A stretch of DNA of 64,000 bases from Fervidobacterium thailandense. GTDB taxonomy: Bacteria; Thermotogota; Thermotogae; Thermotogales; Fervidobacteriaceae. The notes under the pieces were generated by a model that ran no database searches, was not told the origin of the DNA, and saw only the letters and a program-made list of their open reading frames with translations. This document shows positions 1-64,000 of the stretch, piece by piece. The position numbers were made by a program, and so were the translations under genes. Positions within the stretch are counted from its first letter, which is position 1. The number at the start of each line of letters is the position of its first letter. The DNA is taken from positions 124,001 through 188,000 of the forward strand of contig NZ_LWAF01000001.1 in the NCBI RefSeq assembly GCF_001719065.1. Reading direction: 5' to 3'.

Positions 1-633
1 TTCTTCTGTAAGTTTTAGGGCAACGAAGGTCTTTCCTGAACCAGGGGGCATGATCAATTTTCCTCTGTTGTATCTTTTGAAATACTCCTTGGCACTTTCA
101 ATGGCTTCAATTTGGTACTTTCTTAGTCTCTTTTTTTCTGTCTTCTTGTATGTGGTTTCGTCTTCTAAATCCAGTGTCTCGATATCCAGATCCTCTAAGA
201 TTTCATCTAAAGTGATAGTAATAATCTGCTTTTCAAAACTGCCAATGAATTTTTCAAGTCCCTCGGATATTTCCGAAGAGGTCACTATCATGCCGGCTTG
301 GAATTCATCTGTTCCTAATGCAGCAAAGAAACTTTCCAAATCACCCTTGTTCAACTTTTCTTTATGTAGTTTACACTGGATAGCCCAGCGCTTTCCGTAT
401 TTGTCTTCCGCAACAATATCAACACCGAAATCGGTACGCCTTCCTCGGTTTGGGTAGTCACTCCAACGCCAGATATTGACAAAAGTACTGGAGTAATACG
501 GGTTGATTTCCTTTAAGTATTTGTAAGTTAGCTTCTCAAACAGCCTTCCCTTTTCTTGCGGGGTGTAGGAATTGAACCGTTTGAGTAATTCTAGCTTTTT
601 ATCATGTAACCTTTCTCCCGTTAGGGCGCTCAC
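1..633 (-). CDS. Type ISP-like restriction nuclease-helicase, N-terminal part (partial)
   Basis: I translated this edge-truncated gene by hand; 211 codons are visible. It starts at GTG 633 behind a G-rich Shine-Dalgarno (about 638-645). The N-terminal half has the layout of an Mrr-like nuclease: FEKLTYKYLKE, then GRRTDFGVDIVAED and WAIQCKLH, giving the D...D...QxK pattern of the catalytic site. After a linker with KYQIEAIESAKEYFK comes a Walker A motif, MPPGSGKT, of an SF2 helicase. Nuclease plus helicase in this order is known from Type ISP restriction enzymes and COG4889 helicases; in the former a methyltransferase follows. That part lies outside the window, so ISP versus a plain nuclease-helicase is undecided. 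Confidence 0.75.
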   Translation of the reverse strand, partial: MSALTGERLHDKKLELLKRFNSYTPQEKGRLFEKLTYKYLKEINPYYSSTFVNIWRWSDYPNRGRRTDFGVDIVAEDKYGKRWAIQCKLHKEKLNKGDLESFFAALGTDEFQAGMIVTSSEISEGLEKFIGSFEKQIITITLDEILEDLDIETLDLEDETTYKKTEKKRLRKYQIEAIESAKEYFKRYNRGKLIMPPGSGKTFVALKLTEE

Positions 634-831
634 TGTTCTCCCCCCTACGCATGTCTGCGAGATTTGTCTGACTCTATCGTAAGCGCTCGAAATTGGTTGC
701 AAAGTAACTATTTTGGTTTGTGAGTAAATCTTCGGTCTTTGGAAAGCACAAAAGAGAGGAAAGAAATTGGGAGTAATAGGTAACGGTATTCCTCAGTTTT
801 GTGTAAAAAGTTAGCACATTTTTCTTTCTAA

Positions 832-862
832 ATTATATCACTGATCAAACAGATTTTGACAA
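832..862 (-). promoter_or_regulatory. Promoter of the nuclease-helicase gene
   Basis: Read on the minus strand, TTGTCA (857-862) and TATAAT (832-837) are separated by 19 bases. The -10 is preceded by TG one base upstream (extended -10), which can compensate for the long spacing. It points at the gene starting at 633. Confidence 0.45.
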
Positions 863-917
863 CTGTTTTTTTACTCGCAACTTTAAAGCAGCAGCCTTTG
901 GCAACTATTAAAAAAGG

Positions 918-949
918 CAAAAAACTCCCCGCGTTTTACGCGGGGAGTT
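918..949 (-). terminator. Intrinsic terminator of the gyrB operon
   Basis: A perfect 11-bp stem (923-933 with 939-949) and a 5-nt loop are followed on the minus strand by a T-rich tract. It sits directly behind the gyrB stop codon and closes the operon that begins at 7495. Confidence 0.9.
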
Positions 950-951
950 GG

Positions 952-2865
952 TTATACATCCAGATCCGCCAGTGTTAGCTGTTTTGCGTGCCTCATTATG
1001 TAGCCACGTCTTTCTTCTGGATCCTTTCCCATCAGGATTTCAAACAGGCTATCTGCTTCTTCCGCGTCCTCGATGCGAACCTTCATGATCTTTCTTGTTT
1101 CCGGATTCATCGTGGTTTCCCAAAGTTGTTCTGGGTTCATTTCTCCCAATCCTTTGTATCTTTGCACTTCGTATTTTCCGGGTTGGAGATCTTTTGTCAG
1201 TTGCTTCAGTTCTTCATCTGAATAGAGATATATTGGTTTTTTCTGACCACTTATGGTGACTTTGTAAAGCGGAGGCATAGCTATGTAAACTCTACCGTCT
1301 TCTATCAGTGGTCTCATATAGCGATAGAAGAGCGCAAGGAGCAGTGTTCGTATGTGTGCACCGTCCACGTCCGCGTCAGTCATGATGATTATTTTTCCGT
1401 ACCTGATTTTTGACAAATCAAAGTTGTCTCCGATTCCAGCACCGATTGCCGTGATGATATCCCTTATGGTTTCGCTCTTTAGTAATTTCAATTCGTTGCT
1501 CTTTTCAACGTTCAGAATCTTACCTCTAAGCGGGAGTATCGCTTGGAAGTTCCTGTTTCTTGCCTGCTTTGCACTGCCACCCGCTGAATCTCCCTCGACG
1601 ATGAAGAGTTCCGCTTCTTCGACGCTCTTCGAGATACAGTCGGCAAGTTTTCCGGGGAGTGTTGATGCACCCAGTGCGCTTTTGCGCTTTACGGCTTCAC
1701 GTGCTCTCTTTGCAGCTTCGCGCGCTTCCCTGGCTTGCTGGGCCTTCTGGATGATAATTTTGAGTGTGGATTCGTTCGTTTCAAAGTATTCTGTCAGTTT
1801 ATCCCTTACAACTTTTGCAACGGCATCCTGGACTTCCTCATTACCAAGTTTTGATTTTGTCTGACCTTCGAATTGTGGTGTTCCCATCATCAACACACTA
1901 ATGACCGCGGTCATTCCTTCCCGCAGGTCTTCACCTTTGAACGGGTCTCCCTTAATGAGGTTCTTTTTCTTACCAAGTTCGTTCACAACTCGCGTAAACG
2001 CGGTTTTGAATCCAGTTACGTGTGTTCCACCGTCGACTGTTTTTATGTTATTCACAAAAGATATTATTTCTTCCGCATCTTCATCGGTGTACTGGAAAGC
2101 CACGCTAACCTCTATGTCACCAGCTTTTCCTTCGATGAGCACCACTTCGTGTAGCGTTTTACTACCGCGGTTCAGGTGACTCACGAATTCCTTGAGACCA
2201 CCTGAGTAGTGTAATGTTCTGTGAATGTCGTTCCTCTCATCCTTGAACTCGATTGTAATATTCGGGTTGAGGAAGGCCAAGTCCCTCAACCTTGTGAGTA
2301 TCGTGTCGGCATCGAACTCAGTGGTAGTGAATATCAACGGGTCAGGCTTGAACCGAACAATCGTTCCACGCTTGGTCGTCTCTCCTATTTCTTCAACCTC
2401 GGTCAGCTTAACTCCACGCGAATACCTTTGCCTGTAAATCTTTCCGTTCCTGTGGACCTCAACTTCCATCCATTCGGAAAGTGCGTTGACAACGGAGGCA
2501 CCAACACCGTGCAAACCACCGCTGACTTTGTAACTGTCTTTGGAGAACTTTCCACCAGCGTGTAAGGTAGTCATGACAACCTCAAGTGCGCTCGTTCCAG
2601 TTTCGGGATGTATGTCCACAGGAATACCACGACCGTTATCCTCAACTTCTACAGAGCCATCTTTTCGTATTGTGACCTTTATATAATCACAAAAGCCCTG
2701 GAGAGCCTCATCTATGCTATTATCCACGATTTCATATACAAGGTGGTGAAGTCCCGTTTTACCTGTTGAACCGATGTACATTCCAGGTCTTTGACGAACG
2801 GGCTCGAGACCTTTCAGTACCTGTATCTTTTCAGCAGTGTATTCGTTCGTTGTGAAGTCTTGCAT
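952..2865 (-). CDS. gyrB: DNA gyrase subunit B
   Basis: ATPase subunit of the type II topoisomerase that introduces negative supercoils. The 637 residues match the usual short GyrB length. The GHKL ATPase site is visible: YEIVDNS with E45 and N49, EDNGRG near 75-80, and the ATP-lid GGLHGVG at 116-122. The TOPRIM domain follows with EGDSAGG (about 424) and TDADVDGAH, and the C-terminal RYKGLGEMN motif is present. ATG 2865 has a good Shine-Dalgarno (GGAGGTG). It is the last gene of the operon, 22 bases behind the DciA-like gene. ParE is an alternative from sequence class alone, but the motifs and single-copy context favour GyrB. Confidence 0.95.
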   Translation of the reverse strand: MQDFTTNEYTAEKIQVLKGLEPVRQRPGMYIGSTGKTGLHHLVYEIVDNSIDEALQGFCDYIKVTIRKDGSVEVEDNGRGIPVDIHPETGTSALEVVMTTLHAGGKFSKDSYKVSGGLHGVGASVVNALSEWMEVEVHRNGKIYRQRYSRGVKLTEVEEIGETTKRGTIVRFKPDPLIFTTTEFDADTILTRLRDLAFLNPNITIEFKDERNDIHRTLHYSGGLKEFVSHLNRGSKTLHEVVLIEGKAGDIEVSVAFQYTDEDAEEIISFVNNIKTVDGGTHVTGFKTAFTRVVNELGKKKNLIKGDPFKGEDLREGMTAVISVLMMGTPQFEGQTKSKLGNEEVQDAVAKVVRDKLTEYFETNESTLKIIIQKAQQAREAREAAKRAREAVKRKSALGASTLPGKLADCISKSVEEAELFIVEGDSAGGSAKQARNRNFQAILPLRGKILNVEKSNELKLLKSETIRDIITAIGAGIGDNFDLSKIRYGKIIIMTDADVDGAHIRTLLLALFYRYMRPLIEDGRVYIAMPPLYKVTISGQKKPIYLYSDEELKQLTKDLQPGKYEVQRYKGLGEMNPEQLWETTMNPETRKIMKVRIEDAEEADSLFEILMGKDPEERRGYIMRHAKQLTLADLDV

Positions 2866-2887
2866 TCAAACACCTCCGTGAAAAATT

Positions 2888-3175
2888 TTATCGCTGCTGG
2901 ACCTTGATGAGTATTTCACTAACATCGAGTTTGCATACTTCGTGAATTTTCCTTTTCAGTTTCCTTCTGAGCATTCTGATCTCGTTTGCCCAGATGTAAT
3001 CATCGCAAACGATCACTAACCTTCCATCAACGAAATCGGTGAAGGTGCAATGCTTTGCAATGTGTTCACCAAGGATTTGGAGTTCGTGTTCTTTCAACAA
3101 GGATAACGCGTAGAGTTTGCCGAAAAACGGGTTTGTACGGGAGAGTTGCTCGAGGATGTTTTTTAGAGTAAGCAT
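2888..3175 (-). CDS. dciA: DciA-like (DUF721) protein
   Basis: A 95-residue protein ending with a segment typical of the DUF721/DciA family, VCDDYIWANEIRMLRRKL, followed by a conserved hydrophobic strand. DciA proteins load or support the replicative helicase in bacteria without DnaC/DnaI, and DUF721 genes often sit directly before gyrB, as here. The gene overlaps the upstream aminotransferase by 13 bases, suggesting translational coupling. The family call rests on this motif and the neighbourhood; function in this organism is inferred. Confidence 0.7.
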   Translation of the reverse strand: MLTLKNILEQLSRTNPFFGKLYALSLLKEHELQILGEHIAKHCTFTDFVDGRLVIVCDDYIWANEIRMLRRKLKRKIHEVCKLDVSEILIKVQQR

Positions 3176-3912
3176 TTAACATACTCCTCGAAAGCTTTGG
3201 AGAGTTTGCTACTCAGTTCCACCGATTTGGTTTTCAGCGTCCCAATCTGATTTACCGGGACTATTCCTCGACTGGTGTGTGTGAGGAATACCTCATCTGC
3301 GTAGAATAGTTCAGCCGGTTCGACGAATCGTTCTTCAACTTCGTAACCACTCTCTTTGAGGAACCGTATTACGTACATGCGTGTGATACCATCGAGAATT
3401 CCCGATTCCAGCGATGGAGTTATGAACTTCCCGTTTTTAATTAGGAACACGTTGCTGAACGTCCCTTCACAAACCTGTCCCTTCGTTCCGAGCATGATGA
3501 CGTCATAATTATCGCCCTTTGTGAGTCGAGCCAAATAAATATCCGGCCGCCCCAACGATTTCAGGTCCGGTGGAATACTCCAAGGATCGGCTCTTCTGAC
3601 GGTTGTGATGTCCACTTTAACGTATTCGACTTTGAATTCTTCGGTGTCTTCTTGAAAAACGTACTCCAACAGACTCTTGCTGTAAACGTAAACGATTCGC
3701 ATGCGTTCGGACAGGTTTTCGTACACGAGTTTTTCGAAGTCCTCAAACGCCGGTGGTTCGATTTTTAAATAACTAAGGGACTTTTTGAGCCTCTCGTAGT
3801 GTTCTTTCAAAGCGAATGGTTTACCGTTGTAAGTTCTCAGTGTTTCGTAAACCGCTATCCCCTTTGTGAGTGCAGTGATTACATCATCCATTCGATGCTT
3901 GCTTTTGAACAT
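3163..3912 (-). CDS. Class IV PLP aminotransferase (branched-chain aminotransferase / aminodeoxychorismate lyase type)
   Basis: A 249-residue fold-type IV PLP enzyme. Recognisable parts are GIAVYETLRTYNGKPFALKEHYERL near the N terminus and CEGTFSNVFLIKNGKFITP with the PLP-binding Glu near 149. The likely Schiff-base lysine is K118 (DLKSLGRPD). The C-terminal EVFLTHTSRGIVPV fits 4-amino-4-deoxychorismate lyase or D-/branched-chain aminotransferases; the sequence alone does not separate them. The start at 3912 has AAGGGGTG upstream; ATG 3891 is an alternative with poor spacing signals. It overlaps mtaB by 29 bases from the first start. Confidence 0.8.
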   Translation of the reverse strand: MFKSKHRMDDVITALTKGIAVYETLRTYNGKPFALKEHYERLKKSLSYLKIEPPAFEDFEKLVYENLSERMRIVYVYSKSLLEYVFQEDTEEFKVEYVKVDITTVRRADPWSIPPDLKSLGRPDIYLARLTKGDNYDVIMLGTKGQVCEGTFSNVFLIKNGKFITPSLESGILDGITRMYVIRFLKESGYEVEERFVEPAELFYADEVFLTHTSRGIVPVNQIGTLKTKSVELSSKLSKAFEEYVKCLL

Positions 3913-5185
3913 TCTTCGAGAGCACCCCTTCTTCCGTTACCGAACAAATCCTGACCCTAATAAAATCGCCGATTATACCCTCTGATGTTTCGTGGTGGTT
4001 GTAGTACTCATCGTATCCGAAGTAAACCCCGTTCTGAGCTCCTTCTACAAGCACGGTTACTTGTTTACCAACCAACCTGGTCCTATACCTTTCCGCTACT
4101 TTCTTGGCAAGTTTAATAAGAGTTTCGGCACGCTCTTTCCTTATGTTCCCCGGGATCTGATCTTCGAATTGTGCCGCTCGTGTGTTTGGACGCTGGGAAT
4201 ACCTGAATGTGTGCACACGACTGAATTCGGCCTCGGAAACGAGCTTTAGCGTTTCCTCGAAGTCCTCATTGCTTTCACCCGGGAATCCAACGATGATGTC
4301 CGTTGAAATGGAGAAGTTCTCATCGAGTTTTCTGAGCTTTTCGAAAAGCCTCATGAGATCTTGTGTTGAGTAGTTCCTTCCCATTCTCTTCAAAACCGCA
4401 TCACTACCACTCTGGATAGGTATGTGTAAGTGGTTGCAAATCTTATCTGTGTTACGAATCAGCTCAATTAGTTCATCCGTGACATCTTCCGGGTTTATCG
4501 AACTCAATCGTATGCGAAAGTCTCCTTTTATCTTCGCGATCTCAGCCAACAATTTCGTCAACGATGCGTTGATGTCACGACCGTACTTTCCAAGATTTAA
4601 GCCCGTCAGTACGATTTCCTTGTGCTTTTTCTGGACAAGTTTTTCTATTTCGGTTACAGCAACCTCGATGGGTTTGCTTCTAATCTTTGTCCCACGTAAG
4701 CTCCGAATGACACAATAAGTACAACCGTTATTGCAGCCATCCTCGACTTTGACGAAGGCTCTGGAACGCTCCAAGACAGAATTGCTGACTATTTCGAAGG
4801 AGATGTCGTCTTCGATCCAATAATCCTGCGATGCGTAGATACCGTTTTCCTGAAGAAAATTCAGAATCCTCTTTTTCTCGAGATTTCCCAACACCAAGTC
4901 CACACCAAGGGCTGTGTACTCCTCGGGTGTTCTCTTCACCTGAGCGTAGCATCCTGTCAAAATCAGTTTTGCGTTGGGGTTTATCTTCTTTAAATGTCTT
5001 ACCGTTTGTCGGACTTTTCTTTCCGCTTCCGCTGTGACTGCGCATGTGTTTAAAATGTACGCACTCACCGACGGGTCGTCAACGGTTAAAACGACGTAAC
5101 CGGCGTTTTCAAGAAGCTCGACGATCAGCTCACTTTCGTATTGGTTGAGCTTACAACCCTGAGTTATGACCGCTATCCTCGTCAC
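3884..5185 (-). CDS. mtaB: tRNA N6-threonylcarbamoyladenosine methylthiotransferase MtaB
   Basis: A radical SAM methylthiotransferase that converts t6A37 to ms2t6A37 in ANN-decoding tRNAs. The 433 residues show the three family parts: an N-terminal MTTase domain with cluster cysteines C11 (TQGCKLN), C48 (NTCAV) and C79 (TGCYAQ); the radical SAM motif CNNGCTYC at 151-158; and a C-terminal TRAM region. TQGCKLN and the overall length favour MtaB over MiaB or RimO. The GTG start at 5185 overlaps the TGA of the CBS-domain gene by 4 bases (GTGA), so translation is probably coupled. Confidence 0.9.
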   Translation of the reverse strand: MTRIAVITQGCKLNQYESELIVELLENAGYVVLTVDDPSVSAYILNTCAVTAEAERKVRQTVRHLKKINPNAKLILTGCYAQVKRTPEEYTALGVDLVLGNLEKKRILNFLQENGIYASQDYWIEDDISFEIVSNSVLERSRAFVKVEDGCNNGCTYCVIRSLRGTKIRSKPIEVAVTEIEKLVQKKHKEIVLTGLNLGKYGRDINASLTKLLAEIAKIKGDFRIRLSSINPEDVTDELIELIRNTDKICNHLHIPIQSGSDAVLKRMGRNYSTQDLMRLFEKLRKLDENFSISTDIIVGFPGESNEDFEETLKLVSEAEFSRVHTFRYSQRPNTRAAQFEDQIPGNIRKERAETLIKLAKKVAERYRTRLVGKQVTVLVEGAQNGVYFGYDEYYNHHETSEGIIGDFIRVRICSVTEEGVLSKNVQKQASNG

Positions 5186-5652
5186 CGGTTGTTCACCACC
5201 AGCTCACGTTTCATCGCAGTTTTGATAACGGACAATCGAGTCAAAGTACCGAGTAACACGCCGTTGTCGTCAACGACGGGAAGTACCTTAAAACCTTTGC
5301 GCATTATCAAATCGGCCACGTAAAGGAGTGTGTCAGTTGGCTTCACGGTGACAGCGGGCTTTGTTGCGTACTTTCCAATAGGATCTTTGGAGATTTTTTT
5401 CAAATTAGATATGAAGAGGTTCGTATCCGGCAAGAATGCCGCGCTCTGGAGAAGGTTAAAATAGCTCGGTAAACATGCTCTGATGATATCATCCTCGCTG
5501 ATGAAACCTATCACCTTCAGGTCGCTGTCGACCACCGGTACTCCGGAAATGTTTGACATGTCCAGTAACTCTATCACGCTTTCAACGGTTTCATTTTCGA
5601 AGACGAAAGTCATATCGTAAGTCATCATTTCAGCGACGGTTACGCGATTCAT
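5182..5652 (-). CDS. Two-CBS-domain protein
   Basis: A 156-residue stand-alone Bateman module: the first CBS repeat spans about residues 1-60 (MMTYDMTFVFENETV ... GFISEDDII) and the second about 90-150 (ATKPAVTVKPTD ... GTLTRLSVIK). CBS pairs bind adenosine nucleotides and act as energy or ligand sensors; the partner here is unknown. ATG 5652 has a strong Shine-Dalgarno (GAGGGTGGA); a longer in-frame extension upstream lies inside the pfkB gene and is less likely. It starts 1 base after the sugar kinase stop, within the gyrB operon. Confidence 0.85.
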   Translation of the reverse strand: MNRVTVAEMMTYDMTFVFENETVESVIELLDMSNISGVPVVDSDLKVIGFISEDDIIRACLPSYFNLLQSAAFLPDTNLFISNLKKISKDPIGKYATKPAVTVKPTDTLLYVADLIMRKGFKVLPVVDDNGVLLGTLTRLSVIKTAMKRELVVNNR

Positions 5653-5653
5653 A

Positions 5654-6607
5654 CTATTCCACCCTCTCCACCAAAATCGCTTCGAGTGTCTTCTCAATAT
5701 CCTCCCTCTTCGGTGGTTCTTTACCAAGGTACTTGGTTTTGGCAACGGCTGCTGCGTAACCGTAGCGTGCCATGTCAAGACAGCATCTGCCTTCGAGGTG
5801 ACTCAATATCATCGCGGAGACGAAGGTATCACCAGAACCAAGCAGGAAAGAGTGGTCTATTTCGAACTTTGGTGAAAATTTCCACACTCCTTCCGCCGTC
5901 GCGACAAAGTCGAATATTGTTTTGTACGACAGGATAACCAGCTTGGCTCCCCTCTTTATGAACTCCTTCGCCGCGTTGATGTATTCTTCTTCGCGTTCGA
6001 GATACGTTCCAAGTATCTTCTCGCTACGTCTCATATCGTATTTCAAAACATCCGGGAAAGCAATTTTTATCGACTCGGTGATAATTTCATCTCGAGCCTC
6101 CCAAAAGACCATTTTACCGTACTTCTTGGCAATATTTGTAAGCTCGCCGTATGCCGAGAGTGGTACACCTCTTGGAACGCTTCCAGAGATGACTACCACC
6201 TTGACCTTCTGCACGAGAACCTCAAACCTTTTCAGAAAAAGTTCGTATGCCTCGTTTGTTATAAACGGCCCTTCGGAATTGATTTCGGTGAGTGTGTGGT
6301 TGAGTGTATCCTCTATTGCAATGTTTTCGCGCGTCTCGTCGCGGATGTGGACGAAACTTGTTGTCAACAAGGGTCCTACTTTCCGAAGTTCGGAGACGAG
6401 AACGTTACCGACGTAACCGCCAACAAAACCAGTGAGTATCGTCGGGATGTTGTATTTTGATAGAATTACAGCAACGTTGACGCCCTTTCCTCCGGGCGTC
6501 ATGCGGTTCAACTCGTTCGGCACAATGTTCAATTTATTCAAAGTAAATCCATTTATCACAAATTCCCTATCAAGCGCTGGATTCAAACACACAGCCAATA
6601 CCTTCAC
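5654..6607 (-). CDS. PfkB-family kinase, 1-phosphofructokinase-like
   Basis: A ribokinase/PfkB-fold sugar kinase of 317 residues. The N terminus (LNPALDREF, then PGGKGVNVA at 38-46) is characteristic of the 1-phosphofructokinase / tagatose-6-phosphate kinase branch. The C-terminal anion hole and catalytic base are GSGDTF with D260. The substrate is probably a phosphorylated ketohexose, but no PTS gene is near, so FruK itself is not assured. The GTG start at 6607 overlaps the ABC ATPase stop by 4 bases. Confidence 0.85.
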   Translation of the reverse strand: MKVLAVCLNPALDREFVINGFTLNKLNIVPNELNRMTPGGKGVNVAVILSKYNIPTILTGFVGGYVGNVLVSELRKVGPLLTTSFVHIRDETRENIAIEDTLNHTLTEINSEGPFITNEAYELFLKRFEVLVQKVKVVVISGSVPRGVPLSAYGELTNIAKKYGKMVFWEARDEIITESIKIAFPDVLKYDMRRSEKILGTYLEREEEYINAAKEFIKRGAKLVILSYKTIFDFVATAEGVWKFSPKFEIDHSFLLGSGDTFVSAMILSHLEGRCCLDMARYGYAAAVAKTKYLGKEPPKREDIEKTLEAILVERVE

Positions 6608-7344
6608 ACGGACCCCTCCAAGATAAACTCATCGGGCCTTCCGGAGTAGATGAAACGTCCGGAATTCATCACAATGAGAACATCAGCAAGCGCTAAGAAC
6701 CTTGTGAGTGTTCTTGTGGATATCACGATTATTTTACCACTTTTTGCCATGTTTTTCAGCATGTTTGTTACCTTTTCCACGTGCTCGTCGTCGAGGTGAT
6801 CGAGTATGCAGTCGAATATTAGCAACGAAGAAAGTTTCAGTGACGATATGAAGAGCAATAATCCAATTTTTTCGAGTACGTAGAGGGAAGAAAGTGGGGT
6901 TTTTTCGAACTTGTACAGTGCTTTCAGAACTCCAAATTCGTCGAGTGTACTCGCGTACTCTTCAACACTGAATTTGAAACTTTTTCCGAAAACAAGATGT
7001 ATTATTTCCCTTAACGTCAAATAGTCCATGGATTCCAGGTAATTCGTGTCCAGGTAAGTTACCAACTGCCTGAGCTCTTGTTCCTTGAAACTCTGGAGGT
7101 CTTTTCCATCGAACAAAATGCTTCCGGAATATGTAATCTCCGGATAAATCTCCTCGTTTAATTTTGCGAACGAACGGAGGAACGCCGATTTACCAGAGCC
7201 ACGTGGGCCGTACAGGAGAGTAATATTCCCCGACTCGAAAACAGTAGAGATTCTTTCAAAAAGATAATTACCACGTACTCTCGCGGAGAAATCAATCACT
7301 TCTACTTTGGTTACGTTCACCTGCGACTCTATCTTTTTCACCAC
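6604..7344 (-). CDS. Degenerate ABC-type ATPase
   Basis: A 246-residue protein with the fold order of an ABC ATPase but with most catalytic motifs lost. Walker A is good (GPRGSGKS, 46-53). Where the Q-loop should be, the sequence reads YLDTNYL with no glutamine. The signature LSGGQ is replaced by LSSLY near 151-155. Walker B ends in LLIFDC, with Cys179 in place of the catalytic Glu, and the switch His is Arg211 (ISTRTLT). The C-terminal VMNSGRFIYSGRPDEF is typical of ABC importers. It may bind but not hydrolyse ATP. No membrane partner is adjacent. GTG 7344 (or 7341) follows AAAGGTGG. Confidence 0.75.
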   Translation of the reverse strand: MVKKIESQVNVTKVEVIDFSARVRGNYLFERISTVFESGNITLLYGPRGSGKSAFLRSFAKLNEEIYPEITYSGSILFDGKDLQSFKEQELRQLVTYLDTNYLESMDYLTLREIIHLVFGKSFKFSVEEYASTLDEFGVLKALYKFEKTPLSSLYVLEKIGLLLFISSLKLSSLLIFDCILDHLDDEHVEKVTNMLKNMAKSGKIIVISTRTLTRFLALADVLIVMNSGRFIYSGRPDEFILEGSV

Positions 7345-7495
7345 TTCCCACCTTTCTTCTGGTGGACTGAGCGCCTTGATCTTTCAAACGTTCCTTCAAC
7401 GCTTCTTCAGCATTCGGGTGCCCTGAATTAAGCAGGCGGATAATTTCGTACTGGGAGAGCACTTTCTCTCGAAGGAATTTCTTGAACTTTTCCAT
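7292..7495 (-). CDS. Small leading protein of the gyrB operon
   Basis: A 67-residue, highly charged reading frame with a Shine-Dalgarno (GGGAG) before ATG 7495 and the operon promoter just upstream. It overlaps the start of the ABC ATPase by 53 bases in another frame. The first 40 residues (YEIIRLLNSGHPNAEEALKE) look like a folded helical protein; the tail is low-complexity and may only reflect the overlap. I do not recognise a family. A leader peptide or a genuine small subunit are both possible. Confidence 0.45.
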   Translation of the reverse strand: MEKFKKFLREKVLSQYEIIRLLNSGHPNAEEALKERLKDQGAQSTRRKVGSGEKDRVAGERNQSRSD

Positions 7496-7536
7496 ATCTT
7501 ACGCTCCCTTCATCGAGTCCGTTACCCATCACAAAA

Positions 7537-7542
7537 ATTATA
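7537..7542 (-). promoter_or_regulatory. Extended -10 promoter of the gyrB operon
   Basis: TGGTATAAT on the minus strand, about 42 bases before ATG 7495, with no good -35 at 17 bases. It is the only promoter-like element I see for the eight genes down to gyrB. Confidence 0.6.
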
Positions 7543-7677
7543 CCACCCCATCCTTACCCCGTCTTTTAACTTGTGTGAACATTTTGGGTAGAAGGTTACG
7601 GGAAAATTGCTTTCGTGTCCCGCTGGTATTTTCTAAAGTCCTAAACCATCCGGAGAATCTGTACTGTGTATTGTGTA

Positions 7678-9270
7678 TCAATTTGTATTACCCAACTCAA
7701 GGGTCCATATGAGCCCGAGCTCACCGGAATTTCTGTCGAAATACCAAATATAATCAAAGTCTAAATAGTTTTCAAGTTTTCCTATTTCTGACTCATATAA
7801 AACGAGACTTCGAGAAACATCATCGAGTCTGTCCACGTATGAATTTCGATCATTTGGAACAACGAGAAATACTCTGTTAATCTCTAATCCTTCCAAAGTC
7901 TCAATGTAAGTTTCCGATGAAACTTTATTCGACGATTTTTCAAGTGAAATTATTTTGTAGAACGCTCTAAATTCGCGATATGTCCAGAATTCTCCAAAAT
8001 TTATGACCTTCGAAACACTTCTGTTGACAGTTGAGTTTGGGGCTACATCATGGCCGAAGGCTGCGCAAATAAGACCTTCTAACCTTCCCGTGTAGAGACT
8101 GTTAGAAACCATTCCGTAGTTTTTTAAGAAGAATGGAGAAGCATACATTCCCTTTATGTCACAAGTTACACAGCATTCTGAAACAGAGCCATAGTTCCAA
8201 ATTGTCAATCCTGAGGTTACTGCGTCGAGTGTATGATTTGATACACTTCCAGACAACTGAATTTTTTCTGCTCTTCCAAAGTTACCAAAAATACACGAAA
8301 AATTCCCTCCAGTGAAAGAAACTTCGCAACAGATTTCTTCAATTTTTCCATCATTTACCAAAGTTAGTCCAAGAACAGAACTGTACGAACTTGTAATAAT
8401 ATCACCTTTTACAAATGTCTTTGAAACGTTCCCAAGATTGTACATAGCAACTCCAAAGAGGAGAAAGTGTTCAACTTCTTTAGAATCAAGACCGATTGTT
8501 ATCTTCGCACTTTCAATTTCACCACCAGGCATATTGTGGAGTGTTACTCCCGCTGCAACAACCCAAAGGTTACTATCAAAACTTTTATCCCAAGAAATAT
8601 TGACTGTAGTATTCTTTATTGTTCCGCTGTTTTGCAAAAATAGACCTCCAAAAACTGCAATCACTCCATTTCGCTCGTACAGGAATTTAGTGTTGTAGTC
8701 AGTATCTGGGAGAAGAGTCGTTATCCCAATCCGCCTATACGGCAAGATCAACGGTTCGTTAGCTCCTACTGACTGTGTAGGTTTGTGTTTCATTGAGACC
8801 TTGACGAGAAACGAACAATTAGATATTTCCCCTTTGTTCATTTGTGCAAGAGCAGAACTCACTGTCCCCGGTACAACTTCGAGTTCGAAATTCGTATTCT
8901 TGATCACACTGCCTTCGGAGATTTCTCCAATCAGGGATGCTTTGTAGCTTGTTCTGAAGTCCAATTTTAAGCAACTTATAGTTTTTCCATTTCCGTCAAG
9001 CTCTCCGTTGAATTTTCCAAAGCGTTCCAGGTTCAGATTTGAGAGGTCGATGTTGTTGATCAACTTGTAATATGCGAAATCACGGTCGAATATTCGTGTG
9101 AAGTCATCTGGTTTTTCGATAAGATACGGATCATCCTTTGTACCAGAGCCGCGTAATTTTCCGTCTTTTTGTTCGGAATCAGTATCGCGAAACACGATCA
9201 GGATCGTAAACAAGGCACTTAAGAAAGCTACAACCGACAAACCGACTATAACATAGAACTTTAATCTCAT
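7678..9270 (-). CDS. Membrane-anchored GLUG-like surface protein
   Basis: A 530-residue protein with one N-terminal hydrophobic segment (about 5-27) and an exported remainder. Residues 40-60 carry GSGTKDDPYLIEKPDDF, the usual lead-in of GLUG / beta-helix proteins, followed by many short strand repeats of the type GSVIKNTNFEL, GEISNCSFLV, GTIKNTTVNI and GSVSECCVTC. This suggests a right-handed beta-solenoid displayed on the envelope. ATG 9270 has AAAGGGGGAG upstream. Codon use is AT-richer than in neighbouring metabolic genes. Ligand and role are unknown; an AAATG tandem repeat lies 120 bases upstream. Confidence 0.6.
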   Translation of the reverse strand: MRLKFYVIVGLSVVAFLSALFTILIVFRDTDSEQKDGKLRGSGTKDDPYLIEKPDDFTRIFDRDFAYYKLINNIDLSNLNLERFGKFNGELDGNGKTISCLKLDFRTSYKASLIGEISEGSVIKNTNFELEVVPGTVSSALAQMNKGEISNCSFLVKVSMKHKPTQSVGANEPLILPYRRIGITTLLPDTDYNTKFLYERNGVIAVFGGLFLQNSGTIKNTTVNISWDKSFDSNLWVVAAGVTLHNMPGGEIESAKITIGLDSKEVEHFLLFGVAMYNLGNVSKTFVKGDIITSSYSSVLGLTLVNDGKIEEICCEVSFTGGNFSCIFGNFGRAEKIQLSGSVSNHTLDAVTSGLTIWNYGSVSECCVTCDIKGMYASPFFLKNYGMVSNSLYTGRLEGLICAAFGHDVAPNSTVNRSVSKVINFGEFWTYREFRAFYKIISLEKSSNKVSSETYIETLEGLEINRVFLVVPNDRNSYVDRLDDVSRSLVLYESEIGKLENYLDFDYIWYFDRNSGELGLIWTLELGNTN

Positions 9271-9389
9271 GTTACTGCTCCCCCTTTCATGATTCTTAAT
9301 CTTGATTGTACTCCAGTTCTGTCAGCTTACTAATCTCATAATCCAAAGGAAATTCACATTTTTTGACGAGCCGATGGAAATTGAAGCGA

Positions 9390-9424
9390 AAATGAAATGA
9401 AATGAAATGAAATGAAATGAAATG
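9390..9424. repeat. Tandem pentanucleotide repeat, seven copies of AAATG
   Basis: Seven perfect copies of AAATG in a row, lying between the divergent starts of the surface protein (9270) and the small peptide gene (9527). Such short tandem repeats can change copy number by slippage and so alter promoter spacing. Confidence 0.95.
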
Positions 9425-9464
9425 AGAACAACTCTAATAGCCCGACTTCCGTGTTGAAAAATTC

Positions 9465-9487
9465 TACTACTCGTCCTAATAGTAGTA
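9465..9487. promoter_or_regulatory. Inverted repeat upstream of the peptide gene
   Basis: TACTACT (9465-9471) and AGTAGTA (9481-9487) form a perfect 7-bp inverted repeat around 9 bases, 40 bases before ATG 9527. It could be an operator or a weak hairpin; no T-run follows. Confidence 0.4.
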
Positions 9488-9526
9488 TGTGGGGCGGGGG
9501 ATGCTTGTAAATTGGGGGGTGAAAGG

Positions 9527-9733
9527 ATGTTCACTGTTAGAGATATTTCGATGCTATCACCTGCTGATACTGGCTATTACTTCGAACCGGTTCGAGCAGG
9601 GTACAAAATCACGAGGGAAGAGTCATCGGCCCCGGATCTGTATAACGAAACTCAGTTTCAGCAGATAAAGCATTTAGAGGGGTTCCTGCCTGGAAAAGAA
9701 AAGTCGCTCTTAGACATGGGAGTTACGTTTTAA
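9527..9733 (+). CDS. Small peptide of unknown function (68 aa)
   Basis: ATG 9527 is preceded by a very strong Shine-Dalgarno (GGGGGGTGAAAGG), which argues for real translation; an in-frame TTG at 9512 is too close to it. The product is 68 residues, has no cysteine and no membrane segment, and is mixed in charge (SPADTGYYFEPVRAGYKI in the middle, SLLDMGVTF at the end). It is the first gene of a three-gene plus-strand cassette ending with a CPBP protease, within otherwise minus-strand surroundings. I do not recognise it. It may be a substrate peptide, or a remnant of a larger gene. Confidence 0.5.
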   Translation: MFTVRDISMLSPADTGYYFEPVRAGYKITREESSAPDLYNETQFQQIKHLEGFLPGKEKSLLDMGVTF

Positions 9734-9805
9734 TCTTGACAGTTTAACCAAATATAACCTCCCCGCCCCTCTTCGCCACGCTTCTTAAAGCGAGGTATCT
9801 TGTGA

Positions 9806-10432
9806 GTGCGGTTGCAAAATGTTAGCTTCCTCGTCTTCGACTCACGAGAAAAGAAATTCAGCGGCTCCTTTGACCTCATAGATCTTGAGAAAATTCCCGA
9901 TGGTATTCTCTACGCAATAAAGGTTGGAAATCGGTATATGGAAAAAAGCCTACTGGGGGACCCAGTATGGCAAAGACCGTTGTTTGGAAACAGAAAAATC
10001 CATGTTTTCAAGCGGCAGAGAAAGGTGATAAATTTATCAGAGCTGAGCATCTGGTTTTCTGATAGAGCATGTGATCGATCAAGATTGCGGTTATACAGAT
10101 TTATTGATAGGCAAATCTGGTTTTGTATTAGATTAAAATCGCCACAGCCTGTTTCTGTCTTGGCTTTGTTTTTTATAAATGATAAGTTGGATGATTTTTT
10201 CTTTTGGTGTCCACGGCTTAAATTAGATCATATGAGCTATCTGCTTACCTTGGAAAGTCTCTACCAGGTTAGTAAGAATTATGAATTTCAGAATCACTCA
10301 AAGTCCTTTCTAACGGTACGAGTCTACGTTGATGGGATAAAGGTAGCTACTAATTCGCTTGAATTCGTGGAACTCAATTATGTGACTTTGCGGGTTACTC
10401 GAAGTCAGTTTTTCTGGTATAATCGTCGTTGA
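9806..10432 (+). CDS. Unrecognised protein in CPBP cassette
   Basis: A 208-residue frame starting at GTG 9806, with GAGGT nine bases upstream; a stop lies directly before the GTG, so no longer start is possible. The sequence is rich in aromatic and strand-forming residues (QIWFCIRLK, VSVLALFFINDKLDDFFFW, FLTVRVYVDGIKV) and basic, ending in FFWYNRR. No signal peptide or known motif is visible. It is AT-rich compared with flanking metabolic genes. Its position between the 68-residue peptide and the CPBP protease suggests a shared function; none can be named. Confidence 0.55.
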   Translation: MRLQNVSFLVFDSREKKFSGSFDLIDLEKIPDGILYAIKVGNRYMEKSLLGDPVWQRPLFGNRKIHVFKRQRKVINLSELSIWFSDRACDRSRLRLYRFIDRQIWFCIRLKSPQPVSVLALFFINDKLDDFFFWCPRLKLDHMSYLLTLESLYQVSKNYEFQNHSKSFLTVRVYVDGIKVATNSLEFVELNYVTLRVTRSQFFWYNRR

Positions 10433-10493
10433 AAGATCATTTCGAGCTCTTGCTGAGTTTAGAGGAGGAGACTGAGGAGAGCTGTTTTGACCT

Positions 10494-11429
10494 ATGTTAT
10501 TAGTCAAAATATTTATTCTCATTAGTTTAGTGGGTTTGCTCGCGTTTTTGAAATCGAAGTTCTACGTTATTTTTCTAATAACCTCGAAAAGTCTTTATAA
10601 ATTTGAAATTTTGAGTGGCCGAATAACTGGTCGGTATAGTGATTTCAGTCCTTATTTTGAATATCAATTCAAAATGAACGATTTTTTTGAAGTAGCCTTC
10701 GCATTACTTTTTATACATACGATTTTCTACTTTCCGCTATACGTTGCTTCCAAAAGGTTGTTTGCATCGGATCGTCAGCACGATGAAAGCCTGCTACAGA
10801 AAGTTACCTTGTCATTGCTTAAAATACTCTTGTTAACGGTGGCTGTTACACTCATATCGAGAGTGTTCCAATTAGGTTTTTTCAAGAACTACTTGACTTT
10901 TAATTTTTCGAGACAGTATCTACGCGAGAACTTCCTGATATACGTGTTGAAGGCTTTCGATGACTCCCAAGTTGGCTTTTGGGAAGAACTGACGGCAAGG
11001 AAGATCATACTCGAGGGACTGATCTCAAGTATTGGATTTTCAAGAGGTTTTTGGTTAGCAAATTTTGTCTTTTCATTTTTCCATATCTTTGTCGCATTCG
11101 AAAAGTCACAAAATATAATCGAGTTATTGGTGGTAATGTTAAACTATGTTTTGCTGTCGGTAGTAATATCGACTGTATACATTCGTTCTCGGTCAGTTTT
11201 TTGCGCTGGGGTGTTTCACGCAGTAACGAATTTTGTGGAAGGCGTTTACCGTCCAATCGGACAAAAATTTCCTTGGTCAATGCGTGAAGCGGTGGTGCTA
11301 ATGGGAAACCATTGGGTGTTGTTTGGAATCCTCATTTACTTGCTACACCCTGTGATTGAAATAGTGGGGGAACGTGTGACCCCTTCAGAAAAATATTCAG
11401 AAAGATGGGACATTAAACTGTTATCCTGA
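10494..11429 (+). CDS. CPBP-family intramembrane glutamic endopeptidase
   Basis: A 311-residue polytopic membrane protein with the CPBP (CAAX protease / bacteriocin-processing, Abi) signature. Motif 1 is EELTAR with E164, E165 and R169; motif 2 is FSFFHI with H197; motif 3 is HAVTN with H242 and N246. Members cleave prenylated or peptide substrates within the membrane; bacterial ones include bacteriocin maturation and immunity proteins. An N-terminal membrane segment at 1-30 precedes the core. GAGGAG lies about 13 bases before ATG 10494, a somewhat long spacing. Substrate unknown; the upstream peptide is a candidate. Confidence 0.8.
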   Translation: MLLVKIFILISLVGLLAFLKSKFYVIFLITSKSLYKFEILSGRITGRYSDFSPYFEYQFKMNDFFEVAFALLFIHTIFYFPLYVASKRLFASDRQHDESLLQKVTLSLLKILLLTVAVTLISRVFQLGFFKNYLTFNFSRQYLRENFLIYVLKAFDDSQVGFWEELTARKIILEGLISSIGFSRGFWLANFVFSFFHIFVAFEKSQNIIELLVVMLNYVLLSVVISTVYIRSRSVFCAGVFHAVTNFVEGVYRPIGQKFPWSMREAVVLMGNHWVLFGILIYLLHPVIEIVGERVTPSEKYSERWDIKLLS

Positions 11430-11495
11430 ACCTTAACTATTTCGGAACTTGTGATGTCGTACGGAGTGCACTGGACCGGGGCCACATTTGGTTTA

Positions 11496-12365
11496 CTAAG
11501 AATGGGAATCTTTGGACCTTAGCAAGGAATTTAGCGATATAGCAAGGATAATAAGTATCATTCCCAAAATTTGGTAAGCTCTCAGCACCTCATTTCGTAC
11601 AAGGTTCCCAGCAACAACGGATACTACGGTCGTTAGATTTGCAAAGAGTGAGGAGACAGTTGGCGAAACCTTACTGAGCATAAAGTTCACAAGGAAGAAC
11701 GCTACCACGGAGGAGAGTATTCCCAGATAAAGGGCAGAGACAATCACGGGAGCCTGGAGTGTCAATTTAAACTGACCGGACACTAAGCTCAAAAATAGGA
11801 AGAAAATGAAACCGGTAATCATCATGAAGAACGTTATTTCCTCCGGTTTGAATTCCGATGAAAGCTTTCTCGATGAAATGTTGTAAAGTGCAGCGGAAAA
11901 GACGGCACCGAGTATGAGAAATTTTCCCAGCAGTCCTTGGAAGCTGAATTGACTAAACCCGATTATTAAGGAAACACCGAAAAAGCTCATTAATCCGAAG
12001 AGGTACTGGTACCACCTCACACGTTCTTTCAGTAACACGGGACTCAGAAGCATAACCACTATGGGAATAATCGCAATAAGCATGCCTGCCTCCGAAGAGG
12101 TTGTAAACCTAAGACCGTTAGTTTCAAAAGTAAAGTACAGCACCGGTTGAAAGATGACCACCCGCCAAAGTTTCCAGTAAGGCTTTCTTGAGAGTTTGAT
12201 GATTCTGAGCAGACTGAGGATCATTACAGCGATTGTTGCAACGAAGAAACGGTACGTGAGGAACGTGTAAGGATGAACGTAGTCAAGGGCGTTTTTGGTA
12301 AAGAGAAATGAAAGGCCGAATATGAACGATATTGATAAGCCCGATATGATAACCGAAAGGCTCAA
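11496..12365 (-). CDS. EamA/DMT-superfamily transporter
   Basis: A 289-residue integral membrane protein with about ten hydrophobic helices in two EamA halves (residues 1-140 and 150-285), each beginning with the typical FIFGLSFLFTKNAL / GAVFSAALYNISSRKL pattern. DMT transporters export amino acids, metabolites or drugs; the substrate cannot be read from sequence. The start is TTG 12365, chosen because AAGGAGG stands at ideal distance. The gene converges with the CPBP gene and lies downstream of the aminotransferase, separated by a terminator. Confidence 0.85.
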   Translation of the reverse strand: MSLSVIISGLSISFIFGLSFLFTKNALDYVHPYTFLTYRFFVATIAVMILSLLRIIKLSRKPYWKLWRVVIFQPVLYFTFETNGLRFTTSSEAGMLIAIIPIVVMLLSPVLLKERVRWYQYLFGLMSFFGVSLIIGFSQFSFQGLLGKFLILGAVFSAALYNISSRKLSSEFKPEEITFFMMITGFIFFLFLSLVSGQFKLTLQAPVIVSALYLGILSSVVAFFLVNFMLSKVSPTVSSLFANLTTVVSVVAGNLVRNEVLRAYQILGMILIILAISLNSLLRSKDSHS

Positions 12366-12434
12366 AGTATCGCCTCCTTGTTCAATCGTTGCGTAGTCTT
12401 TTTAGTGGAATCTAAGTGCAATTTAAGAGGATTC

Positions 12435-12457
12435 AAAAAACCCCGCCAAAGGCGGGG
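12435..12457 (-). terminator. Intrinsic terminator behind the aminotransferase gene
   Basis: A 7-bp GC stem (12441-12447 with 12451-12457), a 3-nt loop and a run of six T on the minus strand. It ends the gcvT-gcvPA-gcvPB-aminotransferase transcript. Confidence 0.9.
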
Positions 12458-12476
12458 TAGCATATTTTTTCAATTC

Positions 12477-13601
12477 TCAAGAGTTCAAGAATTCTTCAAG
12501 TCTTCTGAATCCTTCCTCCAGATTCTCAAGCGATGTGGCAAAGCTGATTCTCACAAAGCCAGGCATGTCGAACGCACTGCCCGGTACGGTGGCGACCATT
12601 TTCTCCTCCAAGAGTCTGTGGCAAAATTCTTCATCGTCACCGTCAACTTTGAAGAACAGGTAAAACGCTCCTTTTGGTTCAACAAACTCGAGTCCGAGCT
12701 GTTTGGCCCTGTTAACGACAAATTCACAACGCTTTTTGAACTCGGCGATCATGTAAGAGTTGTCCGTTTTACACGCTTCGATAGCTGCGTATTGTGCTAT
12801 CGTGTTGATATTGGATGCAACGTGGCTCTGGATTTTTGAGACTCTCTTCTTAATTTCCTTATTCTTTGTGGCTGTGTAACCGACTCGCCAACCGGTCATT
12901 GCGTGCGATTTGCTGAAGGCGTTGACGTATATCAGAAGCTCTGGTTTAACAAGGCCGTAGAGTGAACGGTGCGTTCCAACGTAGACCAGTTCATCGTACA
13001 CCTCATCTGTAACAACGTAAACGTTATTCTCGTTTGCAATGTGTGCGATCGTTTCGAGCGTTTCCTGAGTGTAAATGACTCCGGAAGGATTGTTCGGGGA
13101 ATTGACCACAATGGCTTTCGTTCTGGGACTCAGATGCTGAAGTATTTCCTCCTTTGTCGGCACAAATCCGTTCTCGTAACGAGTGCGTAAAACGACCGGT
13201 TTACCCCTGACCAGGTGTATCTGTGCCGGGTAGCTTACCCAGTACGGTGCGAAGAGCAAAACTTCATCACCTTCGTCGAGAATGGCAGCAAACGCATTGA
13301 AAAGTGCTTGTTTTCCGCCATTTGAAACGACGATTTCATCTGGTGAAAACTCAACTCCTTTTTTCGTTTTAAGGTACTCGGAGATTGCATGCCGCAACTC
13401 CGGGATACCATCGCTGTCGGTGTACTTTGTCAGGCCCTTTTCGAGAGCTTCGAAGGCCTTTTCAACGATCGGTCGCGGAGTTTGGAAGTCTGGTTCGCCT
13501 GCAGTGAGGTTGATAACCGGTTTCCCTTCCGATTTTAGCTTTTTTGCAAGAGAGTCTATCTGCAAAGTTTTGGATGGTGTGATCAGTTCCGTGGGATGCA
13601 T
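12477..13601 (-). CDS. Class I aminotransferase (aspartate aminotransferase type)
   Basis: A 374-residue PLP fold-type I enzyme of the Ib subgroup. Visible are LTAGEPDFQTP (31-42), NSPNNPSG (168-174), D199 and Y202 (VTDEVYDEL), the Schiff-base lysine K231 in NAFSKSHAMTGWRVGY, and the C-terminal VRISFATS that holds the carboxylate-binding Arg. Substrate is most likely aspartate/2-oxoglutarate, with broader specificity possible. The start at ATG 13601 follows AGAGGTGATC; longer in-frame starts would run into gcvPB. It is the last gene of the glycine-cleavage operon, 7 bases behind gcvPB, suggesting linkage of amino-group and one-carbon metabolism. Confidence 0.9.
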   Translation of the reverse strand: MHPTELITPSKTLQIDSLAKKLKSEGKPVINLTAGEPDFQTPRPIVEKAFEALEKGLTKYTDSDGIPELRHAISEYLKTKKGVEFSPDEIVVSNGGKQALFNAFAAILDEGDEVLLFAPYWVSYPAQIHLVRGKPVVLRTRYENGFVPTKEEILQHLSPRTKAIVVNSPNNPSGVIYTQETLETIAHIANENNVYVVTDEVYDELVYVGTHRSLYGLVKPELLIYVNAFSKSHAMTGWRVGYTATKNKEIKKRVSKIQSHVASNINTIAQYAAIEACKTDNSYMIAEFKKRCEFVVNRAKQLGLEFVEPKGAFYLFFKVDGDDEEFCHRLLEEKMVATVPGSAFDMPGFVRISFATSLENLEEGFRRLEEFLNS

Positions 13602-13608
13602 TCTACGA

Positions 13609-15042
13609 TCACCTCTTGAATCTGAACACCGGGTATTTCGTCGCGCTGACGTCATCAAGGCGTCGCACCGGTGTGGTGTACGGAGCACCTTTCACCAATT
13701 GTGGATTTTCTTGTGCTTCTTTCGCAATCCTTTCCATCGCTTCCACAAAAGTGTCCAACGTTTGCTTACTTTCAGTTTCCGTAGGTTCAATCATCATTGC
13801 CTCGTGGACGATAAGTGGGAAGTAAATCGTTGGAGCATGCAAACCGTAATCAAGCAAGCGTTTGGCGATATCGAGTGTCTTGACCCCGGTTTTCTTTGCG
13901 AATTCTTCGTTATCAATGACAAACTCATGCATGCATATTCTGTCGTACGCGATTTTGAAGGTCTTTGAAAGTTTTACCCTAAGGTAGTTCGCGTTGAGAA
14001 CGGCCATGTCACTGACGTGTTTTAAACCTTTACCGCCCATGGTGAGGATGTAAGTGTACGCTTTTACGAGAACTAAGAAGTTTCCGTAGAACGTACGCAC
14101 CATTCCGATGCTCTTTGGCAAGTTGTAATCCAGTTCGTACTTTTCACCGGATTTTCGTACAACGGGTACTGGCAAATACGGAGCCAATCGCGCTTTCACA
14201 CCAATAGGCCCGCTACCTGGTCCACCCATACCATGTGGCGTGCTAAACGTTTTGTGCAGGTTCAAGTGAACTATATCAAATCCCATGTCACCCGGCCTTG
14301 TGCGGCCCATTATCGCGTTGAGGTTCGCACCGTCGTAGTAGAGCAGGGCACCCACATCGTGTGCCATTTTGGCTATCGTCAGTATGTCTTTTTCGAAAAG
14401 ACCGAGCGTATTTGGATTAGTGAGCATTATTACCGCAACGGTATCATCCAAGTGTTTCTTCAGTTCTTCAAGATCCACGCACCCATCCGGTCCGGATTTG
14501 ATTTCGATTACCTCAAATCCCGCCATCGCAGCTGAGGCTGGATTCGTTCCATGTGCGCTGTCCGGAACGATTACTTTTTTGCGTTTCTCGAGTTCGCCGA
14601 TGTCTTCAAAATACGCGCGTGCGATGAGAAGTCCTGTGAGTTCACCGTGGGCACCGGCGGCCGGTTGCAACGTCATGTCGTCAGTACCGGTGATTTCACA
14701 AAGGAGTTCTTTGAGATGTCCCATCAGTTGTACTGCACCCTCGATTGTTTCGCGTGGTTGGAACGGGTGAAGTTGGGTAAATAGCATTGCCATGTCTTCG
14801 TTTATTTTAGGATTGTACTTCATTGTACATGAGCCAAGCGGATAAAACCCGCGGTCGACGGAATAGTTTTTCAAAGCGAGGTTTGTGTAATGCCTAACGA
14901 CGTCCACTTCCGAAACTTCCGGAAGCATCGGTGGATCTTTTCTAAGGAGGTGTTCAGGGACATTGCAACCGGAGTCTGGCACGTCGTACGCTGGCAGTTC
15001 GTAACCTTTTCTTCCAGGTTTTGAGCGCTCGAAGATGGTCAT
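13609..15042 (-). CDS. gcvPB: Glycine dehydrogenase (decarboxylating) subunit 2
   Basis: The C-terminal half of the split P-protein. Together with GcvPA it decarboxylates glycine with PLP and passes the aminomethyl group to lipoyl-GcvH. The 477 residues include [14 protein letters not shown] (66-78), QPAAGAHGE (126-134), [10 protein letters not shown] (161-170) and the PLP lysine K264 in [12 protein letters not shown]. Start ATG 15042 overlaps the gcvPA stop by 4 bases, so translation is coupled and the stoichiometry of the two subunits is probably fixed. Length and motifs are normal for the family. Confidence 0.95.
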
Positions 15043-16373
15043 TTCTTCATCACCTCAACAAGCTTGTCCATTGATTCTTTCGTGTTCACTTCCGTGGCAC
15101 ATACGAGAGCAGATGGACCGAGTTCTTTGTAAACCCTGTCGATCGGGATGGGACCGAGGATACCGTTTTTAGCCATCTCGTGCCACCTATTCCGGTAATC
15201 ATCGGGGACTCTTACAACAAACTCGTTGAAGAACTCACCGCTGAAAATTTTTGCAAATCCGGCTTCCTCAAGCTTTTTGGCCAGGTAATGTGCGTTATTA
15301 TACGAACGGTATGCTACCTCCCTCAATCCCTGCGGGCCCATGACCGAGAGATAGATTGCGTTGATGAGAGCAATGTAAGCCTGGTTGGAGCAAATATTTG
15401 ACGTGGCCTTTTCGCGTCGTATGTGTTGTTCCCTTGTTTGGAGAATCATGACGTAACCGATCTTTCCCTCTAAATCCTTGGTCTGACCGATTAGCCTACC
15501 TGGCATTTTCCTAACGTGCTTTTCAAGTGTTGTGAAGAATCCTATTCCAGGACCTCCCAGGTTGGGTGTGACACCCAAGGACTGACCTTCACCAATGACG
15601 ATGTCGGCACCGAACTTTCCGGGTGCTTCTAAGAGAGCGAGTGATACCGGTTCGGCCACCACGATGAAGACAACGTTCTGAGGTATGAGTGAACGGATTG
15701 CCTTTAAGTCTTCGATGAAACCGAAGAAGTTTGGATAAGCAACGGCTACAGCGGCCGTTTCGTCGTCCAGCTTTGCTTTCAGTTCATCGAGGTTTACCGT
15801 TCCAAGTTCGGTGTATCCGAGTTCCTCGATCTTTATCCCAATTGGCTTTGTGTACGTTCTTGCAACGGTTCGATACTCCGGGTTTATGGTCCTGGCTACG
15901 AGCATTTTGTACTTTCCCGTGATGCGCGTGGCCATGAGCAAACTCTCGGCAAACGAACTTGCACCATCGTACATTGAGGAATTCGCAACTTCCATGCCTG
16001 TGAGTTCACACATCATTGTCTGGTATTCAAAGAGCATTTGAAGTGTACCTTGTGAAACTTCGGCTTGGTACGGTGTGTAGGCTGTGACGAAGTTTGGATT
16101 GGCGGCGAGGTGCTTCACCACAGTTGGAATATAGTGGTAGTAAATACCGGCACCGAGGAAAACAAATTCTGGTTCAAATGTTTTATTCTTCCGGGCAAGT
16201 TCTTCCACAAGCTTCCTAACGGTGAACTCATCTTTGCCATCGGGAATGTTGTAGCCGTCTATCGTTTTTGGAACATCAATGAACAAATCATCTATACTCC
16301 CAACGCCAATTTCTTGGAGCATCTCCTTTATCTCTTCTTCAGTGTGTGGAATGTACCGATGCACCGTGTACAC
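15039..16373 (-). CDS. gcvPA: Glycine dehydrogenase (decarboxylating) subunit 1
   Basis: The N-terminal half of the split glycine decarboxylase, 444 residues. Family landmarks are [14 protein letters not shown] near the start, [12 protein letters not shown] (about 93), [16 protein letters not shown], and [15 protein letters not shown]. It has no PLP lysine of its own and works with GcvPB. The gene begins 11 bases behind gcvT. In many Thermotogales operons gcvH lies between gcvT and gcvPA; here nothing fits in that gap. Confidence 0.95.
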
Positions 16374-16384
16374 CTCCTAAAATT

Positions 16385-17677
16385 TTAGCTCTTTTTTCTC
16401 ACGCTACCACGGTAGAACGGTGTTTTCACAATAGTTGCATCGATGTACTTGTCCCGTATGAGGATCTGAACAGTATCACCCAATTTAATACCGGCGTCTA
16501 CCATCACGAACGCGATTGGTTTTTCGAGTGTTGGAGAGAACGTCCCACTTGTAACGTGTCCTACTTCTTTTCCATCTTTGAATACCTGCATTCCGTGTCT
16601 GGGGATGAGCTTGGAATCGAGGGTAACACCTCTAAGCCTGCGTTTCAGACCCTCTTCTTTCTGTTTCAACAACGCTTCTTTTCCATGGAAATCGGCCTTT
16701 TCAAATTTTACCGCCCAGCCAATTCCGGCCTCCAGCGGCGTTACTGTTTCGTCCATGTCGTTTCCGTAAAGTAGCAAACCGGCTTCGAGTCTCAGAACAT
16801 CGCGCGCACCAAGCCCAGCGGGTTTGACACCGATTTCTATCAGCTTACGCCACACGATGGGAGTCTCGCTGGCCGGTAGGTACAACTCGAAACCATCCTC
16901 GCCCGTGTAACCGGTTCTGGAGACGATGCCCCTGATTCCACATACCGTGGCCTCGGCAAACGAATAATAACCGATCGTCTCAAGGTCCACGTCCACCAAC
17001 GGTTGTAGTGTTTCCTGAGCTTTCGGACCTTGGACGGCGATCAAACCGGTTTCGTCGGAAACATTTTTAAGTTCAACGTTGAAATCTTTCGAGAGCTTCG
17101 CCAAGTGGTTGAAATCCTTCTCTATGTTAGCCGCGTTGACTACAAACATCACTTTTTCTGGACTGATTTTGTATACGAGTAAATCATCGACGAAGCCACC
17201 GTTTTCGTTACACATCGCGGTGTAGATTACATCACCTACAGGAATGGATGCAAAGTCGTTAGTGACAACGTAATCTGCAAACCTTACCGCATCCGGTCCT
17301 TCGGCTATGAATTCACCCATGTGCGATACGTCGAACATGCCCACGTTCTTACGTACGTTTAAAACTTCTTGCACGATTCCTTCGTACTGGAGTGGCATAT
17401 AGAAACCAGCGAATTCCACGATTTTCGCACCGAGTTTAACGTGATCTTCGTACAGTGGTGTGTACTTCACTCCTTTTCCCTCCCCTTGCAATATCGAGGC
17501 CGCTTCTTCGTACTTGTCCTCTGGCACGAGGATCTCGCATTGAACACTACTGCCGAAAATTGGATGGACGAAGAGGTCGGTTTTTTGGATCAGAACCGGA
17601 ATTCCGTACGCTTTTAAAAGTTTTTCAACGATTTGCGCCTCGATTTCCCCAACGGTCGTTTTGATAATTTTCCACAT
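16385..17677 (-). CDS. gcvT: Aminomethyltransferase GcvT with N-terminal DUF2007-like domain
   Basis: T-protein of the glycine cleavage system; it transfers the methylene group from aminomethyl-lipoyl-GcvH to tetrahydrofolate, releasing ammonia. The GcvT part runs from about residue 72 (TPLYEDHVKLGAKIVEFAGF) to the end and shows GMFDVSHMGE, SRTGYTGEDGFE and RLEAGLLLYGNDMD. The first 65 residues are extra: IEAQIVEKLLKAYGIPVLIQ followed by CEILVPEDKYEEAASIL reads as a DUF2007-type domain. At 430 residues the protein is about 65 longer than ordinary GcvT. ATG 17677 is the first gene of the operon, with an extended -10 some 55 bases upstream. Confidence 0.92.
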   Translation of the reverse strand: MWKIIKTTVGEIEAQIVEKLLKAYGIPVLIQKTDLFVHPIFGSSVQCEILVPEDKYEEAASILQGEGKGVKYTPLYEDHVKLGAKIVEFAGFYMPLQYEGIVQEVLNVRKNVGMFDVSHMGEFIAEGPDAVRFADYVVTNDFASIPVGDVIYTAMCNENGGFVDDLLVYKISPEKVMFVVNAANIEKDFNHLAKLSKDFNVELKNVSDETGLIAVQGPKAQETLQPLVDVDLETIGYYSFAEATVCGIRGIVSRTGYTGEDGFELYLPASETPIVWRKLIEIGVKPAGLGARDVLRLEAGLLLYGNDMDETVTPLEAGIGWAVKFEKADFHGKEALLKQKEEGLKRRLRGVTLDSKLIPRHGMQVFKDGKEVGHVTSGTFSPTLEKPIAFVMVDAGIKLGDTVQILIRDKYIDATIVKTPFYRGSVRKKS

Positions 17678-17730
17678 GTTCGCTCCCCACCACAGAGTTT
17701 TGATAAAACAAAACGATTTGCTTTACTAAC

Positions 17731-17736
17731 ATTGTA
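17731..17736 (-). promoter_or_regulatory. Extended -10 promoter of the glycine cleavage operon
   Basis: TGGTACAAT on the minus strand about 55 bases before ATG 17677, without a convincing -35. The leader is too short for a glycine riboswitch. Confidence 0.5.
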
Positions 17737-17766
17737 CCATGGTAGGAAAAGTAGGAGAAATCCGTT

Positions 17767-19071
17767 CTATTCCTCCCAATAGCGTTTGCTAACGACTTTC
17801 AGGTGAGATGCATCTTTTTTGTACCTTCCCACTTTAGCGCACGGTTTTCCTTCAACTTCCACAATGTCCGCGGTAATGTCTATCTTTTTCTTAAGTAATT
17901 TCGAGCCGACACCGTACACGTCCGCCGGGACACCTAAGGATTCAAATAGCCTTATTTTCTCCTCGTCAAAGCCACCAGAGACGACTATCTTCAGATCCTT
18001 CAAGCCAACTTTGTCGAATTCTTGTCTGGCCTTCCACACCAGTTCAGGACACACACCGAACGATTGTGGTCCGATGGGTGTGACCGACTTATCTCTGAGA
18101 TTTCCGGAAGTATCAAACCGTACGCCCCATATCTTTCTTGGCCCGGGTCCAATAATCGGTGATGGGTCCGTGACACCGAGGATGAATTCCTTGCCCATGA
18201 CGTGCTCGTAGAATTTCTTTACCACCTTGAATGTAGTTCCTATCACATCGTTGTCCCAGTCAACCAGTACGATCCTATTGACGTTTTCCGGCATATATTT
18301 ATCGAAAGCTATTGCGGCATCTTCCGTGCTACCGTTGTACGCGGCAATCAGTGCGTGCGGGATGGTACCCATCGATTCCACGCCCCAATAGTCCGCGTTC
18401 GCATCGGTGGAAACGCCAAAGGCACCAGCCTTTAGGGCTGCGTAGCCATCCGTTGCCTGGACCCAGTAATGGTCAAATCGCGCACTGAAGAACAGTATCG
18501 GCTTACCGTTTGCCGCTTCAACAACTTTTTTCACAGCCGTAGCCGTACTCGTCGCGCGTGCAATAACTCCCAGAAGTACTGTCTCCAAATATCCGAAGTA
18601 AACCGGGTCGCCTTGAATCGTCATCAACGGTTCTCCTTCAGGAACGAACTCGCCATCGTAGACCGCGCGCACCTCTATTTCGTCCCATTTATCCACCCAT
18701 AGCTCGTTTAGTCTTAGTCTCACATCCCACTTTCTTCGCGTGAGTTCAACTATCTCCTCGACGTTCCCCTCCACCGAGAGTTCTTGCATTTGTTTGTCCA
18801 ATCTGAGGATCTCGTTGTACAATTCTCGGGCTTTTTCTTCGTCTTTGTAGTATCCAGTACAGTAGCGCAGGATCGCGAGTGCTTCATCCACCCCGCACAC
18901 TATCGCATCGTCTCTTGGGAAGAACTGGTAGTACACAATAGGATGCCTATTGTCTTTCTTCAGTACCTCAACGTAGCGGGTGAAGTACTTATCCGAATAG
19001 TACCCCATGCGTATTCGATCTATGGGAACTTTGAATACCTTCGGATGGAGTCGTTTCGTTGAAACGCTCAC
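17767..19071 (-). CDS. pncB: Nicotinate phosphoribosyltransferase
   Basis: Converts nicotinate and PRPP to nicotinate mononucleotide in NAD salvage. The 434 residues show the family pattern: GYYSDKYFTRYVEVLKK near the N terminus, EGEPLMTIQGDP, GVSTDANADYWGVESMGTIPHALIAAY in the middle, and a C-terminal GGFDEEKIRLFESLGVPADVYGVGS phosphate-binding segment. The start is GTG 19071, which has GGAGGTGA at ideal distance and overlaps the preceding stop by 4 bases; a longer frame upstream lies in that gene. The assignment to NAPRT rather than NAMPT follows from overall pattern. Confidence 0.88.
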   Translation of the reverse strand: MSVSTKRLHPKVFKVPIDRIRMGYYSDKYFTRYVEVLKKDNRHPIVYYQFFPRDDAIVCGVDEALAILRYCTGYYKDEEKARELYNEILRLDKQMQELSVEGNVEEIVELTRRKWDVRLRLNELWVDKWDEIEVRAVYDGEFVPEGEPLMTIQGDPVYFGYLETVLLGVIARATSTATAVKKVVEAANGKPILFFSARFDHYWVQATDGYAALKAGAFGVSTDANADYWGVESMGTIPHALIAAYNGSTEDAAIAFDKYMPENVNRIVLVDWDNDVIGTTFKVVKKFYEHVMGKEFILGVTDPSPIIGPGPRKIWGVRFDTSGNLRDKSVTPIGPQSFGVCPELVWKARQEFDKVGLKDLKIVVSGGFDEEKIRLFESLGVPADVYGVGSKLLKKKIDITADIVEVEGKPCAKVGRYKKDASHLKVVSKRYWEE

Positions 19072-20732
19072 AGTCTCACCTCCACACCTTTTGATCCGTT
19101 TGAACCATCGATAACTTCGTATACCCATTCCTTGATATTTCTTTCTCTACTGTCTATGCTGACACCAATCAAATAACATCGCTTGCTGGAAAATCCTTCG
19201 TAGTATTTCTTCTCCTTTATCTGGTCGAGTGCTTTCTGCGCGCTTTGATCAACCTTGAGTTCGATTATCCACACTACACCGTTGTTTTCTATCAGTATAT
19301 CGATGATTCCCCCAGCTACTTCTCGTTCCACCTCATGGTGTACTCCACCTCCGTACAGTATTCCACTTATCACCATCTCGTAGTGTGCCTCTATCCTTTT
19401 CAATCTCTCGTGCTGATCTTCCTCGTGTTGTATCGTTTTCAACCTTTCTCCCAATCTATAGCTCATCCTGCCGAGTATTTCCTTCAATCCTCTCATAAAC
19501 TCGTCGACGCGTTCTTTCTTTACCGCTTCCTTTATTCGTGGACCTACTTCGTTTAATTCGTCCGGTTCCAAACCGTAGTTTAATTCAAGCAGCATCTGGG
19601 CAAGCGATTGTCCTGCATCGAGGTTCGGAATCCTTAACTCATACAAACCCTCGTCTATTTCTCGGTAAAACGTCAAGTACCCAGCTTGAACGAGGAAGGA
19701 CTTGACTACGCTTTCCTCTATCTCGCGGCTCGTTAACTCCATGTAAGAGATGCGTAGGTCTTTCTTCAGAACGTCTTCCAATCTCACGCTTCTTGCACGT
19801 AGATAGTCGTACAAAAACTTTGGGGCACCTGTGTCGTTCCAGTACGGCAGGAATTTCTTCTTCTCAAAAAAGAGCAGCACAGCAAATGGATTGAAGACAA
19901 AGTGCTTTCCATCAAACGAAAACCCTCCATAGTACTTCTCAAGTTGATTGAGCAAGTATTCCTCGTCTACTCCCAATTCATCACACGCACGGTCGATGTA
20001 TTCTGGAAAATACTCCCTTATTTCCTCCGTAGTGTATCCCAGCATCTGCGAGTACGGTGCATCCAGCGATATGTCGTTGAGGTTGTTCAGTGTGGAGAAT
20101 ACCCCCGCTTTGGTGTATTTCGTAATACCAGTAAGGAAAACGAACCGAAGGTAACTGTCCAGGCTCTTGATCCTTCCGTACAATCCCCTGAGGACCTCGC
20201 GTATTTGGGAGGCTTTCCGCTTGTCAGAGATGTGGTCCAGAATCGGCTTTTCGTATTCGTCTATCAGCAAAACCACCGGTTTGTTGCTTTTTTCGCTCAG
20301 CTTCGATACGAGCTCGTAAAATTGTTCCGAAACAGTATCCTGGGTCATCTCGAGGTTATAGCTTTGAGCCACTTCCCTTAGACGGGAGCTCAGGGATTTT
20401 TCAAGGAGCTCTGTACTTTTCGTTTCGACATTGTTCATATCCAACCTGACAACCGGGTATTCCTCCCATTTCCATTTATCGTGGATCCAAGTGCCTTCAA
20501 ACAATTGCTTTTCACCTTTGAACAAGTAATAGAGCGTGCTCACCATAAGACTTTTTCCGAACCTGCGGGGTCTGGACAGGAATATGTACTTGTTATCCTC
20601 CACCATGTTGTAAATGTACTTTGTCTTGTCAACGTACACGCAATTCCATTCTCTGAGTTGACGAAAGTCTGACATACCTTTCGGGAGTTTTTTCAAATTC
20701 CTCACCTCTTCAGTCTTTCCAACTCCAAACAT
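19068..20732 (-). CDS. AAA-ATPase-like / PD-(D/E)XK nuclease protein (DUF1703 type)
   Basis: A 554-residue two-domain protein. The N-terminal half is of the AAA-ATPase_like family (Pfam PF09820): LPKGMSDFRQLREWNCVYVDKT, then an atypical P-loop SRPRRFGKS (53-61), VLLIDEYEKP as Walker B, and FLTGITKYTKAG. The C-terminal part, from about 450, has GGIIDILIENN and WIIELKVDQ, the D...ExK core of PDDEXK_9/DUF1703 nucleases. The cellular role of this abundant family is unknown. ATG 20732 lacks a Shine-Dalgarno; TTG 20696 has GAGGTG before it and may be the true start. It is joined by overlap to nicotinate phosphoribosyltransferase downstream. Confidence 0.85.
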   Translation of the reverse strand: MFGVGKTEEVRNLKKLPKGMSDFRQLREWNCVYVDKTKYIYNMVEDNKYIFLSRPRRFGKSLMVSTLYYLFKGEKQLFEGTWIHDKWKWEEYPVVRLDMNNVETKSTELLEKSLSSRLREVAQSYNLEMTQDTVSEQFYELVSKLSEKSNKPVVLLIDEYEKPILDHISDKRKASQIREVLRGLYGRIKSLDSYLRFVFLTGITKYTKAGVFSTLNNLNDISLDAPYSQMLGYTTEEIREYFPEYIDRACDELGVDEEYLLNQLEKYYGGFSFDGKHFVFNPFAVLLFFEKKKFLPYWNDTGAPKFLYDYLRARSVRLEDVLKKDLRISYMELTSREIEESVVKSFLVQAGYLTFYREIDEGLYELRIPNLDAGQSLAQMLLELNYGLEPDELNEVGPRIKEAVKKERVDEFMRGLKEILGRMSYRLGERLKTIQHEEDQHERLKRIEAHYEMVISGILYGGGVHHEVEREVAGGIIDILIENNGVVWIIELKVDQSAQKALDQIKEKKYYEGFSSKRCYLIGVSIDSRERNIKEWVYEVIDGSNGSKGVEVRL

Positions 20733-22538
20733 CTAAAGTGTCCGCGTTTTGTTAACGAGTACGTTCCTGACTTTGTACTTCAAACACACGCCACAAAGCA
20801 CGCATCCGATTCGACAATCCTTTGTGGACGTACCGGAGTAGAAGCGTTGGTACTCCTCCCAAAGGAATTCCTTGCTAACACCGCTATCCAAGTGGTCCCA
20901 CGGGAAATCTTCCAGACCGTACGGACCAAGGTATTCGTCGAGGTTGACTATCGAGAACGCTTCCATCCATTTTTCAAAGGAGAAGAATTCGTTCCATTCA
21001 TCATAGTAACCCTTTTTGTAGGATATTTCAACGGCATCGAAGAGTTTTCTATCGCCTCTTGAAAGTACTGCTTCGACGAAACTTTTCTTACCGTCGTTTA
21101 CGTCAATTTTGCCGAATTTTCTGTACGGTTTTAATAGTTCCCTCACATGGTCCATGTATTCAGGTGGCTGGACTCTAACGAATTGAAGAGCGGTGTGCGG
21201 TTTCGGAATCAAAAGATTTACAGATGCGGTAACATCCGAAAACCCAATCTTTTTAACGGCTTTTACAACTTCTCCTATTGCCTTTACATCCTCATCCGTC
21301 TCCGTCGGGAATCCGACCATGAAATACAGTTTTATCCGTTGCCAACCGGCATTCTTAGCCTCTTGGGCCGTGAGGATAATTTCATCGAATGTGATCTGCT
21401 TGTTTATCGCATCACGCATTCGCTGGCTTCCTGCTTCAGGTGCAAAGGTTAAACCCGCCTTTCTTACGGAGGATATCTTCTGGGCTATGTGTATGTTGAA
21501 CGCGTCCATTCGGGTTGACGGGATTGAGATAGAAACTTTCTTTTCTTTCGTGAATTCCAGGAGCTGGTCTATGGTTCGTTCAACCGCTGTATGGTCAAGA
21601 GCCGAAAGGGAGAGCAACGAGACCTCCTCGTATCCCGTATTCGTTATGAGTTCTCTGACGGCTTCTACAATGCTTTCCGGGGTTCTCTCGCGCACAGGCC
21701 TGTACACGTACCCAGCGTGGCAAAAGCGACAACCTCGTGTACAACCTCGACTGATTTCGACAACGATGCGATCGTGCACACTCTCAACATGTGGGACAAT
21801 TCGTTTTTTTGGGAGCGGAACGGAGTTTAGGTCTTTTAGTACGTTCCTACTCACCTTCTCCGGGACCCAATCGTACTTGGGAACAATCTTCCTGCCTGCT
21901 TGTTCGTAGAACAACGGGACGTACACTCCTGGAATCTTTGAGAGCTCACGGAGTCTGTCTTCCCTCGGAAACCCTCGCGTTTCCCACAAGACTGTCAATA
22001 GTTTTCGTAGCTGAACTTCTCCATCACCGAGGTAAATCGCATCGAACGCTGGAGCGATGGGTTCGCAGTTGTACGCAACAGGACCACCACCGATCACTAC
22101 TGGGTGATGGTCGGCTCTGTCCTCAGCTTTTATGGGAATTTTCGACAGCTCCAAAAACTTCAGTACGTTGGTGTAGGAAAGTTCGTACTGGAGAGAAATC
22201 CCTATCATGTCCATTTCGTTCAGCGGAGTTTTTGTCTCGAGCGTGAAGAGTGGAATGTTGTTGGTCTCCATAAGTTGGACCATGTCTGGCCAGGGAAGGT
22301 AAGCACGCTCTGCAAAGACGAAATCGAGCTCGTTTGCGAGCCAGTAAAGTAGTTCAAGTCCGTAGTTTGATGTGCCAATTTCATACACATCGGGGAATGC
22401 GAATACAACCCGGAGGAGCTTTCCCGAGGATGTATCCTTAATAATGCTGTTGTACTCCATTCCAATGTAACGTGCCGGCTTACTAACGTTGAGTAAATTT
22501 TCTGAGAGGAACTTTCTTATTTTTTCCCTCGTGTTCAT
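20733..22538 (-). CDS. B12-binding-domain radical SAM protein (TIGR03960-like)
   Basis: A 601-residue radical SAM protein. Residues 40-200 form a cobalamin-binding-like domain (FAFPDVYEIGTSNYGLELLYW; GGGPVAYNCEPIA), followed by the cluster motif CTRGCRFCHAGYVYRPVRER at about 260. Near the C terminus is a cysteine group, CRIGCVLCGVCLKY. This domain order matches the TIGR03960 family, whose members are often followed by a TIGR03936 protein involved in tRNA or unknown modification; that partner is not here. Start ATG 22538 is preferred over GTG 22544 because of GAGGTG spacing. Substrate unknown. Confidence 0.85.
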   Translation of the reverse strand: MNTREKIRKFLSENLLNVSKPARYIGMEYNSIIKDTSSGKLLRVVFAFPDVYEIGTSNYGLELLYWLANELDFVFAERAYLPWPDMVQLMETNNIPLFTLETKTPLNEMDMIGISLQYELSYTNVLKFLELSKIPIKAEDRADHHPVVIGGGPVAYNCEPIAPAFDAIYLGDGEVQLRKLLTVLWETRGFPREDRLRELSKIPGVYVPLFYEQAGRKIVPKYDWVPEKVSRNVLKDLNSVPLPKKRIVPHVESVHDRIVVEISRGCTRGCRFCHAGYVYRPVRERTPESIVEAVRELITNTGYEEVSLLSLSALDHTAVERTIDQLLEFTKEKKVSISIPSTRMDAFNIHIAQKISSVRKAGLTFAPEAGSQRMRDAINKQITFDEIILTAQEAKNAGWQRIKLYFMVGFPTETDEDVKAIGEVVKAVKKIGFSDVTASVNLLIPKPHTALQFVRVQPPEYMDHVRELLKPYRKFGKIDVNDGKKSFVEAVLSRGDRKLFDAVEISYKKGYYDEWNEFFSFEKWMEAFSIVNLDEYLGPYGLEDFPWDHLDSGVSKEFLWEEYQRFYSGTSTKDCRIGCVLCGVCLKYKVRNVLVNKTRTL

Positions 22539-22580
22539 CCACACACCTCACATCGTAGTTTTCCTTAATACCAAACAGCC

Positions 22581-23678
22581 CTACTCTATCGAGTAGCTAA
22601 ATGAAATGTCAAGCTTTGCAGTCCCAGACAGGTTTAGTTCCACCTCAACAAAATCTCCCGATTGCCGCAAGATTCTTCCCGTGCTTATCTTCAAATCAGC
22701 AATATTTTTTGCCCGAATTACGATCTTAACCGCTCCTTGGCCTTTCAAAATCAAGGTACCGGTGACAACGTTTCGGCCGGATACTCTCGTGATTTTTCCT
22801 AACGACCAGTTGTAGAATACGTCCCAGCTTTTAGAAACGTAGATGCTGCCCTCCTTATTGATATCACCCATGATCGTACTACCAAGGGGTATCGTTCGTC
22901 CAAGGAGCGTACCATAGATATACACCTCTCCACCGGGCAACTCGTCACCGCACTTGATGTCGATCACGTAATCAGCTGGTTGCCAGTCGGTGGAGCTTAG
23001 ATAGTTCAGTTCGATGACGTTCCAGTCCTTTCTGGTGACTTGGATTGTTTTGTTCCGAATGTTGACTCCCTTGGAAAGTTCATTAACCGTGCCTATGACG
23101 AATAACTTTCTGCCTGAAACTGTCGATTCATCTGCGGCGGCCATCATTTTCGCCATGGGAACGTACCCACGCTCCTGCGGAACGCTCGATAGTATCACGA
23201 ACGCACTATCGACCGCGGCAAAGATGTAGAAGTACTGTTCGAGCCTATCACCCTTGAGCACGTAGTAAATCCTGTGCGAAGCCGGGATTTTGAACAACGC
23301 TTCGGCTTGCTCTGAGGAATTAATCACGTTCTTTCTTGATTCCGCCGTGAGGAGTTTCGCAACTCCGAACGGAGTGTTGACGTAGGTTTCCCCAGATTCA
23401 GTTATTGCTAAGGCCTCCTTGAGCTGGTAAACACCACGCGGAAGCTCCACAGGGAGGAGATACTTTGCTGGAGTGTACTCCGTTACAAGGGACCATTTAC
23501 TTGCGGAAACGTGTAAGATTTGCCAGTCGCTTGGTAGTTCGAATTTCGTCGGGATGCTCGTGTAGAGTAAGCCGTAGTTTGGAAAAATGACGATCGTGTT
23601 TGCATGGCAAATCTCGAGAGAAATTGAAAACACCGCGAAGAGTGTGAACATGAAAATCCAGAATTTCTTGAACAGCAT
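22581..23678 (-). CDS. Secreted protein of unknown function
   Basis: A 365-residue protein with a clear signal peptide: basic start MLFKK, hydrophobic core to about residue 20 and a probable cleavage near CHA/NT (27). The mature part is strand-rich with no cysteines of note apart from one near 250, and ends in a beta-like segment (VEVELNLSGTAKLDISFSYSIE). No family recognised. ATG 23678 has AAGGAGTG upstream. It lies between the radical SAM gene and a rhomboid protease on the same strand; a role on the cell surface is inferred from export only. Confidence 0.7.
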   Translation of the reverse strand: MLFKKFWIFMFTLFAVFSISLEICHANTIVIFPNYGLLYTSIPTKFELPSDWQILHVSASKWSLVTEYTPAKYLLPVELPRGVYQLKEALAITESGETYVNTPFGVAKLLTAESRKNVINSSEQAEALFKIPASHRIYYVLKGDRLEQYFYIFAAVDSAFVILSSVPQERGYVPMAKMMAAADESTVSGRKLFVIGTVNELSKGVNIRNKTIQVTRKDWNVIELNYLSSTDWQPADYVIDIKCGDELPGGEVYIYGTLLGRTIPLGSTIMGDINKEGSIYVSKSWDVFYNWSLGKITRVSGRNVVTGTLILKGQGAVKIVIRAKNIADLKISTGRILRQSGDFVEVELNLSGTAKLDISFSYSIE

Positions 23679-23736
23679 AAGTCATCACTCCTTTTGATTG
23701 AGGTAGCTTCTCGCCACCACCCCACCCGTTGACGAA

Positions 23737-24414
23737 TCAGTTGAAGAAGTTAGACCGAATAAGGAGCCCGAAAGATACGATAACCAAGCTAATCAGTGCA
23801 ACCGCAACGGCTCTCCAAAAGCGCTCAACTCTCTGGGTGAGTCCGACAGGTATGAAGTATCCCAAGGCCATGCCCGTAAGCAATCCTCCAATGTGCGCAG
23901 CGTTGTTTATCGCGCTTCCAGGCACAAACCCGAGTGCGATGTTGATTATTATCATCGGAAGCAAAGCAGAGCCAGTAATAGGCCTTAAGTAGAACGGTGT
24001 ATCTTTCCTGAATCCGGCACCAAAAAGCGTACCTACCAACCCGAAGATAGCACCACTTGCACCGACGGAGAGGGCATCATAGTAGAACAGGTGGGTTGCA
24101 ACGTTCCCGACAATACCGGTGATAAAGTAGTAACTTATAAAACGAGCGGAACCGTAAATTGCTTCCACGTAGTTGCCGAGGATGTAAAGTGCGTACATAT
24201 TAAAGGCTAAATGTAAAAAGCCGCCATGCATGAACATGGCGGTCACGATTCTGAACCATTCACCGTTGTTCGTTACAAGTGGACCGTACTGCGCCCCAAA
24301 GAGGAGATAAACCACGTCACTGCGGTTGAAAAAAGTACGAACAATGTAAAAAGCCAGAAGTATTACAGAGTTGATCAGGATGAGGTACATGTAAACTGGT
24401 TGCCTTCTGTTCAC
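23737..24414 (-). CDS. Rhomboid-family intramembrane serine protease
   Basis: A 225-residue, six-to-seven-helix protease that cleaves membrane proteins near the outer leaflet. The catalytic serine is S120 in GASGAIFG, the catalytic histidine H174 in NAAHIGGLLTG, and the conserved MHGGFLHLAFNMYAL box (62-76) supplies H63, H68 and N72. All active-site elements are intact. The start is GTG 24414 preceded by GTAGGTG. The protease lies between a secreted protein gene and ybaB; no substrate is evident. Confidence 0.92.
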   Translation of the reverse strand: MNRRQPVYMYLILINSVILLAFYIVRTFFNRSDVVYLLFGAQYGPLVTNNGEWFRIVTAMFMHGGFLHLAFNMYALYILGNYVEAIYGSARFISYYFITGIVGNVATHLFYYDALSVGASGAIFGLVGTLFGAGFRKDTPFYLRPITGSALLPMIIINIALGFVPGSAINNAAHIGGLLTGMALGYFIPVGLTQRVERFWRAVAVALISLVIVSFGLLIRSNFFN

Positions 24415-24466
24415 AATTTACACCTACTTTGTGAATAATTCTCTTTGTGAAAAGTCCTTTGAAAAA

Positions 24467-24829
24467 TCAAGCTAGCGGATTGTACTTGAGTATGATTTCG
24501 TTCGTTCTCTCTTCCCTGATTTTATCCACCTTTTCCCAAAGCTCGGAGATTGCGACCATGAGTAAGTCCTTGAACATCTCGCGGTCTTGATAGACGTCTT
24601 CATCGTACTGTATATCCTTGACCTTACGATCGCAAGTGGCAATTATCTTAAGTGCCCCACCACCAACTTCTACGCTCACTTCTTCGGAAGCGAGTTGTTC
24701 TTCGAGTGCCTTCAACTCCTCTTCCATCTTCTGTTGCAGTCTCTGCAATTCGGCAAAATTCTTTGGAATCCCGGGTCCTCCACTCGCACCAGTTAAGTTC
24801 CTACCACCGAAGCTTCTCAGCTTTTTCAT
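24467..24829 (-). CDS. ybaB: YbaB/EbfC-family nucleoid-associated protein
   Basis: A 120-residue DNA-binding protein. The family core is visible: NFAELQRLQQKMEEELKALEEQL as the long helix, then VEVGGGALKIIATCDRKVKDIQYDEDV and KDLLMVAISELWEKVDKI. YbaB dimers bind DNA with little sequence preference. In many bacteria the gene follows dnaX before recR; neither is here. Start ATG 24829 is chosen for AAGGAGG eight bases upstream; the longer frame to 24856 lacks it. It is 41 bases downstream of apbE. Confidence 0.9.
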   Translation of the reverse strand: MKKLRSFGGRNLTGASGGPGIPKNFAELQRLQQKMEEELKALEEQLASEEVSVEVGGGALKIIATCDRKVKDIQYDEDVYQDREMFKDLLMVAISELWEKVDKIREERTNEIILKYNPLA

Positions 24830-24870
24830 GCGCTCATCCTCCTTGCAGGTTTTCACGGATGCTGTTAAGC

Positions 24871-25935
24871 TTACCTATCTGGATTTTCGTAAATCGAAAA
24901 GTTATCAGTTTTGAGTATTTTCATTTCCGGTGTGATCAACAATACTTCCGCACCTAACTTCGGGAATAATGTTCTTGTGTAAAGCCAGCGATCCTTTCCC
25001 AGTACAAACCCAGCAGTTGAAAGCGCATCTGCAAGTATCGGATCCTCACTCACAACACTTACACTGATTGCACCCCGTGAGGGTAAACCCGTTTGCGGAT
25101 CCAGAATGTGGTGGTACCTCACGCCGTCAATCTCGAAGTATCTTTCATAATCGCCACTCGTTGCGATCGAACCTTCTTTTAAATAAACGTAACTGATGCT
25201 ATCGTAAGTATTTCCACGGGGATTTCGAATACCTACTATCCAGTTCGCCCTACCGAACTTCGGCCCAAGTATCATGATTTGACCACCGGCTTCGATAAAC
25301 CCGTGGCAATTCTTATCGTACTCTTTCGCTATTTGGTAGGCACGCTTGAGTGCGTATCCCTTTAGCATCCCGCCAAAATCGAGCCAAGCACCGTTTGTTT
25401 TCACAGATTTCTTCAAGTAATCAACTGTAATCTTCTGATAGCCACTGAGCAGTATCGCTTCCTTGATTTCTCGAGGTTCCGGAACTTTAAACTCACTTTC
25501 ACTTCGCTGCGAGTATTTACTGAACCCCCAAAGGTCGATCAAACGGCCGAGAGCTGGATCAAATGCACCTTCGGTTTGCTTTGCCAGTTTCAGCGACAAG
25601 TCCACGAGTGCGAGAGTTTCATCGTCCACTTGAACCCAATCTTCGGAATGGTTCAAATTGTACAGCACGCTTCCCTCTCGGTATGGATCGTACTTCTCCT
25701 CCAGACGCCTCATTTCGGTGAAAATCGCCTTCGCAATTTTCTCCGGGTTCACTTTTGAGGCAATCTTTATCCGGATGTAGGTTCCGAAGATGTAGTCTTC
25801 GAAGTCTTGGTATTGACCAGTTTTACCGTAGATGAAAAGTGCGTAGATAGTTATCAACACCAGGAAAAGACCGATTACCGAGTAAACAACTATTCTGTTC
25901 AACTTCAAAATCTCAACGGGATCGGGTTGTTGCAT
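24871..25935 (-). CDS. apbE: FAD:protein FMN transferase ApbE
   Basis: Attaches FMN covalently to threonine of extracytoplasmic flavoproteins such as the RnfG/NqrC subunits. The 354-residue protein has an N-terminal membrane anchor (about 15-35) and then the ApbE domain: IFGTYIRIKI, EGAFDPALGRLIDLWGF (TxGxFDP-type), WLDFGGMLKGYALKRA, HHILDPQTGLPS and the metal-binding DALSTAGFVLG. ATG 25935 overlaps the AmrS-like gene by 31 bases and its Shine-Dalgarno is close to the start, so a downstream start is possible. The target flavoprotein is not in this window. Confidence 0.92.
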   Translation of the reverse strand: MQQPDPVEILKLNRIVVYSVIGLFLVLITIYALFIYGKTGQYQDFEDYIFGTYIRIKIASKVNPEKIAKAIFTEMRRLEEKYDPYREGSVLYNLNHSEDWVQVDDETLALVDLSLKLAKQTEGAFDPALGRLIDLWGFSKYSQRSESEFKVPEPREIKEAILLSGYQKITVDYLKKSVKTNGAWLDFGGMLKGYALKRAYQIAKEYDKNCHGFIEAGGQIMILGPKFGRANWIVGIRNPRGNTYDSISYVYLKEGSIATSGDYERYFEIDGVRYHHILDPQTGLPSRGAISVSVVSEDPILADALSTAGFVLGKDRWLYTRTLFPKLGAEVLLITPEMKILKTDNFSIYENPDR

Positions 25936-26909
25936 ACCTTACATTTCCCCTCCTTGAGTCCGACGACGTTGGTTACGTAGCCTTCTCTAATTATAACAGC
26001 ACTTCCGCATTTTGGACAGTACGTTGATTCGTAAGTGGGATCCCAAACGTTTCCCAGGTAGACGTAATTCAAGTATTTTTTGGCCAAATCATACGCCTGC
26101 TTCATTTTTCCGATGTCCGTTGGAGGTTTCGTGTAACGGTACGCTGGATGGTACCTTGAGAGGTGCAAAGGTAGGTCTTTTGAGATACCGGAAAGTATCT
26201 TAAATTCCTCCTCAAGCTCGGCTAAGTCGTCGTTTTCACCGGGTATGAGTAACGTTGTGACTTCAACATGAACACAGGAACTATGCAACAATTCAACGGT
26301 ATTTAGCACATCCTCAGAATTGCCACCGCACACGTTTCGGTAGAACTCGTTGTTCATCGCTTTGAGATCAACGTTTGCAGCGTCGAGGTAAGGGATGAGT
26401 TCTCTTAAAGGCTCGGAATTGATGTATCCATTTGTAACCAAGACGTTTTTCAGTCCAACGCGCTTGGCTAAGATAGCGGTTTCATATACGAACTCGTACC
26501 AGACGATCGGCTCGCTATAGGTGTAGGCAATTCCCACATTCCCTTGGTGTACGTATTGCTCGGCTAAGTACACCACTTCCTCGGGAGTCAATTTTTTTGC
26601 GTAATAAGGCCTTTCCTGAGAAATCTCCCAGTTTTGACAAAATGCGCAGTGGAAATTGCATCCCCAAGTGCCCAGTGAAAGTATGATTTTCCCAGGATGG
26701 AAGTGGAAAAGCGGTTTCTTCTCGATAGGATCTAATGCCAAGCCGGTGATTTCTCCGTAATTGAGAGAGTAGAGGGTAGCGGAGATGTTTTTCCTGACCC
26801 TACACAAGCCCACTTTTCCCTCGGCGATCACGCAGTGATTTGGACAAAGGTGGCACTGGACCTCATTTTCGGTAAGTTTTTCGTAAAATTTCGCTTCTTT
26901 GTAGTTCAT
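25905..26909 (-). CDS. amrS: AmmeMemoRadiSam-system radical SAM enzyme
   Basis: A 334-residue enzyme related to pyruvate formate-lyase activases. The N-terminal four-cysteine knuckle (CHLCPNHC ... GLC, C19-C36) precedes the cluster motif CNFHCAFCQN (C84, C88, C91). SLNYGEITGLALDPIEKKPLFHF is the usual opening of the AmrS family. A C-terminal zinc ribbon (CPKCG ... CKVCNNPIPLRF) is added. The function of the system is unknown; the AMMECR1 partner lies 17 kb away in this window and a Memo protein was not found. ATG 26909 has GGGGTGATT upstream and its own divergent promoter. Confidence 0.88.
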   Translation of the reverse strand: MNYKEAKFYEKLTENEVQCHLCPNHCVIAEGKVGLCRVRKNISATLYSLNYGEITGLALDPIEKKPLFHFHPGKIILSLGTWGCNFHCAFCQNWEISQERPYYAKKLTPEEVVYLAEQYVHQGNVGIAYTYSEPIVWYEFVYETAILAKRVGLKNVLVTNGYINSEPLRELIPYLDAANVDLKAMNNEFYRNVCGGNSEDVLNTVELLHSSCVHVEVTTLLIPGENDDLAELEEEFKILSGISKDLPLHLSRYHPAYRYTKPPTDIGKMKQAYDLAKKYLNYVYLGNVWDPTYESTYCPKCGSAVIIREGYVTNVVGLKEGKCKVCNNPIPLRF

Positions 26910-26943
26910 AGAATCACCCCTGCGCCCACGACTATTCAAAACT

Positions 26944-26949
26944 ATTATA
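26944..26949 (-). promoter_or_regulatory. Extended -10 promoter of amrS
   Basis: TGCTATAAT on the minus strand, 35 bases before ATG 26909, arranged back to back with the plus-strand promoter at 26980-26985. Confidence 0.5.
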
Positions 26950-26979
26950 GCACCATATTCAATTACGCTGGCTTTATGG

Positions 26980-26985
26980 TATAAT
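26980..26985 (+). promoter_or_regulatory. Extended -10 promoter of the HEAT-plsY operon
   Basis: TGGTATAAT on the plus strand, about 36 bases before ATG 27021. The -35 region is poor, as with other TGGTATAAT promoters in this window. Confidence 0.6.
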
Positions 26986-27020
26986 TCATTCAGCAAAAAT
27001 CCGTTCGGGGAGGATGAAAG

Positions 27021-27668
27021 ATGCTTGATGAGCGTGAAAATGGTATGGATAGAGACCAACGTGAGGCCTTAATACAGAGGATCTTAACGGAAAAAGGGAA
27101 AGATGCCTTCAAAGACTTGGTTCGCCTACTGGACGACGAGGATGAGAACGTGCGGGAACTTGCCGCTGAGGTTATATACCGGCTCGGGGAGGAAGTTAAG
27201 CCGGATCTTGAAAAGGCGATCAAGGAGCGGATAAGAGCTGGGGAGAAAAACGATACGGTTTTACTGTATCTGATAGATATTGCCGGTGATCTGGAACTAC
27301 GTAGTGTCGCTAAGGATCTGATAAGTGCGTTGAGCTTGTACGACTTCGAGGAGTCGCAGCTTGTTATATACGAGGCCCTTGCAAAACTAGGTTATGGTGA
27401 GGAATTTTACCCATTGCTTAGGTACATGTTACTTGAAGGTGAGGAAAGGTTTTACTTTGGTAGTCAAGTGGCGATGGTGATGTCCTACTTGGACATTCCC
27501 GAGGTGGTTAGTGATTTTGTAGAGGCAATCGACAGTGGTGATTTCAGGGACGAGGATTTGGAGATCATTAAAAAAGCTTTAGGAAACATCATTGCGCGTC
27601 GTCCATCGTACAAGGAAATTCTCATCACGCTCGTCGGTGAGGAGAACTTCGAAAACTACGTTCTTTGA
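27021..27668 (+). CDS. HEAT-repeat-like protein
   Basis: A 215-residue acidic, all-helical protein. Residues 25-60 (KDAFKDLVRLLDDEDENVRELAAEVIYRLGEE) give a clear HEAT/armadillo-like repeat, with weaker copies around 85-125 and 140-175. No enzymatic motif or membrane segment. Such proteins act as binding scaffolds. ATG 27021 has GGGGAGG at good distance. It is the first gene of the long plus-strand operon and precedes plsY by 40 bases; the partner is unknown. Confidence 0.75.
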   Translation: MLDERENGMDRDQREALIQRILTEKGKDAFKDLVRLLDDEDENVRELAAEVIYRLGEEVKPDLEKAIKERIRAGEKNDTVLLYLIDIAGDLELRSVAKDLISALSLYDFEESQLVIYEALAKLGYGEEFYPLLRYMLLEGEERFYFGSQVAMVMSYLDIPEVVSDFVEAIDSGDFRDEDLEIIKKALGNIIARRPSYKEILITLVGEENFENYVL

Positions 27669-27708
27669 TGTCTGGGTTCGCTGAGGCTTGCGAGGAGGTG
27701 TGGTGGTT

Positions 27709-28323
27709 GTGAACACCCTGGTACTTGCCGGTGTCGTTGGGTACCTGATCGGATCGATACCTTTCAGTTACATCATTCCCAAGTTGAAAGGAATAGACAT
27801 TACGAAAGTTGGGAGTGGGAACGTTGGTGGGACGAATGTGTTGAGAAACCTTGGAGCGAAGTACGGTGCAGCGGCCATGTTTCTGGATATTATGAAAGCG
27901 GTGATCGCGGTCTTGATTTTCAAAAAGTTCGGTGAGCAGCCAATGGTAATGGCCGGTGCAATGTCGGTCATCGGGCACTGTTACTCACCATTTGTAAAGT
28001 TCAAGGGTGGTAAGGGAGTGGCAACAACACTCGGTTCGTTCTTCGCCATTTTTCCACAAGCCGGTATGTTCGCCCTCGGGATCTGGATAATGGTTGTTGC
28101 TCTCACCAAGTACGTTTCGTTGGCTTCAATGATCGGCTTGACAGCTGGGACTCTTTTCTCACTCGCTTTCGGGAAGAGGTATTGGGTGATCTTCCTGGCT
28201 CTCACGCTCTTTTCAATCATGAGGCACAAGGAGAATATCCAGAGGTTATTGAATGGCAACGAACGGAAAACGGACGTTGTGGATTATTTCCTTGGCTGGA
28301 TGGATAAGAATAAAGGAAAATAA
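27709..28323 (+). CDS. plsY: Acyl-phosphate:glycerol-3-phosphate acyltransferase PlsY
   Basis: Integral membrane acyltransferase that makes lysophosphatidate from acyl-phosphate and glycerol-3-phosphate, the first step of phospholipid synthesis. The 204 residues contain the three family motifs: GYLIGSIPFSYIIPKLKGID, GSGNVGGTNVLRNLG, and a third around HCYSPFVKFKGGKGVATTLG. The start is GTG 27709, ten bases behind GGAGG; several GTG/TTG codons just upstream sit inside or before the Shine-Dalgarno. PlsC is encoded three kilobases downstream in the same operon. Confidence 0.95.
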   Translation: MNTLVLAGVVGYLIGSIPFSYIIPKLKGIDITKVGSGNVGGTNVLRNLGAKYGAAAMFLDIMKAVIAVLIFKKFGEQPMVMAGAMSVIGHCYSPFVKFKGGKGVATTLGSFFAIFPQAGMFALGIWIMVVALTKYVSLASMIGLTAGTLFSLAFGKRYWVIFLALTLFSIMRHKENIQRLLNGNERKTDVVDYFLGWMDKNKGK

Positions 28324-28341
28324 AAACTGTGGGAAACGGAA

Positions 28342-29883
28342 GTGAAAGTTTTGAGCAAGCTATCGAAGTTTTCCGTATGCGTTTCGCTGGTTCTCGCAGC
28401 TGTGTTCATTCAAGTCATCCAAGCAGCGGTTATAGACGAGCAGAAAGCTCGAGAATTCTTCTCCGAAGCCCTTATGGCCATGTACAACGGTGATTTTCTA
28501 ACCGCGTACGAGCTTGCTAAAAAGGCTCTGAGTGGTAGGGTTTACGTTCAGGAACTACCCTACTTCTGGTATTTACGCGGACGTCTTGCTATTTTGAACG
28601 GTGAGGTTGATAGGGCTCTTCAGGATTTTAAAAACTTCACAATGCTTGTGAAAAATGACGATATAGATAATTTGGTGGCAAAAGTTGAGTCCTTCAGGAA
28701 GTTGAACCTCTCGCCATCACAAACTTTTGAATTTGGTTACGTCTCAACACTTCGAGGAAAACAGGGTGGTGTGGACTACTTTCACAGCGTTGTGAGTGTG
28801 GCCGTCTACGGTGACGAACTCTACGCATTGGATTCCAAGAACAAGAGGTTGGTGAAATTCAAAGAGAATAAGATCGTTCAGATAAAGAGCTTAAAAAGAG
28901 ACTACAAGCAAATAGCTGTCGATGGCCTTGGCAACGTTCTCTTGCTCTCCGAAGACGCACTTTACGATAGCCGTGAGAGGGAACTGTTAACAGGTTTACG
29001 AACGCCAATAATCGCCGGGGTTTCAAGGGACGGTGAAGTCTACATTGTCGACCTGGACAGTGTTGTGGTGTACTCATTGGTGAAGAAGAACACCAAAAGG
29101 GAGAAGCTCGGTAAGCGAGTGGTTTGTTTGGATGCGGAGCTGACGGTCGACAGGTTGTACCTTCTGGATGGAATAAACCAGGAAATCCTCATCTACGACT
29201 TGAATGGCTTGAAACTCGTGCAACGCGTTAAAACGCCCGAGAAGGTTTGGAGTTTTGAGGTCACGCCCTGCGGTGATCTAATTTACCTTGGCGATAACAG
29301 GGTAATTGCGGGTGGCAAGGAATTCGAGTTGAAAGGTGTGAATCTGATAGAGTACTCCTATCCCATGTTGTTCGCTATCAAATGGGCTGGTTCTATGGTG
29401 GATGTCTACCTTCTCATCGATGACAAGCCAGTCTTCGTTAGCGTGGATCGCATTGAGTTCGACGAGCTTTACGCGTACGCGTACGTACGGGTGGAGGACA
29501 TGTTTGGAGATACGTTGCACTACATTCAAAATTTGCTTTCGGTGGCCGAACAGGACGTTTACACTCCTTCGTTCCTGAGCTTCAAGAGTTTGGAACCGAA
29601 GTTTATCAACCTCAAGACTTGTGAGAAGGAACTTGTTGTGTACAGATTTCAGGGTGTCAAGGTGTCTGGGCAGTGTCCTGTTTTGGTGAGGTTTACGGGA
29701 AATGGAATGACAGAGAACATCAAATCTCAGGGGTATTGGGTCTTCAGATGGCAGTACATTCGTCCCGTACCGGACGGCATCATTAAAGTAACGGCGAGAT
29801 TTTCCACGAAAACGAAAGTTTACTTTGACACGATGTTCTACACGAACTTACTTTTGAAAGCCTCGATCCAAAAGGGGCAGTAG
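28342..29883 (+). CDS. Exported TPR / beta-propeller-like protein
   Basis: A 513-residue protein with an N-terminal signal sequence (hydrophobic 10-28, cleavage near IQA/AV). Residues 30-110 look like tetratricopeptide helices (FFSEALMAMYNGDFLTAYELAKKAL; YFWYLRGRLAILNGEVDRALQDFKNF). From about 130 onward short strands repeat with patterns such as VAVYGDELYALDSKNKRLVKF and IAVDGLGNVLLLSEDALY, typical of an NHL/SMP-like propeller. The C terminus is an additional beta domain. The start is GTG 28342. A periplasmic binding role is likely; no specific function recognised. Confidence 0.65.
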   Translation: MKVLSKLSKFSVCVSLVLAAVFIQVIQAAVIDEQKAREFFSEALMAMYNGDFLTAYELAKKALSGRVYVQELPYFWYLRGRLAILNGEVDRALQDFKNFTMLVKNDDIDNLVAKVESFRKLNLSPSQTFEFGYVSTLRGKQGGVDYFHSVVSVAVYGDELYALDSKNKRLVKFKENKIVQIKSLKRDYKQIAVDGLGNVLLLSEDALYDSRERELLTGLRTPIIAGVSRDGEVYIVDLDSVVVYSLVKKNTKREKLGKRVVCLDAELTVDRLYLLDGINQEILIYDLNGLKLVQRVKTPEKVWSFEVTPCGDLIYLGDNRVIAGGKEFELKGVNLIEYSYPMLFAIKWAGSMVDVYLLIDDKPVFVSVDRIEFDELYAYAYVRVEDMFGDTLHYIQNLLSVAEQDVYTPSFLSFKSLEPKFINLKTCEKELVVYRFQGVKVSGQCPVLVRFTGNGMTENIKSQGYWVFRWQYIRPVPDGIIKVTARFSTKTKVYFDTMFYTNLLLKASIQKGQ

Positions 29884-29888
29884 ACAGG

Positions 29889-30341
29889 ATGGTAGAAAAG
29901 AACGAGGAAATTCAAAGATTGCTCCGAAAGGCCATTGAATTAACGCGCTTGGGTAAGCTTGAGGAAGCTAAAGTCATATACGAGAAGCTGCTTCCATACG
30001 AGATTCCCGAGGTGTACAACAACCTCGGAAACATATATCGTCGCGAGGGGTTACTTGCAAAAGCAGTGGAGATGTATCGCAAGGCGATCCTACTGGAACC
30101 AAGGTTCGCACTCGCCTACTTTAACATGGGTTGCACGTTCATGGAACTCGAGCGGTACTCGGAGGCTATCATGTTTCTTGAGAAAGCTCAGTCACTTGGC
30201 TTCGAAGGTTTCGATCTTGAGGTTCAGTTGGCTCTCTGTTACCTTGCCGTTGGTGATGTTTGGAAAGCGAAGAAAAAGATGGAGGATCCCAAGGTGTACG
30301 AAGAGGTTCGCAAGTTCGTCGATGGAGGTATTGACATATGA
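29889..30341 (+). CDS. TPR-repeat protein
   Basis: A 150-residue soluble protein made of three to four tetratricopeptide repeats: LLRKAIELTRLGKLEEAKVIYEKLL, VYNNLGNIYRREGLLAKAVEMYRKAILLEP and AYFNMGCTFMELERYSEAIMFLEKA. TPRs mediate protein contacts. It begins 5 bases after the exported TPR/propeller gene and its stop overlaps the next start (ATGA), so the group is co-translated. Function unknown. Confidence 0.85.
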   Translation: MVEKNEEIQRLLRKAIELTRLGKLEEAKVIYEKLLPYEIPEVYNNLGNIYRREGLLAKAVEMYRKAILLEPRFALAYFNMGCTFMELERYSEAIMFLEKAQSLGFEGFDLEVQLALCYLAVGDVWKAKKKMEDPKVYEEVRKFVDGGIDI

Positions 30342-30982
30342 ATGTGCTACCGGAGTTCCAGTTTTTCGAGTCGCTTGAAAGCACGTTGAGGGAAATGATA
30401 CAGGGGAATTGGTTCATCGTCCTTCTGGTGGCTGGTGTGGTGTACCTCTTTCCTGGCTACCTTGAGTTACTGTCTATAACAGGAGTAGGTTTTGTACTCG
30501 GTTCAATGGTTGTTTTCCCTATTGTGGTGGAGCTACTCAACACTTTGCTGCCGGAGAGTGCATGGATCAGTCAAAGCCTTTCAACACACGCGTTCTGGTG
30601 GAGCTTAGCTTTCGGTGCTCTTTGCGCGATCTTGCTTTACAGCTTGTACAAATCCGTGTTATTCCTGGCGGGGTTGTTTACCGGGACACTTTTAGCCTAT
30701 TACTTTTTCTCGGTGTTCGGCCAAGTTGGTTTGGAGACACGTGTTATAATAATTTTGGGACTTGCGGTGGGGCTGCTGACGGGGGTTTTCGCCGTAAAGA
30801 AAAGCTCGTTCTTCGTAGGTTTGATCGGGTTGGTTCTGGCCAGTCTCGTGCTTTCGTACATCTTACTCGAAACGTTACTTGCAGAGTTTTTGCCAGCGTC
30901 GCAAGGTGTCCGCAGCGCGATCTTGCTGGGTGTTTCTTTGACGCTATTTTTAGTTAGATTTCTGACCTGGAGGAAGAAATGA
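30338..30982 (+). CDS. Multi-pass membrane protein (DUF4203-like)
   Basis: A 214-residue protein with about seven hydrophobic helices, regularly spaced glycines (GVGFVLGSM, GLFTGTLLAYYFFSVFG, GLAVGLLTGVFAVKKSSFFVGLIG). The pattern resembles the DUF4203/TMEM198-like membrane domain, but I would not insist on it. It overlaps both neighbours by 4 bases (ATGA type). The link to PlsC suggests an envelope role; no catalytic residue is evident. Confidence 0.6.
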   Translation: MNVLPEFQFFESLESTLREMIQGNWFIVLLVAGVVYLFPGYLELLSITGVGFVLGSMVVFPIVVELLNTLLPESAWISQSLSTHAFWWSLAFGALCAILLYSLYKSVLFLAGLFTGTLLAYYFFSVFGQVGLETRVIIILGLAVGLLTGVFAVKKSSFFVGLIGLVLASLVLSYILLETLLAEFLPASQGVRSAILLGVSLTLFLVRFLTWRKK

Positions 30983-31746
30983 TGGATAACGCTTTGAGAA
31001 GTTCAAAGAACGTTCTAAAAAAACTCAGAGGTTTTTTCCTCTCGCTGTGGTTGGTAGTTGGAACGTTTCTGTACGTGTTTGTGTACGGTGCGTTAGTCCT
31101 GTTCGTGGGATGGTTGCTGGGTAAAGAGCGAGGCCGGAGGTTCGTACTGAGGCAGATTGAACTTTTTGGGAAGTTGACGTTCAAGCTCTTGGGTGTCAAG
31201 GTGCACGTGCTTGGGCAACGTCCGGCGGCAGAGAGGAATTTTCTGGTCGTCGCGAACCACCAAAGCATTCTTGATATACCACTGGTACTCGGTTACGTTG
31301 GACCCGTTGCTTTCATAGCGAAAAAGGAGCTCTCCAAGTTTCCCATGGTGAACCTCTTCATAAAATACCTCGGGAGTGAGTTCATCGATCGTGGGAACGT
31401 TAGGCAGACGGCACTCGTTATCCGTCAGGTGATGAAGAAACTGGCCGAAGGCTATCATTTTTTGATATTCCCCGAAGGAACGCGTTCACCGAATGGTGAG
31501 CTCTTACCATTTAAGCCCAGGAGCCTTGAAATAGCCTACAAAGCTGGGGTTCCGATCCTTCCGGTCGCGATATGGGGAAACCACAGAGTCGTTCCGAAAC
31601 ACTCTGTGATGGTTATGGATAACAAGACGGGCATTTACATCGGTGAACTTGTCGATCCAACGCAGTTTTCAAGTGAAGAAGAACTACGAAATTACGTTCA
31701 GAGGAAGATCGCGGAGTACATAGAAGAGTTGAAAAAGTTTGTTTGA
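30979..31746 (+). CDS. plsC: 1-acyl-sn-glycerol-3-phosphate acyltransferase PlsC
   Basis: Acylates lysophosphatidate to phosphatidate. The 255-residue protein has an N-terminal membrane segment (20-50) and the acyltransferase motifs: NHQSILDIPLV with the catalytic HX4D, FIDRGN with the substrate arginine, FPEGTRSPNGELLPFKPRS, and VPILPVAIWG. It starts by overlapping the membrane-protein stop. Together with plsY upstream it supplies both steps to phosphatidate from one operon. Confidence 0.93.
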   Translation: MMDNALRSSKNVLKKLRGFFLSLWLVVGTFLYVFVYGALVLFVGWLLGKERGRRFVLRQIELFGKLTFKLLGVKVHVLGQRPAAERNFLVVANHQSILDIPLVLGYVGPVAFIAKKELSKFPMVNLFIKYLGSEFIDRGNVRQTALVIRQVMKKLAEGYHFLIFPEGTRSPNGELLPFKPRSLEIAYKAGVPILPVAIWGNHRVVPKHSVMVMDNKTGIYIGELVDPTQFSSEEELRNYVQRKIAEYIEELKKFV

Positions 31747-31819
31747 AATCTTGTTCGTCACAGAATGTGCGGAAACCAACGAAATTTTCACTCGTAAATT
31801 GTAAGGGGGGCGTTTGGTT

Positions 31820-32356
31820 GTGAAGAGAGCGGTCGTTAAGGCACTTGTCCTCGATAAGGTTTCGAACGCACCGGTTGTTTTACTCGGCATCGAGAACACG
31901 AACAAAGTGTTGCCCATCTGGATAGGTGCTTGTGAAGCGAGTGTTATGGCCCTTGTACTCGAGAAGGTTCCGTTTGAAAGACCCTTGACACACGATTTGA
32001 TACTCGAGATACTTGAAACACTTGAGACCAAAATAGAAAAGTTCGTCATACACTCGATCGTCGACAACGTCTTCTACGCAAAAATTGTGCTTCGGGACCT
32101 TACCGTTTCCGAGCAGGAAATTGCGGATGGTATCAGTCCCTACTTGGAGATTGATGCGCGACCTTCGGATTGTATCATCCTCTCCCTTAAAACGGGGGCA
32201 CCTTTGTACGTGGCCAACGATATTGTGGCCTCCGAAGCTATAGTCCTCGACGAGTTGAAAGAACCCGAGGAAGCGTTCAAAAAGTTCGTCGAAAACCTGG
32301 ACATAAATGAATTCCGAAAGCTTTTGGATGATCAGATGACGCAGGGTGGAGAGTGA
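31820..32356 (+). CDS. Bifunctional nuclease family protein (BFN)
   Basis: A 178-residue protein with the DUF151/BFN sequence: VKALVLDKVSNAPVVLLG, LPIWIGACEASVMALVLEKV, RPLTHDLILEILE, DARPSDCIILSLKTGAPLYV, and an acidic C-terminal tail. A nuclease activity was described for the plant member; the role in bacteria is unclear. The start GTG 31820 was chosen by matching the usual length and a G-rich Shine-Dalgarno at 31803-31810; TTG 31814 is possible. A 70-base gap without terminator separates it from plsC. Confidence 0.88.
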   Translation: MKRAVVKALVLDKVSNAPVVLLGIENTNKVLPIWIGACEASVMALVLEKVPFERPLTHDLILEILETLETKIEKFVIHSIVDNVFYAKIVLRDLTVSEQEIADGISPYLEIDARPSDCIILSLKTGAPLYVANDIVASEAIVLDELKEPEEAFKKFVENLDINEFRKLLDDQMTQGGE

Positions 32357-32357
32357 A

Positions 32358-34739
32358 ATGCCTAGTTCAAAAAATCCGCTCGGAGGAATGGCCGAGAGGT
32401 TGAAATCGTTGGGTAACGTTTTTAAAAACGCGCGAGGTTTGAAAAAACCCAGAGAGTTACTTGTCACTCTCTGGAGGCGGAAAGTCCTCTTTTTCACCGT
32501 TGTTGCAACGATTACCGCGTTGATCGCAGGAATTTCTCTTCTCTCGCGTGGTAAAAACCCGCAAACTGAGCTAACTGAAGGCGTGGGGATGGTGGAGAAC
32601 CTTGTCATATCCATCCCCCCAAACGCCTTTCCCTTTGCCAAATCCTTCACCGTACGGATTGCCCCAAGGGCCGTGAGCGAATCGCTAAAGAGTTTGGGAA
32701 ATTTTGTTGGAAACATTTTCGAACTTGTTCCGAGCGATGGAAGGTACGATATGGCGGCCGTTCCGATCAACGTAAAGTACTACTTTCCTTCGACGTTGAT
32801 AGGGAGCAACGATGCGAATTCCGTTGCCCTTGCAAGTGTTAGTCCCGATGGAAAAACGTTCAGCGTGATCCCGGGGAGTGCCATAAACAGGGATTCGAGG
32901 GGATATTACGTTGAGGCCAATTTCTTTGTCATCCCAAAGTGGCTTGGTGTTGTTGTAACACCGGCGAAGGTGCTACAAACTGGTTTGCGACCGGTTAGGG
33001 AAGTGATATCGGCCGAGCCATCGCTGCTTATCGTCCCCGGTAGTGACCCGAACTTCGGCGGTGCGTTCGAGTCGGGAAAAGTGACAACCGTCTCCATCTG
33101 GCAAGCGGCGTTTCCGAATCGTTCAATATACGTCTATCGTTATCCCCTGACCGAAACACGTTCTTTCAACTACACTCAATCGTTGAACGAATTCAAGGCA
33201 AACACGCCACTTCCAAGTGAGATTATCTTTGAAGCTGAAAGACTGGCACAGTTCCTGAAACAAAGATCCAACGTGGAATTCGATATTTTAGCGCACGAGA
33301 TAGGTGGATTGATAACGTATTATTGCCTTGCCACGCATCCGGAAATAAAGAACGTACGGCGTGTTGCGTACTTGTCGGTACCGTTTTACGGTACAAATGT
33401 GGCTGATCCACGTCTCTCGCTGTCACTGTATCCTACAAAGCCTGAATCCGGAGAACTACTTTACAAAATACCGGCAAGTGTCTTCTCGAATTTGAAAGCT
33501 TATCTGAAGTCTTACATAGAGTCGATCAACAGTTACTACGACGACATTTGTCCGGAATCGCAGGTACTCACAAAGCTGAGATTTTTACCCTACAGGACCG
33601 ATGTGGAGACGGTAGCTTACATGGGTAACACGCCTCCGCTGTCGATAGACGTAACCGGTAGTATGCTGGAGAAGTTTTACCCGGAACTTGTGCTGAACAC
33701 GGGTGACGGTGTCGTCACAAGAAGTAGCGCGCGGCTTCCGTACATGACACTGAAGATTTTCAACGGTAGTTGGAACACGTTCTATTCCACGGACGAGTTT
33801 GTTGAGGAAATCAAGAGATTTTTCCGTTACGATGTTCCTCCCGTTCCAGCGTTCACGGATGACACATTCGCGGAACGGGTAAAGGACGAACGCGAGAAGA
33901 TATTGGAGAGGTTCCTAGGAACAGGTGAAAAGTTTACGTTTTACACTCAGCAGTGGGAACTCAGCGATAATCCGAAGTTAAAATTCTTGCAGTCCTTGAA
34001 CTACCCTGGAAGACAGATTGCGGTCTTCGGGAATGTCATTTACACCGCCGATGAGAAAGGACTGTACATCGGAGGTACTAAGATGTTTGAAGAGACGGTG
34101 TTCAACCTGAAAGAAACCATCGACGGTGTTAGCTACGGAACGGTTAACAAGGTGATGTACAGGAAACTGACGGAAGTGTTGACTTACAACCAAATGCCTG
34201 CCGATGACTACATTGCCACGAAAGATTTTGCTATCTTCGCTCGGCCACGACCGAACGACTGGATCGAGTTTGTCGACGAAAACGGTAATCTTATTACCCG
34301 CTTGCGAGGGGTGTACGGTCGTGTAATTTACGATGGTGAGGAAATCCTCTTGCTTACGAACAGGGAAGTTTACCGATATTACTATGGCATGAAGTACACC
34401 GCGCCACTTGGTCTTAGACAAAGCTACGACATGACGTATGCCGTGGTCGTTGGCGATTACATCCTTGCTACCACGAGGGCCTATGGATTGCTAATATTCG
34501 ATAAGGCTGGTAACTACGCGTACGTTGGTGAAGGCTGGATTGGAAACTTAGGTTTGTACAAGTCGAAGAACTATGTTCTTGCAGTAGGTGACAGTTTTGT
34601 CACGGTGATCGACATTCAGAATAGGAGGATAGACAGGATAGTTGAGGACGTGCCCGGGATCGTTTACGATGCCACGGTATCGGAAGATCTGCTTTACATT
34701 CAAACCAGCGAAGGGTTGTTGATATACAGGATACTCTAA
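32358..34739 (+). CDS. Membrane-anchored lipase-like / propeller protein with altered nucleophile
   Basis: A 793-residue protein: a cytoplasmic basic tail (1-40), one transmembrane helix (41-62), a beta domain with ISIPPNAFPF (about 83-200), then an alpha/beta-hydrolase-like part. The latter has LLIVPGSDPN as the oxyanion strand and FDILAHEIGGLITYY, which aligns with the lipase elbow GHSxGG but carries Glu314 where Ser is expected. From about 530 to the end short repeats (VVVGDYILATTRAYGLLIFD; VLAVGDSFVTVIDI) resemble a beta-propeller. Start ATG 32358 follows GGAG by 6 bases, and 1 base after the BFN stop. Probably non-catalytic; binding role inferred. Confidence 0.6.
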   Translation: MPSSKNPLGGMAERLKSLGNVFKNARGLKKPRELLVTLWRRKVLFFTVVATITALIAGISLLSRGKNPQTELTEGVGMVENLVISIPPNAFPFAKSFTVRIAPRAVSESLKSLGNFVGNIFELVPSDGRYDMAAVPINVKYYFPSTLIGSNDANSVALASVSPDGKTFSVIPGSAINRDSRGYYVEANFFVIPKWLGVVVTPAKVLQTGLRPVREVISAEPSLLIVPGSDPNFGGAFESGKVTTVSIWQAAFPNRSIYVYRYPLTETRSFNYTQSLNEFKANTPLPSEIIFEAERLAQFLKQRSNVEFDILAHEIGGLITYYCLATHPEIKNVRRVAYLSVPFYGTNVADPRLSLSLYPTKPESGELLYKIPASVFSNLKAYLKSYIESINSYYDDICPESQVLTKLRFLPYRTDVETVAYMGNTPPLSIDVTGSMLEKFYPELVLNTGDGVVTRSSARLPYMTLKIFNGSWNTFYSTDEFVEEIKRFFRYDVPPVPAFTDDTFAERVKDEREKILERFLGTGEKFTFYTQQWELSDNPKLKFLQSLNYPGRQIAVFGNVIYTADEKGLYIGGTKMFEETVFNLKETIDGVSYGTVNKVMYRKLTEVLTYNQMPADDYIATKDFAIFARPRPNDWIEFVDENGNLITRLRGVYGRVIYDGEEILLLTNREVYRYYYGMKYTAPLGLRQSYDMTYAVVVGDYILATTRAYGLLIFDKAGNYAYVGEGWIGNLGLYKSKNYVLAVGDSFVTVIDIQNRRIDRIVEDVPGIVYDATVSEDLLYIQTSEGLLIYRIL

Positions 34740-34784
34740 GTTGGGGAGTTGCTTTGCAAAATCGTATCTCAGGAGGCGAACATT

Positions 34785-35402
34785 GTGATTCACCTGTTTC
34801 TTGCGCACTTTGTTGCGGACCACGGGTTCACAGATAACACAAAAATCAGAAGTTACAGGGGTATGAAACTTCTGGAACACATTCTCTGGTCAATTTTCGC
34901 GTTCCTCGCATTCACATTCGACACACTGCTGAAATCTTCAACCGGTAGGACCGTGCTTTTTGTGGCCATCGCGATTCACGTTGCCGGGGATATTTTGAGA
35001 ACGAAACTTGGCAGCTCGTGGAAGGTTCACTTACTCGAGGTTGTGTTGCTTGGAATCATGTTCGTACTGAATACGTTTGTCTCAAAGACTTTCGTTACCT
35101 CGTACATCTCGAGGGAATTCGCGCTCTACTTGCTCGGTATGGCGGTAGTCACGATGGCTGTCACGTACATCTTCAGGAATTTTTACCCCGGTGATCCGAA
35201 CTACAACGACCTGGACGGTATATCGGAGCGCTTAGCATTCTTCATCTTCTTCCTTGGGAAAAGTTACCTACTCGCCGGGTTATCACTCTTGTTAGGATAC
35301 CTTTACAGATTGTGGAAAGTGAAGAAGTTTTCGGCAAGTTGGTGGATTAGCCCGCTTTCAGCCCTGGTGATAACGTTGATTTGGAAGTTCCTCATCTGGT
35401 AA
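34785..35402 (+). CDS. DUF3307-like membrane protein
   Basis: A 205-residue membrane protein with about five to six helices. The opening VIHLFLAHFVADHGFTDN and the later GRTVLFVAIAIHVAGDILRTKL (His/Asp-rich positions within helices) are reminiscent of DUF3307 proteins. Function unknown. The start is GTG 34785 because AGGAGG lies eight bases upstream; a TTG at 34749 precedes that site and has no such signal. It lies 45 bases before pheT on the same strand. Confidence 0.65.
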   Translation: MIHLFLAHFVADHGFTDNTKIRSYRGMKLLEHILWSIFAFLAFTFDTLLKSSTGRTVLFVAIAIHVAGDILRTKLGSSWKVHLLEVVLLGIMFVLNTFVSKTFVTSYISREFALYLLGMAVVTMAVTYIFRNFYPGDPNYNDLDGISERLAFFIFFLGKSYLLAGLSLLLGYLYRLWKVKKFSASWWISPLSALVITLIWKFLIW

Positions 35403-35447
35403 TTGAATTTACTGGAGACGAAATTAGGATACATGGAGGTGCGCGAT

Positions 35448-37793
35448 GTGAGACTTTCCTTAGAATGGTTGAACGACTATATCGACGTGACGAAGGACGA
35501 GATCCTTGAAAAGCTCCCAAAATTGGGCGTGGATATCGACGATCAAGGTTTTGTTTCACCAGTCCACGGTCCAATCGTGATAGGTTTCATCGAGTCGACC
35601 GAGAGGCACCCGAACGCGGATAAGTTGCTCGTTTGCAAGGTGAACATCGGTAACGAGGTTAAGACCGTGTTGACGGCGGATACTTCTGTCCAAGAAGGCA
35701 CCTACGTACTCGTTGCGCTTCCGGGTGCGAAGTTGGCAAATGGTGTGGAAATAGCTCAGCGCGAAATGCGGGGAATCGTTTCCGAGGGGATGCTTTGTTC
35801 GTTGGAAGAGCTGGGACTGGCTGAAAAGAGCGAGCACGTTTTTACAACGACGGAGCAGTTACCGGTGGGAGAAGACGCCGTCAAGGTTTTGAAGTTGGAT
35901 GATTGGTTCTTCGAGACTGATATAACGCCCAATAGGGGGGATTGTCTTTCCTATTTCGGTATTGCGAGAGAATTGGCCGCCGGATTGAAACGAACGGCGC
36001 GTTATCCGGTACCAAAGGCACAAACGTACGGTGAGGATTACGTGCCCGTTGAAATACAGACAGAAGGGTGCTGGAGGTACACGTGCCGTGTGATACGTAA
36101 CGTCAAGGTAGGGGAGAGCCCATTCTGGCTTAAAAGAAGGCTCATAGCCTCTGGGCTGCGGCCGATAAACAACATTGTTGATATCACGAACTATGTGATG
36201 CTCGAAACGGGCCATCCCGTTCACGCTTTCGATTTGAGGAAACTCTCTGGAAAGATTGTCGTTCGTGAGGCACGTCCCGGAGAGAGGATGTTACTACTCG
36301 ACGGTAAAGAGTACACCTTCAGCGGTGGAGAGGTACTGATAACCGATGGTGAAAAGGCGTTGGCACTCGGCGGAATCATGGGTGGTGAAGAGTCGGGTAT
36401 TTCTGATGACACCACTGATGTTTTACTCGAGGTTGCGATGTTTGATCCGGTCGTGATTCGAAGGACTTCCAGACGACTGGGTGTTAGTTCTGACTCCTCG
36501 TACCGATTTGAAAGGGGTGTTAACTTCGAAGATAACCTTTACGTGATCGAGAGACTGTCGGAACTTATCGAGCAATTGGCTGGAGGACAGGCTTCGAAAA
36601 CCGTAATCGACGAGTACCCGTACAGGCGTGAACAGAAGGTTATATTCGTACCAAAGGAACTTCCGAAAAAAGTGCTCGGAGTCGAGATCAGGCACATAGG
36701 CGAATACATCGAACCACTCGGGTTCGAGGTTGAGGAGGTAAAGGAAGGTTACTACGTTTACGTGCCTGCACATCGTTACTTTGATATGAGTATTCCTGAG
36801 GACATCATCGAGGAAGTTGGAAGGATCCACGGTTACGATCACATGCACTCCGAACCACCGAGGCTCCCGGCCATCGAAAAAGGTAGGGATGAGAGACAGA
36901 AGTTACGTTACGAGGTAAAACGCACATTAGCGGGGTTAGGCTTCAACGAGGCGAACAACCTTTCGTTTGTCTCAAGTAAAACCGTGGAAGTCCTCAATTT
37001 CGTCGGTCACGGCGTGCCAATTCAAAATCCAATTGTTGCCGACTTCGACGAGCTCAGACCGTCGCTACTCTACGGTTTACTCGAATCGCTATCTTACAAC
37101 TACAAGAGGCAGAACAGGGATGTGAAACTTTTTGAACTTGGTAAGGTCTTCAGCGTGGTTGATGGGAAACCGTGCGAACGTGAGGCACTTGGAATCGTAA
37201 TGACTGGAAGGGAAGCCCCCAGGGACTATACTGACAAACGCCCGGTGAGTTTCCACTCGCTGAAAGGCGTAGTGGAGGAACTACTCGAAAAGTTCAATGT
37301 TCAAGTGACTTACAAGCAGGGTAGTGTTCCGGGATTTTTGCCGTCCAGATGTGCCCAGATTGTTCACAAGGACATGGTGATTGGCTATTTCGGTATGCTG
37401 GATCCCGAAATAGCGGATAGAATCTACGATGTGAAGGATGAAATTTACCTCGGTGAGATATACCTTGAAGCCCTTTACGAGGTTGGAACGCGGAAGAGGG
37501 AATACAGGCCTATACCGATGTATCCGTTTATCCGCAGGGACGTTTCGTATCTGATACCCGTAGGCTTCGAGATTTCAAAGGTTCTGGAAGTCTACAAGAC
37601 CAATCCACTGGTCGAAGAAGTTGGGGTAGACGACATATACCGCATCTCCGACGAGGTTTACAGTGTTACCGTGTACGCGAAATTCAGAAGTTCAGATCGG
37701 ACCCTCAGCGATGAAGAAGTGGATCTGGCCATCGCCGATATAAAGAAGAGAATAGCTGAACTGCACGGTATTAAGCCGCGGTTTGAGGAATGA
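35448..37793 (+). CDS. pheT: Phenylalanine--tRNA ligase beta subunit
   Basis: Large subunit of the alpha2-beta2 phenylalanyl-tRNA synthetase. The 781 residues show the expected order: start VRLSLEWLNDYIDV, EMAP-like tRNA-binding OB domain (GPIVIGFIESTERHPNADKLLVCKV), B3/B4 editing domain (NNIVDITNYVMLETGHPVHAFD), B5, the catalytic-like core, and the C-terminal anticodon-binding FDX-ACB domain (YPFIRRDVSYLIP ... KFRSSDRTLSDEEVD). GTG 35448 has GGAGGTG at eight bases; the longer TTG at 35403 is unlikely. The alpha subunit gene pheS is not adjacent. Confidence 0.95.
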   Translation: MRLSLEWLNDYIDVTKDEILEKLPKLGVDIDDQGFVSPVHGPIVIGFIESTERHPNADKLLVCKVNIGNEVKTVLTADTSVQEGTYVLVALPGAKLANGVEIAQREMRGIVSEGMLCSLEELGLAEKSEHVFTTTEQLPVGEDAVKVLKLDDWFFETDITPNRGDCLSYFGIARELAAGLKRTARYPVPKAQTYGEDYVPVEIQTEGCWRYTCRVIRNVKVGESPFWLKRRLIASGLRPINNIVDITNYVMLETGHPVHAFDLRKLSGKIVVREARPGERMLLLDGKEYTFSGGEVLITDGEKALALGGIMGGEESGISDDTTDVLLEVAMFDPVVIRRTSRRLGVSSDSSYRFERGVNFEDNLYVIERLSELIEQLAGGQASKTVIDEYPYRREQKVIFVPKELPKKVLGVEIRHIGEYIEPLGFEVEEVKEGYYVYVPAHRYFDMSIPEDIIEEVGRIHGYDHMHSEPPRLPAIEKGRDERQKLRYEVKRTLAGLGFNEANNLSFVSSKTVEVLNFVGHGVPIQNPIVADFDELRPSLLYGLLESLSYNYKRQNRDVKLFELGKVFSVVDGKPCEREALGIVMTGREAPRDYTDKRPVSFHSLKGVVEELLEKFNVQVTYKQGSVPGFLPSRCAQIVHKDMVIGYFGMLDPEIADRIYDVKDEIYLGEIYLEALYEVGTRKREYRPIPMYPFIRRDVSYLIPVGFEISKVLEVYKTNPLVEEVGVDDIYRISDEVYSVTVYAKFRSSDRTLSDEEVDLAIADIKKRIAELHGIKPRFEE

Positions 37794-37818
37794 AGGAGGT
37801 TTTTGGGAGAGAGAAAAC

Positions 37819-39105
37819 ATGCCGACAAGTGGACAAGTGCACGTAGTTGGAGCCGGACTCGCTGGTAGCGAGGTTGTTTGGCAGTTGGTCAAACGCGGGC
37901 ACAGAGTCATCTTACATGAACAGAAAAAGCTGAAAAAGTCACCTGTACACCATTCCGAGTTGTTTGCTGAGCTGGTGTGTAGCAACTCTCTGAAGTCCAT
38001 GGAAATCGAAAACGCCGAAGGGCTTCTAAAGAAGGAGATGGAACTTTTTGAGAGTTTGATTCTGAGCTGTGCGTATGAGACGCGAGTGCCCGCCGGAAAG
38101 GCCCTGGCGGTTGATCGTGAACGATTCTCCGAATGCGTTACACGAAGGTTACTTGAAACGGGATTGCTCGAAGTTGTATGGGAGGAAGTGGAGAAACCGG
38201 GAGACGAAGGGATCTGGGTTATAGCGACTGGGCCGACTACGGAAGGAAAGTTGGCAGATTGGATAGTGGAAAGAACTGGAGGAATGTTGAGTTTCTTCGA
38301 CGCAGTTGCACCGATCATAAGTGCCGAGAGTATCAACATGAACGTGTGCTTTGTAGCCGATCGCTACGGCGTGGGTTCCGGGGACTATATAAATTGCCCT
38401 ATGAACCGCGAGCAGTACGAAAGGTTTTGGGAAGCTATCGTTTCGGCGGAAGTTATCGAGATGAAAGATTTTGATAGAAAGCTTCTTTTTGAGAGGTGTC
38501 AGCCGATAGAAGAAATAGCGCGTTCCGGTAAGGATGCCATGAGGTACGGCCCACTCAGACCCGTAGGGATAATAGACCCCCGAACCGGTAAGGAGCCATA
38601 TGCGGTTGTCCAGCTGCGAAGAGAGAACATCGAGGGTACGATGTACAACCTCGTCGGCTTTCAAACGCGTCTGAAATGGAACGAGCAAAAGCGTATCGTA
38701 AGGATGATACCCGGGCTCGAGAACGCGGAGATACTACGTTACGGCGTCATGCACAGGAACACGTACATTCAAAGTCCCAAGGTGCTCGATCCGTTCCTAC
38801 GGTTGAAAACAGACGCGAGAATTTTCTTCGCGGGTCAAATAGTGGGAGTTGAAGGGTATGTGGAGTCTGCAATGACGGGAATCTACGTTGGTCTTAACGT
38901 TGCCAGGATTCTTGAAGGGAGAGAACCGGTGCGGTTTCCGGAATTTACGATGTCCGGAGCGCTCATCAAATACGTAACCACGGCTGAGGAGCTGAAACCT
39001 ATGTACGCAAACTTCGGACTCCTCGGTGGTGGCAAGAAACGTAAGGAAACGGCAGCGCGCGCGCTGACGTGCATGGAAGAATTTGTAAAGAACTTGGATC
39101 GTTAG
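37819..39105 (+). CDS. trmFO: Folate/FAD-dependent tRNA (uracil-54-C5)-methyltransferase TrmFO
   Basis: Forms ribothymidine-54 in the T-loop of tRNA using methylenetetrahydrofolate and FADH2. The 428 residues include the N-terminal FAD-binding VVGAGLAGSEVVWQLVKRG, the ELVCSNSLKS segment with a conserved cysteine, DFINCPM-like GDYINCPMNREQY, PLRPVGIIDPRTGKEPYAVVQLR, and C-terminal FFAGQIVGVEGYVESAMTGIYVGLN. ATG 37819 follows GGGAGAG. It is the last gene of the plus-strand operon and converges with pcm; no terminator is apparent in the 38-base gap. Confidence 0.95.
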   Translation: MPTSGQVHVVGAGLAGSEVVWQLVKRGHRVILHEQKKLKKSPVHHSELFAELVCSNSLKSMEIENAEGLLKKEMELFESLILSCAYETRVPAGKALAVDRERFSECVTRRLLETGLLEVVWEEVEKPGDEGIWVIATGPTTEGKLADWIVERTGGMLSFFDAVAPIISAESINMNVCFVADRYGVGSGDYINCPMNREQYERFWEAIVSAEVIEMKDFDRKLLFERCQPIEEIARSGKDAMRYGPLRPVGIIDPRTGKEPYAVVQLRRENIEGTMYNLVGFQTRLKWNEQKRIVRMIPGLENAEILRYGVMHRNTYIQSPKVLDPFLRLKTDARIFFAGQIVGVEGYVESAMTGIYVGLNVARILEGREPVRFPEFTMSGALIKYVTTAEELKPMYANFGLLGGGKKRKETAARALTCMEEFVKNLDR

Positions 39106-39143
39106 CGGTTTCTTAAGTTTTCCAGATGTCGAGCTTTCGTGTA

Positions 39144-39749
39144 TCAAACCATCGGTACGAATCTTACGGAAGTGATGGAGAATTCTTCAATACCTGCGTT
39201 CGTCTTCACAACTTTCTTCAACGTCTGAGCGTATTCGTTTCCAACTGGAATCAAAAGTATTCCCCCCTCCGAAAGTTGCTCAATAAGTGGAGGGGGGATT
39301 CTTTTTGCGTAACACGTTGCGACGATCCTGTCGTACGGAGCGAATGCTGGAAGTCCTTCTTTTCCATCACCTACGAAAACGTACACGTTTTCGATTCCGA
39401 GTAATTTGAACCTTTCTATAGCCTTCTCGGCCAACTCGGGGACGATCTCTACTGTGTAAACCTTACCGGTCTGGCCAACCAGGACACTGAGGACAGCTGC
39501 GTTATAACCGCTCCCGGTTCCTATTTCGAGTACCTTCTGGCCTTCCGATAACTCAAGCTTCTGGCACATGATGCCAACCATGTGCGGGGCTGAGATGGTC
39601 TGCCCGTGACCAATTGGTAGGGGAACGTCGAGGTACGCGCTCTCGGCAAATTCTTCTGGAACGAAAAGTTTTCGATCCACCATGTTCATAGCATTTATCA
39701 CACGTTCTGAAACACCGTAGTACCTGAGGTGTTCGTACAAACCACTCAC
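39144..39749 (-). CDS. pcm: Protein-L-isoaspartate O-methyltransferase
   Basis: Repairs isoaspartyl residues in aged proteins using S-adenosylmethionine, a useful activity in a thermophile. The 201 residues display FVPEEFAESAYLDVPLPIGHGQTISAPHMV and the SAM-binding VLEIGTGSGYNAAVLS (about 78-93), followed by VYTVEIVPEL and DGKEGLPAFAPYDRIVATC. Start GTG 39749 has a weak AAGGT at a long distance and lies 16 bases after the wecB stop, so translation may depend on the upstream gene. Confidence 0.93.
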   Translation of the reverse strand: MSGLYEHLRYYGVSERVINAMNMVDRKLFVPEEFAESAYLDVPLPIGHGQTISAPHMVGIMCQKLELSEGQKVLEIGTGSGYNAAVLSVLVGQTGKVYTVEIVPELAEKAIERFKLLGIENVYVFVGDGKEGLPAFAPYDRIVATCYAKRIPPPLIEQLSEGGILLIPVGNEYAQTLKKVVKTNAGIEEFSITSVRFVPMV

Positions 39750-39765
39750 CCCGAGTTTTGTGACC

Positions 39766-40845
39766 TTACTGGCCGACGTTCAAAAGGTTTTTGAGTATCC
39801 GCTCAGATGCCTTTCCGTCACCGAAGGGGTTTGGCTTGTTTGGAATCTCAACGTGCAACGCTCTGCTGAGATTTTCAAACACCGATTCCTCCGTGGTTCC
39901 GGCAAGAACCCCAAATCCGTGCTCTATCAACTCTGGACGCTCTGTCGTCTCACGACAAACGACGACGAATTTTCTGAAAGTAGGGGCCTCTTCCTGGATG
40001 CCACCACTGTCAGTTGCCACAAAACGTGCTCCTTGGAGGAGGGCCGTGAGTGTCACGTAATCAACAGGTTCGATAAGTTTTGAGTATCTACAATCGCCAA
40101 GCTCGTTGTAAACGATATCGCGTACCTTCGGATTTTTGTGTACAGGGAATACTATTCCTATCTTCTCGCGCTCGACGAATCTTCTCATGGCTCGGAGAAT
40201 GTTCTTCATGCGAGGTCCTATGTTCTCCCTTCTGTGAAGCGTGACGAGAAAATAGTCCCCATCACCGGCGATACTCCGTCTTATCTTGTCCAAATCGAAG
40301 TGCGTCATTACGTAATATTGCGCATCGATGACGGTGTTACCGGTTAGCCTTATGCGCTCTTTCGTGAAACCTTCGGATAAGAGCTGATTTACAGCCTTTT
40401 CAGTTGGTGCGAAAAGTAACTCAGAAACTTGGTCGATAACTCTCCTGTTCATCTCCTCGGGGAACGGATCGTACAGATTTCCGCTCCTTAACCCTGCCTC
40501 CACGTGCCCAACTTTCAATCCCATGTTGAAGGCGGCTATCGCCGCAGCCATCGCGGTTGTGGTATCGCCTTGAATGAGTACCCAATCGAATGCCTCATCT
40601 TTTGCGTAAGTTTCAAATTGAGAAATAACCTTCGCAGCCACCATGTTAGGGGTCTGGTTCTGAACCATGACGTTCATGTCGTAATCGGCTTCTATACCAA
40701 AGATACCCTTCATCATGTCAACCATTTCCCTGTGCTGACCTGTGCAGATAAATTGAGCGTTTACACCCATCTCCTTGGCTTTGAGGTACAGTGGTGCGAG
40801 TTTGATTATCTCCGGTCTTGTTCCGAACACGATCGCAATCTTCAC
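39766..40845 (-). CDS. wecB: UDP-N-acetylglucosamine 2-epimerase (non-hydrolysing)
   Basis: Interconverts UDP-GlcNAc and UDP-ManNAc for cell-envelope polysaccharide. The 359 residues carry VFGTRPEIIKLAPL, FICTGQHREMVD, QGDTTTAMAAAIAAFNMGLKVGHVEAGLRSGN, PEEMNRRVIDQVSELLFAP, VTLHRRENIG and the C-terminal DSGGIQEEAP and RETTERPE motifs, all typical. Start GTG 40845. No other polysaccharide genes are adjacent in the window; the operon neighbours are pcm and rqcH. Confidence 0.94.
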   Translation of the reverse strand: MKIAIVFGTRPEIIKLAPLYLKAKEMGVNAQFICTGQHREMVDMMKGIFGIEADYDMNVMVQNQTPNMVAAKVISQFETYAKDEAFDWVLIQGDTTTAMAAAIAAFNMGLKVGHVEAGLRSGNLYDPFPEEMNRRVIDQVSELLFAPTEKAVNQLLSEGFTKERIRLTGNTVIDAQYYVMTHFDLDKIRRSIAGDGDYFLVTLHRRENIGPRMKNILRAMRRFVEREKIGIVFPVHKNPKVRDIVYNELGDCRYSKLIEPVDYVTLTALLQGARFVATDSGGIQEEAPTFRKFVVVCRETTERPELIEHGFGVLAGTTEESVFENLSRALHVEIPNKPNPFGDGKASERILKNLLNVGQ

Positions 40846-40885
40846 GCATGCATTCCTCCCATGTATCGCTATTTGTCAAAATTTT

Positions 40886-42559
40886 TCAGTCGATTGGATC
40901 GACGAACAAGGTTTTAAAATCCGTGTACAGTACAAGTCCAGGCTTGAATCCCTTGGGTTTCCTGACGTTTTTGACGAAAGTGTAATCCACCGGTACGTTG
41001 GAGGAATACCTTCCCTTACTGTAGGTAGCCGCAAGCCTTGCGGCGAAGTGTAACGTGTCATCGTCAACTTGCTTCCCTCCGGTGCGGATAATCACGTGTG
41101 CACCCGGTATTCCCTGTGCATGGAGCCAGATATCGTTACCCGCGGAGGTGCGGACGAGCTCATCGTTTTGTCGGTTGTTCTTCCCAACCAAGATAGTGAA
41201 ACCGTTGTAAACATACTTCCTGGGTTCACTCTTCGGGCTTTCGGTTTTTTTCCGACCGTGACCGCGTGAGCTAATCATACCGGTTTCGATCATTTCATCT
41301 TCAATCTCCGAAAGTTCTTCTACGTTCTCGGAATTCTCTATTGTCACAAGAAGTTGCTGTAGGTAATTGATCTCGCTCTCCAGCTCGGCTAGCCTTTCCC
41401 GGATTCCTTCCGCCTTTCGTTTCATCTTGGAGTAGATTTTGAAATACCTCATGCTGTTTTCAATGGGACTGAGGTGAGGTTCGAGTGGTACTTCGACCTG
41501 CTCTCCCGTCTCCCAGTCGAGCAATTGAACACGGTCTTGACCTGGGGAAATTTGGTAGCTGTACGCCTTGAGTAGTTCTCCGTACTTTCTGTAAATATCA
41601 AAATGACTCGATTCCGACAGTTCCGCATCCAGCTTCGACTGGAGCTCGAGTAAAGATTCCAGACGGGACTTAACCGCACTCACCAACCTGTTTTTCTTCT
41701 GAACAAAAACGTCCTTCTGTTCGAGAAAGCTGAAATACCGGTTCAAACACTCGAAGAGGTCTTCACACTCTTTGAAGTCACCGTACTTGTGGATTCTGTA
41801 AACTGCGACGTCGATCGGTTCTTCACGTTCAAAGTAGAGGTACAACGTTCCCCTGTTAACTTCCTCAAGTAGCGAGAAGTACGCATCGTGGAGGTTCCGG
41901 AAATCTTCACACGAGAGGCTCACAACCGGAACATCGTCAATATCAGCCCTGAAGAGTAGCTCCTCAGCGCTCGTGCGGGAAAAACCTTGAACGATACCAA
42001 TCAGCGCTTCGGATAACTTTTTGGTTCCGGTACTTAAAAGTGCTTTTCTAAACGTTTCGGCATCTCTTAACTCTTCAGGAAAGAGTTTCTCCGAGGGGAA
42101 CTCCTTGTAGGCTTCTCCAGGAAATATGTCTCGGAATCTTGTTTTTACCCTCCTGTACGCTTCCAGGATCGTTCCGTTCTCGACAAGGATGCAATTCGAG
42201 TGCTTTCCCATGATGTCCACGTAAATTTCGTAGTTGTGTAAACGACCGAGCTCGTCGATCTTGGATACAACGAGTTTCGCGGTTCGTTCATAACCTTTGG
42301 ATGTGAACTCGACTACTCTTCCTCCCCTCGTACGGTTTCTGAGGAGTTCGACTAGGCTGTGTTTTTCCGTGTTCATCGGCAAATGTTCCGTCCAGGAGAT
42401 GTATGAAAAATTCGGATGCATCGAGATTTTGAGATCCCCGTCGTCAAACGAGAAGAATAAAATTTGATGGTATAGGTAGACGTTTCGCAGACTCTGTCCC
42501 AAGATCTTTTCACGGATCTTTTGGACGGTAACGTTCATGAGAAAACCATCGAAGGGCAT
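40886..42559 (-). CDS. rqcH: NFACT protein, ribosome quality control factor RqcH
   Basis: The bacterial homologue of Rqc2/NEMF, which recruits tRNA-Ala to stalled 50S subunits and adds C-terminal alanine tails. The 557 residues start with MPFDGFLM (NFACT-N), contain HPNFSYIS and a DIMGKHSNCILVE segment, a long coiled-coil middle (about 290-430), and a C-terminal NFACT-R domain: YNGFTILVGKNNRQNDEL, DIWLHAQGIPGAHVIIRTGG, VDYTFVKNVRKPKG. Family members were earlier called fibronectin-binding proteins. The start follows the upstream membrane protein stop by 4 bases, so coupling is likely. Confidence 0.92.
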   Translation of the reverse strand: MPFDGFLMNVTVQKIREKILGQSLRNVYLYHQILFFSFDDGDLKISMHPNFSYISWTEHLPMNTEKHSLVELLRNRTRGGRVVEFTSKGYERTAKLVVSKIDELGRLHNYEIYVDIMGKHSNCILVENGTILEAYRRVKTRFRDIFPGEAYKEFPSEKLFPEELRDAETFRKALLSTGTKKLSEALIGIVQGFSRTSAEELLFRADIDDVPVVSLSCEDFRNLHDAYFSLLEEVNRGTLYLYFEREEPIDVAVYRIHKYGDFKECEDLFECLNRYFSFLEQKDVFVQKKNRLVSAVKSRLESLLELQSKLDAELSESSHFDIYRKYGELLKAYSYQISPGQDRVQLLDWETGEQVEVPLEPHLSPIENSMRYFKIYSKMKRKAEGIRERLAELESEINYLQQLLVTIENSENVEELSEIEDEMIETGMISSRGHGRKKTESPKSEPRKYVYNGFTILVGKNNRQNDELVRTSAGNDIWLHAQGIPGAHVIIRTGGKQVDDDTLHFAARLAATYSKGRYSSNVPVDYTFVKNVRKPKGFKPGLVLYTDFKTLFVDPID

Positions 42560-42563
42560 GCGG

Positions 42564-43820
42564 TTAGACCACCTTCTTCGATAAATCCAGGATCACCAAG
42601 GAAAGACTGAGTACCGAGAGAATAAGGTACAGGTAACTTAAAGAGAGCACCGAGAGCAAGATGGATGCACCGAGGACTGTCAAAAAAACGGACAATAATC
42701 TGCTTGCAACCTTCTCCTGTTCTTCAGTAACCACCCTCGTTAGGTAGAATGCAATGCGTTCGGCACGCGTGGGCAAGAAATGCAGTTCGGATCGTCGACA
42801 GTACAGCCCCAGAAGCCCGGAGGACAGTACAATCGTTAGAAAGAGGGATACCAACACCTTTTCCGAAAACGATACGTACGATAAAATCATCAAAACAGAC
42901 ACTACAGCAGGTAAATAGATGGTGCGATCCTTGAAACTCAACTTCCACCTCTCCGGTAGATAGTACACCGTGGTGAAGGCCAGGAAACTCACGGTAACCG
43001 TGGTATAAGCCAAAGTGCTTGGTAAAGCTTTGGAGTTCCAAATATAAACCGTGTAAATCTCCTGGAGCAGGAAGAACGAAAAGGCTAACGAGAAGCGTGC
43101 ATCCGCTTTTGAAATTGCAAACTTCAAAGATGGAAACTTACGCTCGATACCGAAATATCTCTGATATACTTCGAGTCTCTCCGAGGTTGACATTTTGACC
43201 TTGAATCTCTTGTCCTCGACTACGAAAAAGGCCACCGTGATTGCCGATGTCAGCAACAAGATTGCACCTGTGACGATCACGTCTCTTGATGAATCGGAAC
43301 CGAAAGTTGAGGTTAAGAGTCCTGTGAACGTTCCAAGAAATGCAGAGAACGGGAACAGAAACTTCAATTTTGGATCATTAAAATTCTGCTTGTCGCTTGC
43401 AAGTCCGACAAGACTCATCGTGTAACCGAAAATTGAGAAGTTGAAGAGTATCAAGTAGAGTACCTTTCGCAGGGTCAGTTCGGATACGACGGATACGGCA
43501 GTCAGGGGAAGCGATACGGACGATAGAATGCCGAATAAGAAAAGATAAGGTGTCCACCTTCCTATCGCTGTTCTGGTAATTTCAAGTAAATAACCAACAA
43601 ACCTTTTGAGATGAACGAAGAAGATATATTCCGAGAGTGAGAAAAAAACGATCAGCCAAGGAAATTTCGATCGTCCAAGCAACTGAGATGGTACGTTGAC
43701 GGAAAATACGGTAAGGACAAAGTGTAACGCCGAAAATCCAAAGAGTATCAGCACTAAGTCCTTCACATATCCAACCCTGCTCCGTTTGTACTTTTCGTAA
43801 AAAACTTCCCACCTGGACAT
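42564..43820 (-). CDS. Polytopic membrane protein, unassigned
   Basis: A 418-residue protein with roughly ten to twelve hydrophobic segments and a short charged loop around 185-205 (KRFKVKMSTSERLEVYQRYFGIERK), a layout reminiscent of a major-facilitator protein with two halves. No transporter signature convinced me. ATG 43820 has an excellent GGGGAGG; an upstream in-frame start would enter the AMMECR1 gene. It lies between AMMECR1 and rqcH on the same strand. Confidence 0.65.
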   Translation of the reverse strand: MSRWEVFYEKYKRSRVGYVKDLVLILFGFSALHFVLTVFSVNVPSQLLGRSKFPWLIVFFSLSEYIFFVHLKRFVGYLLEITRTAIGRWTPYLFLFGILSSVSLPLTAVSVVSELTLRKVLYLILFNFSIFGYTMSLVGLASDKQNFNDPKLKFLFPFSAFLGTFTGLLTSTFGSDSSRDVIVTGAILLLTSAITVAFFVVEDKRFKVKMSTSERLEVYQRYFGIERKFPSLKFAISKADARFSLAFSFFLLQEIYTVYIWNSKALPSTLAYTTVTVSFLAFTTVYYLPERWKLSFKDRTIYLPAVVSVLMILSYVSFSEKVLVSLFLTIVLSSGLLGLYCRRSELHFLPTRAERIAFYLTRVVTEEQEKVASRLLSVFLTVLGASILLSVLSLSYLYLILSVLSLSLVILDLSKKVV

Positions 43821-43864
43821 TTTTGACCTCCCCAAATTCGAGGGTACACACTTACCTGTACCTC

Positions 43865-44383
43865 TCACCTGTACCTTTCAACCGTAAATCTGAAGATCTC
43901 AAAATTGTCGTCAAAAATCCCCGCTTTGAGCTTAGCTATCCTGATCTGCTCTTCCACCGTGTCCACACCTTCGATGTCTGGCAACAGTAGTCCCCTACGC
44001 CAACCCTTCTGGACGATTATACCGTACTTTTTTGGATCGAGCTCATCGATACTTCTCACGGGTTCGTACGGACTGAGAACGTCAACGTTGACAACGATAT
44101 CGTCCAGCTCATCGGGACTAACCGGAGGAAACCGTGGGTCGCGTGTGGCTGCTGCTATAGCGTTATCACGAATCTCCAGCGCGAGGTTCTCACGTACCGG
44201 TTCAAAAGTACCAATGCATCCTCGCAGACTTCCGTCGAGTTTGTGCAGCGTGACGAAGGCACCTGCTCGTCTTTCAAAGAGTTCCTTAGGAAGCTGGTTG
44301 TGAGGTTCAATAATCCTACGATACCTTACGTAGTTTTCTATCACCTCGATCGCCCAGCGCACGAATGGATGTTCTCCCCTCAT
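43865..44383 (-). CDS. AMMECR1-domain protein (AmmeMemoRadiSam system protein A)
   Basis: A 172-residue AMMECR1 protein. Landmarks are ERRAGAFVTLHKLDGSLRGCIGTFEP with the conserved LRGCIG box (about 50-75), AAATRDPRFPPVSPDEL, VDVLSPYEPV and GIIVQKGWRRGLLLP. The protein family is universal but of unknown function; in bacteria it is associated with Memo and an AmrS radical SAM enzyme. Start ATG 44383 was chosen for the G-rich sequence eight bases upstream. AmrS lies at 25905-26909, not next to it. Confidence 0.92.
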   Translation of the reverse strand: MRGEHPFVRWAIEVIENYVRYRRIIEPHNQLPKELFERRAGAFVTLHKLDGSLRGCIGTFEPVRENLALEIRDNAIAAATRDPRFPPVSPDELDDIVVNVDVLSPYEPVRSIDELDPKKYGIIVQKGWRRGLLLPDIEGVDTVEEQIRIAKLKAGIFDDNFEIFRFTVERYR

Positions 44384-44443
44384 CTTCCCCGCCCCCTTGT
44401 TCAGGTTTCCAAATTTTTGCGTCAACAAGTGCTTTGTCATTGC

Positions 44444-45049
44444 TCAGCGTTTCTCCTGTCGTTTGAGAAGGTCTATCACCAGCATAACCTCGCCAACACC
44501 CGCACCGAGTTTCTTAGCGATGTCGACCGGCTCCAAACCGTTGAGATAAAGCTTGTAGACCTTTTCTTCAAAGCTCTCCGATTCTACGGAGTTGAAATCA
44601 CCTTCCAAAACGTTTTCAAGAGCCTTTTTCTCGGTTTCGGTGGTGGTTTTCTGTGCTTGAACGTTGGAGGACATTATCTTCTGGTTTCCAGATTCGTTCT
44701 TAACTGTGAGTACAGGATGGATGGTTTCGCTTGTTTTTGCAACAACAGTTTCACTGATACTCCGTCCAATGCGTTCCTCGGATTCTAAGAGCAGTGCGGA
44801 AAACTCGATGTACTTTTCGTTAAGTGCTTTTATAACATCTCGAACCTCTTCTAGCTTTTTCTCAAGTAACTCGATTTTCGAATCGACGAATATCCTGACC
44901 TTTCCCATCAGCTCAACCAATCTTTCCTCTTCCTCGGAAAGGTCTGGTTTTTCGTACTTCGATCTTTGGACCTGGAAAATGAAAACTATCCATGCAAAAA
45001 GCAATGCGGAGGATGTTGAGAGGAGGACAAACCAATCCAGAACGCTCAT
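44444..45049 (-). CDS. Membrane-anchored coiled-coil protein with C-terminal HTH-like segment
   Basis: A 201-residue protein: one N-terminal membrane helix (5-25), a charged coiled coil (about 38-90), a Thr/Lys-rich linker, and a C-terminal EKVYKLYLNGLEPVDIAKKLGAGVGEVMLVIDLLKR that reads as a small helix-turn-helix. The latter resembles the tail of DUF6115-type proteins. It overlaps the gene upstream by 4 bases. Function unknown; an envelope-located scaffold is one possibility. Confidence 0.65.
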   Translation of the reverse strand: MSVLDWFVLLSTSSALLFAWIVFIFQVQRSKYEKPDLSEEEERLVELMGKVRIFVDSKIELLEKKLEEVRDVIKALNEKYIEFSALLLESEERIGRSISETVVAKTSETIHPVLTVKNESGNQKIMSSNVQAQKTTTETEKKALENVLEGDFNSVESESFEEKVYKLYLNGLEPVDIAKKLGAGVGEVMLVIDLLKRQEKR

Positions 45050-45630
45050 TTTTCTGCCCCTTTCCCGAAAACGATGTCTGGAAAGTACAGCATATCACTT
45101 TCCTCCCAGATCAATACATTTCGATTCACACTCGTCGGTGTTGGGTCAACGAACTCAAGCTTTGCCTCCCTGGGAATTCGGACCTTAAGTTGTGAGTTGG
45201 CCAGATTCGACAACTTCATCTTTCCAAGTCCAGCTTGGAACTTTCCATCCGAACGCTTGTGCACCAGCCCCGACAAAGTAACCCTCTCTGTGATTTCGAG
45301 GAGTGTGTCACGTGATGTCACCGTGGATTCGACATCCACCACTCTCACCGTTTTACCAATCTCCTTGGAAATTGTCGAAAAGTAATCCTCGAAAGTTTTC
45401 CTGGAATTTTGGTTGTAATTCTTCAAAAAGTCGTCCCGCTTTTTCACGTCTTTGAATCTTAGACCGCTGAAAGTGGTCATAGTCGCAACGTCCGAAAAAT
45501 CCATGACAATCTCCGTGTTATAATACTCTATCGAAAAGTTCCGCTTAACGAAAAACAGTGAGACGAAATCGATAAGTAGGAAAAAGACGAGCACGAATAT
45601 CAGTACGTAAAACAGTGTCCTGTTATTCAC
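45046..45630 (-). CDS. Membrane-anchored protein of unknown function
   Basis: A 194-residue protein with one N-terminal transmembrane helix (6-28) and an extracytoplasmic domain of alternating strands (VRVVDVESTVTSRDTLLEITERVTLSGLV). No motif recognised; it resembles small Thermotogales-specific envelope proteins. GTG 45630 follows AAAGGA. It sits 5 bases behind trkH and overlaps the coiled-coil gene, so the two unknown genes probably belong to the Trk operon. Confidence 0.6.
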   Translation of the reverse strand: MNNRTLFYVLIFVLVFFLLIDFVSLFFVKRNFSIEYYNTEIVMDFSDVATMTTFSGLRFKDVKKRDDFLKNYNQNSRKTFEDYFSTISKEIGKTVRVVDVESTVTSRDTLLEITERVTLSGLVHKRSDGKFQAGLGKMKLSNLANSQLKVRIPREAKLEFVDPTPTSVNRNVLIWEESDMLYFPDIVFGKGAEK

Positions 45631-45635
45631 AAGAA

Positions 45636-47141
45636 TCAGTCCTTTCTTGGTGCCGCACGGTTCTTCCGTGTGGTTGACTTACCCACAAGTTTAATATCCT
45701 CAACCAACTTGGCCACGCAGTATATGATAATGAGGAATTCGAAGCGTCCAGTGAACATTCCCAACGTTAGCGTCCACATAGCGGTTAGCGGCATGTTCGG
45801 TGAGGTAACACCCGCCGATAAGCCTACACCGTCCATAGCCGATGCGAACTCGAACATCGAACTGACCATATCGTACCCATGTAACATGAGTATGGTTGAA
45901 CCGATAATGAAGGTCAGTATGTAGAGTGAAAGTACAAGTAGCGCTTCCCTGACGTTTTCAACGGAAAATTCCATTTGCTGTTCACCTTTGAACAGAATTA
46001 TCTTTCTGATAGCCCCGCGGGGTAAGAGGAAGTTCTTAATCGCGTCCCTAATCGCGTTCACAATCACCCACAACCTGAATTGTTTAACACCACCGGAAGT
46101 CGAATCCATTCCTCCTCCCTCGATCATAAAGACGATAAGAAGGAAGATGAACGGAGAAAACGATAACCAACGTTTCTCGTTCAACGGCAGAGTTTGGAAT
46201 CCGGTTCCGGTTATCGCTGAAACTAGTTGGAAAGTCACGTGTCGAAAAGCACTTCCGAGGTTCTTAAAGTAGCGTCCTGTCCCGTAAAGAGAAAGCACCA
46301 CGCTACCAACCGTTATGGACACCACCATTAGCCAAGGTTCACCGTTTCTTAACACCGCCCTCCAGTTTCCCTTCCAGAAGGCATAGTGCACACCAAAGCC
46401 TGTGGCGCCCAGGAACATTAAAACAATAATCACAATCTCAGCGGCCAGGTTGTTGAATTCCCCAACACTTCCGTTCCGCGTTGAGAACCCACCCGTTGCG
46501 AGTGCCGTCATCGTATGGTTCAACGCATCAAACATGCTAAGTCCTACAAGTCTCAACGCGATCGTACCAGCTAACGTGTAGGCAAAGTAGATGAGAATTA
46601 TGATCTGTGCGGACCGACGTATGTTCGGTACCAGGTTATCCATCCTACCTTCGGCCTTGTAAAATCCAAGTCCCTTAGGACCGATAACCATCGCGAGCAT
46701 CAAGAGTGCGAATCCCGCACCACCAACGTACTGCGTAAGTGAGCGCCAAAAGAGGATTAGTCTTGACACCTTAGTCACGTCACTGTACATTGTCAGACCG
46801 GTTGTTGTAAGTCCACTGACTGATTCGAAGATCGCCTGTGAGAACGTCAAACCTCCGACGGTTAGGTGTGGAATCGATGCGAGGAATGCGATCAACAACC
46901 AGGAAAAGACGGTTAGTACCGCTCCGTCTTTGTAGTTTATCGTTCCTATATCTTCTTCACGCACAAGTCTACCAAGCGCGTAAAGTATAACACAGATGGA
47001 CGCAGTCAATACAAACCCGTAGACGTTAGTCACCTCTTCGGGATAAAAAAAACATAGTACAACAGGAAACAATGCGATGGCTGAGAATTGTAAAGCCAGT
47101 ATAGAGAAAGCTTTGTAAATCTTCAAATACCGCCTTAGCAA
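45636..47141 (-). CDS. trkH: Trk/Ktr potassium uptake protein, membrane subunit
   Basis: The K+-translocating subunit, 501 residues with four M1-P-M2 repeats. Selectivity-filter-like loops include SVSGLTTTGLTMYSDV, TALATGGFSTRNGSVG, AITGTGFQTLPLN and AMDGVGLSAGVTSPN, and between them MIEGGGMDSTSGGVKQFRL. The start is TTG 47141 (or 47144), selected because GGAGGGG lies six bases upstream; TTG 47156 lies before it and is unlikely. The two regulatory NAD-binding subunits are encoded just upstream. Confidence 0.93.
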   Translation of the reverse strand: MLRRYLKIYKAFSILALQFSAIALFPVVLCFFYPEEVTNVYGFVLTASICVILYALGRLVREEDIGTINYKDGAVLTVFSWLLIAFLASIPHLTVGGLTFSQAIFESVSGLTTTGLTMYSDVTKVSRLILFWRSLTQYVGGAGFALLMLAMVIGPKGLGFYKAEGRMDNLVPNIRRSAQIIILIYFAYTLAGTIALRLVGLSMFDALNHTMTALATGGFSTRNGSVGEFNNLAAEIVIIVLMFLGATGFGVHYAFWKGNWRAVLRNGEPWLMVVSITVGSVVLSLYGTGRYFKNLGSAFRHVTFQLVSAITGTGFQTLPLNEKRWLSFSPFIFLLIVFMIEGGGMDSTSGGVKQFRLWVIVNAIRDAIKNFLLPRGAIRKIILFKGEQQMEFSVENVREALLVLSLYILTFIIGSTILMLHGYDMVSSMFEFASAMDGVGLSAGVTSPNMPLTAMWTLTLGMFTGRFEFLIIIYCVAKLVEDIKLVGKSTTRKNRAAPRKD

Positions 47142-47166
47142 CAACCACCCCTCCAAGATGTAAGCT

Positions 47167-47826
47167 TTATTCAGAAAAGTGTGAAAGAACTTCCATTTCC
47201 CGTCCGACCTTGCAGATGACGATCAAATCATCGCCGGGCTCCAGTACGGTGTCCCCTTTGGGGATTATGTACTGATCCTTTCGAACTATTCCCGCTATCA
47301 AAACATCTTCCGGTAGATCTAACCGGCTGATGGGTAGCCGTGCGTAGCGGGAGCCCCAGTCTATGGAGACCCTCACCACGGTAGCTCCCTTGTCGGTAGT
47401 TTCACTTTCCAGTTCCGAAACAACCTGGTTTCCGAATAGAAGAGGTTCTATGTTTCTCATTATCAGGTCGGTAACCTTGAGTGTCCTTATACCAAACCGT
47501 GCAAAGATGTCCTCGTTTTCAGAGTTGTTGAGCAATGTGACCACGTGCCGTACACCGTAGTATTCCTGGACAAGCCTGGCTATGAAGAAATTCTTTCGGT
47601 CGCGCTCGGTCAAAAGTACGATTATGTCATCCGGACCTATCTCGATCTCATCGAGAGTCTTTTTTGAAGAGCCGTCACCATGTACTATCACCGCGTTGAG
47701 TGTACGACTGTACTCGTTGCATAGCGCTTCATCCTTGTTGACAAAGTAAACGTTGTAACCTTCGGCTATCAACTTTTTTGCGAGGAAGTACGGTACACGT
47801 TCTCCACCGATGATTACAATCTTCAT
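47167..47826 (-). CDS. trkA: Trk potassium uptake regulatory subunit TrkA
   Basis: A 219-residue RCK protein: an N-terminal Rossmann NAD-binding half (KIVIIGGERVPYFLAKKL, DGSSKKTLDEI, DDIIVLLTERDRKNFFIARL) and a C-terminal TrkA-C domain (LPEDVLIAGIVRKDQYIIPKGDTVLEPGDDLIVI). It gates TrkH in response to nucleotides. The glycine loop reads GGERVP rather than GxGxxG, so NAD binding may be weakened. ATG 47826 overlaps the previous TrkA-N gene by 4 bases. Confidence 0.9.
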   Translation of the reverse strand: MKIVIIGGERVPYFLAKKLIAEGYNVYFVNKDEALCNEYSRTLNAVIVHGDGSSKKTLDEIEIGPDDIIVLLTERDRKNFFIARLVQEYYGVRHVVTLLNNSENEDIFARFGIRTLKVTDLIMRNIEPLLFGNQVVSELESETTDKGATVVRVSIDWGSRYARLPISRLDLPEDVLIAGIVRKDQYIIPKGDTVLEPGDDLIVICKVGREMEVLSHFSE

Positions 47827-48272
47827 TTACTACCACCAACCACGTGTTCAACACCTTCCAAAATGCTGTGTTCAAAGCTTTCAATGGCCAAGGAAACCGG
47901 AGAAATCACCCTGATACCGGTGCGTTCGAAGAGCGGAACGTTCTCCCTGTCGTTTACCAACGATATGATGTTCGGGATTCCAAATATTTTCGCTCCCACG
48001 ACGGAAACGAAATAGTTCGTCGCATCGTCTTCGGTCGTGACGATCAACAAATCTGCCTTTCCAGCTTTCGCACGTTCAAGGATTTCACGCTCCGTTGCAT
48101 CGCCAACAACAGTGAACCCACCGTAATCTTCCGGGAGTTTCTCGAAACTTTCCGGGTTTTTATCTATCAGCGTCACATTGAAACCTATGCTCGAGAGTCT
48201 GGTTGCCAGCTCCAGACCTATCTTCCCACAACCGACAACGACAACGTAAAATTGGTAATTAATCCGTGTCAA
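47823..48272 (-). CDS. TrkA-N domain protein
   Basis: A 149-residue protein holding only a Rossmann RCK-N domain: VVVVGCGKIGLELATRLSSIGFNVTLIDKNPESF with an intact GxGxxG loop, then GDATEREILERAKAGKADLLIVTTEDDATNYF. No TrkA-C domain. With the following TrkA it may form a heteromeric ring on TrkH. The start is uncertain: TTG 48272 has AGAGGGG at eight bases, GTG 48281 is nearer to that site. Either way it overlaps the response regulator gene. Confidence 0.85.
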   Translation of the reverse strand: MTRINYQFYVVVVGCGKIGLELATRLSSIGFNVTLIDKNPESFEKLPEDYGGFTVVGDATEREILERAKAGKADLLIVTTEDDATNYFVSVVGAKIFGIPNIISLVNDRENVPLFERTGIRVISPVSLAIESFEHSILEGVEHVVGGSK

Positions 48273-48882
48273 TTTCTTCACCCCTCTTGTAACCGCGCTG
48301 CTCAACATCGAGGGCTCTCGCAGCGTTAAAGTGCCTCTGGGCCAGTTCCCTGTTGCCCCGCTTTTCGAGTAATTCGGCCATCAGGTAATGTGGGATTGGA
48401 GATGACGGCATCAACGAGAACATGACCCGGATGATCTGCTCAGCCTTATCAAGATCTCCGGAAAGATTTGAGTGAATGAACCCTTCCGCTTCTCTGAGAT
48501 ATTTTTCAAACGTGTCACGTTTCAGATCCAAAAGTCCCTTTATCTTTTTCCTCAGTTCATCCTGGGTGAACGGCTTGGCGAGAAAATCGATAGGACCGTA
48601 ACGGCAAACTTCGGCTATGTCTTCCGGGGTCGCGTAAGCTGAGATGATCAGAACCGGAGTGAAAATACCTCTCAGTCGCAGTCGTTTGATGAACTCGATA
48701 CCGTCCATTCCAGAGAGCTTGATGTCAGCCGTTATCAGGTCAAACCGTTCCTTGTCACATATTTTCAGCGCTTCTTCCGCACTCTCCGCTTCTTTTGGAC
48801 TGCACTCGAAGAGGTTGGATATCATCTTTATCAAGAGTGTTCTGACATGCCTTTCATCGTCAACGACAAGTACGTCGATCAT
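48259..48882 (-). CDS. CheY-like response regulator with helical C-terminal domain
   Basis: A 207-residue protein. The receiver domain (1-115) has all key residues: D8-D9, phosphoacceptor D53 in TADIKLSG, S81 and K103 in LAKPF. The rest (about 125-195) is helical with a TPR-like pattern (LDKAEQIIRVMFSLMPSSPIPHYLMAELLEKRGNRELAQRHFNAARAL) rather than a DNA-binding domain. No histidine kinase is near. Its end overlaps the TrkA-N gene, suggesting phospho-dependent control of potassium uptake, which is inference. Confidence 0.85.
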   Translation of the reverse strand: MIDVLVVDDERHVRTLLIKMISNLFECSPKEAESAEEALKICDKERFDLITADIKLSGMDGIEFIKRLRLRGIFTPVLIISAYATPEDIAEVCRYGPIDFLAKPFTQDELRKKIKGLLDLKRDTFEKYLREAEGFIHSNLSGDLDKAEQIIRVMFSLMPSSPIPHYLMAELLEKRGNRELAQRHFNAARALDVEQRGYKRGEEIDTD

Positions 48883-48905
48883 TTCATCGCCTCCTCACCC
48901 ATGCT

Positions 48906-48911
48906 ATTATA
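48906..48911 (-). promoter_or_regulatory. Extended -10 promoter of the response regulator-trk operon
   Basis: TGGTATAAT on the minus strand, 24-29 bases before ATG 48882. A matching plus-strand element lies at 48973-48978. Confidence 0.6.
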
Positions 48912-48972
48912 CCACAAGTGTTGAATTGTTACTCACCTGAGCTCACCGGTCTAAGGATTCGAGGGCGAGTGG

Positions 48973-48978
48973 TATAAT
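48973..48978 (+). promoter_or_regulatory. Extended -10 promoter of the small membrane protein gene
   Basis: TGGTATAAT on the plus strand, about 50 bases before GTG 49028; no clear -35. Confidence 0.55.
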
Positions 48979-49027
48979 TTGGGTAGAGCTCGAGCGTAAT
49001 ACGTCGACTGGAGGGGGGACGGGGGCT

Positions 49028-49306
49028 GTGCTGTACGTCGATATCCTCGCCGCGATGATAGTTGTTGTACTTATGGTGGCTGTGGTGTACGATTCGATCG
49101 TGATGCAGCAACGGGCTCTCGAAGAAGCCATCAGACAAGAAAAAGCCCAGATTATCGGAGAAAACATGTTTTGGCAGACCGTTTTGAACGACCCTTCCTT
49201 TCTTCAAAAGTTTCAGTCCACCTTTCAAGTGGACTTCTCAGTGAACATCGATGGCCATACGTACATCGTTACCATCAAGGCCTTGAAGTACACCAGACCC
49301 AAATGA
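49028..49306 (+). CDS. Small single-pass membrane protein
   Basis: A 92-residue protein with an N-terminal hydrophobic helix (3-22) and an amphipathic continuation (QQRALEEAIRQEKAQ), ending in a strand pair (DFSVNIDGHTYIVTIKALKY). The layout resembles pseudopilins or minor secretion components but a prepilin cleavage site is not evident. GTG 49028 is preceded by a G-rich Shine-Dalgarno and an extended -10 promoter. It is the only plus-strand gene between two minus-strand operons. Confidence 0.6.
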   Translation: MLYVDILAAMIVVVLMVAVVYDSIVMQQRALEEAIRQEKAQIIGENMFWQTVLNDPSFLQKFQSTFQVDFSVNIDGHTYIVTIKALKYTRPK

Positions 49307-49333
49307 AAAAAGGCCCCGGTGTGGAAACCGGGG
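49306..49333 (-). terminator. Intrinsic terminator behind rex
   Basis: Stem 49314-49320 with 49327-49333 and a run of six T on the minus strand. It ends the hydrogenase-rex transcript and lies at the stop codon of the opposing small gene. Confidence 0.8.
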
Positions 49334-49400
49334 GTGGGAAGGTGTGGTGGCCGCTGTGAGGTCAAGTCCTCACTATGTGTATTATTCACCATCTTACCAT

Positions 49401-52065
<2,665 letters not shown>

Positions 52066-53964
52066 TTACCCAACAAGTTCAATCGCACCGAACTTACACT
52101 TACTTACACACAAACCGCACTTGATACACTTTTCCTGGTCAATGACGTACGGTTTACCGCGTTCGCCACTGATCGCTCCGTTCGGACAGCTGCGTGCACA
52201 GAGGCTACAACTCTTACATTTCTCAGGAACGATAACGTATTTCTTGAACGCCGTGCACATACCACTCGGACAGCGTCCCTCTATGTGTTCGATGTACTCT
52301 TGCCTAAAGTACTTGAGTGTACTGATTATCGGATTCGGTGCCGTTTTACCAAGACCGCATAGCGAAGCCGTCTTGATTATCTCCGAAACGTATTCGAGTG
52401 TTTCGAGATCCTCGTACGTGGCCTTGCCTTGTGTGAATTTTTCGAGGATGTTGTAGGCTTGAACTGTTCCTTCCCTACAGGGCACGCACTTTCCACAAGA
52501 TTCCCTCTTGGTGAAGTCCAGGAAGAACCTGGCCACTTCGACCATACACCTATCCTCGGTTATCGCAACGATACCACCCGAACCAACCATCGCACCTACC
52601 GATTTAAGTGAGTCGTAATCGAGGGGTAGATCGAAAAGTTCCTCCGGCAAGCAGGCACCGGATGGTCCTCCGATCTGGATAGCCTTTATGCGCTGACCGT
52701 TCGACGTACCACCACAGATATTTTCAAGGATGTATCTTATCGTCGTACCGAATTGAATTTCTATGATACCCGTTAATTTGAGCGGACCGGTAACGGAGAA
52801 CATCTTCGTGCCCGGTGAGTTCGGTACTCCGCGTTTCCTGTAATTCTCAACACCATCGCGGATGATCTTTGGCACGTTCGCGTAGGTTTCAACGTTGTTG
52901 ATGAGTGTTGGTTTACCCCACAAACCTGACTGTGCTGGGAACGGTGGCCTCGGTCTTGGCATACCTCTCTTGCCTTCGATCGACGCAAGAAGTGCCGTTT
53001 CTTCACCACAGACGAACGCACCGGCTCCTTCTTTAACGTAAACCTCGAACGAGAAGTCCGTTCCGAGGATATTTTCACCTAACAACCCGTAAGCTTTCGC
53101 GTCTTCGATCGCTTTATAGAACATCTCCACAGCGATCGGGTATTCCGCTCTGATGTACGCGTAACCCTTTCGCGCACCGACCGCGTACGCGGCTATAATC
53201 ATACCTTCAAGGACCGAGTGGGGATCCCTCTCAAGCAGTGTTCTGTTCATGAACGCACCGGGGTCACCCTCGTCCGCGTTACAGACTACGTATTTAATAT
53301 CCCCCTTGCTGTTGTACGCGGCTTCCCACTTCAAACCTGTTGGGAATCCGCCACCCCCACGACCGCGCAAGCCGGAGGCCTTGATCATTTCAATTATCTC
53401 TTTCCTGTCCATGCCCGAGAGCACCTTGGCCAGCGACGAATACCCGCCACGTGCCATGTAATCCTCGATACTCTCACACTCACTCGTACCGATGGCTTCC
53501 ATGATGTAGAACGTTTGATTCTTGAAAAACGTCGCATCCTCGAGCCTAAGAATCTTCTGACCCGTGACCGAGTCGGTAAGAAGTAGCCTTTCCACGGGTT
53601 CACCGTTGATGAGAGTCTTTTCAACGATTTCCTCGACATCGTCAACCCTCACATGGCTATAAGTTATTCCGGATGGCATTATCTTCACAAGTGGACCGAG
53701 CGAGCACAGACCACAACATCCCGTTTTCTTCACCGGTTCGTCATCATCGTCGATTTTCTCGATGGTAACGTCCAGGCCCTTTGCCTTAACCACTTCTACG
53801 AATTTTGCGTAAACCTTCCTCGAACCGCTGGCAGTACAACCCGTACCAACGCAGACGAAAACGGCAGGTTTTTGGAGTTTCCTTTCCCTCTTTATCTTAA
53901 GCTCCTCGATGTATTTCAAAAGTTCCTGGACGGAACTGAACCTTCTTTCCGTTGCCACTGCCAT
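52066..53964 (-). CDS. hydB: Bifurcating hydrogenase subunit HydB (NuoF-like)
   Basis: The flavoprotein subunit that exchanges electrons with NAD(H). The 632 residues have an N-terminal thioredoxin-like 2Fe-2S domain (CVGTGCTASGS ... GCCGLCSLGP), the NuoF core with GLRGRGGGGFPTGLKW for FMN/NADH, ESCGKCVPCREGT for a 4Fe-4S cluster, and a C-terminal pair of ferredoxin clusters (CKSCSLCARSCP and CIKCGLCVSKC). ATG 53964 is chosen over TTG 53973 because AGG lies at suitable distance; it follows the hydC stop by 1 base. Confidence 0.95.
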   Translation of the reverse strand: MAVATERRFSSVQELLKYIEELKIKRERKLQKPAVFVCVGTGCTASGSRKVYAKFVEVVKAKGLDVTIEKIDDDDEPVKKTGCCGLCSLGPLVKIMPSGITYSHVRVDDVEEIVEKTLINGEPVERLLLTDSVTGQKILRLEDATFFKNQTFYIMEAIGTSECESIEDYMARGGYSSLAKVLSGMDRKEIIEMIKASGLRGRGGGGFPTGLKWEAAYNSKGDIKYVVCNADEGDPGAFMNRTLLERDPHSVLEGMIIAAYAVGARKGYAYIRAEYPIAVEMFYKAIEDAKAYGLLGENILGTDFSFEVYVKEGAGAFVCGEETALLASIEGKRGMPRPRPPFPAQSGLWGKPTLINNVETYANVPKIIRDGVENYRKRGVPNSPGTKMFSVTGPLKLTGIIEIQFGTTIRYILENICGGTSNGQRIKAIQIGGPSGACLPEELFDLPLDYDSLKSVGAMVGSGGIVAITEDRCMVEVARFFLDFTKRESCGKCVPCREGTVQAYNILEKFTQGKATYEDLETLEYVSEIIKTASLCGLGKTAPNPIISTLKYFRQEYIEHIEGRCPSGMCTAFKKYVIVPEKCKSCSLCARSCPNGAISGERGKPYVIDQEKCIKCGLCVSKCKFGAIELVG

Positions 53965-53965
53965 C

Positions 53966-54463
<498 letters not shown>

Positions 54464-54483
54464 CTACCGAAATTATCATACTA

Positions 54484-54517
54484 TTCGTGAAAAGCATCAC
54501 GTTATTTTTTTCACGAA
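54484..54517 (-). promoter_or_regulatory. Rex-type operator before hydC
   Basis: TTCGTGA (54484-54490), six bases, TCACGTT (54497-54503) matches the TTGTGA-N6-TCACAA architecture known for Rex, with CGTGA in place of TGTGA. A second half, TTTTCACGAA (54508-54517), mirrors the first TTCGTGAAAA (54484-54493) and reaches the transcription start region. A third similar half lies at 54562-54574. Confidence 0.65.
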
Positions 54518-54518
54518 T

Positions 54519-54547
54519 ATGATATATCAAAAAGTCCACTTTGTCAA
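54519..54547 (-). promoter_or_regulatory. Promoter of the hydCBA-rex operon
   Basis: On the minus strand TTGACA (54542-54547), 17 bases, TATCAT (54519-54524): nearly the full sigma-70 consensus and the best promoter in the window. Expected start near 54512 lies inside the Rex-type palindrome. Confidence 0.85.
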
Positions 54548-54601
54548 CAGGTAATTAGGAAATTTTTCACGAAAATCTTCTCGCAAATTTCATGTGTATA
54601 G

Positions 54602-54639
54602 AAAAAAGAAGAAGGAGTGGCCATCGCCACTCCTTCTTC
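54602..54639 (-). terminator. Intrinsic terminator behind the lipoprotein gene
   Basis: A perfect 14-bp stem (54608-54621 with 54626-54639) and a 4-nt loop, followed on the minus strand by six T. It isolates the hydrogenase promoter from the lipoprotein gene. Confidence 0.92.
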
Positions 54640-54689
54640 TTGATCGCTAATCTGTTGTTGAATCTGCTATAATGGGAACTTACAGGGAA

Positions 54690-56255
54690 TTACTTGGCAA
54701 ACAAACGTTTTGCAGTTTCTTTAAGTGGCACGGTGTTGATGTTTTTAATTTCAAAGTTGAATTCTGTCCGGATTCCGGGGCTGGTTTTACCGAACAACTT
54801 CAGGTCTATGTCTATCGTGGCCTTCGTCCCACTGATGGTGATATCGTACAGGCCGATGAACGGATCCGCAAGGTCCAACATTTCAAAAATTTCGTTGTTG
54901 GCAAATTTATTAAAAATTTCCATCAGCTTATCCTTTGTGAACAGACCGTTCAAAATACCGATGTTGTTATCCTTAAAGTCCAACGTGCGTTTGTTGAGTT
55001 TCGGGAAGTCAAACGTGACGCGCAACAGCAAGAACTTGGTGTTCTCATCTTCTATTGTTTGACCAGTCTTTGGCTTTATCTCAACAATAAGTACACCTGT
55101 AGGTATTACGCTATCGAACACCCTCATTATCTCAATTAATTTTGTATTCTGTGTCACCGTGAGCGTTCCTATCTTAAAGTCAACCTTTGATAGATCGCTG
55201 ACATCCTCAAACGGTTTAGAGTCTCCCAAAGGTAGTATTATAAGAAGGTTCGTTTCAGGTGATTCACCAAGTGAAACGAGTGTCACTTTTCCATCCTTTC
55301 TGTGACCTTTCTCGTTGGTTTGGGTGTTTTCGTAATCGTAGAGCTCAACGAACATTTTCAGCGCAAGGTCAACTGACTGTAAGAACAGATCCATACCCTT
55401 GACTATCAAAACGTTTTCTTTAAATATGTCCATCATATCAAGTTCGTTGGCGGGGAGTTTTAATTCAGCCAAAGTGTTGAGTCGGGTTGCAAGGCCGGTG
55501 AAAAACGCATCTGGATTCGACGGATCAAAATTGTTCTTAATGTACTCAAGCAAACCTATGAATTGAGTCACAAAGAAATCTTCGGGCTCGAATTCGCCGG
55601 TTGCGTCACGAATCTGCATCAAACCTTCTTTCAGAGCTTCGCGATTCTGATACGCGAAGATGAAGGGTTCCATTAGTAATCTGAATAGCAGAACGTCTCT
55701 AAAGTCCATATAGAGCTTCTCCGGAGCGGTAAGCGTTCTCCCTTTCATCTGGCTCATGAAAGAAACCAGCTTTGTCTTGGCCTCGCCTTTGAGCTCTACG
55801 CAATACTGGTGCCTGTTGCCTTGTTTGAGGAGGGTTTTCACGGTATCTCTGTACTGGAGCATCTTTTCCAACAAGTCTCGTCTGTTTCCAGTTCCCAGGG
55901 AATCGAGGAATGCTATCAAACTGTTGAGCACCTCATTTTCATCGTCCTGGAAAACCTTCCTCAGCACGTCGGTAAGTCTAAATTTTCCGTCTTTTGCTGA
56001 TGACTTGAGTACATCTACCTCAGGTGTTCTTAGGAGCTCAAGAGCATCTTCTAACAAATTTATAAACTCCGGGTCTGTCAGAATAGCTACCGCAAACGCC
56101 GGATCTTGAGAACCTACAGCCGAAGGGTTGCTTACTTCGGTTACGAAGCTCGGACCGAAAAACGGCAGTGTACAACCTGTGATTACCAAGACCACGACCA
56201 CGAGAGTCGCTGCGAAAAAGGGCATTACTTTCCACTTTGCACCACGTACAAGCAT
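54690..56255 (-). CDS. Lipoprotein of unknown function
   Basis: A 521-residue protein with a lipoprotein signal: basic start, hydrophobic 11-26 and lipobox VITGC with C28. The mature part is mostly helical to about residue 330 (DPEFINLLEDALELL, FRDVLLFRLLMEPFIFAYQNREAL) and strand-rich afterwards (VDFKIGTLTVTQN, FLLLRVTFDF, LYDITISGTKATIDIDLKLFG). No family recognised. ATG 56255 has AAGGGGGTG upstream. The gene is monocistronic with its own terminator. Confidence 0.75.
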   Translation of the reverse strand: MLVRGAKWKVMPFFAATLVVVVLVITGCTLPFFGPSFVTEVSNPSAVGSQDPAFAVAILTDPEFINLLEDALELLRTPEVDVLKSSAKDGKFRLTDVLRKVFQDDENEVLNSLIAFLDSLGTGNRRDLLEKMLQYRDTVKTLLKQGNRHQYCVELKGEAKTKLVSFMSQMKGRTLTAPEKLYMDFRDVLLFRLLMEPFIFAYQNREALKEGLMQIRDATGEFEPEDFFVTQFIGLLEYIKNNFDPSNPDAFFTGLATRLNTLAELKLPANELDMMDIFKENVLIVKGMDLFLQSVDLALKMFVELYDYENTQTNEKGHRKDGKVTLVSLGESPETNLLIILPLGDSKPFEDVSDLSKVDFKIGTLTVTQNTKLIEIMRVFDSVIPTGVLIVEIKPKTGQTIEDENTKFLLLRVTFDFPKLNKRTLDFKDNNIGILNGLFTKDKLMEIFNKFANNEIFEMLDLADPFIGLYDITISGTKATIDIDLKLFGKTSPGIRTEFNFEIKNINTVPLKETAKRLFAK

Positions 56256-56319
56256 AAGCTCACCCCCTTGTGAGATGTATACTTTACGATTTATTAGACC
56301 TGCCCCGGAACATTTTCGT

Positions 56320-57048
56320 TCAAATATAGATCATTTTCTTCGTCATTCCTCCATCCACGACGAAGTATTGCCCTGTTATAAAACCACTTTGAGTTTCATC
56401 TGCCAGAAAATAAACGATGTTCGCTATGTCTTCGATTCTCCCTGCTCTTCCGACAGGGTGTTGCTTGTGCTCCGCTTCCGATATTTCCTCACCTTCGTGG
56501 AGTATCCACCCAGGACACACAGCGTTCACTCTTACCCTTGGTCCCAATGAATTCGCGAGTGCGTGTGTGAGGCCGAGAATTCCCGCCTTTGATGCGCTGT
56601 AAGCCTCGTTCCCAGATTCGGACATGAGTGCTCGTGTCGAGGAGATATTTACAATCGCACCTGTACCAGGATTTTCGAGCATCAGGACAACACCAAACCG
56701 TGCCATGAGAAAGTATCCGGTGAGGTTCACGTCGATGACGCGTTTCCATTCAGCAACTGACAGTGAGAGAAAGTCCCTAAATCCGCCAATCGCCGCGTTG
56801 TTCACGATGGCATCCAACCTACCAAATTTTTCTTTAATCTTAAGGAAAAAGTCAGCGACAGCGTATTCGTCGGAAACATCACCGACAAATTTTAGTGTTC
56901 TTTCCGATTCGAATTCGAGTTTTTCCAACGCTTCGGCATCCAAATCGATGATTGCAACCGCCCAGCCTTCATTTAAGAACCTTCGAGCGATACCCTTTCC
57001 AATGTTTTTCGCCCCACCACTGATGGCAACTACCTTTGTGTCTACCAT
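56320..57048 (-). CDS. Short-chain dehydrogenase/reductase
   Basis: A 242-residue classical SDR. The nucleotide loop is SGGAKNIGKGIA (with SGG in place of TG near the start), followed by VGDVSDEYAV, IVNNAAIGG, the catalytic serine in NISSTRALMS and YSASK with the Tyr-Lys pair, then ALANSLGPRVRVNAVCPGWI and GFITGQYFVVDGGMT. The substrate cannot be told; FabG-like or sugar-alcohol dehydrogenases are alternatives. Start ATG 57048 has GGAGGG at seven bases. Confidence 0.88.
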   Translation of the reverse strand: MVDTKVVAISGGAKNIGKGIARRFLNEGWAVAIIDLDAEALEKLEFESERTLKFVGDVSDEYAVADFFLKIKEKFGRLDAIVNNAAIGGFRDFLSLSVAEWKRVIDVNLTGYFLMARFGVVLMLENPGTGAIVNISSTRALMSESGNEAYSASKAGILGLTHALANSLGPRVRVNAVCPGWILHEGEEISEAEHKQHPVGRAGRIEDIANIVYFLADETQSGFITGQYFVVDGGMTKKMIYI

Positions 57049-57086
57049 TTTCCATCCCTCCACATGTGATTAGAAAAAATATAAAT

Positions 57087-57117
57087 AAAACTGGCCGAGC
57101 AATGCTCGACCAGTTTT
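57087..57117 (-). terminator. Intrinsic terminator behind the dipeptidase gene
   Basis: An imperfect stem of about 13 bp (57087-57100 with 57104-57117, one mismatch pair) and T-rich sequence on both sides, so it could act in either direction; it lies directly downstream of pepV. Confidence 0.8.
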
Positions 57118-57127
57118 AGATTCTCCT

Positions 57128-58516
57128 TTACTCTGTTAACCACCTGTATATCAGTTTAGTGTAAATTCTGATGAATTTTTTGAACGACTCAATTGACCAG
57201 GATTCGTCGGGTTGGTGCATGTGAGTTTCCTCGCCCGGAAAGACCGCTCCATAAGCAACTCCGTACGGCACGCTCCGAGCGTACGTACCTCCACCGATGG
57301 CAAGTGGTTCAGTTTCATCCCCCGTTTCACCGCGGTACACCTCGAGGAGCAACTTTACAAAATCGCTGTCTTTAGACACGTATAGTGGTTTAGAATAACT
57401 CAGCATCTCAACTTCAAAACCTTTCATCGCTTCTCTTATTTGCGATGTTAACATCTCAACGTTGAAGAAGATAGGATGTCTAATGTTAATAACAGCGTGT
57501 ATTTTTCCTTCTTCCAGTTTGAGAATTCCCAGGTTACATGTAAGTTTCCCGCTAACGTTATCCTGTCCAGCTATCCCCAAGCCGATACCGTAATAATCTT
57601 TGCCAAGTCGCTCGTAAAGACTTGCGATGATTTCGTTAGCAGGGCCAAGATCGATGCGTGTCAACAATTCGAGCATTCCCGCTGCCGCGTTGATGCCGGC
57701 CTCAGGGTGCGCACCGTGCGCGGACTTACCGTAGGACTTCAAGGTAATCTTGTTTCCCTCGATTTCAAAACTGTACCTACAAAGTCCCCTGTAATTCGAC
57801 ACTAAGTAAGCGATTTCTGAGATTTTGTTTGTTTCGAGCACCACGGTACACTCTTCTGGAACAACGTTTGCCGCGGTACCGGCTTTGAGCTCCAGGATCT
57901 TGGTCTCGTAATTTGTGGGAAGTTCTTTCTTGATGGAATACGTGACTATACCCTTTTCGGCAAAGACCATCGGAAAGTCACCGTCCGGTGTGACTGCTGC
58001 ATCCGGGTACGGTTCTTTGGTGAAATAATATTTGAGACATTGGGAACCATTTTCTTCGTTCGTCCCGAAAATTATCCTCACCCTGTTTTTCGGCTTATCA
58101 ACGAGCTCAGAGGCAATTTTTAAAGCGTAAAGTGCGCCGATGCTTGGGCCTTTGTCGTCAGAGACACCCCTACCGTACATCTTCCCGTCCCGTATTGTCA
58201 ATTCGTACGGATCACTTGACCACCTGGAAACGTCGCCCTCAGGTACGACATCCAGGTGCCCCAATATTGCGTACAGTTTACCTCCACTACCGTATTCCAC
58301 ATGCCCTGCGTAGTTGTCAACATTGACGGGTTCGAATCCCAGCTCTTTGGCGATTTTCAGAGTCTCTTCCAACGCTTTTGCCGGCCCCTCGCCGAACGGC
58401 ATACCTTCCTTCGGTTCACCCATAACGGATCTAATGCGAATAACCCTACCAAGTGCGTTCAGTATTTCCTCAAAACGGCTTTCCACAGCTTTCCTTATCT
58501 TTTCATCGATATTCAT
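57128..58516 (-). CDS. pepV: M20 dipeptidase, PepV-like
   Basis: A 462-residue zinc metallopeptidase of clan MH. The metal ligands are visible in YAILGHLDVVPEGD (HxD), GRGVSDDKGPS (bridging Asp), GTNEENGSQC (Glu-Glu pair), TPDGDFP, and the C-terminal GGGTYARS ... PGEETHMHQPDE (His). Length and GEETHMHQPDE fit PepV-type Xaa-His dipeptidases/dinuclear aminopeptidases. It lies 18 bases downstream of the PEPCK-like gene and ends with a terminator. Confidence 0.9.
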   Translation of the reverse strand: MNIDEKIRKAVESRFEEILNALGRVIRIRSVMGEPKEGMPFGEGPAKALEETLKIAKELGFEPVNVDNYAGHVEYGSGGKLYAILGHLDVVPEGDVSRWSSDPYELTIRDGKMYGRGVSDDKGPSIGALYALKIASELVDKPKNRVRIIFGTNEENGSQCLKYYFTKEPYPDAAVTPDGDFPMVFAEKGIVTYSIKKELPTNYETKILELKAGTAANVVPEECTVVLETNKISEIAYLVSNYRGLCRYSFEIEGNKITLKSYGKSAHGAHPEAGINAAAGMLELLTRIDLGPANEIIASLYERLGKDYYGIGLGIAGQDNVSGKLTCNLGILKLEEGKIHAVINIRHPIFFNVEMLTSQIREAMKGFEVEMLSYSKPLYVSKDSDFVKLLLEVYRGETGDETEPLAIGGGTYARSVPYGVAYGAVFPGEETHMHQPDESWSIESFKKFIRIYTKLIYRWLTE

Positions 58517-58534
58517 CCACCGTACCCTCCTTTA

Positions 58535-60271
58535 TCACTTGACTTTTTCTATGAGTTTTAGCAACGCCCGTGCGGCCAATTGTGTACCCTCTTTTTCGTA
58601 ACCCTCAACTCCCAGCATCGTTCGGATTTCACCAACACGAACACCGGTTTCGAACATCTTCGTGAGGAACTGCCCGGCTATTCTGTGGTGAACTTCTTGT
58701 CTTTGAACTGCACCAAACGGATTGGCAAAATAGCTCTCGGTCATTCCCTCTTCACTCGTGGTACCCTTCGACATCCTTTTGCCCGCCGAGAAAACCTTAA
58801 TAGCTTCTTCGACACTGTCGAAGAAGATTATTCTTTCGCTATCCTCTTTGACTTCCGTGTAGTTGTTGGCGTAGAAGAAGAAATCAATGGGGGTCGGAGT
58901 GATAATATCCTTATAGTTGTTGAAAGGCACTATCACCCTCGCGTTGATTTTATCTGGGTTCATGAATATGCTTCTATCCATCGTGTAGTACGCGTAACCT
59001 GGTGGTAGGTCATCGAGGCGAACGAACGCTCCCGTCTCGGTGCCGTACGCAACCACACGTCCGTTTAAAATGTCCAAGCAACCCATGTCGTCTATGATTA
59101 CATCGACGTAAGCAACTTCCTCAAGTCTGTTCAACGCGTCCAATGTTTCACTCTTACCAGCACCGCTGTCACCTACAAACATCGCAACCGCACTTTTACC
59201 GTTCTTCAACACGATCCTGGCCATCGAACCGTGGATAGGCAACTTACCCTGATCGATTCGGTAAAGGTTGTGGAGGGTGAGGATCGTCTTTTTCATGTAG
59301 CCAAAATAGTCATTTTCGTCTATTGCAGGTATGATACCGACGTAAAATTCTCCCTCGTTGAATATTACACCGTTTTTCCAAGAGGGCTTAAAATCTGGGA
59401 TTTCCTCCGGTTTAAGCCCGAAGATCAAAACACCGCAAACTTCCTTTTCTTTGATGGATTTTAAATCGGCAAATTGGAAGAGATTACCCAAACCCGCCGC
59501 GTGACACAGGAATTCTTTGTGAACGTACACGAACATCAGGAGGTCTCCAACGAGGATGGGAACGTGATACCAGTCATCCGTGGAATTCTCGAGTTTGATT
59601 CTCTCAATAACAGGTTCGTCCACCACGGGAAGGACGCCTTTTCGTTTGTTCGACTTGGTGTAAAAGATGACCGGTGGGTCAAAAATAGCTCCCCAGATGG
59701 TAGGGATGGATTTAAATTTTGTTAGTCTGGGTTTCTCAACATTTAGGTTGTCGACAAGGAACGTGACCTGTGCGCCGCTCGGTAATTGACGTACGATTAC
59801 GGACGAATCGTCGACGGTGATATTCTTCATCACAGTCCGGTAGAGATTGCGGATGAGGTTTTTGAACTCCTCGGCAACCATTGCTGCAGTAAAGACGATA
59901 CTCGTTCTACGCGCTGGATCGGTGGTGTAGTTCTCACGCTTTATCATGAACCTATGCTTGTTTCTCCAAAATGTGTAGAACGATTCGATGAACTTCGCAA
60001 AGTCTTCGGGGTTGACGTAATTGATTATCGTTGTGATGTCTCTGACGTTTCTGAGGGTTAGTAGATGAATGTACTCCACAATGTGTCTTATATGATATTC
60101 ATCTCCAACACGAAACGCCTCAAGAGCCCTCAATAACGGACTGTTTCGTTCCTTCAGTATTTCGATATACTCAAGCAAGAGTTTTTCAAACCCTGCACTA
60201 CTCAAAATCTCGCTCGAATCCGTGTAGACTATCGAACCATCAACAATAACCGTGCGAGTGAGCTTGTCCAC
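58535..60271 (-). CDS. Divergent PEPCK / HPr-kinase-fold P-loop protein
   Basis: A 578-residue protein. The N-terminal 330 residues are unfamiliar. From about 345 the sequence follows the ATP-type PEP carboxykinase / HPr kinase fold: IHGSMARI (H347, a metal-ligand position), GDSGAGKSETLDAL as P-loop (367-374), VIIDDMG (D394, D395), YGTETGAFVRL, and SKGTTSEEGMTESYFANPFGAVQ. In PEPCK the corresponding end segment reads GTERGVTEPT; here the arginine that contacts PEP seems replaced by Glu. So nucleotide binding is likely but PEPCK activity doubtful. GTG 60271 follows GGGGGGATTCTT. Confidence 0.65.
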   Translation of the reverse strand: MDKLTRTVIVDGSIVYTDSSEILSSAGFEKLLLEYIEILKERNSPLLRALEAFRVGDEYHIRHIVEYIHLLTLRNVRDITTIINYVNPEDFAKFIESFYTFWRNKHRFMIKRENYTTDPARRTSIVFTAAMVAEEFKNLIRNLYRTVMKNITVDDSSVIVRQLPSGAQVTFLVDNLNVEKPRLTKFKSIPTIWGAIFDPPVIFYTKSNKRKGVLPVVDEPVIERIKLENSTDDWYHVPILVGDLLMFVYVHKEFLCHAAGLGNLFQFADLKSIKEKEVCGVLIFGLKPEEIPDFKPSWKNGVIFNEGEFYVGIIPAIDENDYFGYMKKTILTLHNLYRIDQGKLPIHGSMARIVLKNGKSAVAMFVGDSGAGKSETLDALNRLEEVAYVDVIIDDMGCLDILNGRVVAYGTETGAFVRLDDLPPGYAYYTMDRSIFMNPDKINARVIVPFNNYKDIITPTPIDFFFYANNYTEVKEDSERIIFFDSVEEAIKVFSAGKRMSKGTTSEEGMTESYFANPFGAVQRQEVHHRIAGQFLTKMFETGVRVGEIRTMLGVEGYEKEGTQLAARALLKLIEKVK

Positions 60272-60284
60272 AAGAATCCCCCCA

Positions 60285-61133
60285 CTATTTCAGTTGCTTT
60301 AACACCTCCATGTTTTCATCGAGGATAATAACACTATCCTTTATGATATTTTTGTAGCTCTCGAGTGTTTTCCAAAACTTGTAAAATTCCGGGTCTCTAG
60401 AGTAAGCTTCCGCGTAAATTTTTGTTGCACTCGCCTCTCCGGTTCCCTTTATTCGTTCCGCTTCGCTAAGTGCTTGTGCTTTAATGATAGCCGCTTTCTT
60501 GTCTGCTTCAGCTCGAATGCGCTGGGCTTCTTTTTCACCTTCGGCTCTGATGAGTGCCGCTATACTCTGACGTTCCGACTTCATCCTTTCAAAGACCGCA
60601 CTCCGGTTTTCCTCGGGAAGATCGGTCTTCTTAACACGAACGTCGATGATTTCTATCCCAAAATCTCGCAGTTTCTCTCTGGAAAAGCTCAGCACTTCGT
60701 TCAAGAAAGAACGTTCTTGGGTCACTATGGTATCCAAATCCAGTTTCGCTAAGGTGTTCCTCAAACCTGAGTAGACAACATCGTCGATACGTGTCAGAGC
60801 GAGACTTTCCGTTTGCATGGTTTCTATGAACCTCTTCGGATCGGAAATTCGCCAAATTACGTAGGAATCCACCACGAGTGTTTTCTTATCTTTCGTTATT
60901 ATCCTTTCCGGTGGTATGTCGTATATTGCTTTCCTGCGATCGAACTTGACGACCCTGTCGACGAATGGGGTTTTGATAGTCAGTCCAGGCTTTGTAACAA
61001 CCTTGACTATCTCACCGAATCTCAAGATCACCGCGTACTGCGTTTCATCAACTATTACGAGCGACAAACTCAGAAAGATAATCACGACGATTGTCAGGAA
61101 AATAACCGTTCCAAGTAGGGTAGCACGTGTCAT
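60285..61133 (-). CDS. hflC: Membrane protease-associated protein HflC
   Basis: An SPFH/prohibitin-type protein that with HflK forms a ring around FtsH. The 282 residues have an N-terminal membrane helix (6-30), VDETQYAVILRFGEIVKVVTKPGLTIKTPFVDRVVKFDRRKA, the SPFH core (SDPKRFIETM, ALTRIDDVVYSGLRNTLAKLDL), and a C-terminal coiled coil ending in KFWKTLESYKNI. FtsH itself is not in the window. ATG 61133 overlaps the HflK stop (TGATG) with GAGGTG upstream; GTG 61136 is an alternative. Confidence 0.93.
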   Translation of the reverse strand: MTRATLLGTVIFLTIVVIIFLSLSLVIVDETQYAVILRFGEIVKVVTKPGLTIKTPFVDRVVKFDRRKAIYDIPPERIITKDKKTLVVDSYVIWRISDPKRFIETMQTESLALTRIDDVVYSGLRNTLAKLDLDTIVTQERSFLNEVLSFSREKLRDFGIEIIDVRVKKTDLPEENRSAVFERMKSERQSIAALIRAEGEKEAQRIRAEADKKAAIIKAQALSEAERIKGTGEASATKIYAEAYSRDPEFYKFWKTLESYKNIIKDSVIILDENMEVLKQLK

Positions 61134-62050
61134 CACTTTTCACCTCTGATTAGTTCGGAGATGTTCAGTAATGATAGTTTATTCGAGCTATCGAGAACAA
61201 AAATACGTTTCGCTTGTGGTAGTACCTCCTGAAGGGTTGAAAGTTTTAAGCGGACCTTGGTAATTTCCGGTGCACGTTTGTATTCGTTGAGTACGGCGAG
61301 ATACCTTTGCGTCTCACCTTCGGCTTTTAGGATTTGCTGTTGTGCGTATGATTGAGCTTCGAGGATGATCTTTTGAGCCTCACCTTCGACCTTAGGAATC
61401 AGATTGTTTGCGTATTTGTTGGCTTCGTTTATGTACCTTTCTTTATCCTGCTTTGCGTTGTTTACGTCGTCAAAAGCCTCGACGACCTCTTTCGGAGGCA
61501 CAACTTCCTGGAGTAGTAAGTTCACTATTTGAATGCCCGAATCGTACTGATCGAGTAATTTCTGAACGATGCTGAGACATTCTTCGGCTACAGTCTCACG
61601 CTCCGAGGTTAGTATCTCATCGACCGTTCTTTTTGAGATTCTGTCCCTCAGAGCGGCTTCGGTTGTGAACTTGACAAGATACTCCGGTGAACGAATGTTA
61701 AACGCAAACTTCACGGGATCAGAAACCCTGTAAGAAACGACCGCTTCGACACTGACTATGTTTCCATCCCCTGTGAGCATAAGGGCTTCGAGTTCCGAAG
61801 ATTCATATTTTCTATCTCCCACCGTCCTGAAGCCTATCTCCTCTTTCCTGATGCTCTGTACGTCCACGATCACGTGGGACTGGAATGGAAACGGAGCACG
61901 GACGTGAAAACCTGGTCCAACGACCGACGTGAACTTCCCAAAGGTTTTAATCAAGGCAACTTGGGATGGATTTACCTGAAAGAAACCGGTTGCAAAATAA
62001 AGAAAAACCACGGTAATTAATACCAGTGTAAGTATTAGCTTTTTTCTCAC
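61133..62050 (-). CDS. hflK: Membrane protease-associated protein HflK
   Basis: Partner of HflC, 305 residues: membrane helix 5-22, GFFQVNPSQVALIKTFGKFTSVVGPGFHVRAPFPFQSHVIVDV, SPFH core with VSYRVSDPVKFAFN and AALRDRISKRTVDEILTSERE, and a long C-terminal coiled coil with repeated EAQ/EGE patterns (KVEGEAQKIILEAQSYAQQ). Start GTG 62050 follows GGGAGGAGTG. It lies 58 bases after rlmH. Confidence 0.93.
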   Translation of the reverse strand: MRKKLILTLVLITVVFLYFATGFFQVNPSQVALIKTFGKFTSVVGPGFHVRAPFPFQSHVIVDVQSIRKEEIGFRTVGDRKYESSELEALMLTGDGNIVSVEAVVSYRVSDPVKFAFNIRSPEYLVKFTTEAALRDRISKRTVDEILTSERETVAEECLSIVQKLLDQYDSGIQIVNLLLQEVVPPKEVVEAFDDVNNAKQDKERYINEANKYANNLIPKVEGEAQKIILEAQSYAQQQILKAEGETQRYLAVLNEYKRAPEITKVRLKLSTLQEVLPQAKRIFVLDSSNKLSLLNISELIRGEK

Positions 62051-62108
62051 GATTTCACTCCTCCCGCAATTTCGGTGGCTTTAACTTGTCTACCAGGTTT
62101 TTGAATAC

Positions 62109-62585
62109 TCAATAGTGATATCGCTCGTTCTTAATTATTTTGAAAGCCCTAAACAGTTGTTCGAGAAGTATGACGACGCAAAATTCGTGTGTGAACGTCA
62201 TCTTCGAAAGTTCGATGATAGACCGAGCTTCTCGTTTCAACGTTTCGTCCACTCCAACCGGCCCACCGATGACGAACACAAGCTCCTTTTTTCCGGGGAT
62301 GTGTTGACTTATAAGCTCGGCAAATTCCTCACTTGTTAGTTGCCTGCCACCCAGATCAATGAGGATGTAACTTCGCCCGCGAAGTCTTTTTTGAATATGT
62401 TCAGCCTCACGTTTTTTGATAACCGAAGGATTTTCCACATTCACATCTCCGCCAAGGTTGACAAATGAAACGTTGACGTTGACGTACCTGTCGAGCCTGT
62501 CCAGGTAATACTCGTACGCTGGCAACAGGTGTGCTGAGATCTTGCCGGGGACGATGATTTCGACGTTCAGCTCGTACACCTCCAT
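62109..62585 (-). CDS. rlmH: 23S rRNA (pseudouridine-1915-N3)-methyltransferase RlmH
   Basis: A 158-residue SPOUT methyltransferase that modifies helix 69 of 23S rRNA. The family features are SYILIDLGGRQLTSEEFAELI, the knot ELVFVIGGPVGVD and the C-terminal LSKMTFTHEFCVVILLEQLFRAFKIIKNERYHY. The start is not clear: ATG 62585 has only weak upstream signals, while GGAGGTG lies within the first codons, so a start at GTG 62579 or even CTG 62570 would shorten the protein and match the usual N terminus better. Confidence 0.93.
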   Translation of the reverse strand: MEVYELNVEIIVPGKISAHLLPAYEYYLDRLDRYVNVNVSFVNLGGDVNVENPSVIKKREAEHIQKRLRGRSYILIDLGGRQLTSEEFAELISQHIPGKKELVFVIGGPVGVDETLKREARSIIELSKMTFTHEFCVVILLEQLFRAFKIIKNERYHY

Positions 62586-62601
62586 TTTCATCACTTTTTC
62601 A

Positions 62602-63876
62602 TTACTTGGGAGTGTAAAAGTAAACGTTGCCGAGCTCCGTGATCTCTTCGCTTTTGATGAGATGCTCAATGCAAGCATCGAAGAGTGCTTGATCGTTTGA
62701 AAAAACAAGTTCTTTTATATAGTCCAGTTCGTCCCTGAAAATGAAAGTGTGCGACAACACACGCTTCACAAAGTATGAGAAGGTGCAAACTTTTAAATCT
62801 TCAAGTTCGCAAACAATCTTTGCCGGTGTGGAATAGGAAATGTAGTCGCTGTCATCGATTCCTTTCAGGCATCCACTTCGTTTAATCGCTTCCAGATAAC
62901 TTTTGAACTCCGCTGACGATAGCTTAAATTCATTTTGTTGAACTTGGTTCAGTGACTTAACTCTTCCGTTAACAAAAGCTCTGTACACTTTTTCGATAAA
63001 GCTGAGTAAGCTGGTGTACTCGACGGGATACTTTTCAAGGATGGTCGAGAAGAATGCCTTGTTTCTCACGACGTTGTACGTGTTGTCCTGTTTTTCCAAG
63101 ATCCCATCGTGAACGAGAATCTCCAGTGCCGTTTTTAAATCCGAGAGGCTCACGTGGTGCGCTTTGGATAGGACGGGCAAATTTTCCTCCGAAAGCATGC
63201 CGAAAATAGCCTCTTTAATGAGGAGTAGTTTAAGATCCTTGATTTTCTCGGGACGTTCGACTTTGCGTTCGTATATCGTGTCCACAAGTTCGTTCATCGT
63301 CTCGCAACCATACTTGTTCGGGTTGACATTGAACGCGTGAAGAAACCGCGAGATGTTTTCAACGGTGAACTCTTTTCCAGAACGCTTCAGGAAGATTTCC
63401 AGCTCCTCGGAGAGTCGGTCGATGGGGTCTGTGAGTTTCTCACTCTTGACGATATCCTCGTATGGAATGAAAAGATCCACAGCGGAGACAAGTTCGTAAC
63501 TGGTTGATTTCATCCTAGCAAGCGCGATCACACGTTTGCCATAAGACTTGAGCTTGTACACCAGTGCTGTGAAATCCGCGTCCCCAGTCACAAGAAAGAA
63601 CGTATCTATGACCTTGTTGTGCAGCGCAATTTCAATACAATCAACTGCTAAGCGGATATCGTTACCTTTCTTGTTCGGAAGAAACTCCGCTTCTGGGATT
63701 TCAACCAGTTCAATTCCGTAATTATAGAGGATGAACGCCGCCATTCGGTTCTTCGACCAGGAACCGTAAGCCTTCCCACCGGCGATCCTACCGTGTTTCA
63801 GGGCTTCGCTGTAAACTAATTGCACATCGACGGGTTGATTCTGGAAGTCAAACATGATGTAAAGGTTTGAGTTCAC
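62602..63876 (-). CDS. NYN-domain (LabA/DUF88-like) PIN-fold protein
   Basis: A 424-residue protein. The N-terminal 150 residues form a NYN domain, a putative RNase: YIMFDFQNQPV with an early Asp, AYGSWSKNRM, KGNDIRLAVDCIEIAL and FFLVTGDADFTALVYKLKSYGKRVIALA with the distal acidic pair. The rest (160-424) is helical with repeated winged-helix-like segments (HVSLSDLKTALEILVHDGILEKQDNTYNVV; SSAEFKSYLEAIKRSGCL). GTG 63876 follows a G-rich site. Substrate unknown. Confidence 0.82.
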   Translation of the reverse strand: MNSNLYIMFDFQNQPVDVQLVYSEALKHGRIAGGKAYGSWSKNRMAAFILYNYGIELVEIPEAEFLPNKKGNDIRLAVDCIEIALHNKVIDTFFLVTGDADFTALVYKLKSYGKRVIALARMKSTSYELVSAVDLFIPYEDIVKSEKLTDPIDRLSEELEIFLKRSGKEFTVENISRFLHAFNVNPNKYGCETMNELVDTIYERKVERPEKIKDLKLLLIKEAIFGMLSEENLPVLSKAHHVSLSDLKTALEILVHDGILEKQDNTYNVVRNKAFFSTILEKYPVEYTSLLSFIEKVYRAFVNGRVKSLNQVQQNEFKLSSAEFKSYLEAIKRSGCLKGIDDSDYISYSTPAKIVCELEDLKVCTFSYFVKRVLSHTFIFRDELDYIKELVFSNDQALFDACIEHLIKSEEITELGNVYFYTPK

Positions 63877-63889
63877 AACTTCCCACCCC

Positions 63890-64000
63890 TCATATTGTGA
63901 ATTTTGCGCAGTGGCCGTTGGAGCACTCCTTCTGTGATATCATCCCGTATACTATCTCCCCGATAGGATTATCAACACCGGCTAAGAAATCGGCCAGATG
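63890..64000 (-). CDS. C-terminal end of an unidentified gene (partial)
   Basis: An open minus-strand frame of 36 codons runs from the window edge to TGA at 63890-63892. It ends in a segment with IGEIVYGMISQKECSNGHC, a reasonably protein-like tail with two cysteines. Too short to assign. Its stop lies 13 bases before the NYN gene start, so the two probably belong to one operon. Confidence 0.5.
   Translation of the reverse strand, partial: HLADFLAGVDNPIGEIVYGMISQKECSNGHCAKFTI

Follow-up and report, generated by a model that had tools for sequence, protein, structure and literature searches.

Gene content of the island

The window analysed here, a 64,000-nucleotide stretch of contig NZ_LWAF01000001.1 of Fervidobacterium thailandense, contains an AT-rich island with four genes (Table 1): a minus-strand gene for a GLUG-type repeat protein (P0004) and, diverging from it, plus-strand genes for a small acidic protein (P0001), a basic protein (P0002) and a CPBP protein (P0003). 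A perfect pentanucleotide array is lodged between the divergent genes. The island is a strain-specific insertion of about 4 kb, and 636 bp stand between the same flanks in the congener G001 (blastn). Both flanks are collinear at about 83% identity (blastn): window 952-7614 corresponds to L030 1668-8331 of the congener on the left, and window 11605-19101 to L030 8967-16465 on the right. The G+C content is 39.5% in the island and 46.1% in the rest of the contig, which bears out the AT-richness noted in the preliminary description. The plus-strand trio had also been described as standing alone among minus-strand operons. It does not, as the divergent gene and the array form one unit with it; the divergent gene is counted in the island because the stretch replaced in the congener is the whole of the island.

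Table 1 Positions of the features in the window and at the counterpart locus L075 of G017
Feature	Position	Strand	Remarks
P0004, 530-aa GLUG-type repeat protein	7678-9270	-	one N-terminal transmembrane anchor
(AAATG)7.2 perfect pentanucleotide array	9390-9425		between the divergent genes; proposed phase-variation tract
Predicted core promoter TTGAAA-18-AATAGT	9454-9483	+	small-gene operon; consensus match only
Leader common to G017, ATGCTTGTA, then GGGGGG ribosome-binding site	9501-9526	+	
P0001, 68-aa acidic protein	9527-9733	+	pI 4.9; no signal peptide
P0002, 208-aa basic protein	9806-10432	+	pI 9.8; GTG start; no relatives detected by sequence
P0003, 311-aa CPBP (Rce1-like) intramembrane protease	10494-11429	+	PF02517, 1.1e-8
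EamA transporter gene, 3' end	11496-11604	-	diverged from the congener; probable right recombination joint
AT-rich island	7615-11604		extends over the final ~110 bp of the EamA gene; delimited by blastn against congener G001
P0007, 472-aa GLUG-type homologue, full-length	L075 5687-7105	-	BLAST 9e-18, shuffle z 31
P0008, 118-aa acidic protein	L075	+	pI 5.0; positional counterpart of P0001
P0005, 214-aa basic protein	L075	+	pI 9.3; positional counterpart of P0002
P0006, 298-aa CPBP protein	L075	+	PF02517, 40.3 bits; homologous to P0003

The right border of the island falls inside the EamA gene and is a probable recombination joint. The last ~30 residues of this protein are 53% identical to those of the congener, compared with 94% for the remaining protein. 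Such a pattern would be expected from allelic exchange with a donor whose EamA gene adjoins the island, and either congener may have changed. No relic of the cassette is recognisable in the 636-bp replacement. At L030 8331-8860 the congener has broken minus-strand frames that by eye resemble an ABC transporter ATPase and have no similarity to the cassette. An ABC ATPase gene of the window (6604-7344) lies outside the island and is conserved in the congener. The search for RNA families and tRNAs gave nothing relevant, and no component profile of known anti-phage defence systems matched (PADLOC).

Coding capacity was scored with a codon-context model trained on other genes of the window. P0003 and P0004 score as coding, as does the P0001 frame, with 0.011 bits per codon; the 115 spurious ORFs of comparable size all score lower. 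The score of P0002 is weaker (-0.244, reached by 42 of the 115); of the three plus-strand frames its own scores best in every stretch except the last, and 208 stop-free codons are in themselves unlikely at 39% G+C. The last ~30 codons (10346-10432) are poor in their own frame and good in the next, and the 3' end of the gene has possibly been frameshifted recently. The three plus-strand ORFs first reported are all real and correctly placed, the third encoding a CPBP protein as proposed. Derivation of P0001 and P0002 from a decayed larger gene is rejected, since the corresponding G017 genes are separate, in the same order and preceded by a common leader; three-frame translation gave no joined frame across the two.

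The ribosome site of P0001 (-15.2 kcal/mol) had been called exceptionally strong; strong it is, but not unique, being equalled or bettered by 3 of the 41 training genes. Upstream of the start, the P0001 frame runs on as a hydrophobic stretch (9458-9526, KILLLVLIVVCGAGDAC...) without a usual start codon, overlapping TACTACT...AGTAGTA (9465-9487), an inverted repeat on the predicted -10 box. This 7-bp repeat is a possible operator.

Neither P0001 nor P0002 has a significant match in Pfam, NCBIfam, PADLOC or PHROGs, or in the PDB by sequence; cupin-like and other weak matches of P0001 are at chance level and were rejected. A GTDB scan with P0002 gave no result, and the middle protein, for which no relatives had been recognised by eye, has none in the databases searched either. 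Single-sequence AlphaFold models of P0001 (pLDDT 58) and P0002 (pLDDT 41) are too weak, and Foldseek returned no match for either at E <= 0.001. Comparison of P0001, P0002 and P0003 with phage records, plasmid records and IMG/VR yielded nothing of value, and that of P0004 with plasmid records and IMG/VR no result.

The two larger proteins carry more recognisable features. P0003 scores 35.7 bits against PF02517, above the curated cut-off of 22.4, and spans the membrane several times, with at least five hydrophobic segments. Its motifs EELTAR, FSFFH and HAVTN correspond to EExxxR, FxxxH and HxxxN, all three intact. By profile and motifs, P0003 is a CPBP/Rce1-like intramembrane protease, the only CPBP protein found in its genome; the congener has none. 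P0004 has no PF07581 (Glug) match, while its G017 homologue reaches 23.1 bits (cut-off 20.5). The N-terminal anchor of P0004 looks uncleaved.

A second copy of the module in another genus

A search of 103 Thermotogota genomes with P0004 and the list of CPBP proteins converge at one locus, L075 of G017, which represents another genus of the same family. The layout recurs there, with a GLUG-type gene on the minus strand followed on the plus strand by genes for a 118-aa protein, a 214-aa protein and a CPBP protein. Co-occurrence elsewhere is borne out at the level of this four-gene layout, in a second genus. The cassette, called undescribed in the preliminary description, still merits the term: it is found in two genera, and its small and middle proteins are without Pfam, NCBIfam or PADLOC matches. 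The original trio belongs together and was incomplete, as the divergent GLUG-type gene is conserved best of all four. Two copies of the module are known, one in each genome, and among the 103 genomes the full-length GLUG protein is held by the same two that hold the array. The G017 cassette is AT-rich too (29.9% versus 38.7% G+C).

The GLUG pair, P0004 and P0007, aligns over most of its length. For the CPBP pair, P0003 and P0006, the shuffle z is about 6 and the alignment extends beyond the core domain. The first motif of P0006 reads QEFFYR instead of EExxxR, and the Q in place of the first Glu may mean that the G017 copy is damaged or non-catalytic. Similarity between the two small proteins, and between the two middle proteins, is undetectable (z below 1; nothing with hhalign); their equivalence is drawn from order, size and charge and, for the small gene, from the leader. 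Shuffles and hhalign gave no support for P0002 being homologous to P0005 or to a 335-aa middle protein from another G017 locus, and this relationship was rejected. Scans outside the phylum with P0005, P0006 and profiles, which reach close relatives only, found nothing, and a GTDB scan with the CPBP pair alignment, whose patterns are poor, brought back only the known distant relative.

An IS (L075 7340-8398) with an 8-bp duplication, TGCTTGTA, separates the predicted promoter of the small gene in G017 from its ribosome site. To judge from its position, it is likely a natural knock-out of the small-gene operon.

The charges of the small and middle proteins could suggest a toxin-antitoxin-like pair, with the acidic small protein encoded first and the basic middle protein after it, alongside a CPBP gene and a surface gene. 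The pI values, 4.9 and 9.8 in the window and 5.0 and 9.3 in G017, follow the same order, and the small gene has a strong translation start. Charge is weak evidence, however; no toxin, antitoxin or defence model matches, and the one feature resembling an operator is the 7-bp inverted repeat that overlaps the predicted promoter. Such a pair is considered very unlikely.

Other CPBP genes of the phylum have small neighbours. In G017, a second CPBP cluster (L076 3716-6267, minus strand) encodes a 186-aa signal-peptide protein, the 335-aa middle protein, which is anchored and perhaps distantly related to P0005 (z 4.2), and a 297-aa CPBP protein. A partial, partly broken duplicate of this cluster follows at L076 9203-11011 (minus strand), and at L076 11204-12817 (minus strand) a 130-aa signal-peptide protein is followed by a 391-aa CPBP protein. 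At L085, L089, L090, L091, L097 and L099, the gene immediately preceding a CPBP gene specifies a small signal-peptide protein of about 110-150 aa; these are possible bacteriocin-like or substrate pairs.

A bacteriocin-like or peptide-signal cassette would make the small protein a precursor, the middle protein part of its making or export, and the CPBP protein an agent of immunity or leader removal. CPBP proteins play such roles in streptococcal clusters (PMC9298176). The small signal-peptide protein genes that precede several other CPBP genes of the phylum, including those of L076, are in keeping with this proposal, and the loss of the first catalytic Glu in P0006 is compatible with a non-enzymatic immunity or receptor role. 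Against it, P0001 and P0008 are acidic, and signal peptides, transmembrane segments and leaders were looked for in both without success. No dedicated exporter was found between the island borders or in the G017 cassette, and the divergent GLUG gene and the common control region would be left unexplained. Peptide production, suggested in the preliminary description, is weakened by the same features of the small proteins and cassettes, and a cassette of this type is judged unlikely. From its sequence, the module could serve signalling, competition or defence. The module itself, four genes with their control region, is well supported by the two copies.

The common control region

The divergent genes are separated by homologous control regions of 256 bp in the window and 249 bp in G017, the latter counted without the IS and without one 8-bp duplication. 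The local alignment scores 44 against a shuffle maximum of 33 (n=300), the arrays themselves contributing part of the score. In the matching place G017 has the array (AGAAA)6.2. The distance from array to GLUG start is 119 bp in the window and 108 bp in G017, and that from array to small-gene start 101 bp and 110 bp, respectively. For the alignment to the right of the array, which includes the leader, an equally high score is attained by 6 of 300 shuffles.

The best plus-strand promoter-like sites of the two copies coincide, with the -35 element at 184/185, the -10 element at 208/209 and an 18-bp spacer in both. Such sites are not commoner than in shuffles, so the promoter prediction rests on the matching positions. 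Toward the GLUG gene, G017 has the promoter-like site TTTACA-17-TATAAT. Taken with the matching plus-strand site, it would place the array upstream of both predicted core promoters.

The arrays are unique in their surroundings. Apart from them, a survey of 276 kb of the window's contig and of a 240-kb sample of G017 gave no array of at least 16 bp with units of 2-9 bases. Five copies of GAAAW occur in 2 of the 103 Thermotogota genomes, at one place each and both times inside the cassette. Both copies have, in the predicted promoter region, a simple-sequence array that is long and perfect, one hallmark of a promoter-type phase-variable (contingency) locus. The arrays might nevertheless be neutral, the locus being an ordinary strain-specific surface gene with accessory membrane genes under constitutive expression. 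Only two copies are available, the repeat units are one base apart and could descend from one ancestral array, and the G017 copy bears an IS. Neutrality, however, predicts arrays elsewhere as well as decay, and the more than 500 kb covered in the two genomes has no other array of at least 16 bp, while a perfect array is kept at the matching place in both copies. This reading is judged quite unlikely.

Proposed mechanism

The reading preferred here is a horizontally exchanged four-gene module, probably a phase-variable surface or competition module, to which we assign a probability of about 0.5. Two divergent transcription units would use one control region of ~250 bp. One side would supply a membrane-anchored GLUG-type repeat protein, presumably at the surface, and the other an operon of the small acidic protein, the basic protein of ~210 aa and the CPBP intramembrane protease. 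Slippage would lengthen or shorten the array in steps of 5 bp, each half a helical turn, moving upstream-bound factors to the opposite face of the DNA or altering their spacing. By analogy with the promoter-spacing phase variation of nadA and vlhA, such a change of repeat number could alter promoter output and determine how strongly one side, or both, is expressed. In the membrane, the most likely target of the CPBP protein is a partner from the module; the best candidate, a conjecture by analogy with myxosortase, is the N-terminal anchor of the GLUG-type protein, which might be released or matured in this way. The small and middle proteins, which diverge fast, may serve as specificity or control factors.

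More tentatively, the two copies may belong to a hitherto undescribed family of phase-variable cassettes, for conflict or for the surface, in thermophilic bacteria, in which one pentanucleotide tract would set two divergent promoters at once. In such cassettes, a surface repeat protein would be coupled to genes for quickly evolving small and middle proteins and for an intramembrane protease, joined in one operon. Most known cases of phase variation come from host-associated bacteria. A narrow keyword search of the literature found no report of it in Thermotogota, and this may be the first contingency locus of promoter type to be noted in the phylum. Retention of a tract at one and the same position in two genera of a lineage that otherwise seems almost devoid of such arrays would indicate strong and fluctuating selection in hot environments, for instance by phages or competitors. 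The bacterial roles of the CPBP family are, to our knowledge, mostly unknown, and the cassette would offer a simple, testable system tying a surface protein to a CPBP protease.

Comparison with known systems

In SilX and SagE, the CAAX proteases of bacteriocin clusters (PMC9298176), a CPBP gene likewise adjoins a small gene. The small proteins of the present cassette differ in having no leader or signal, and the cassette has no transporter and includes a GLUG gene and a repeat tract. The myxosortase MrtX is a CPBP protease that sorts MYXO-CTERM proteins (PMC11980579); it acts on membrane-anchored surface proteins, and in some species its substrates are encoded divergently adjacent to it. The candidate substrate here, P0004, has an N-terminal anchor and no MYXO-CTERM.

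For the array, the vlhA promoters of Mycoplasma gallisepticum, with their GAA repeats (PMC6258824), provide one parallel. The vlhA array belongs to a surface lipoprotein gene and precedes its transcription start by about 40 nt, between conserved flanks; vlhA differs in being a multigene family with a trinucleotide unit and no divergent CPBP operon. The nadA gene of Neisseria meningitidis has a TAAA tract upstream of its promoter, together with NadR operators (PMC2791445). There too a short tandem array lies upstream of the core promoter of a surface protein and is thought to act through spacing. In the cassette, where switching is proposed from the array and its position, the unit is 5 bp long, the array lies between two divergent predicted promoters, and the partner operon includes a CPBP gene.
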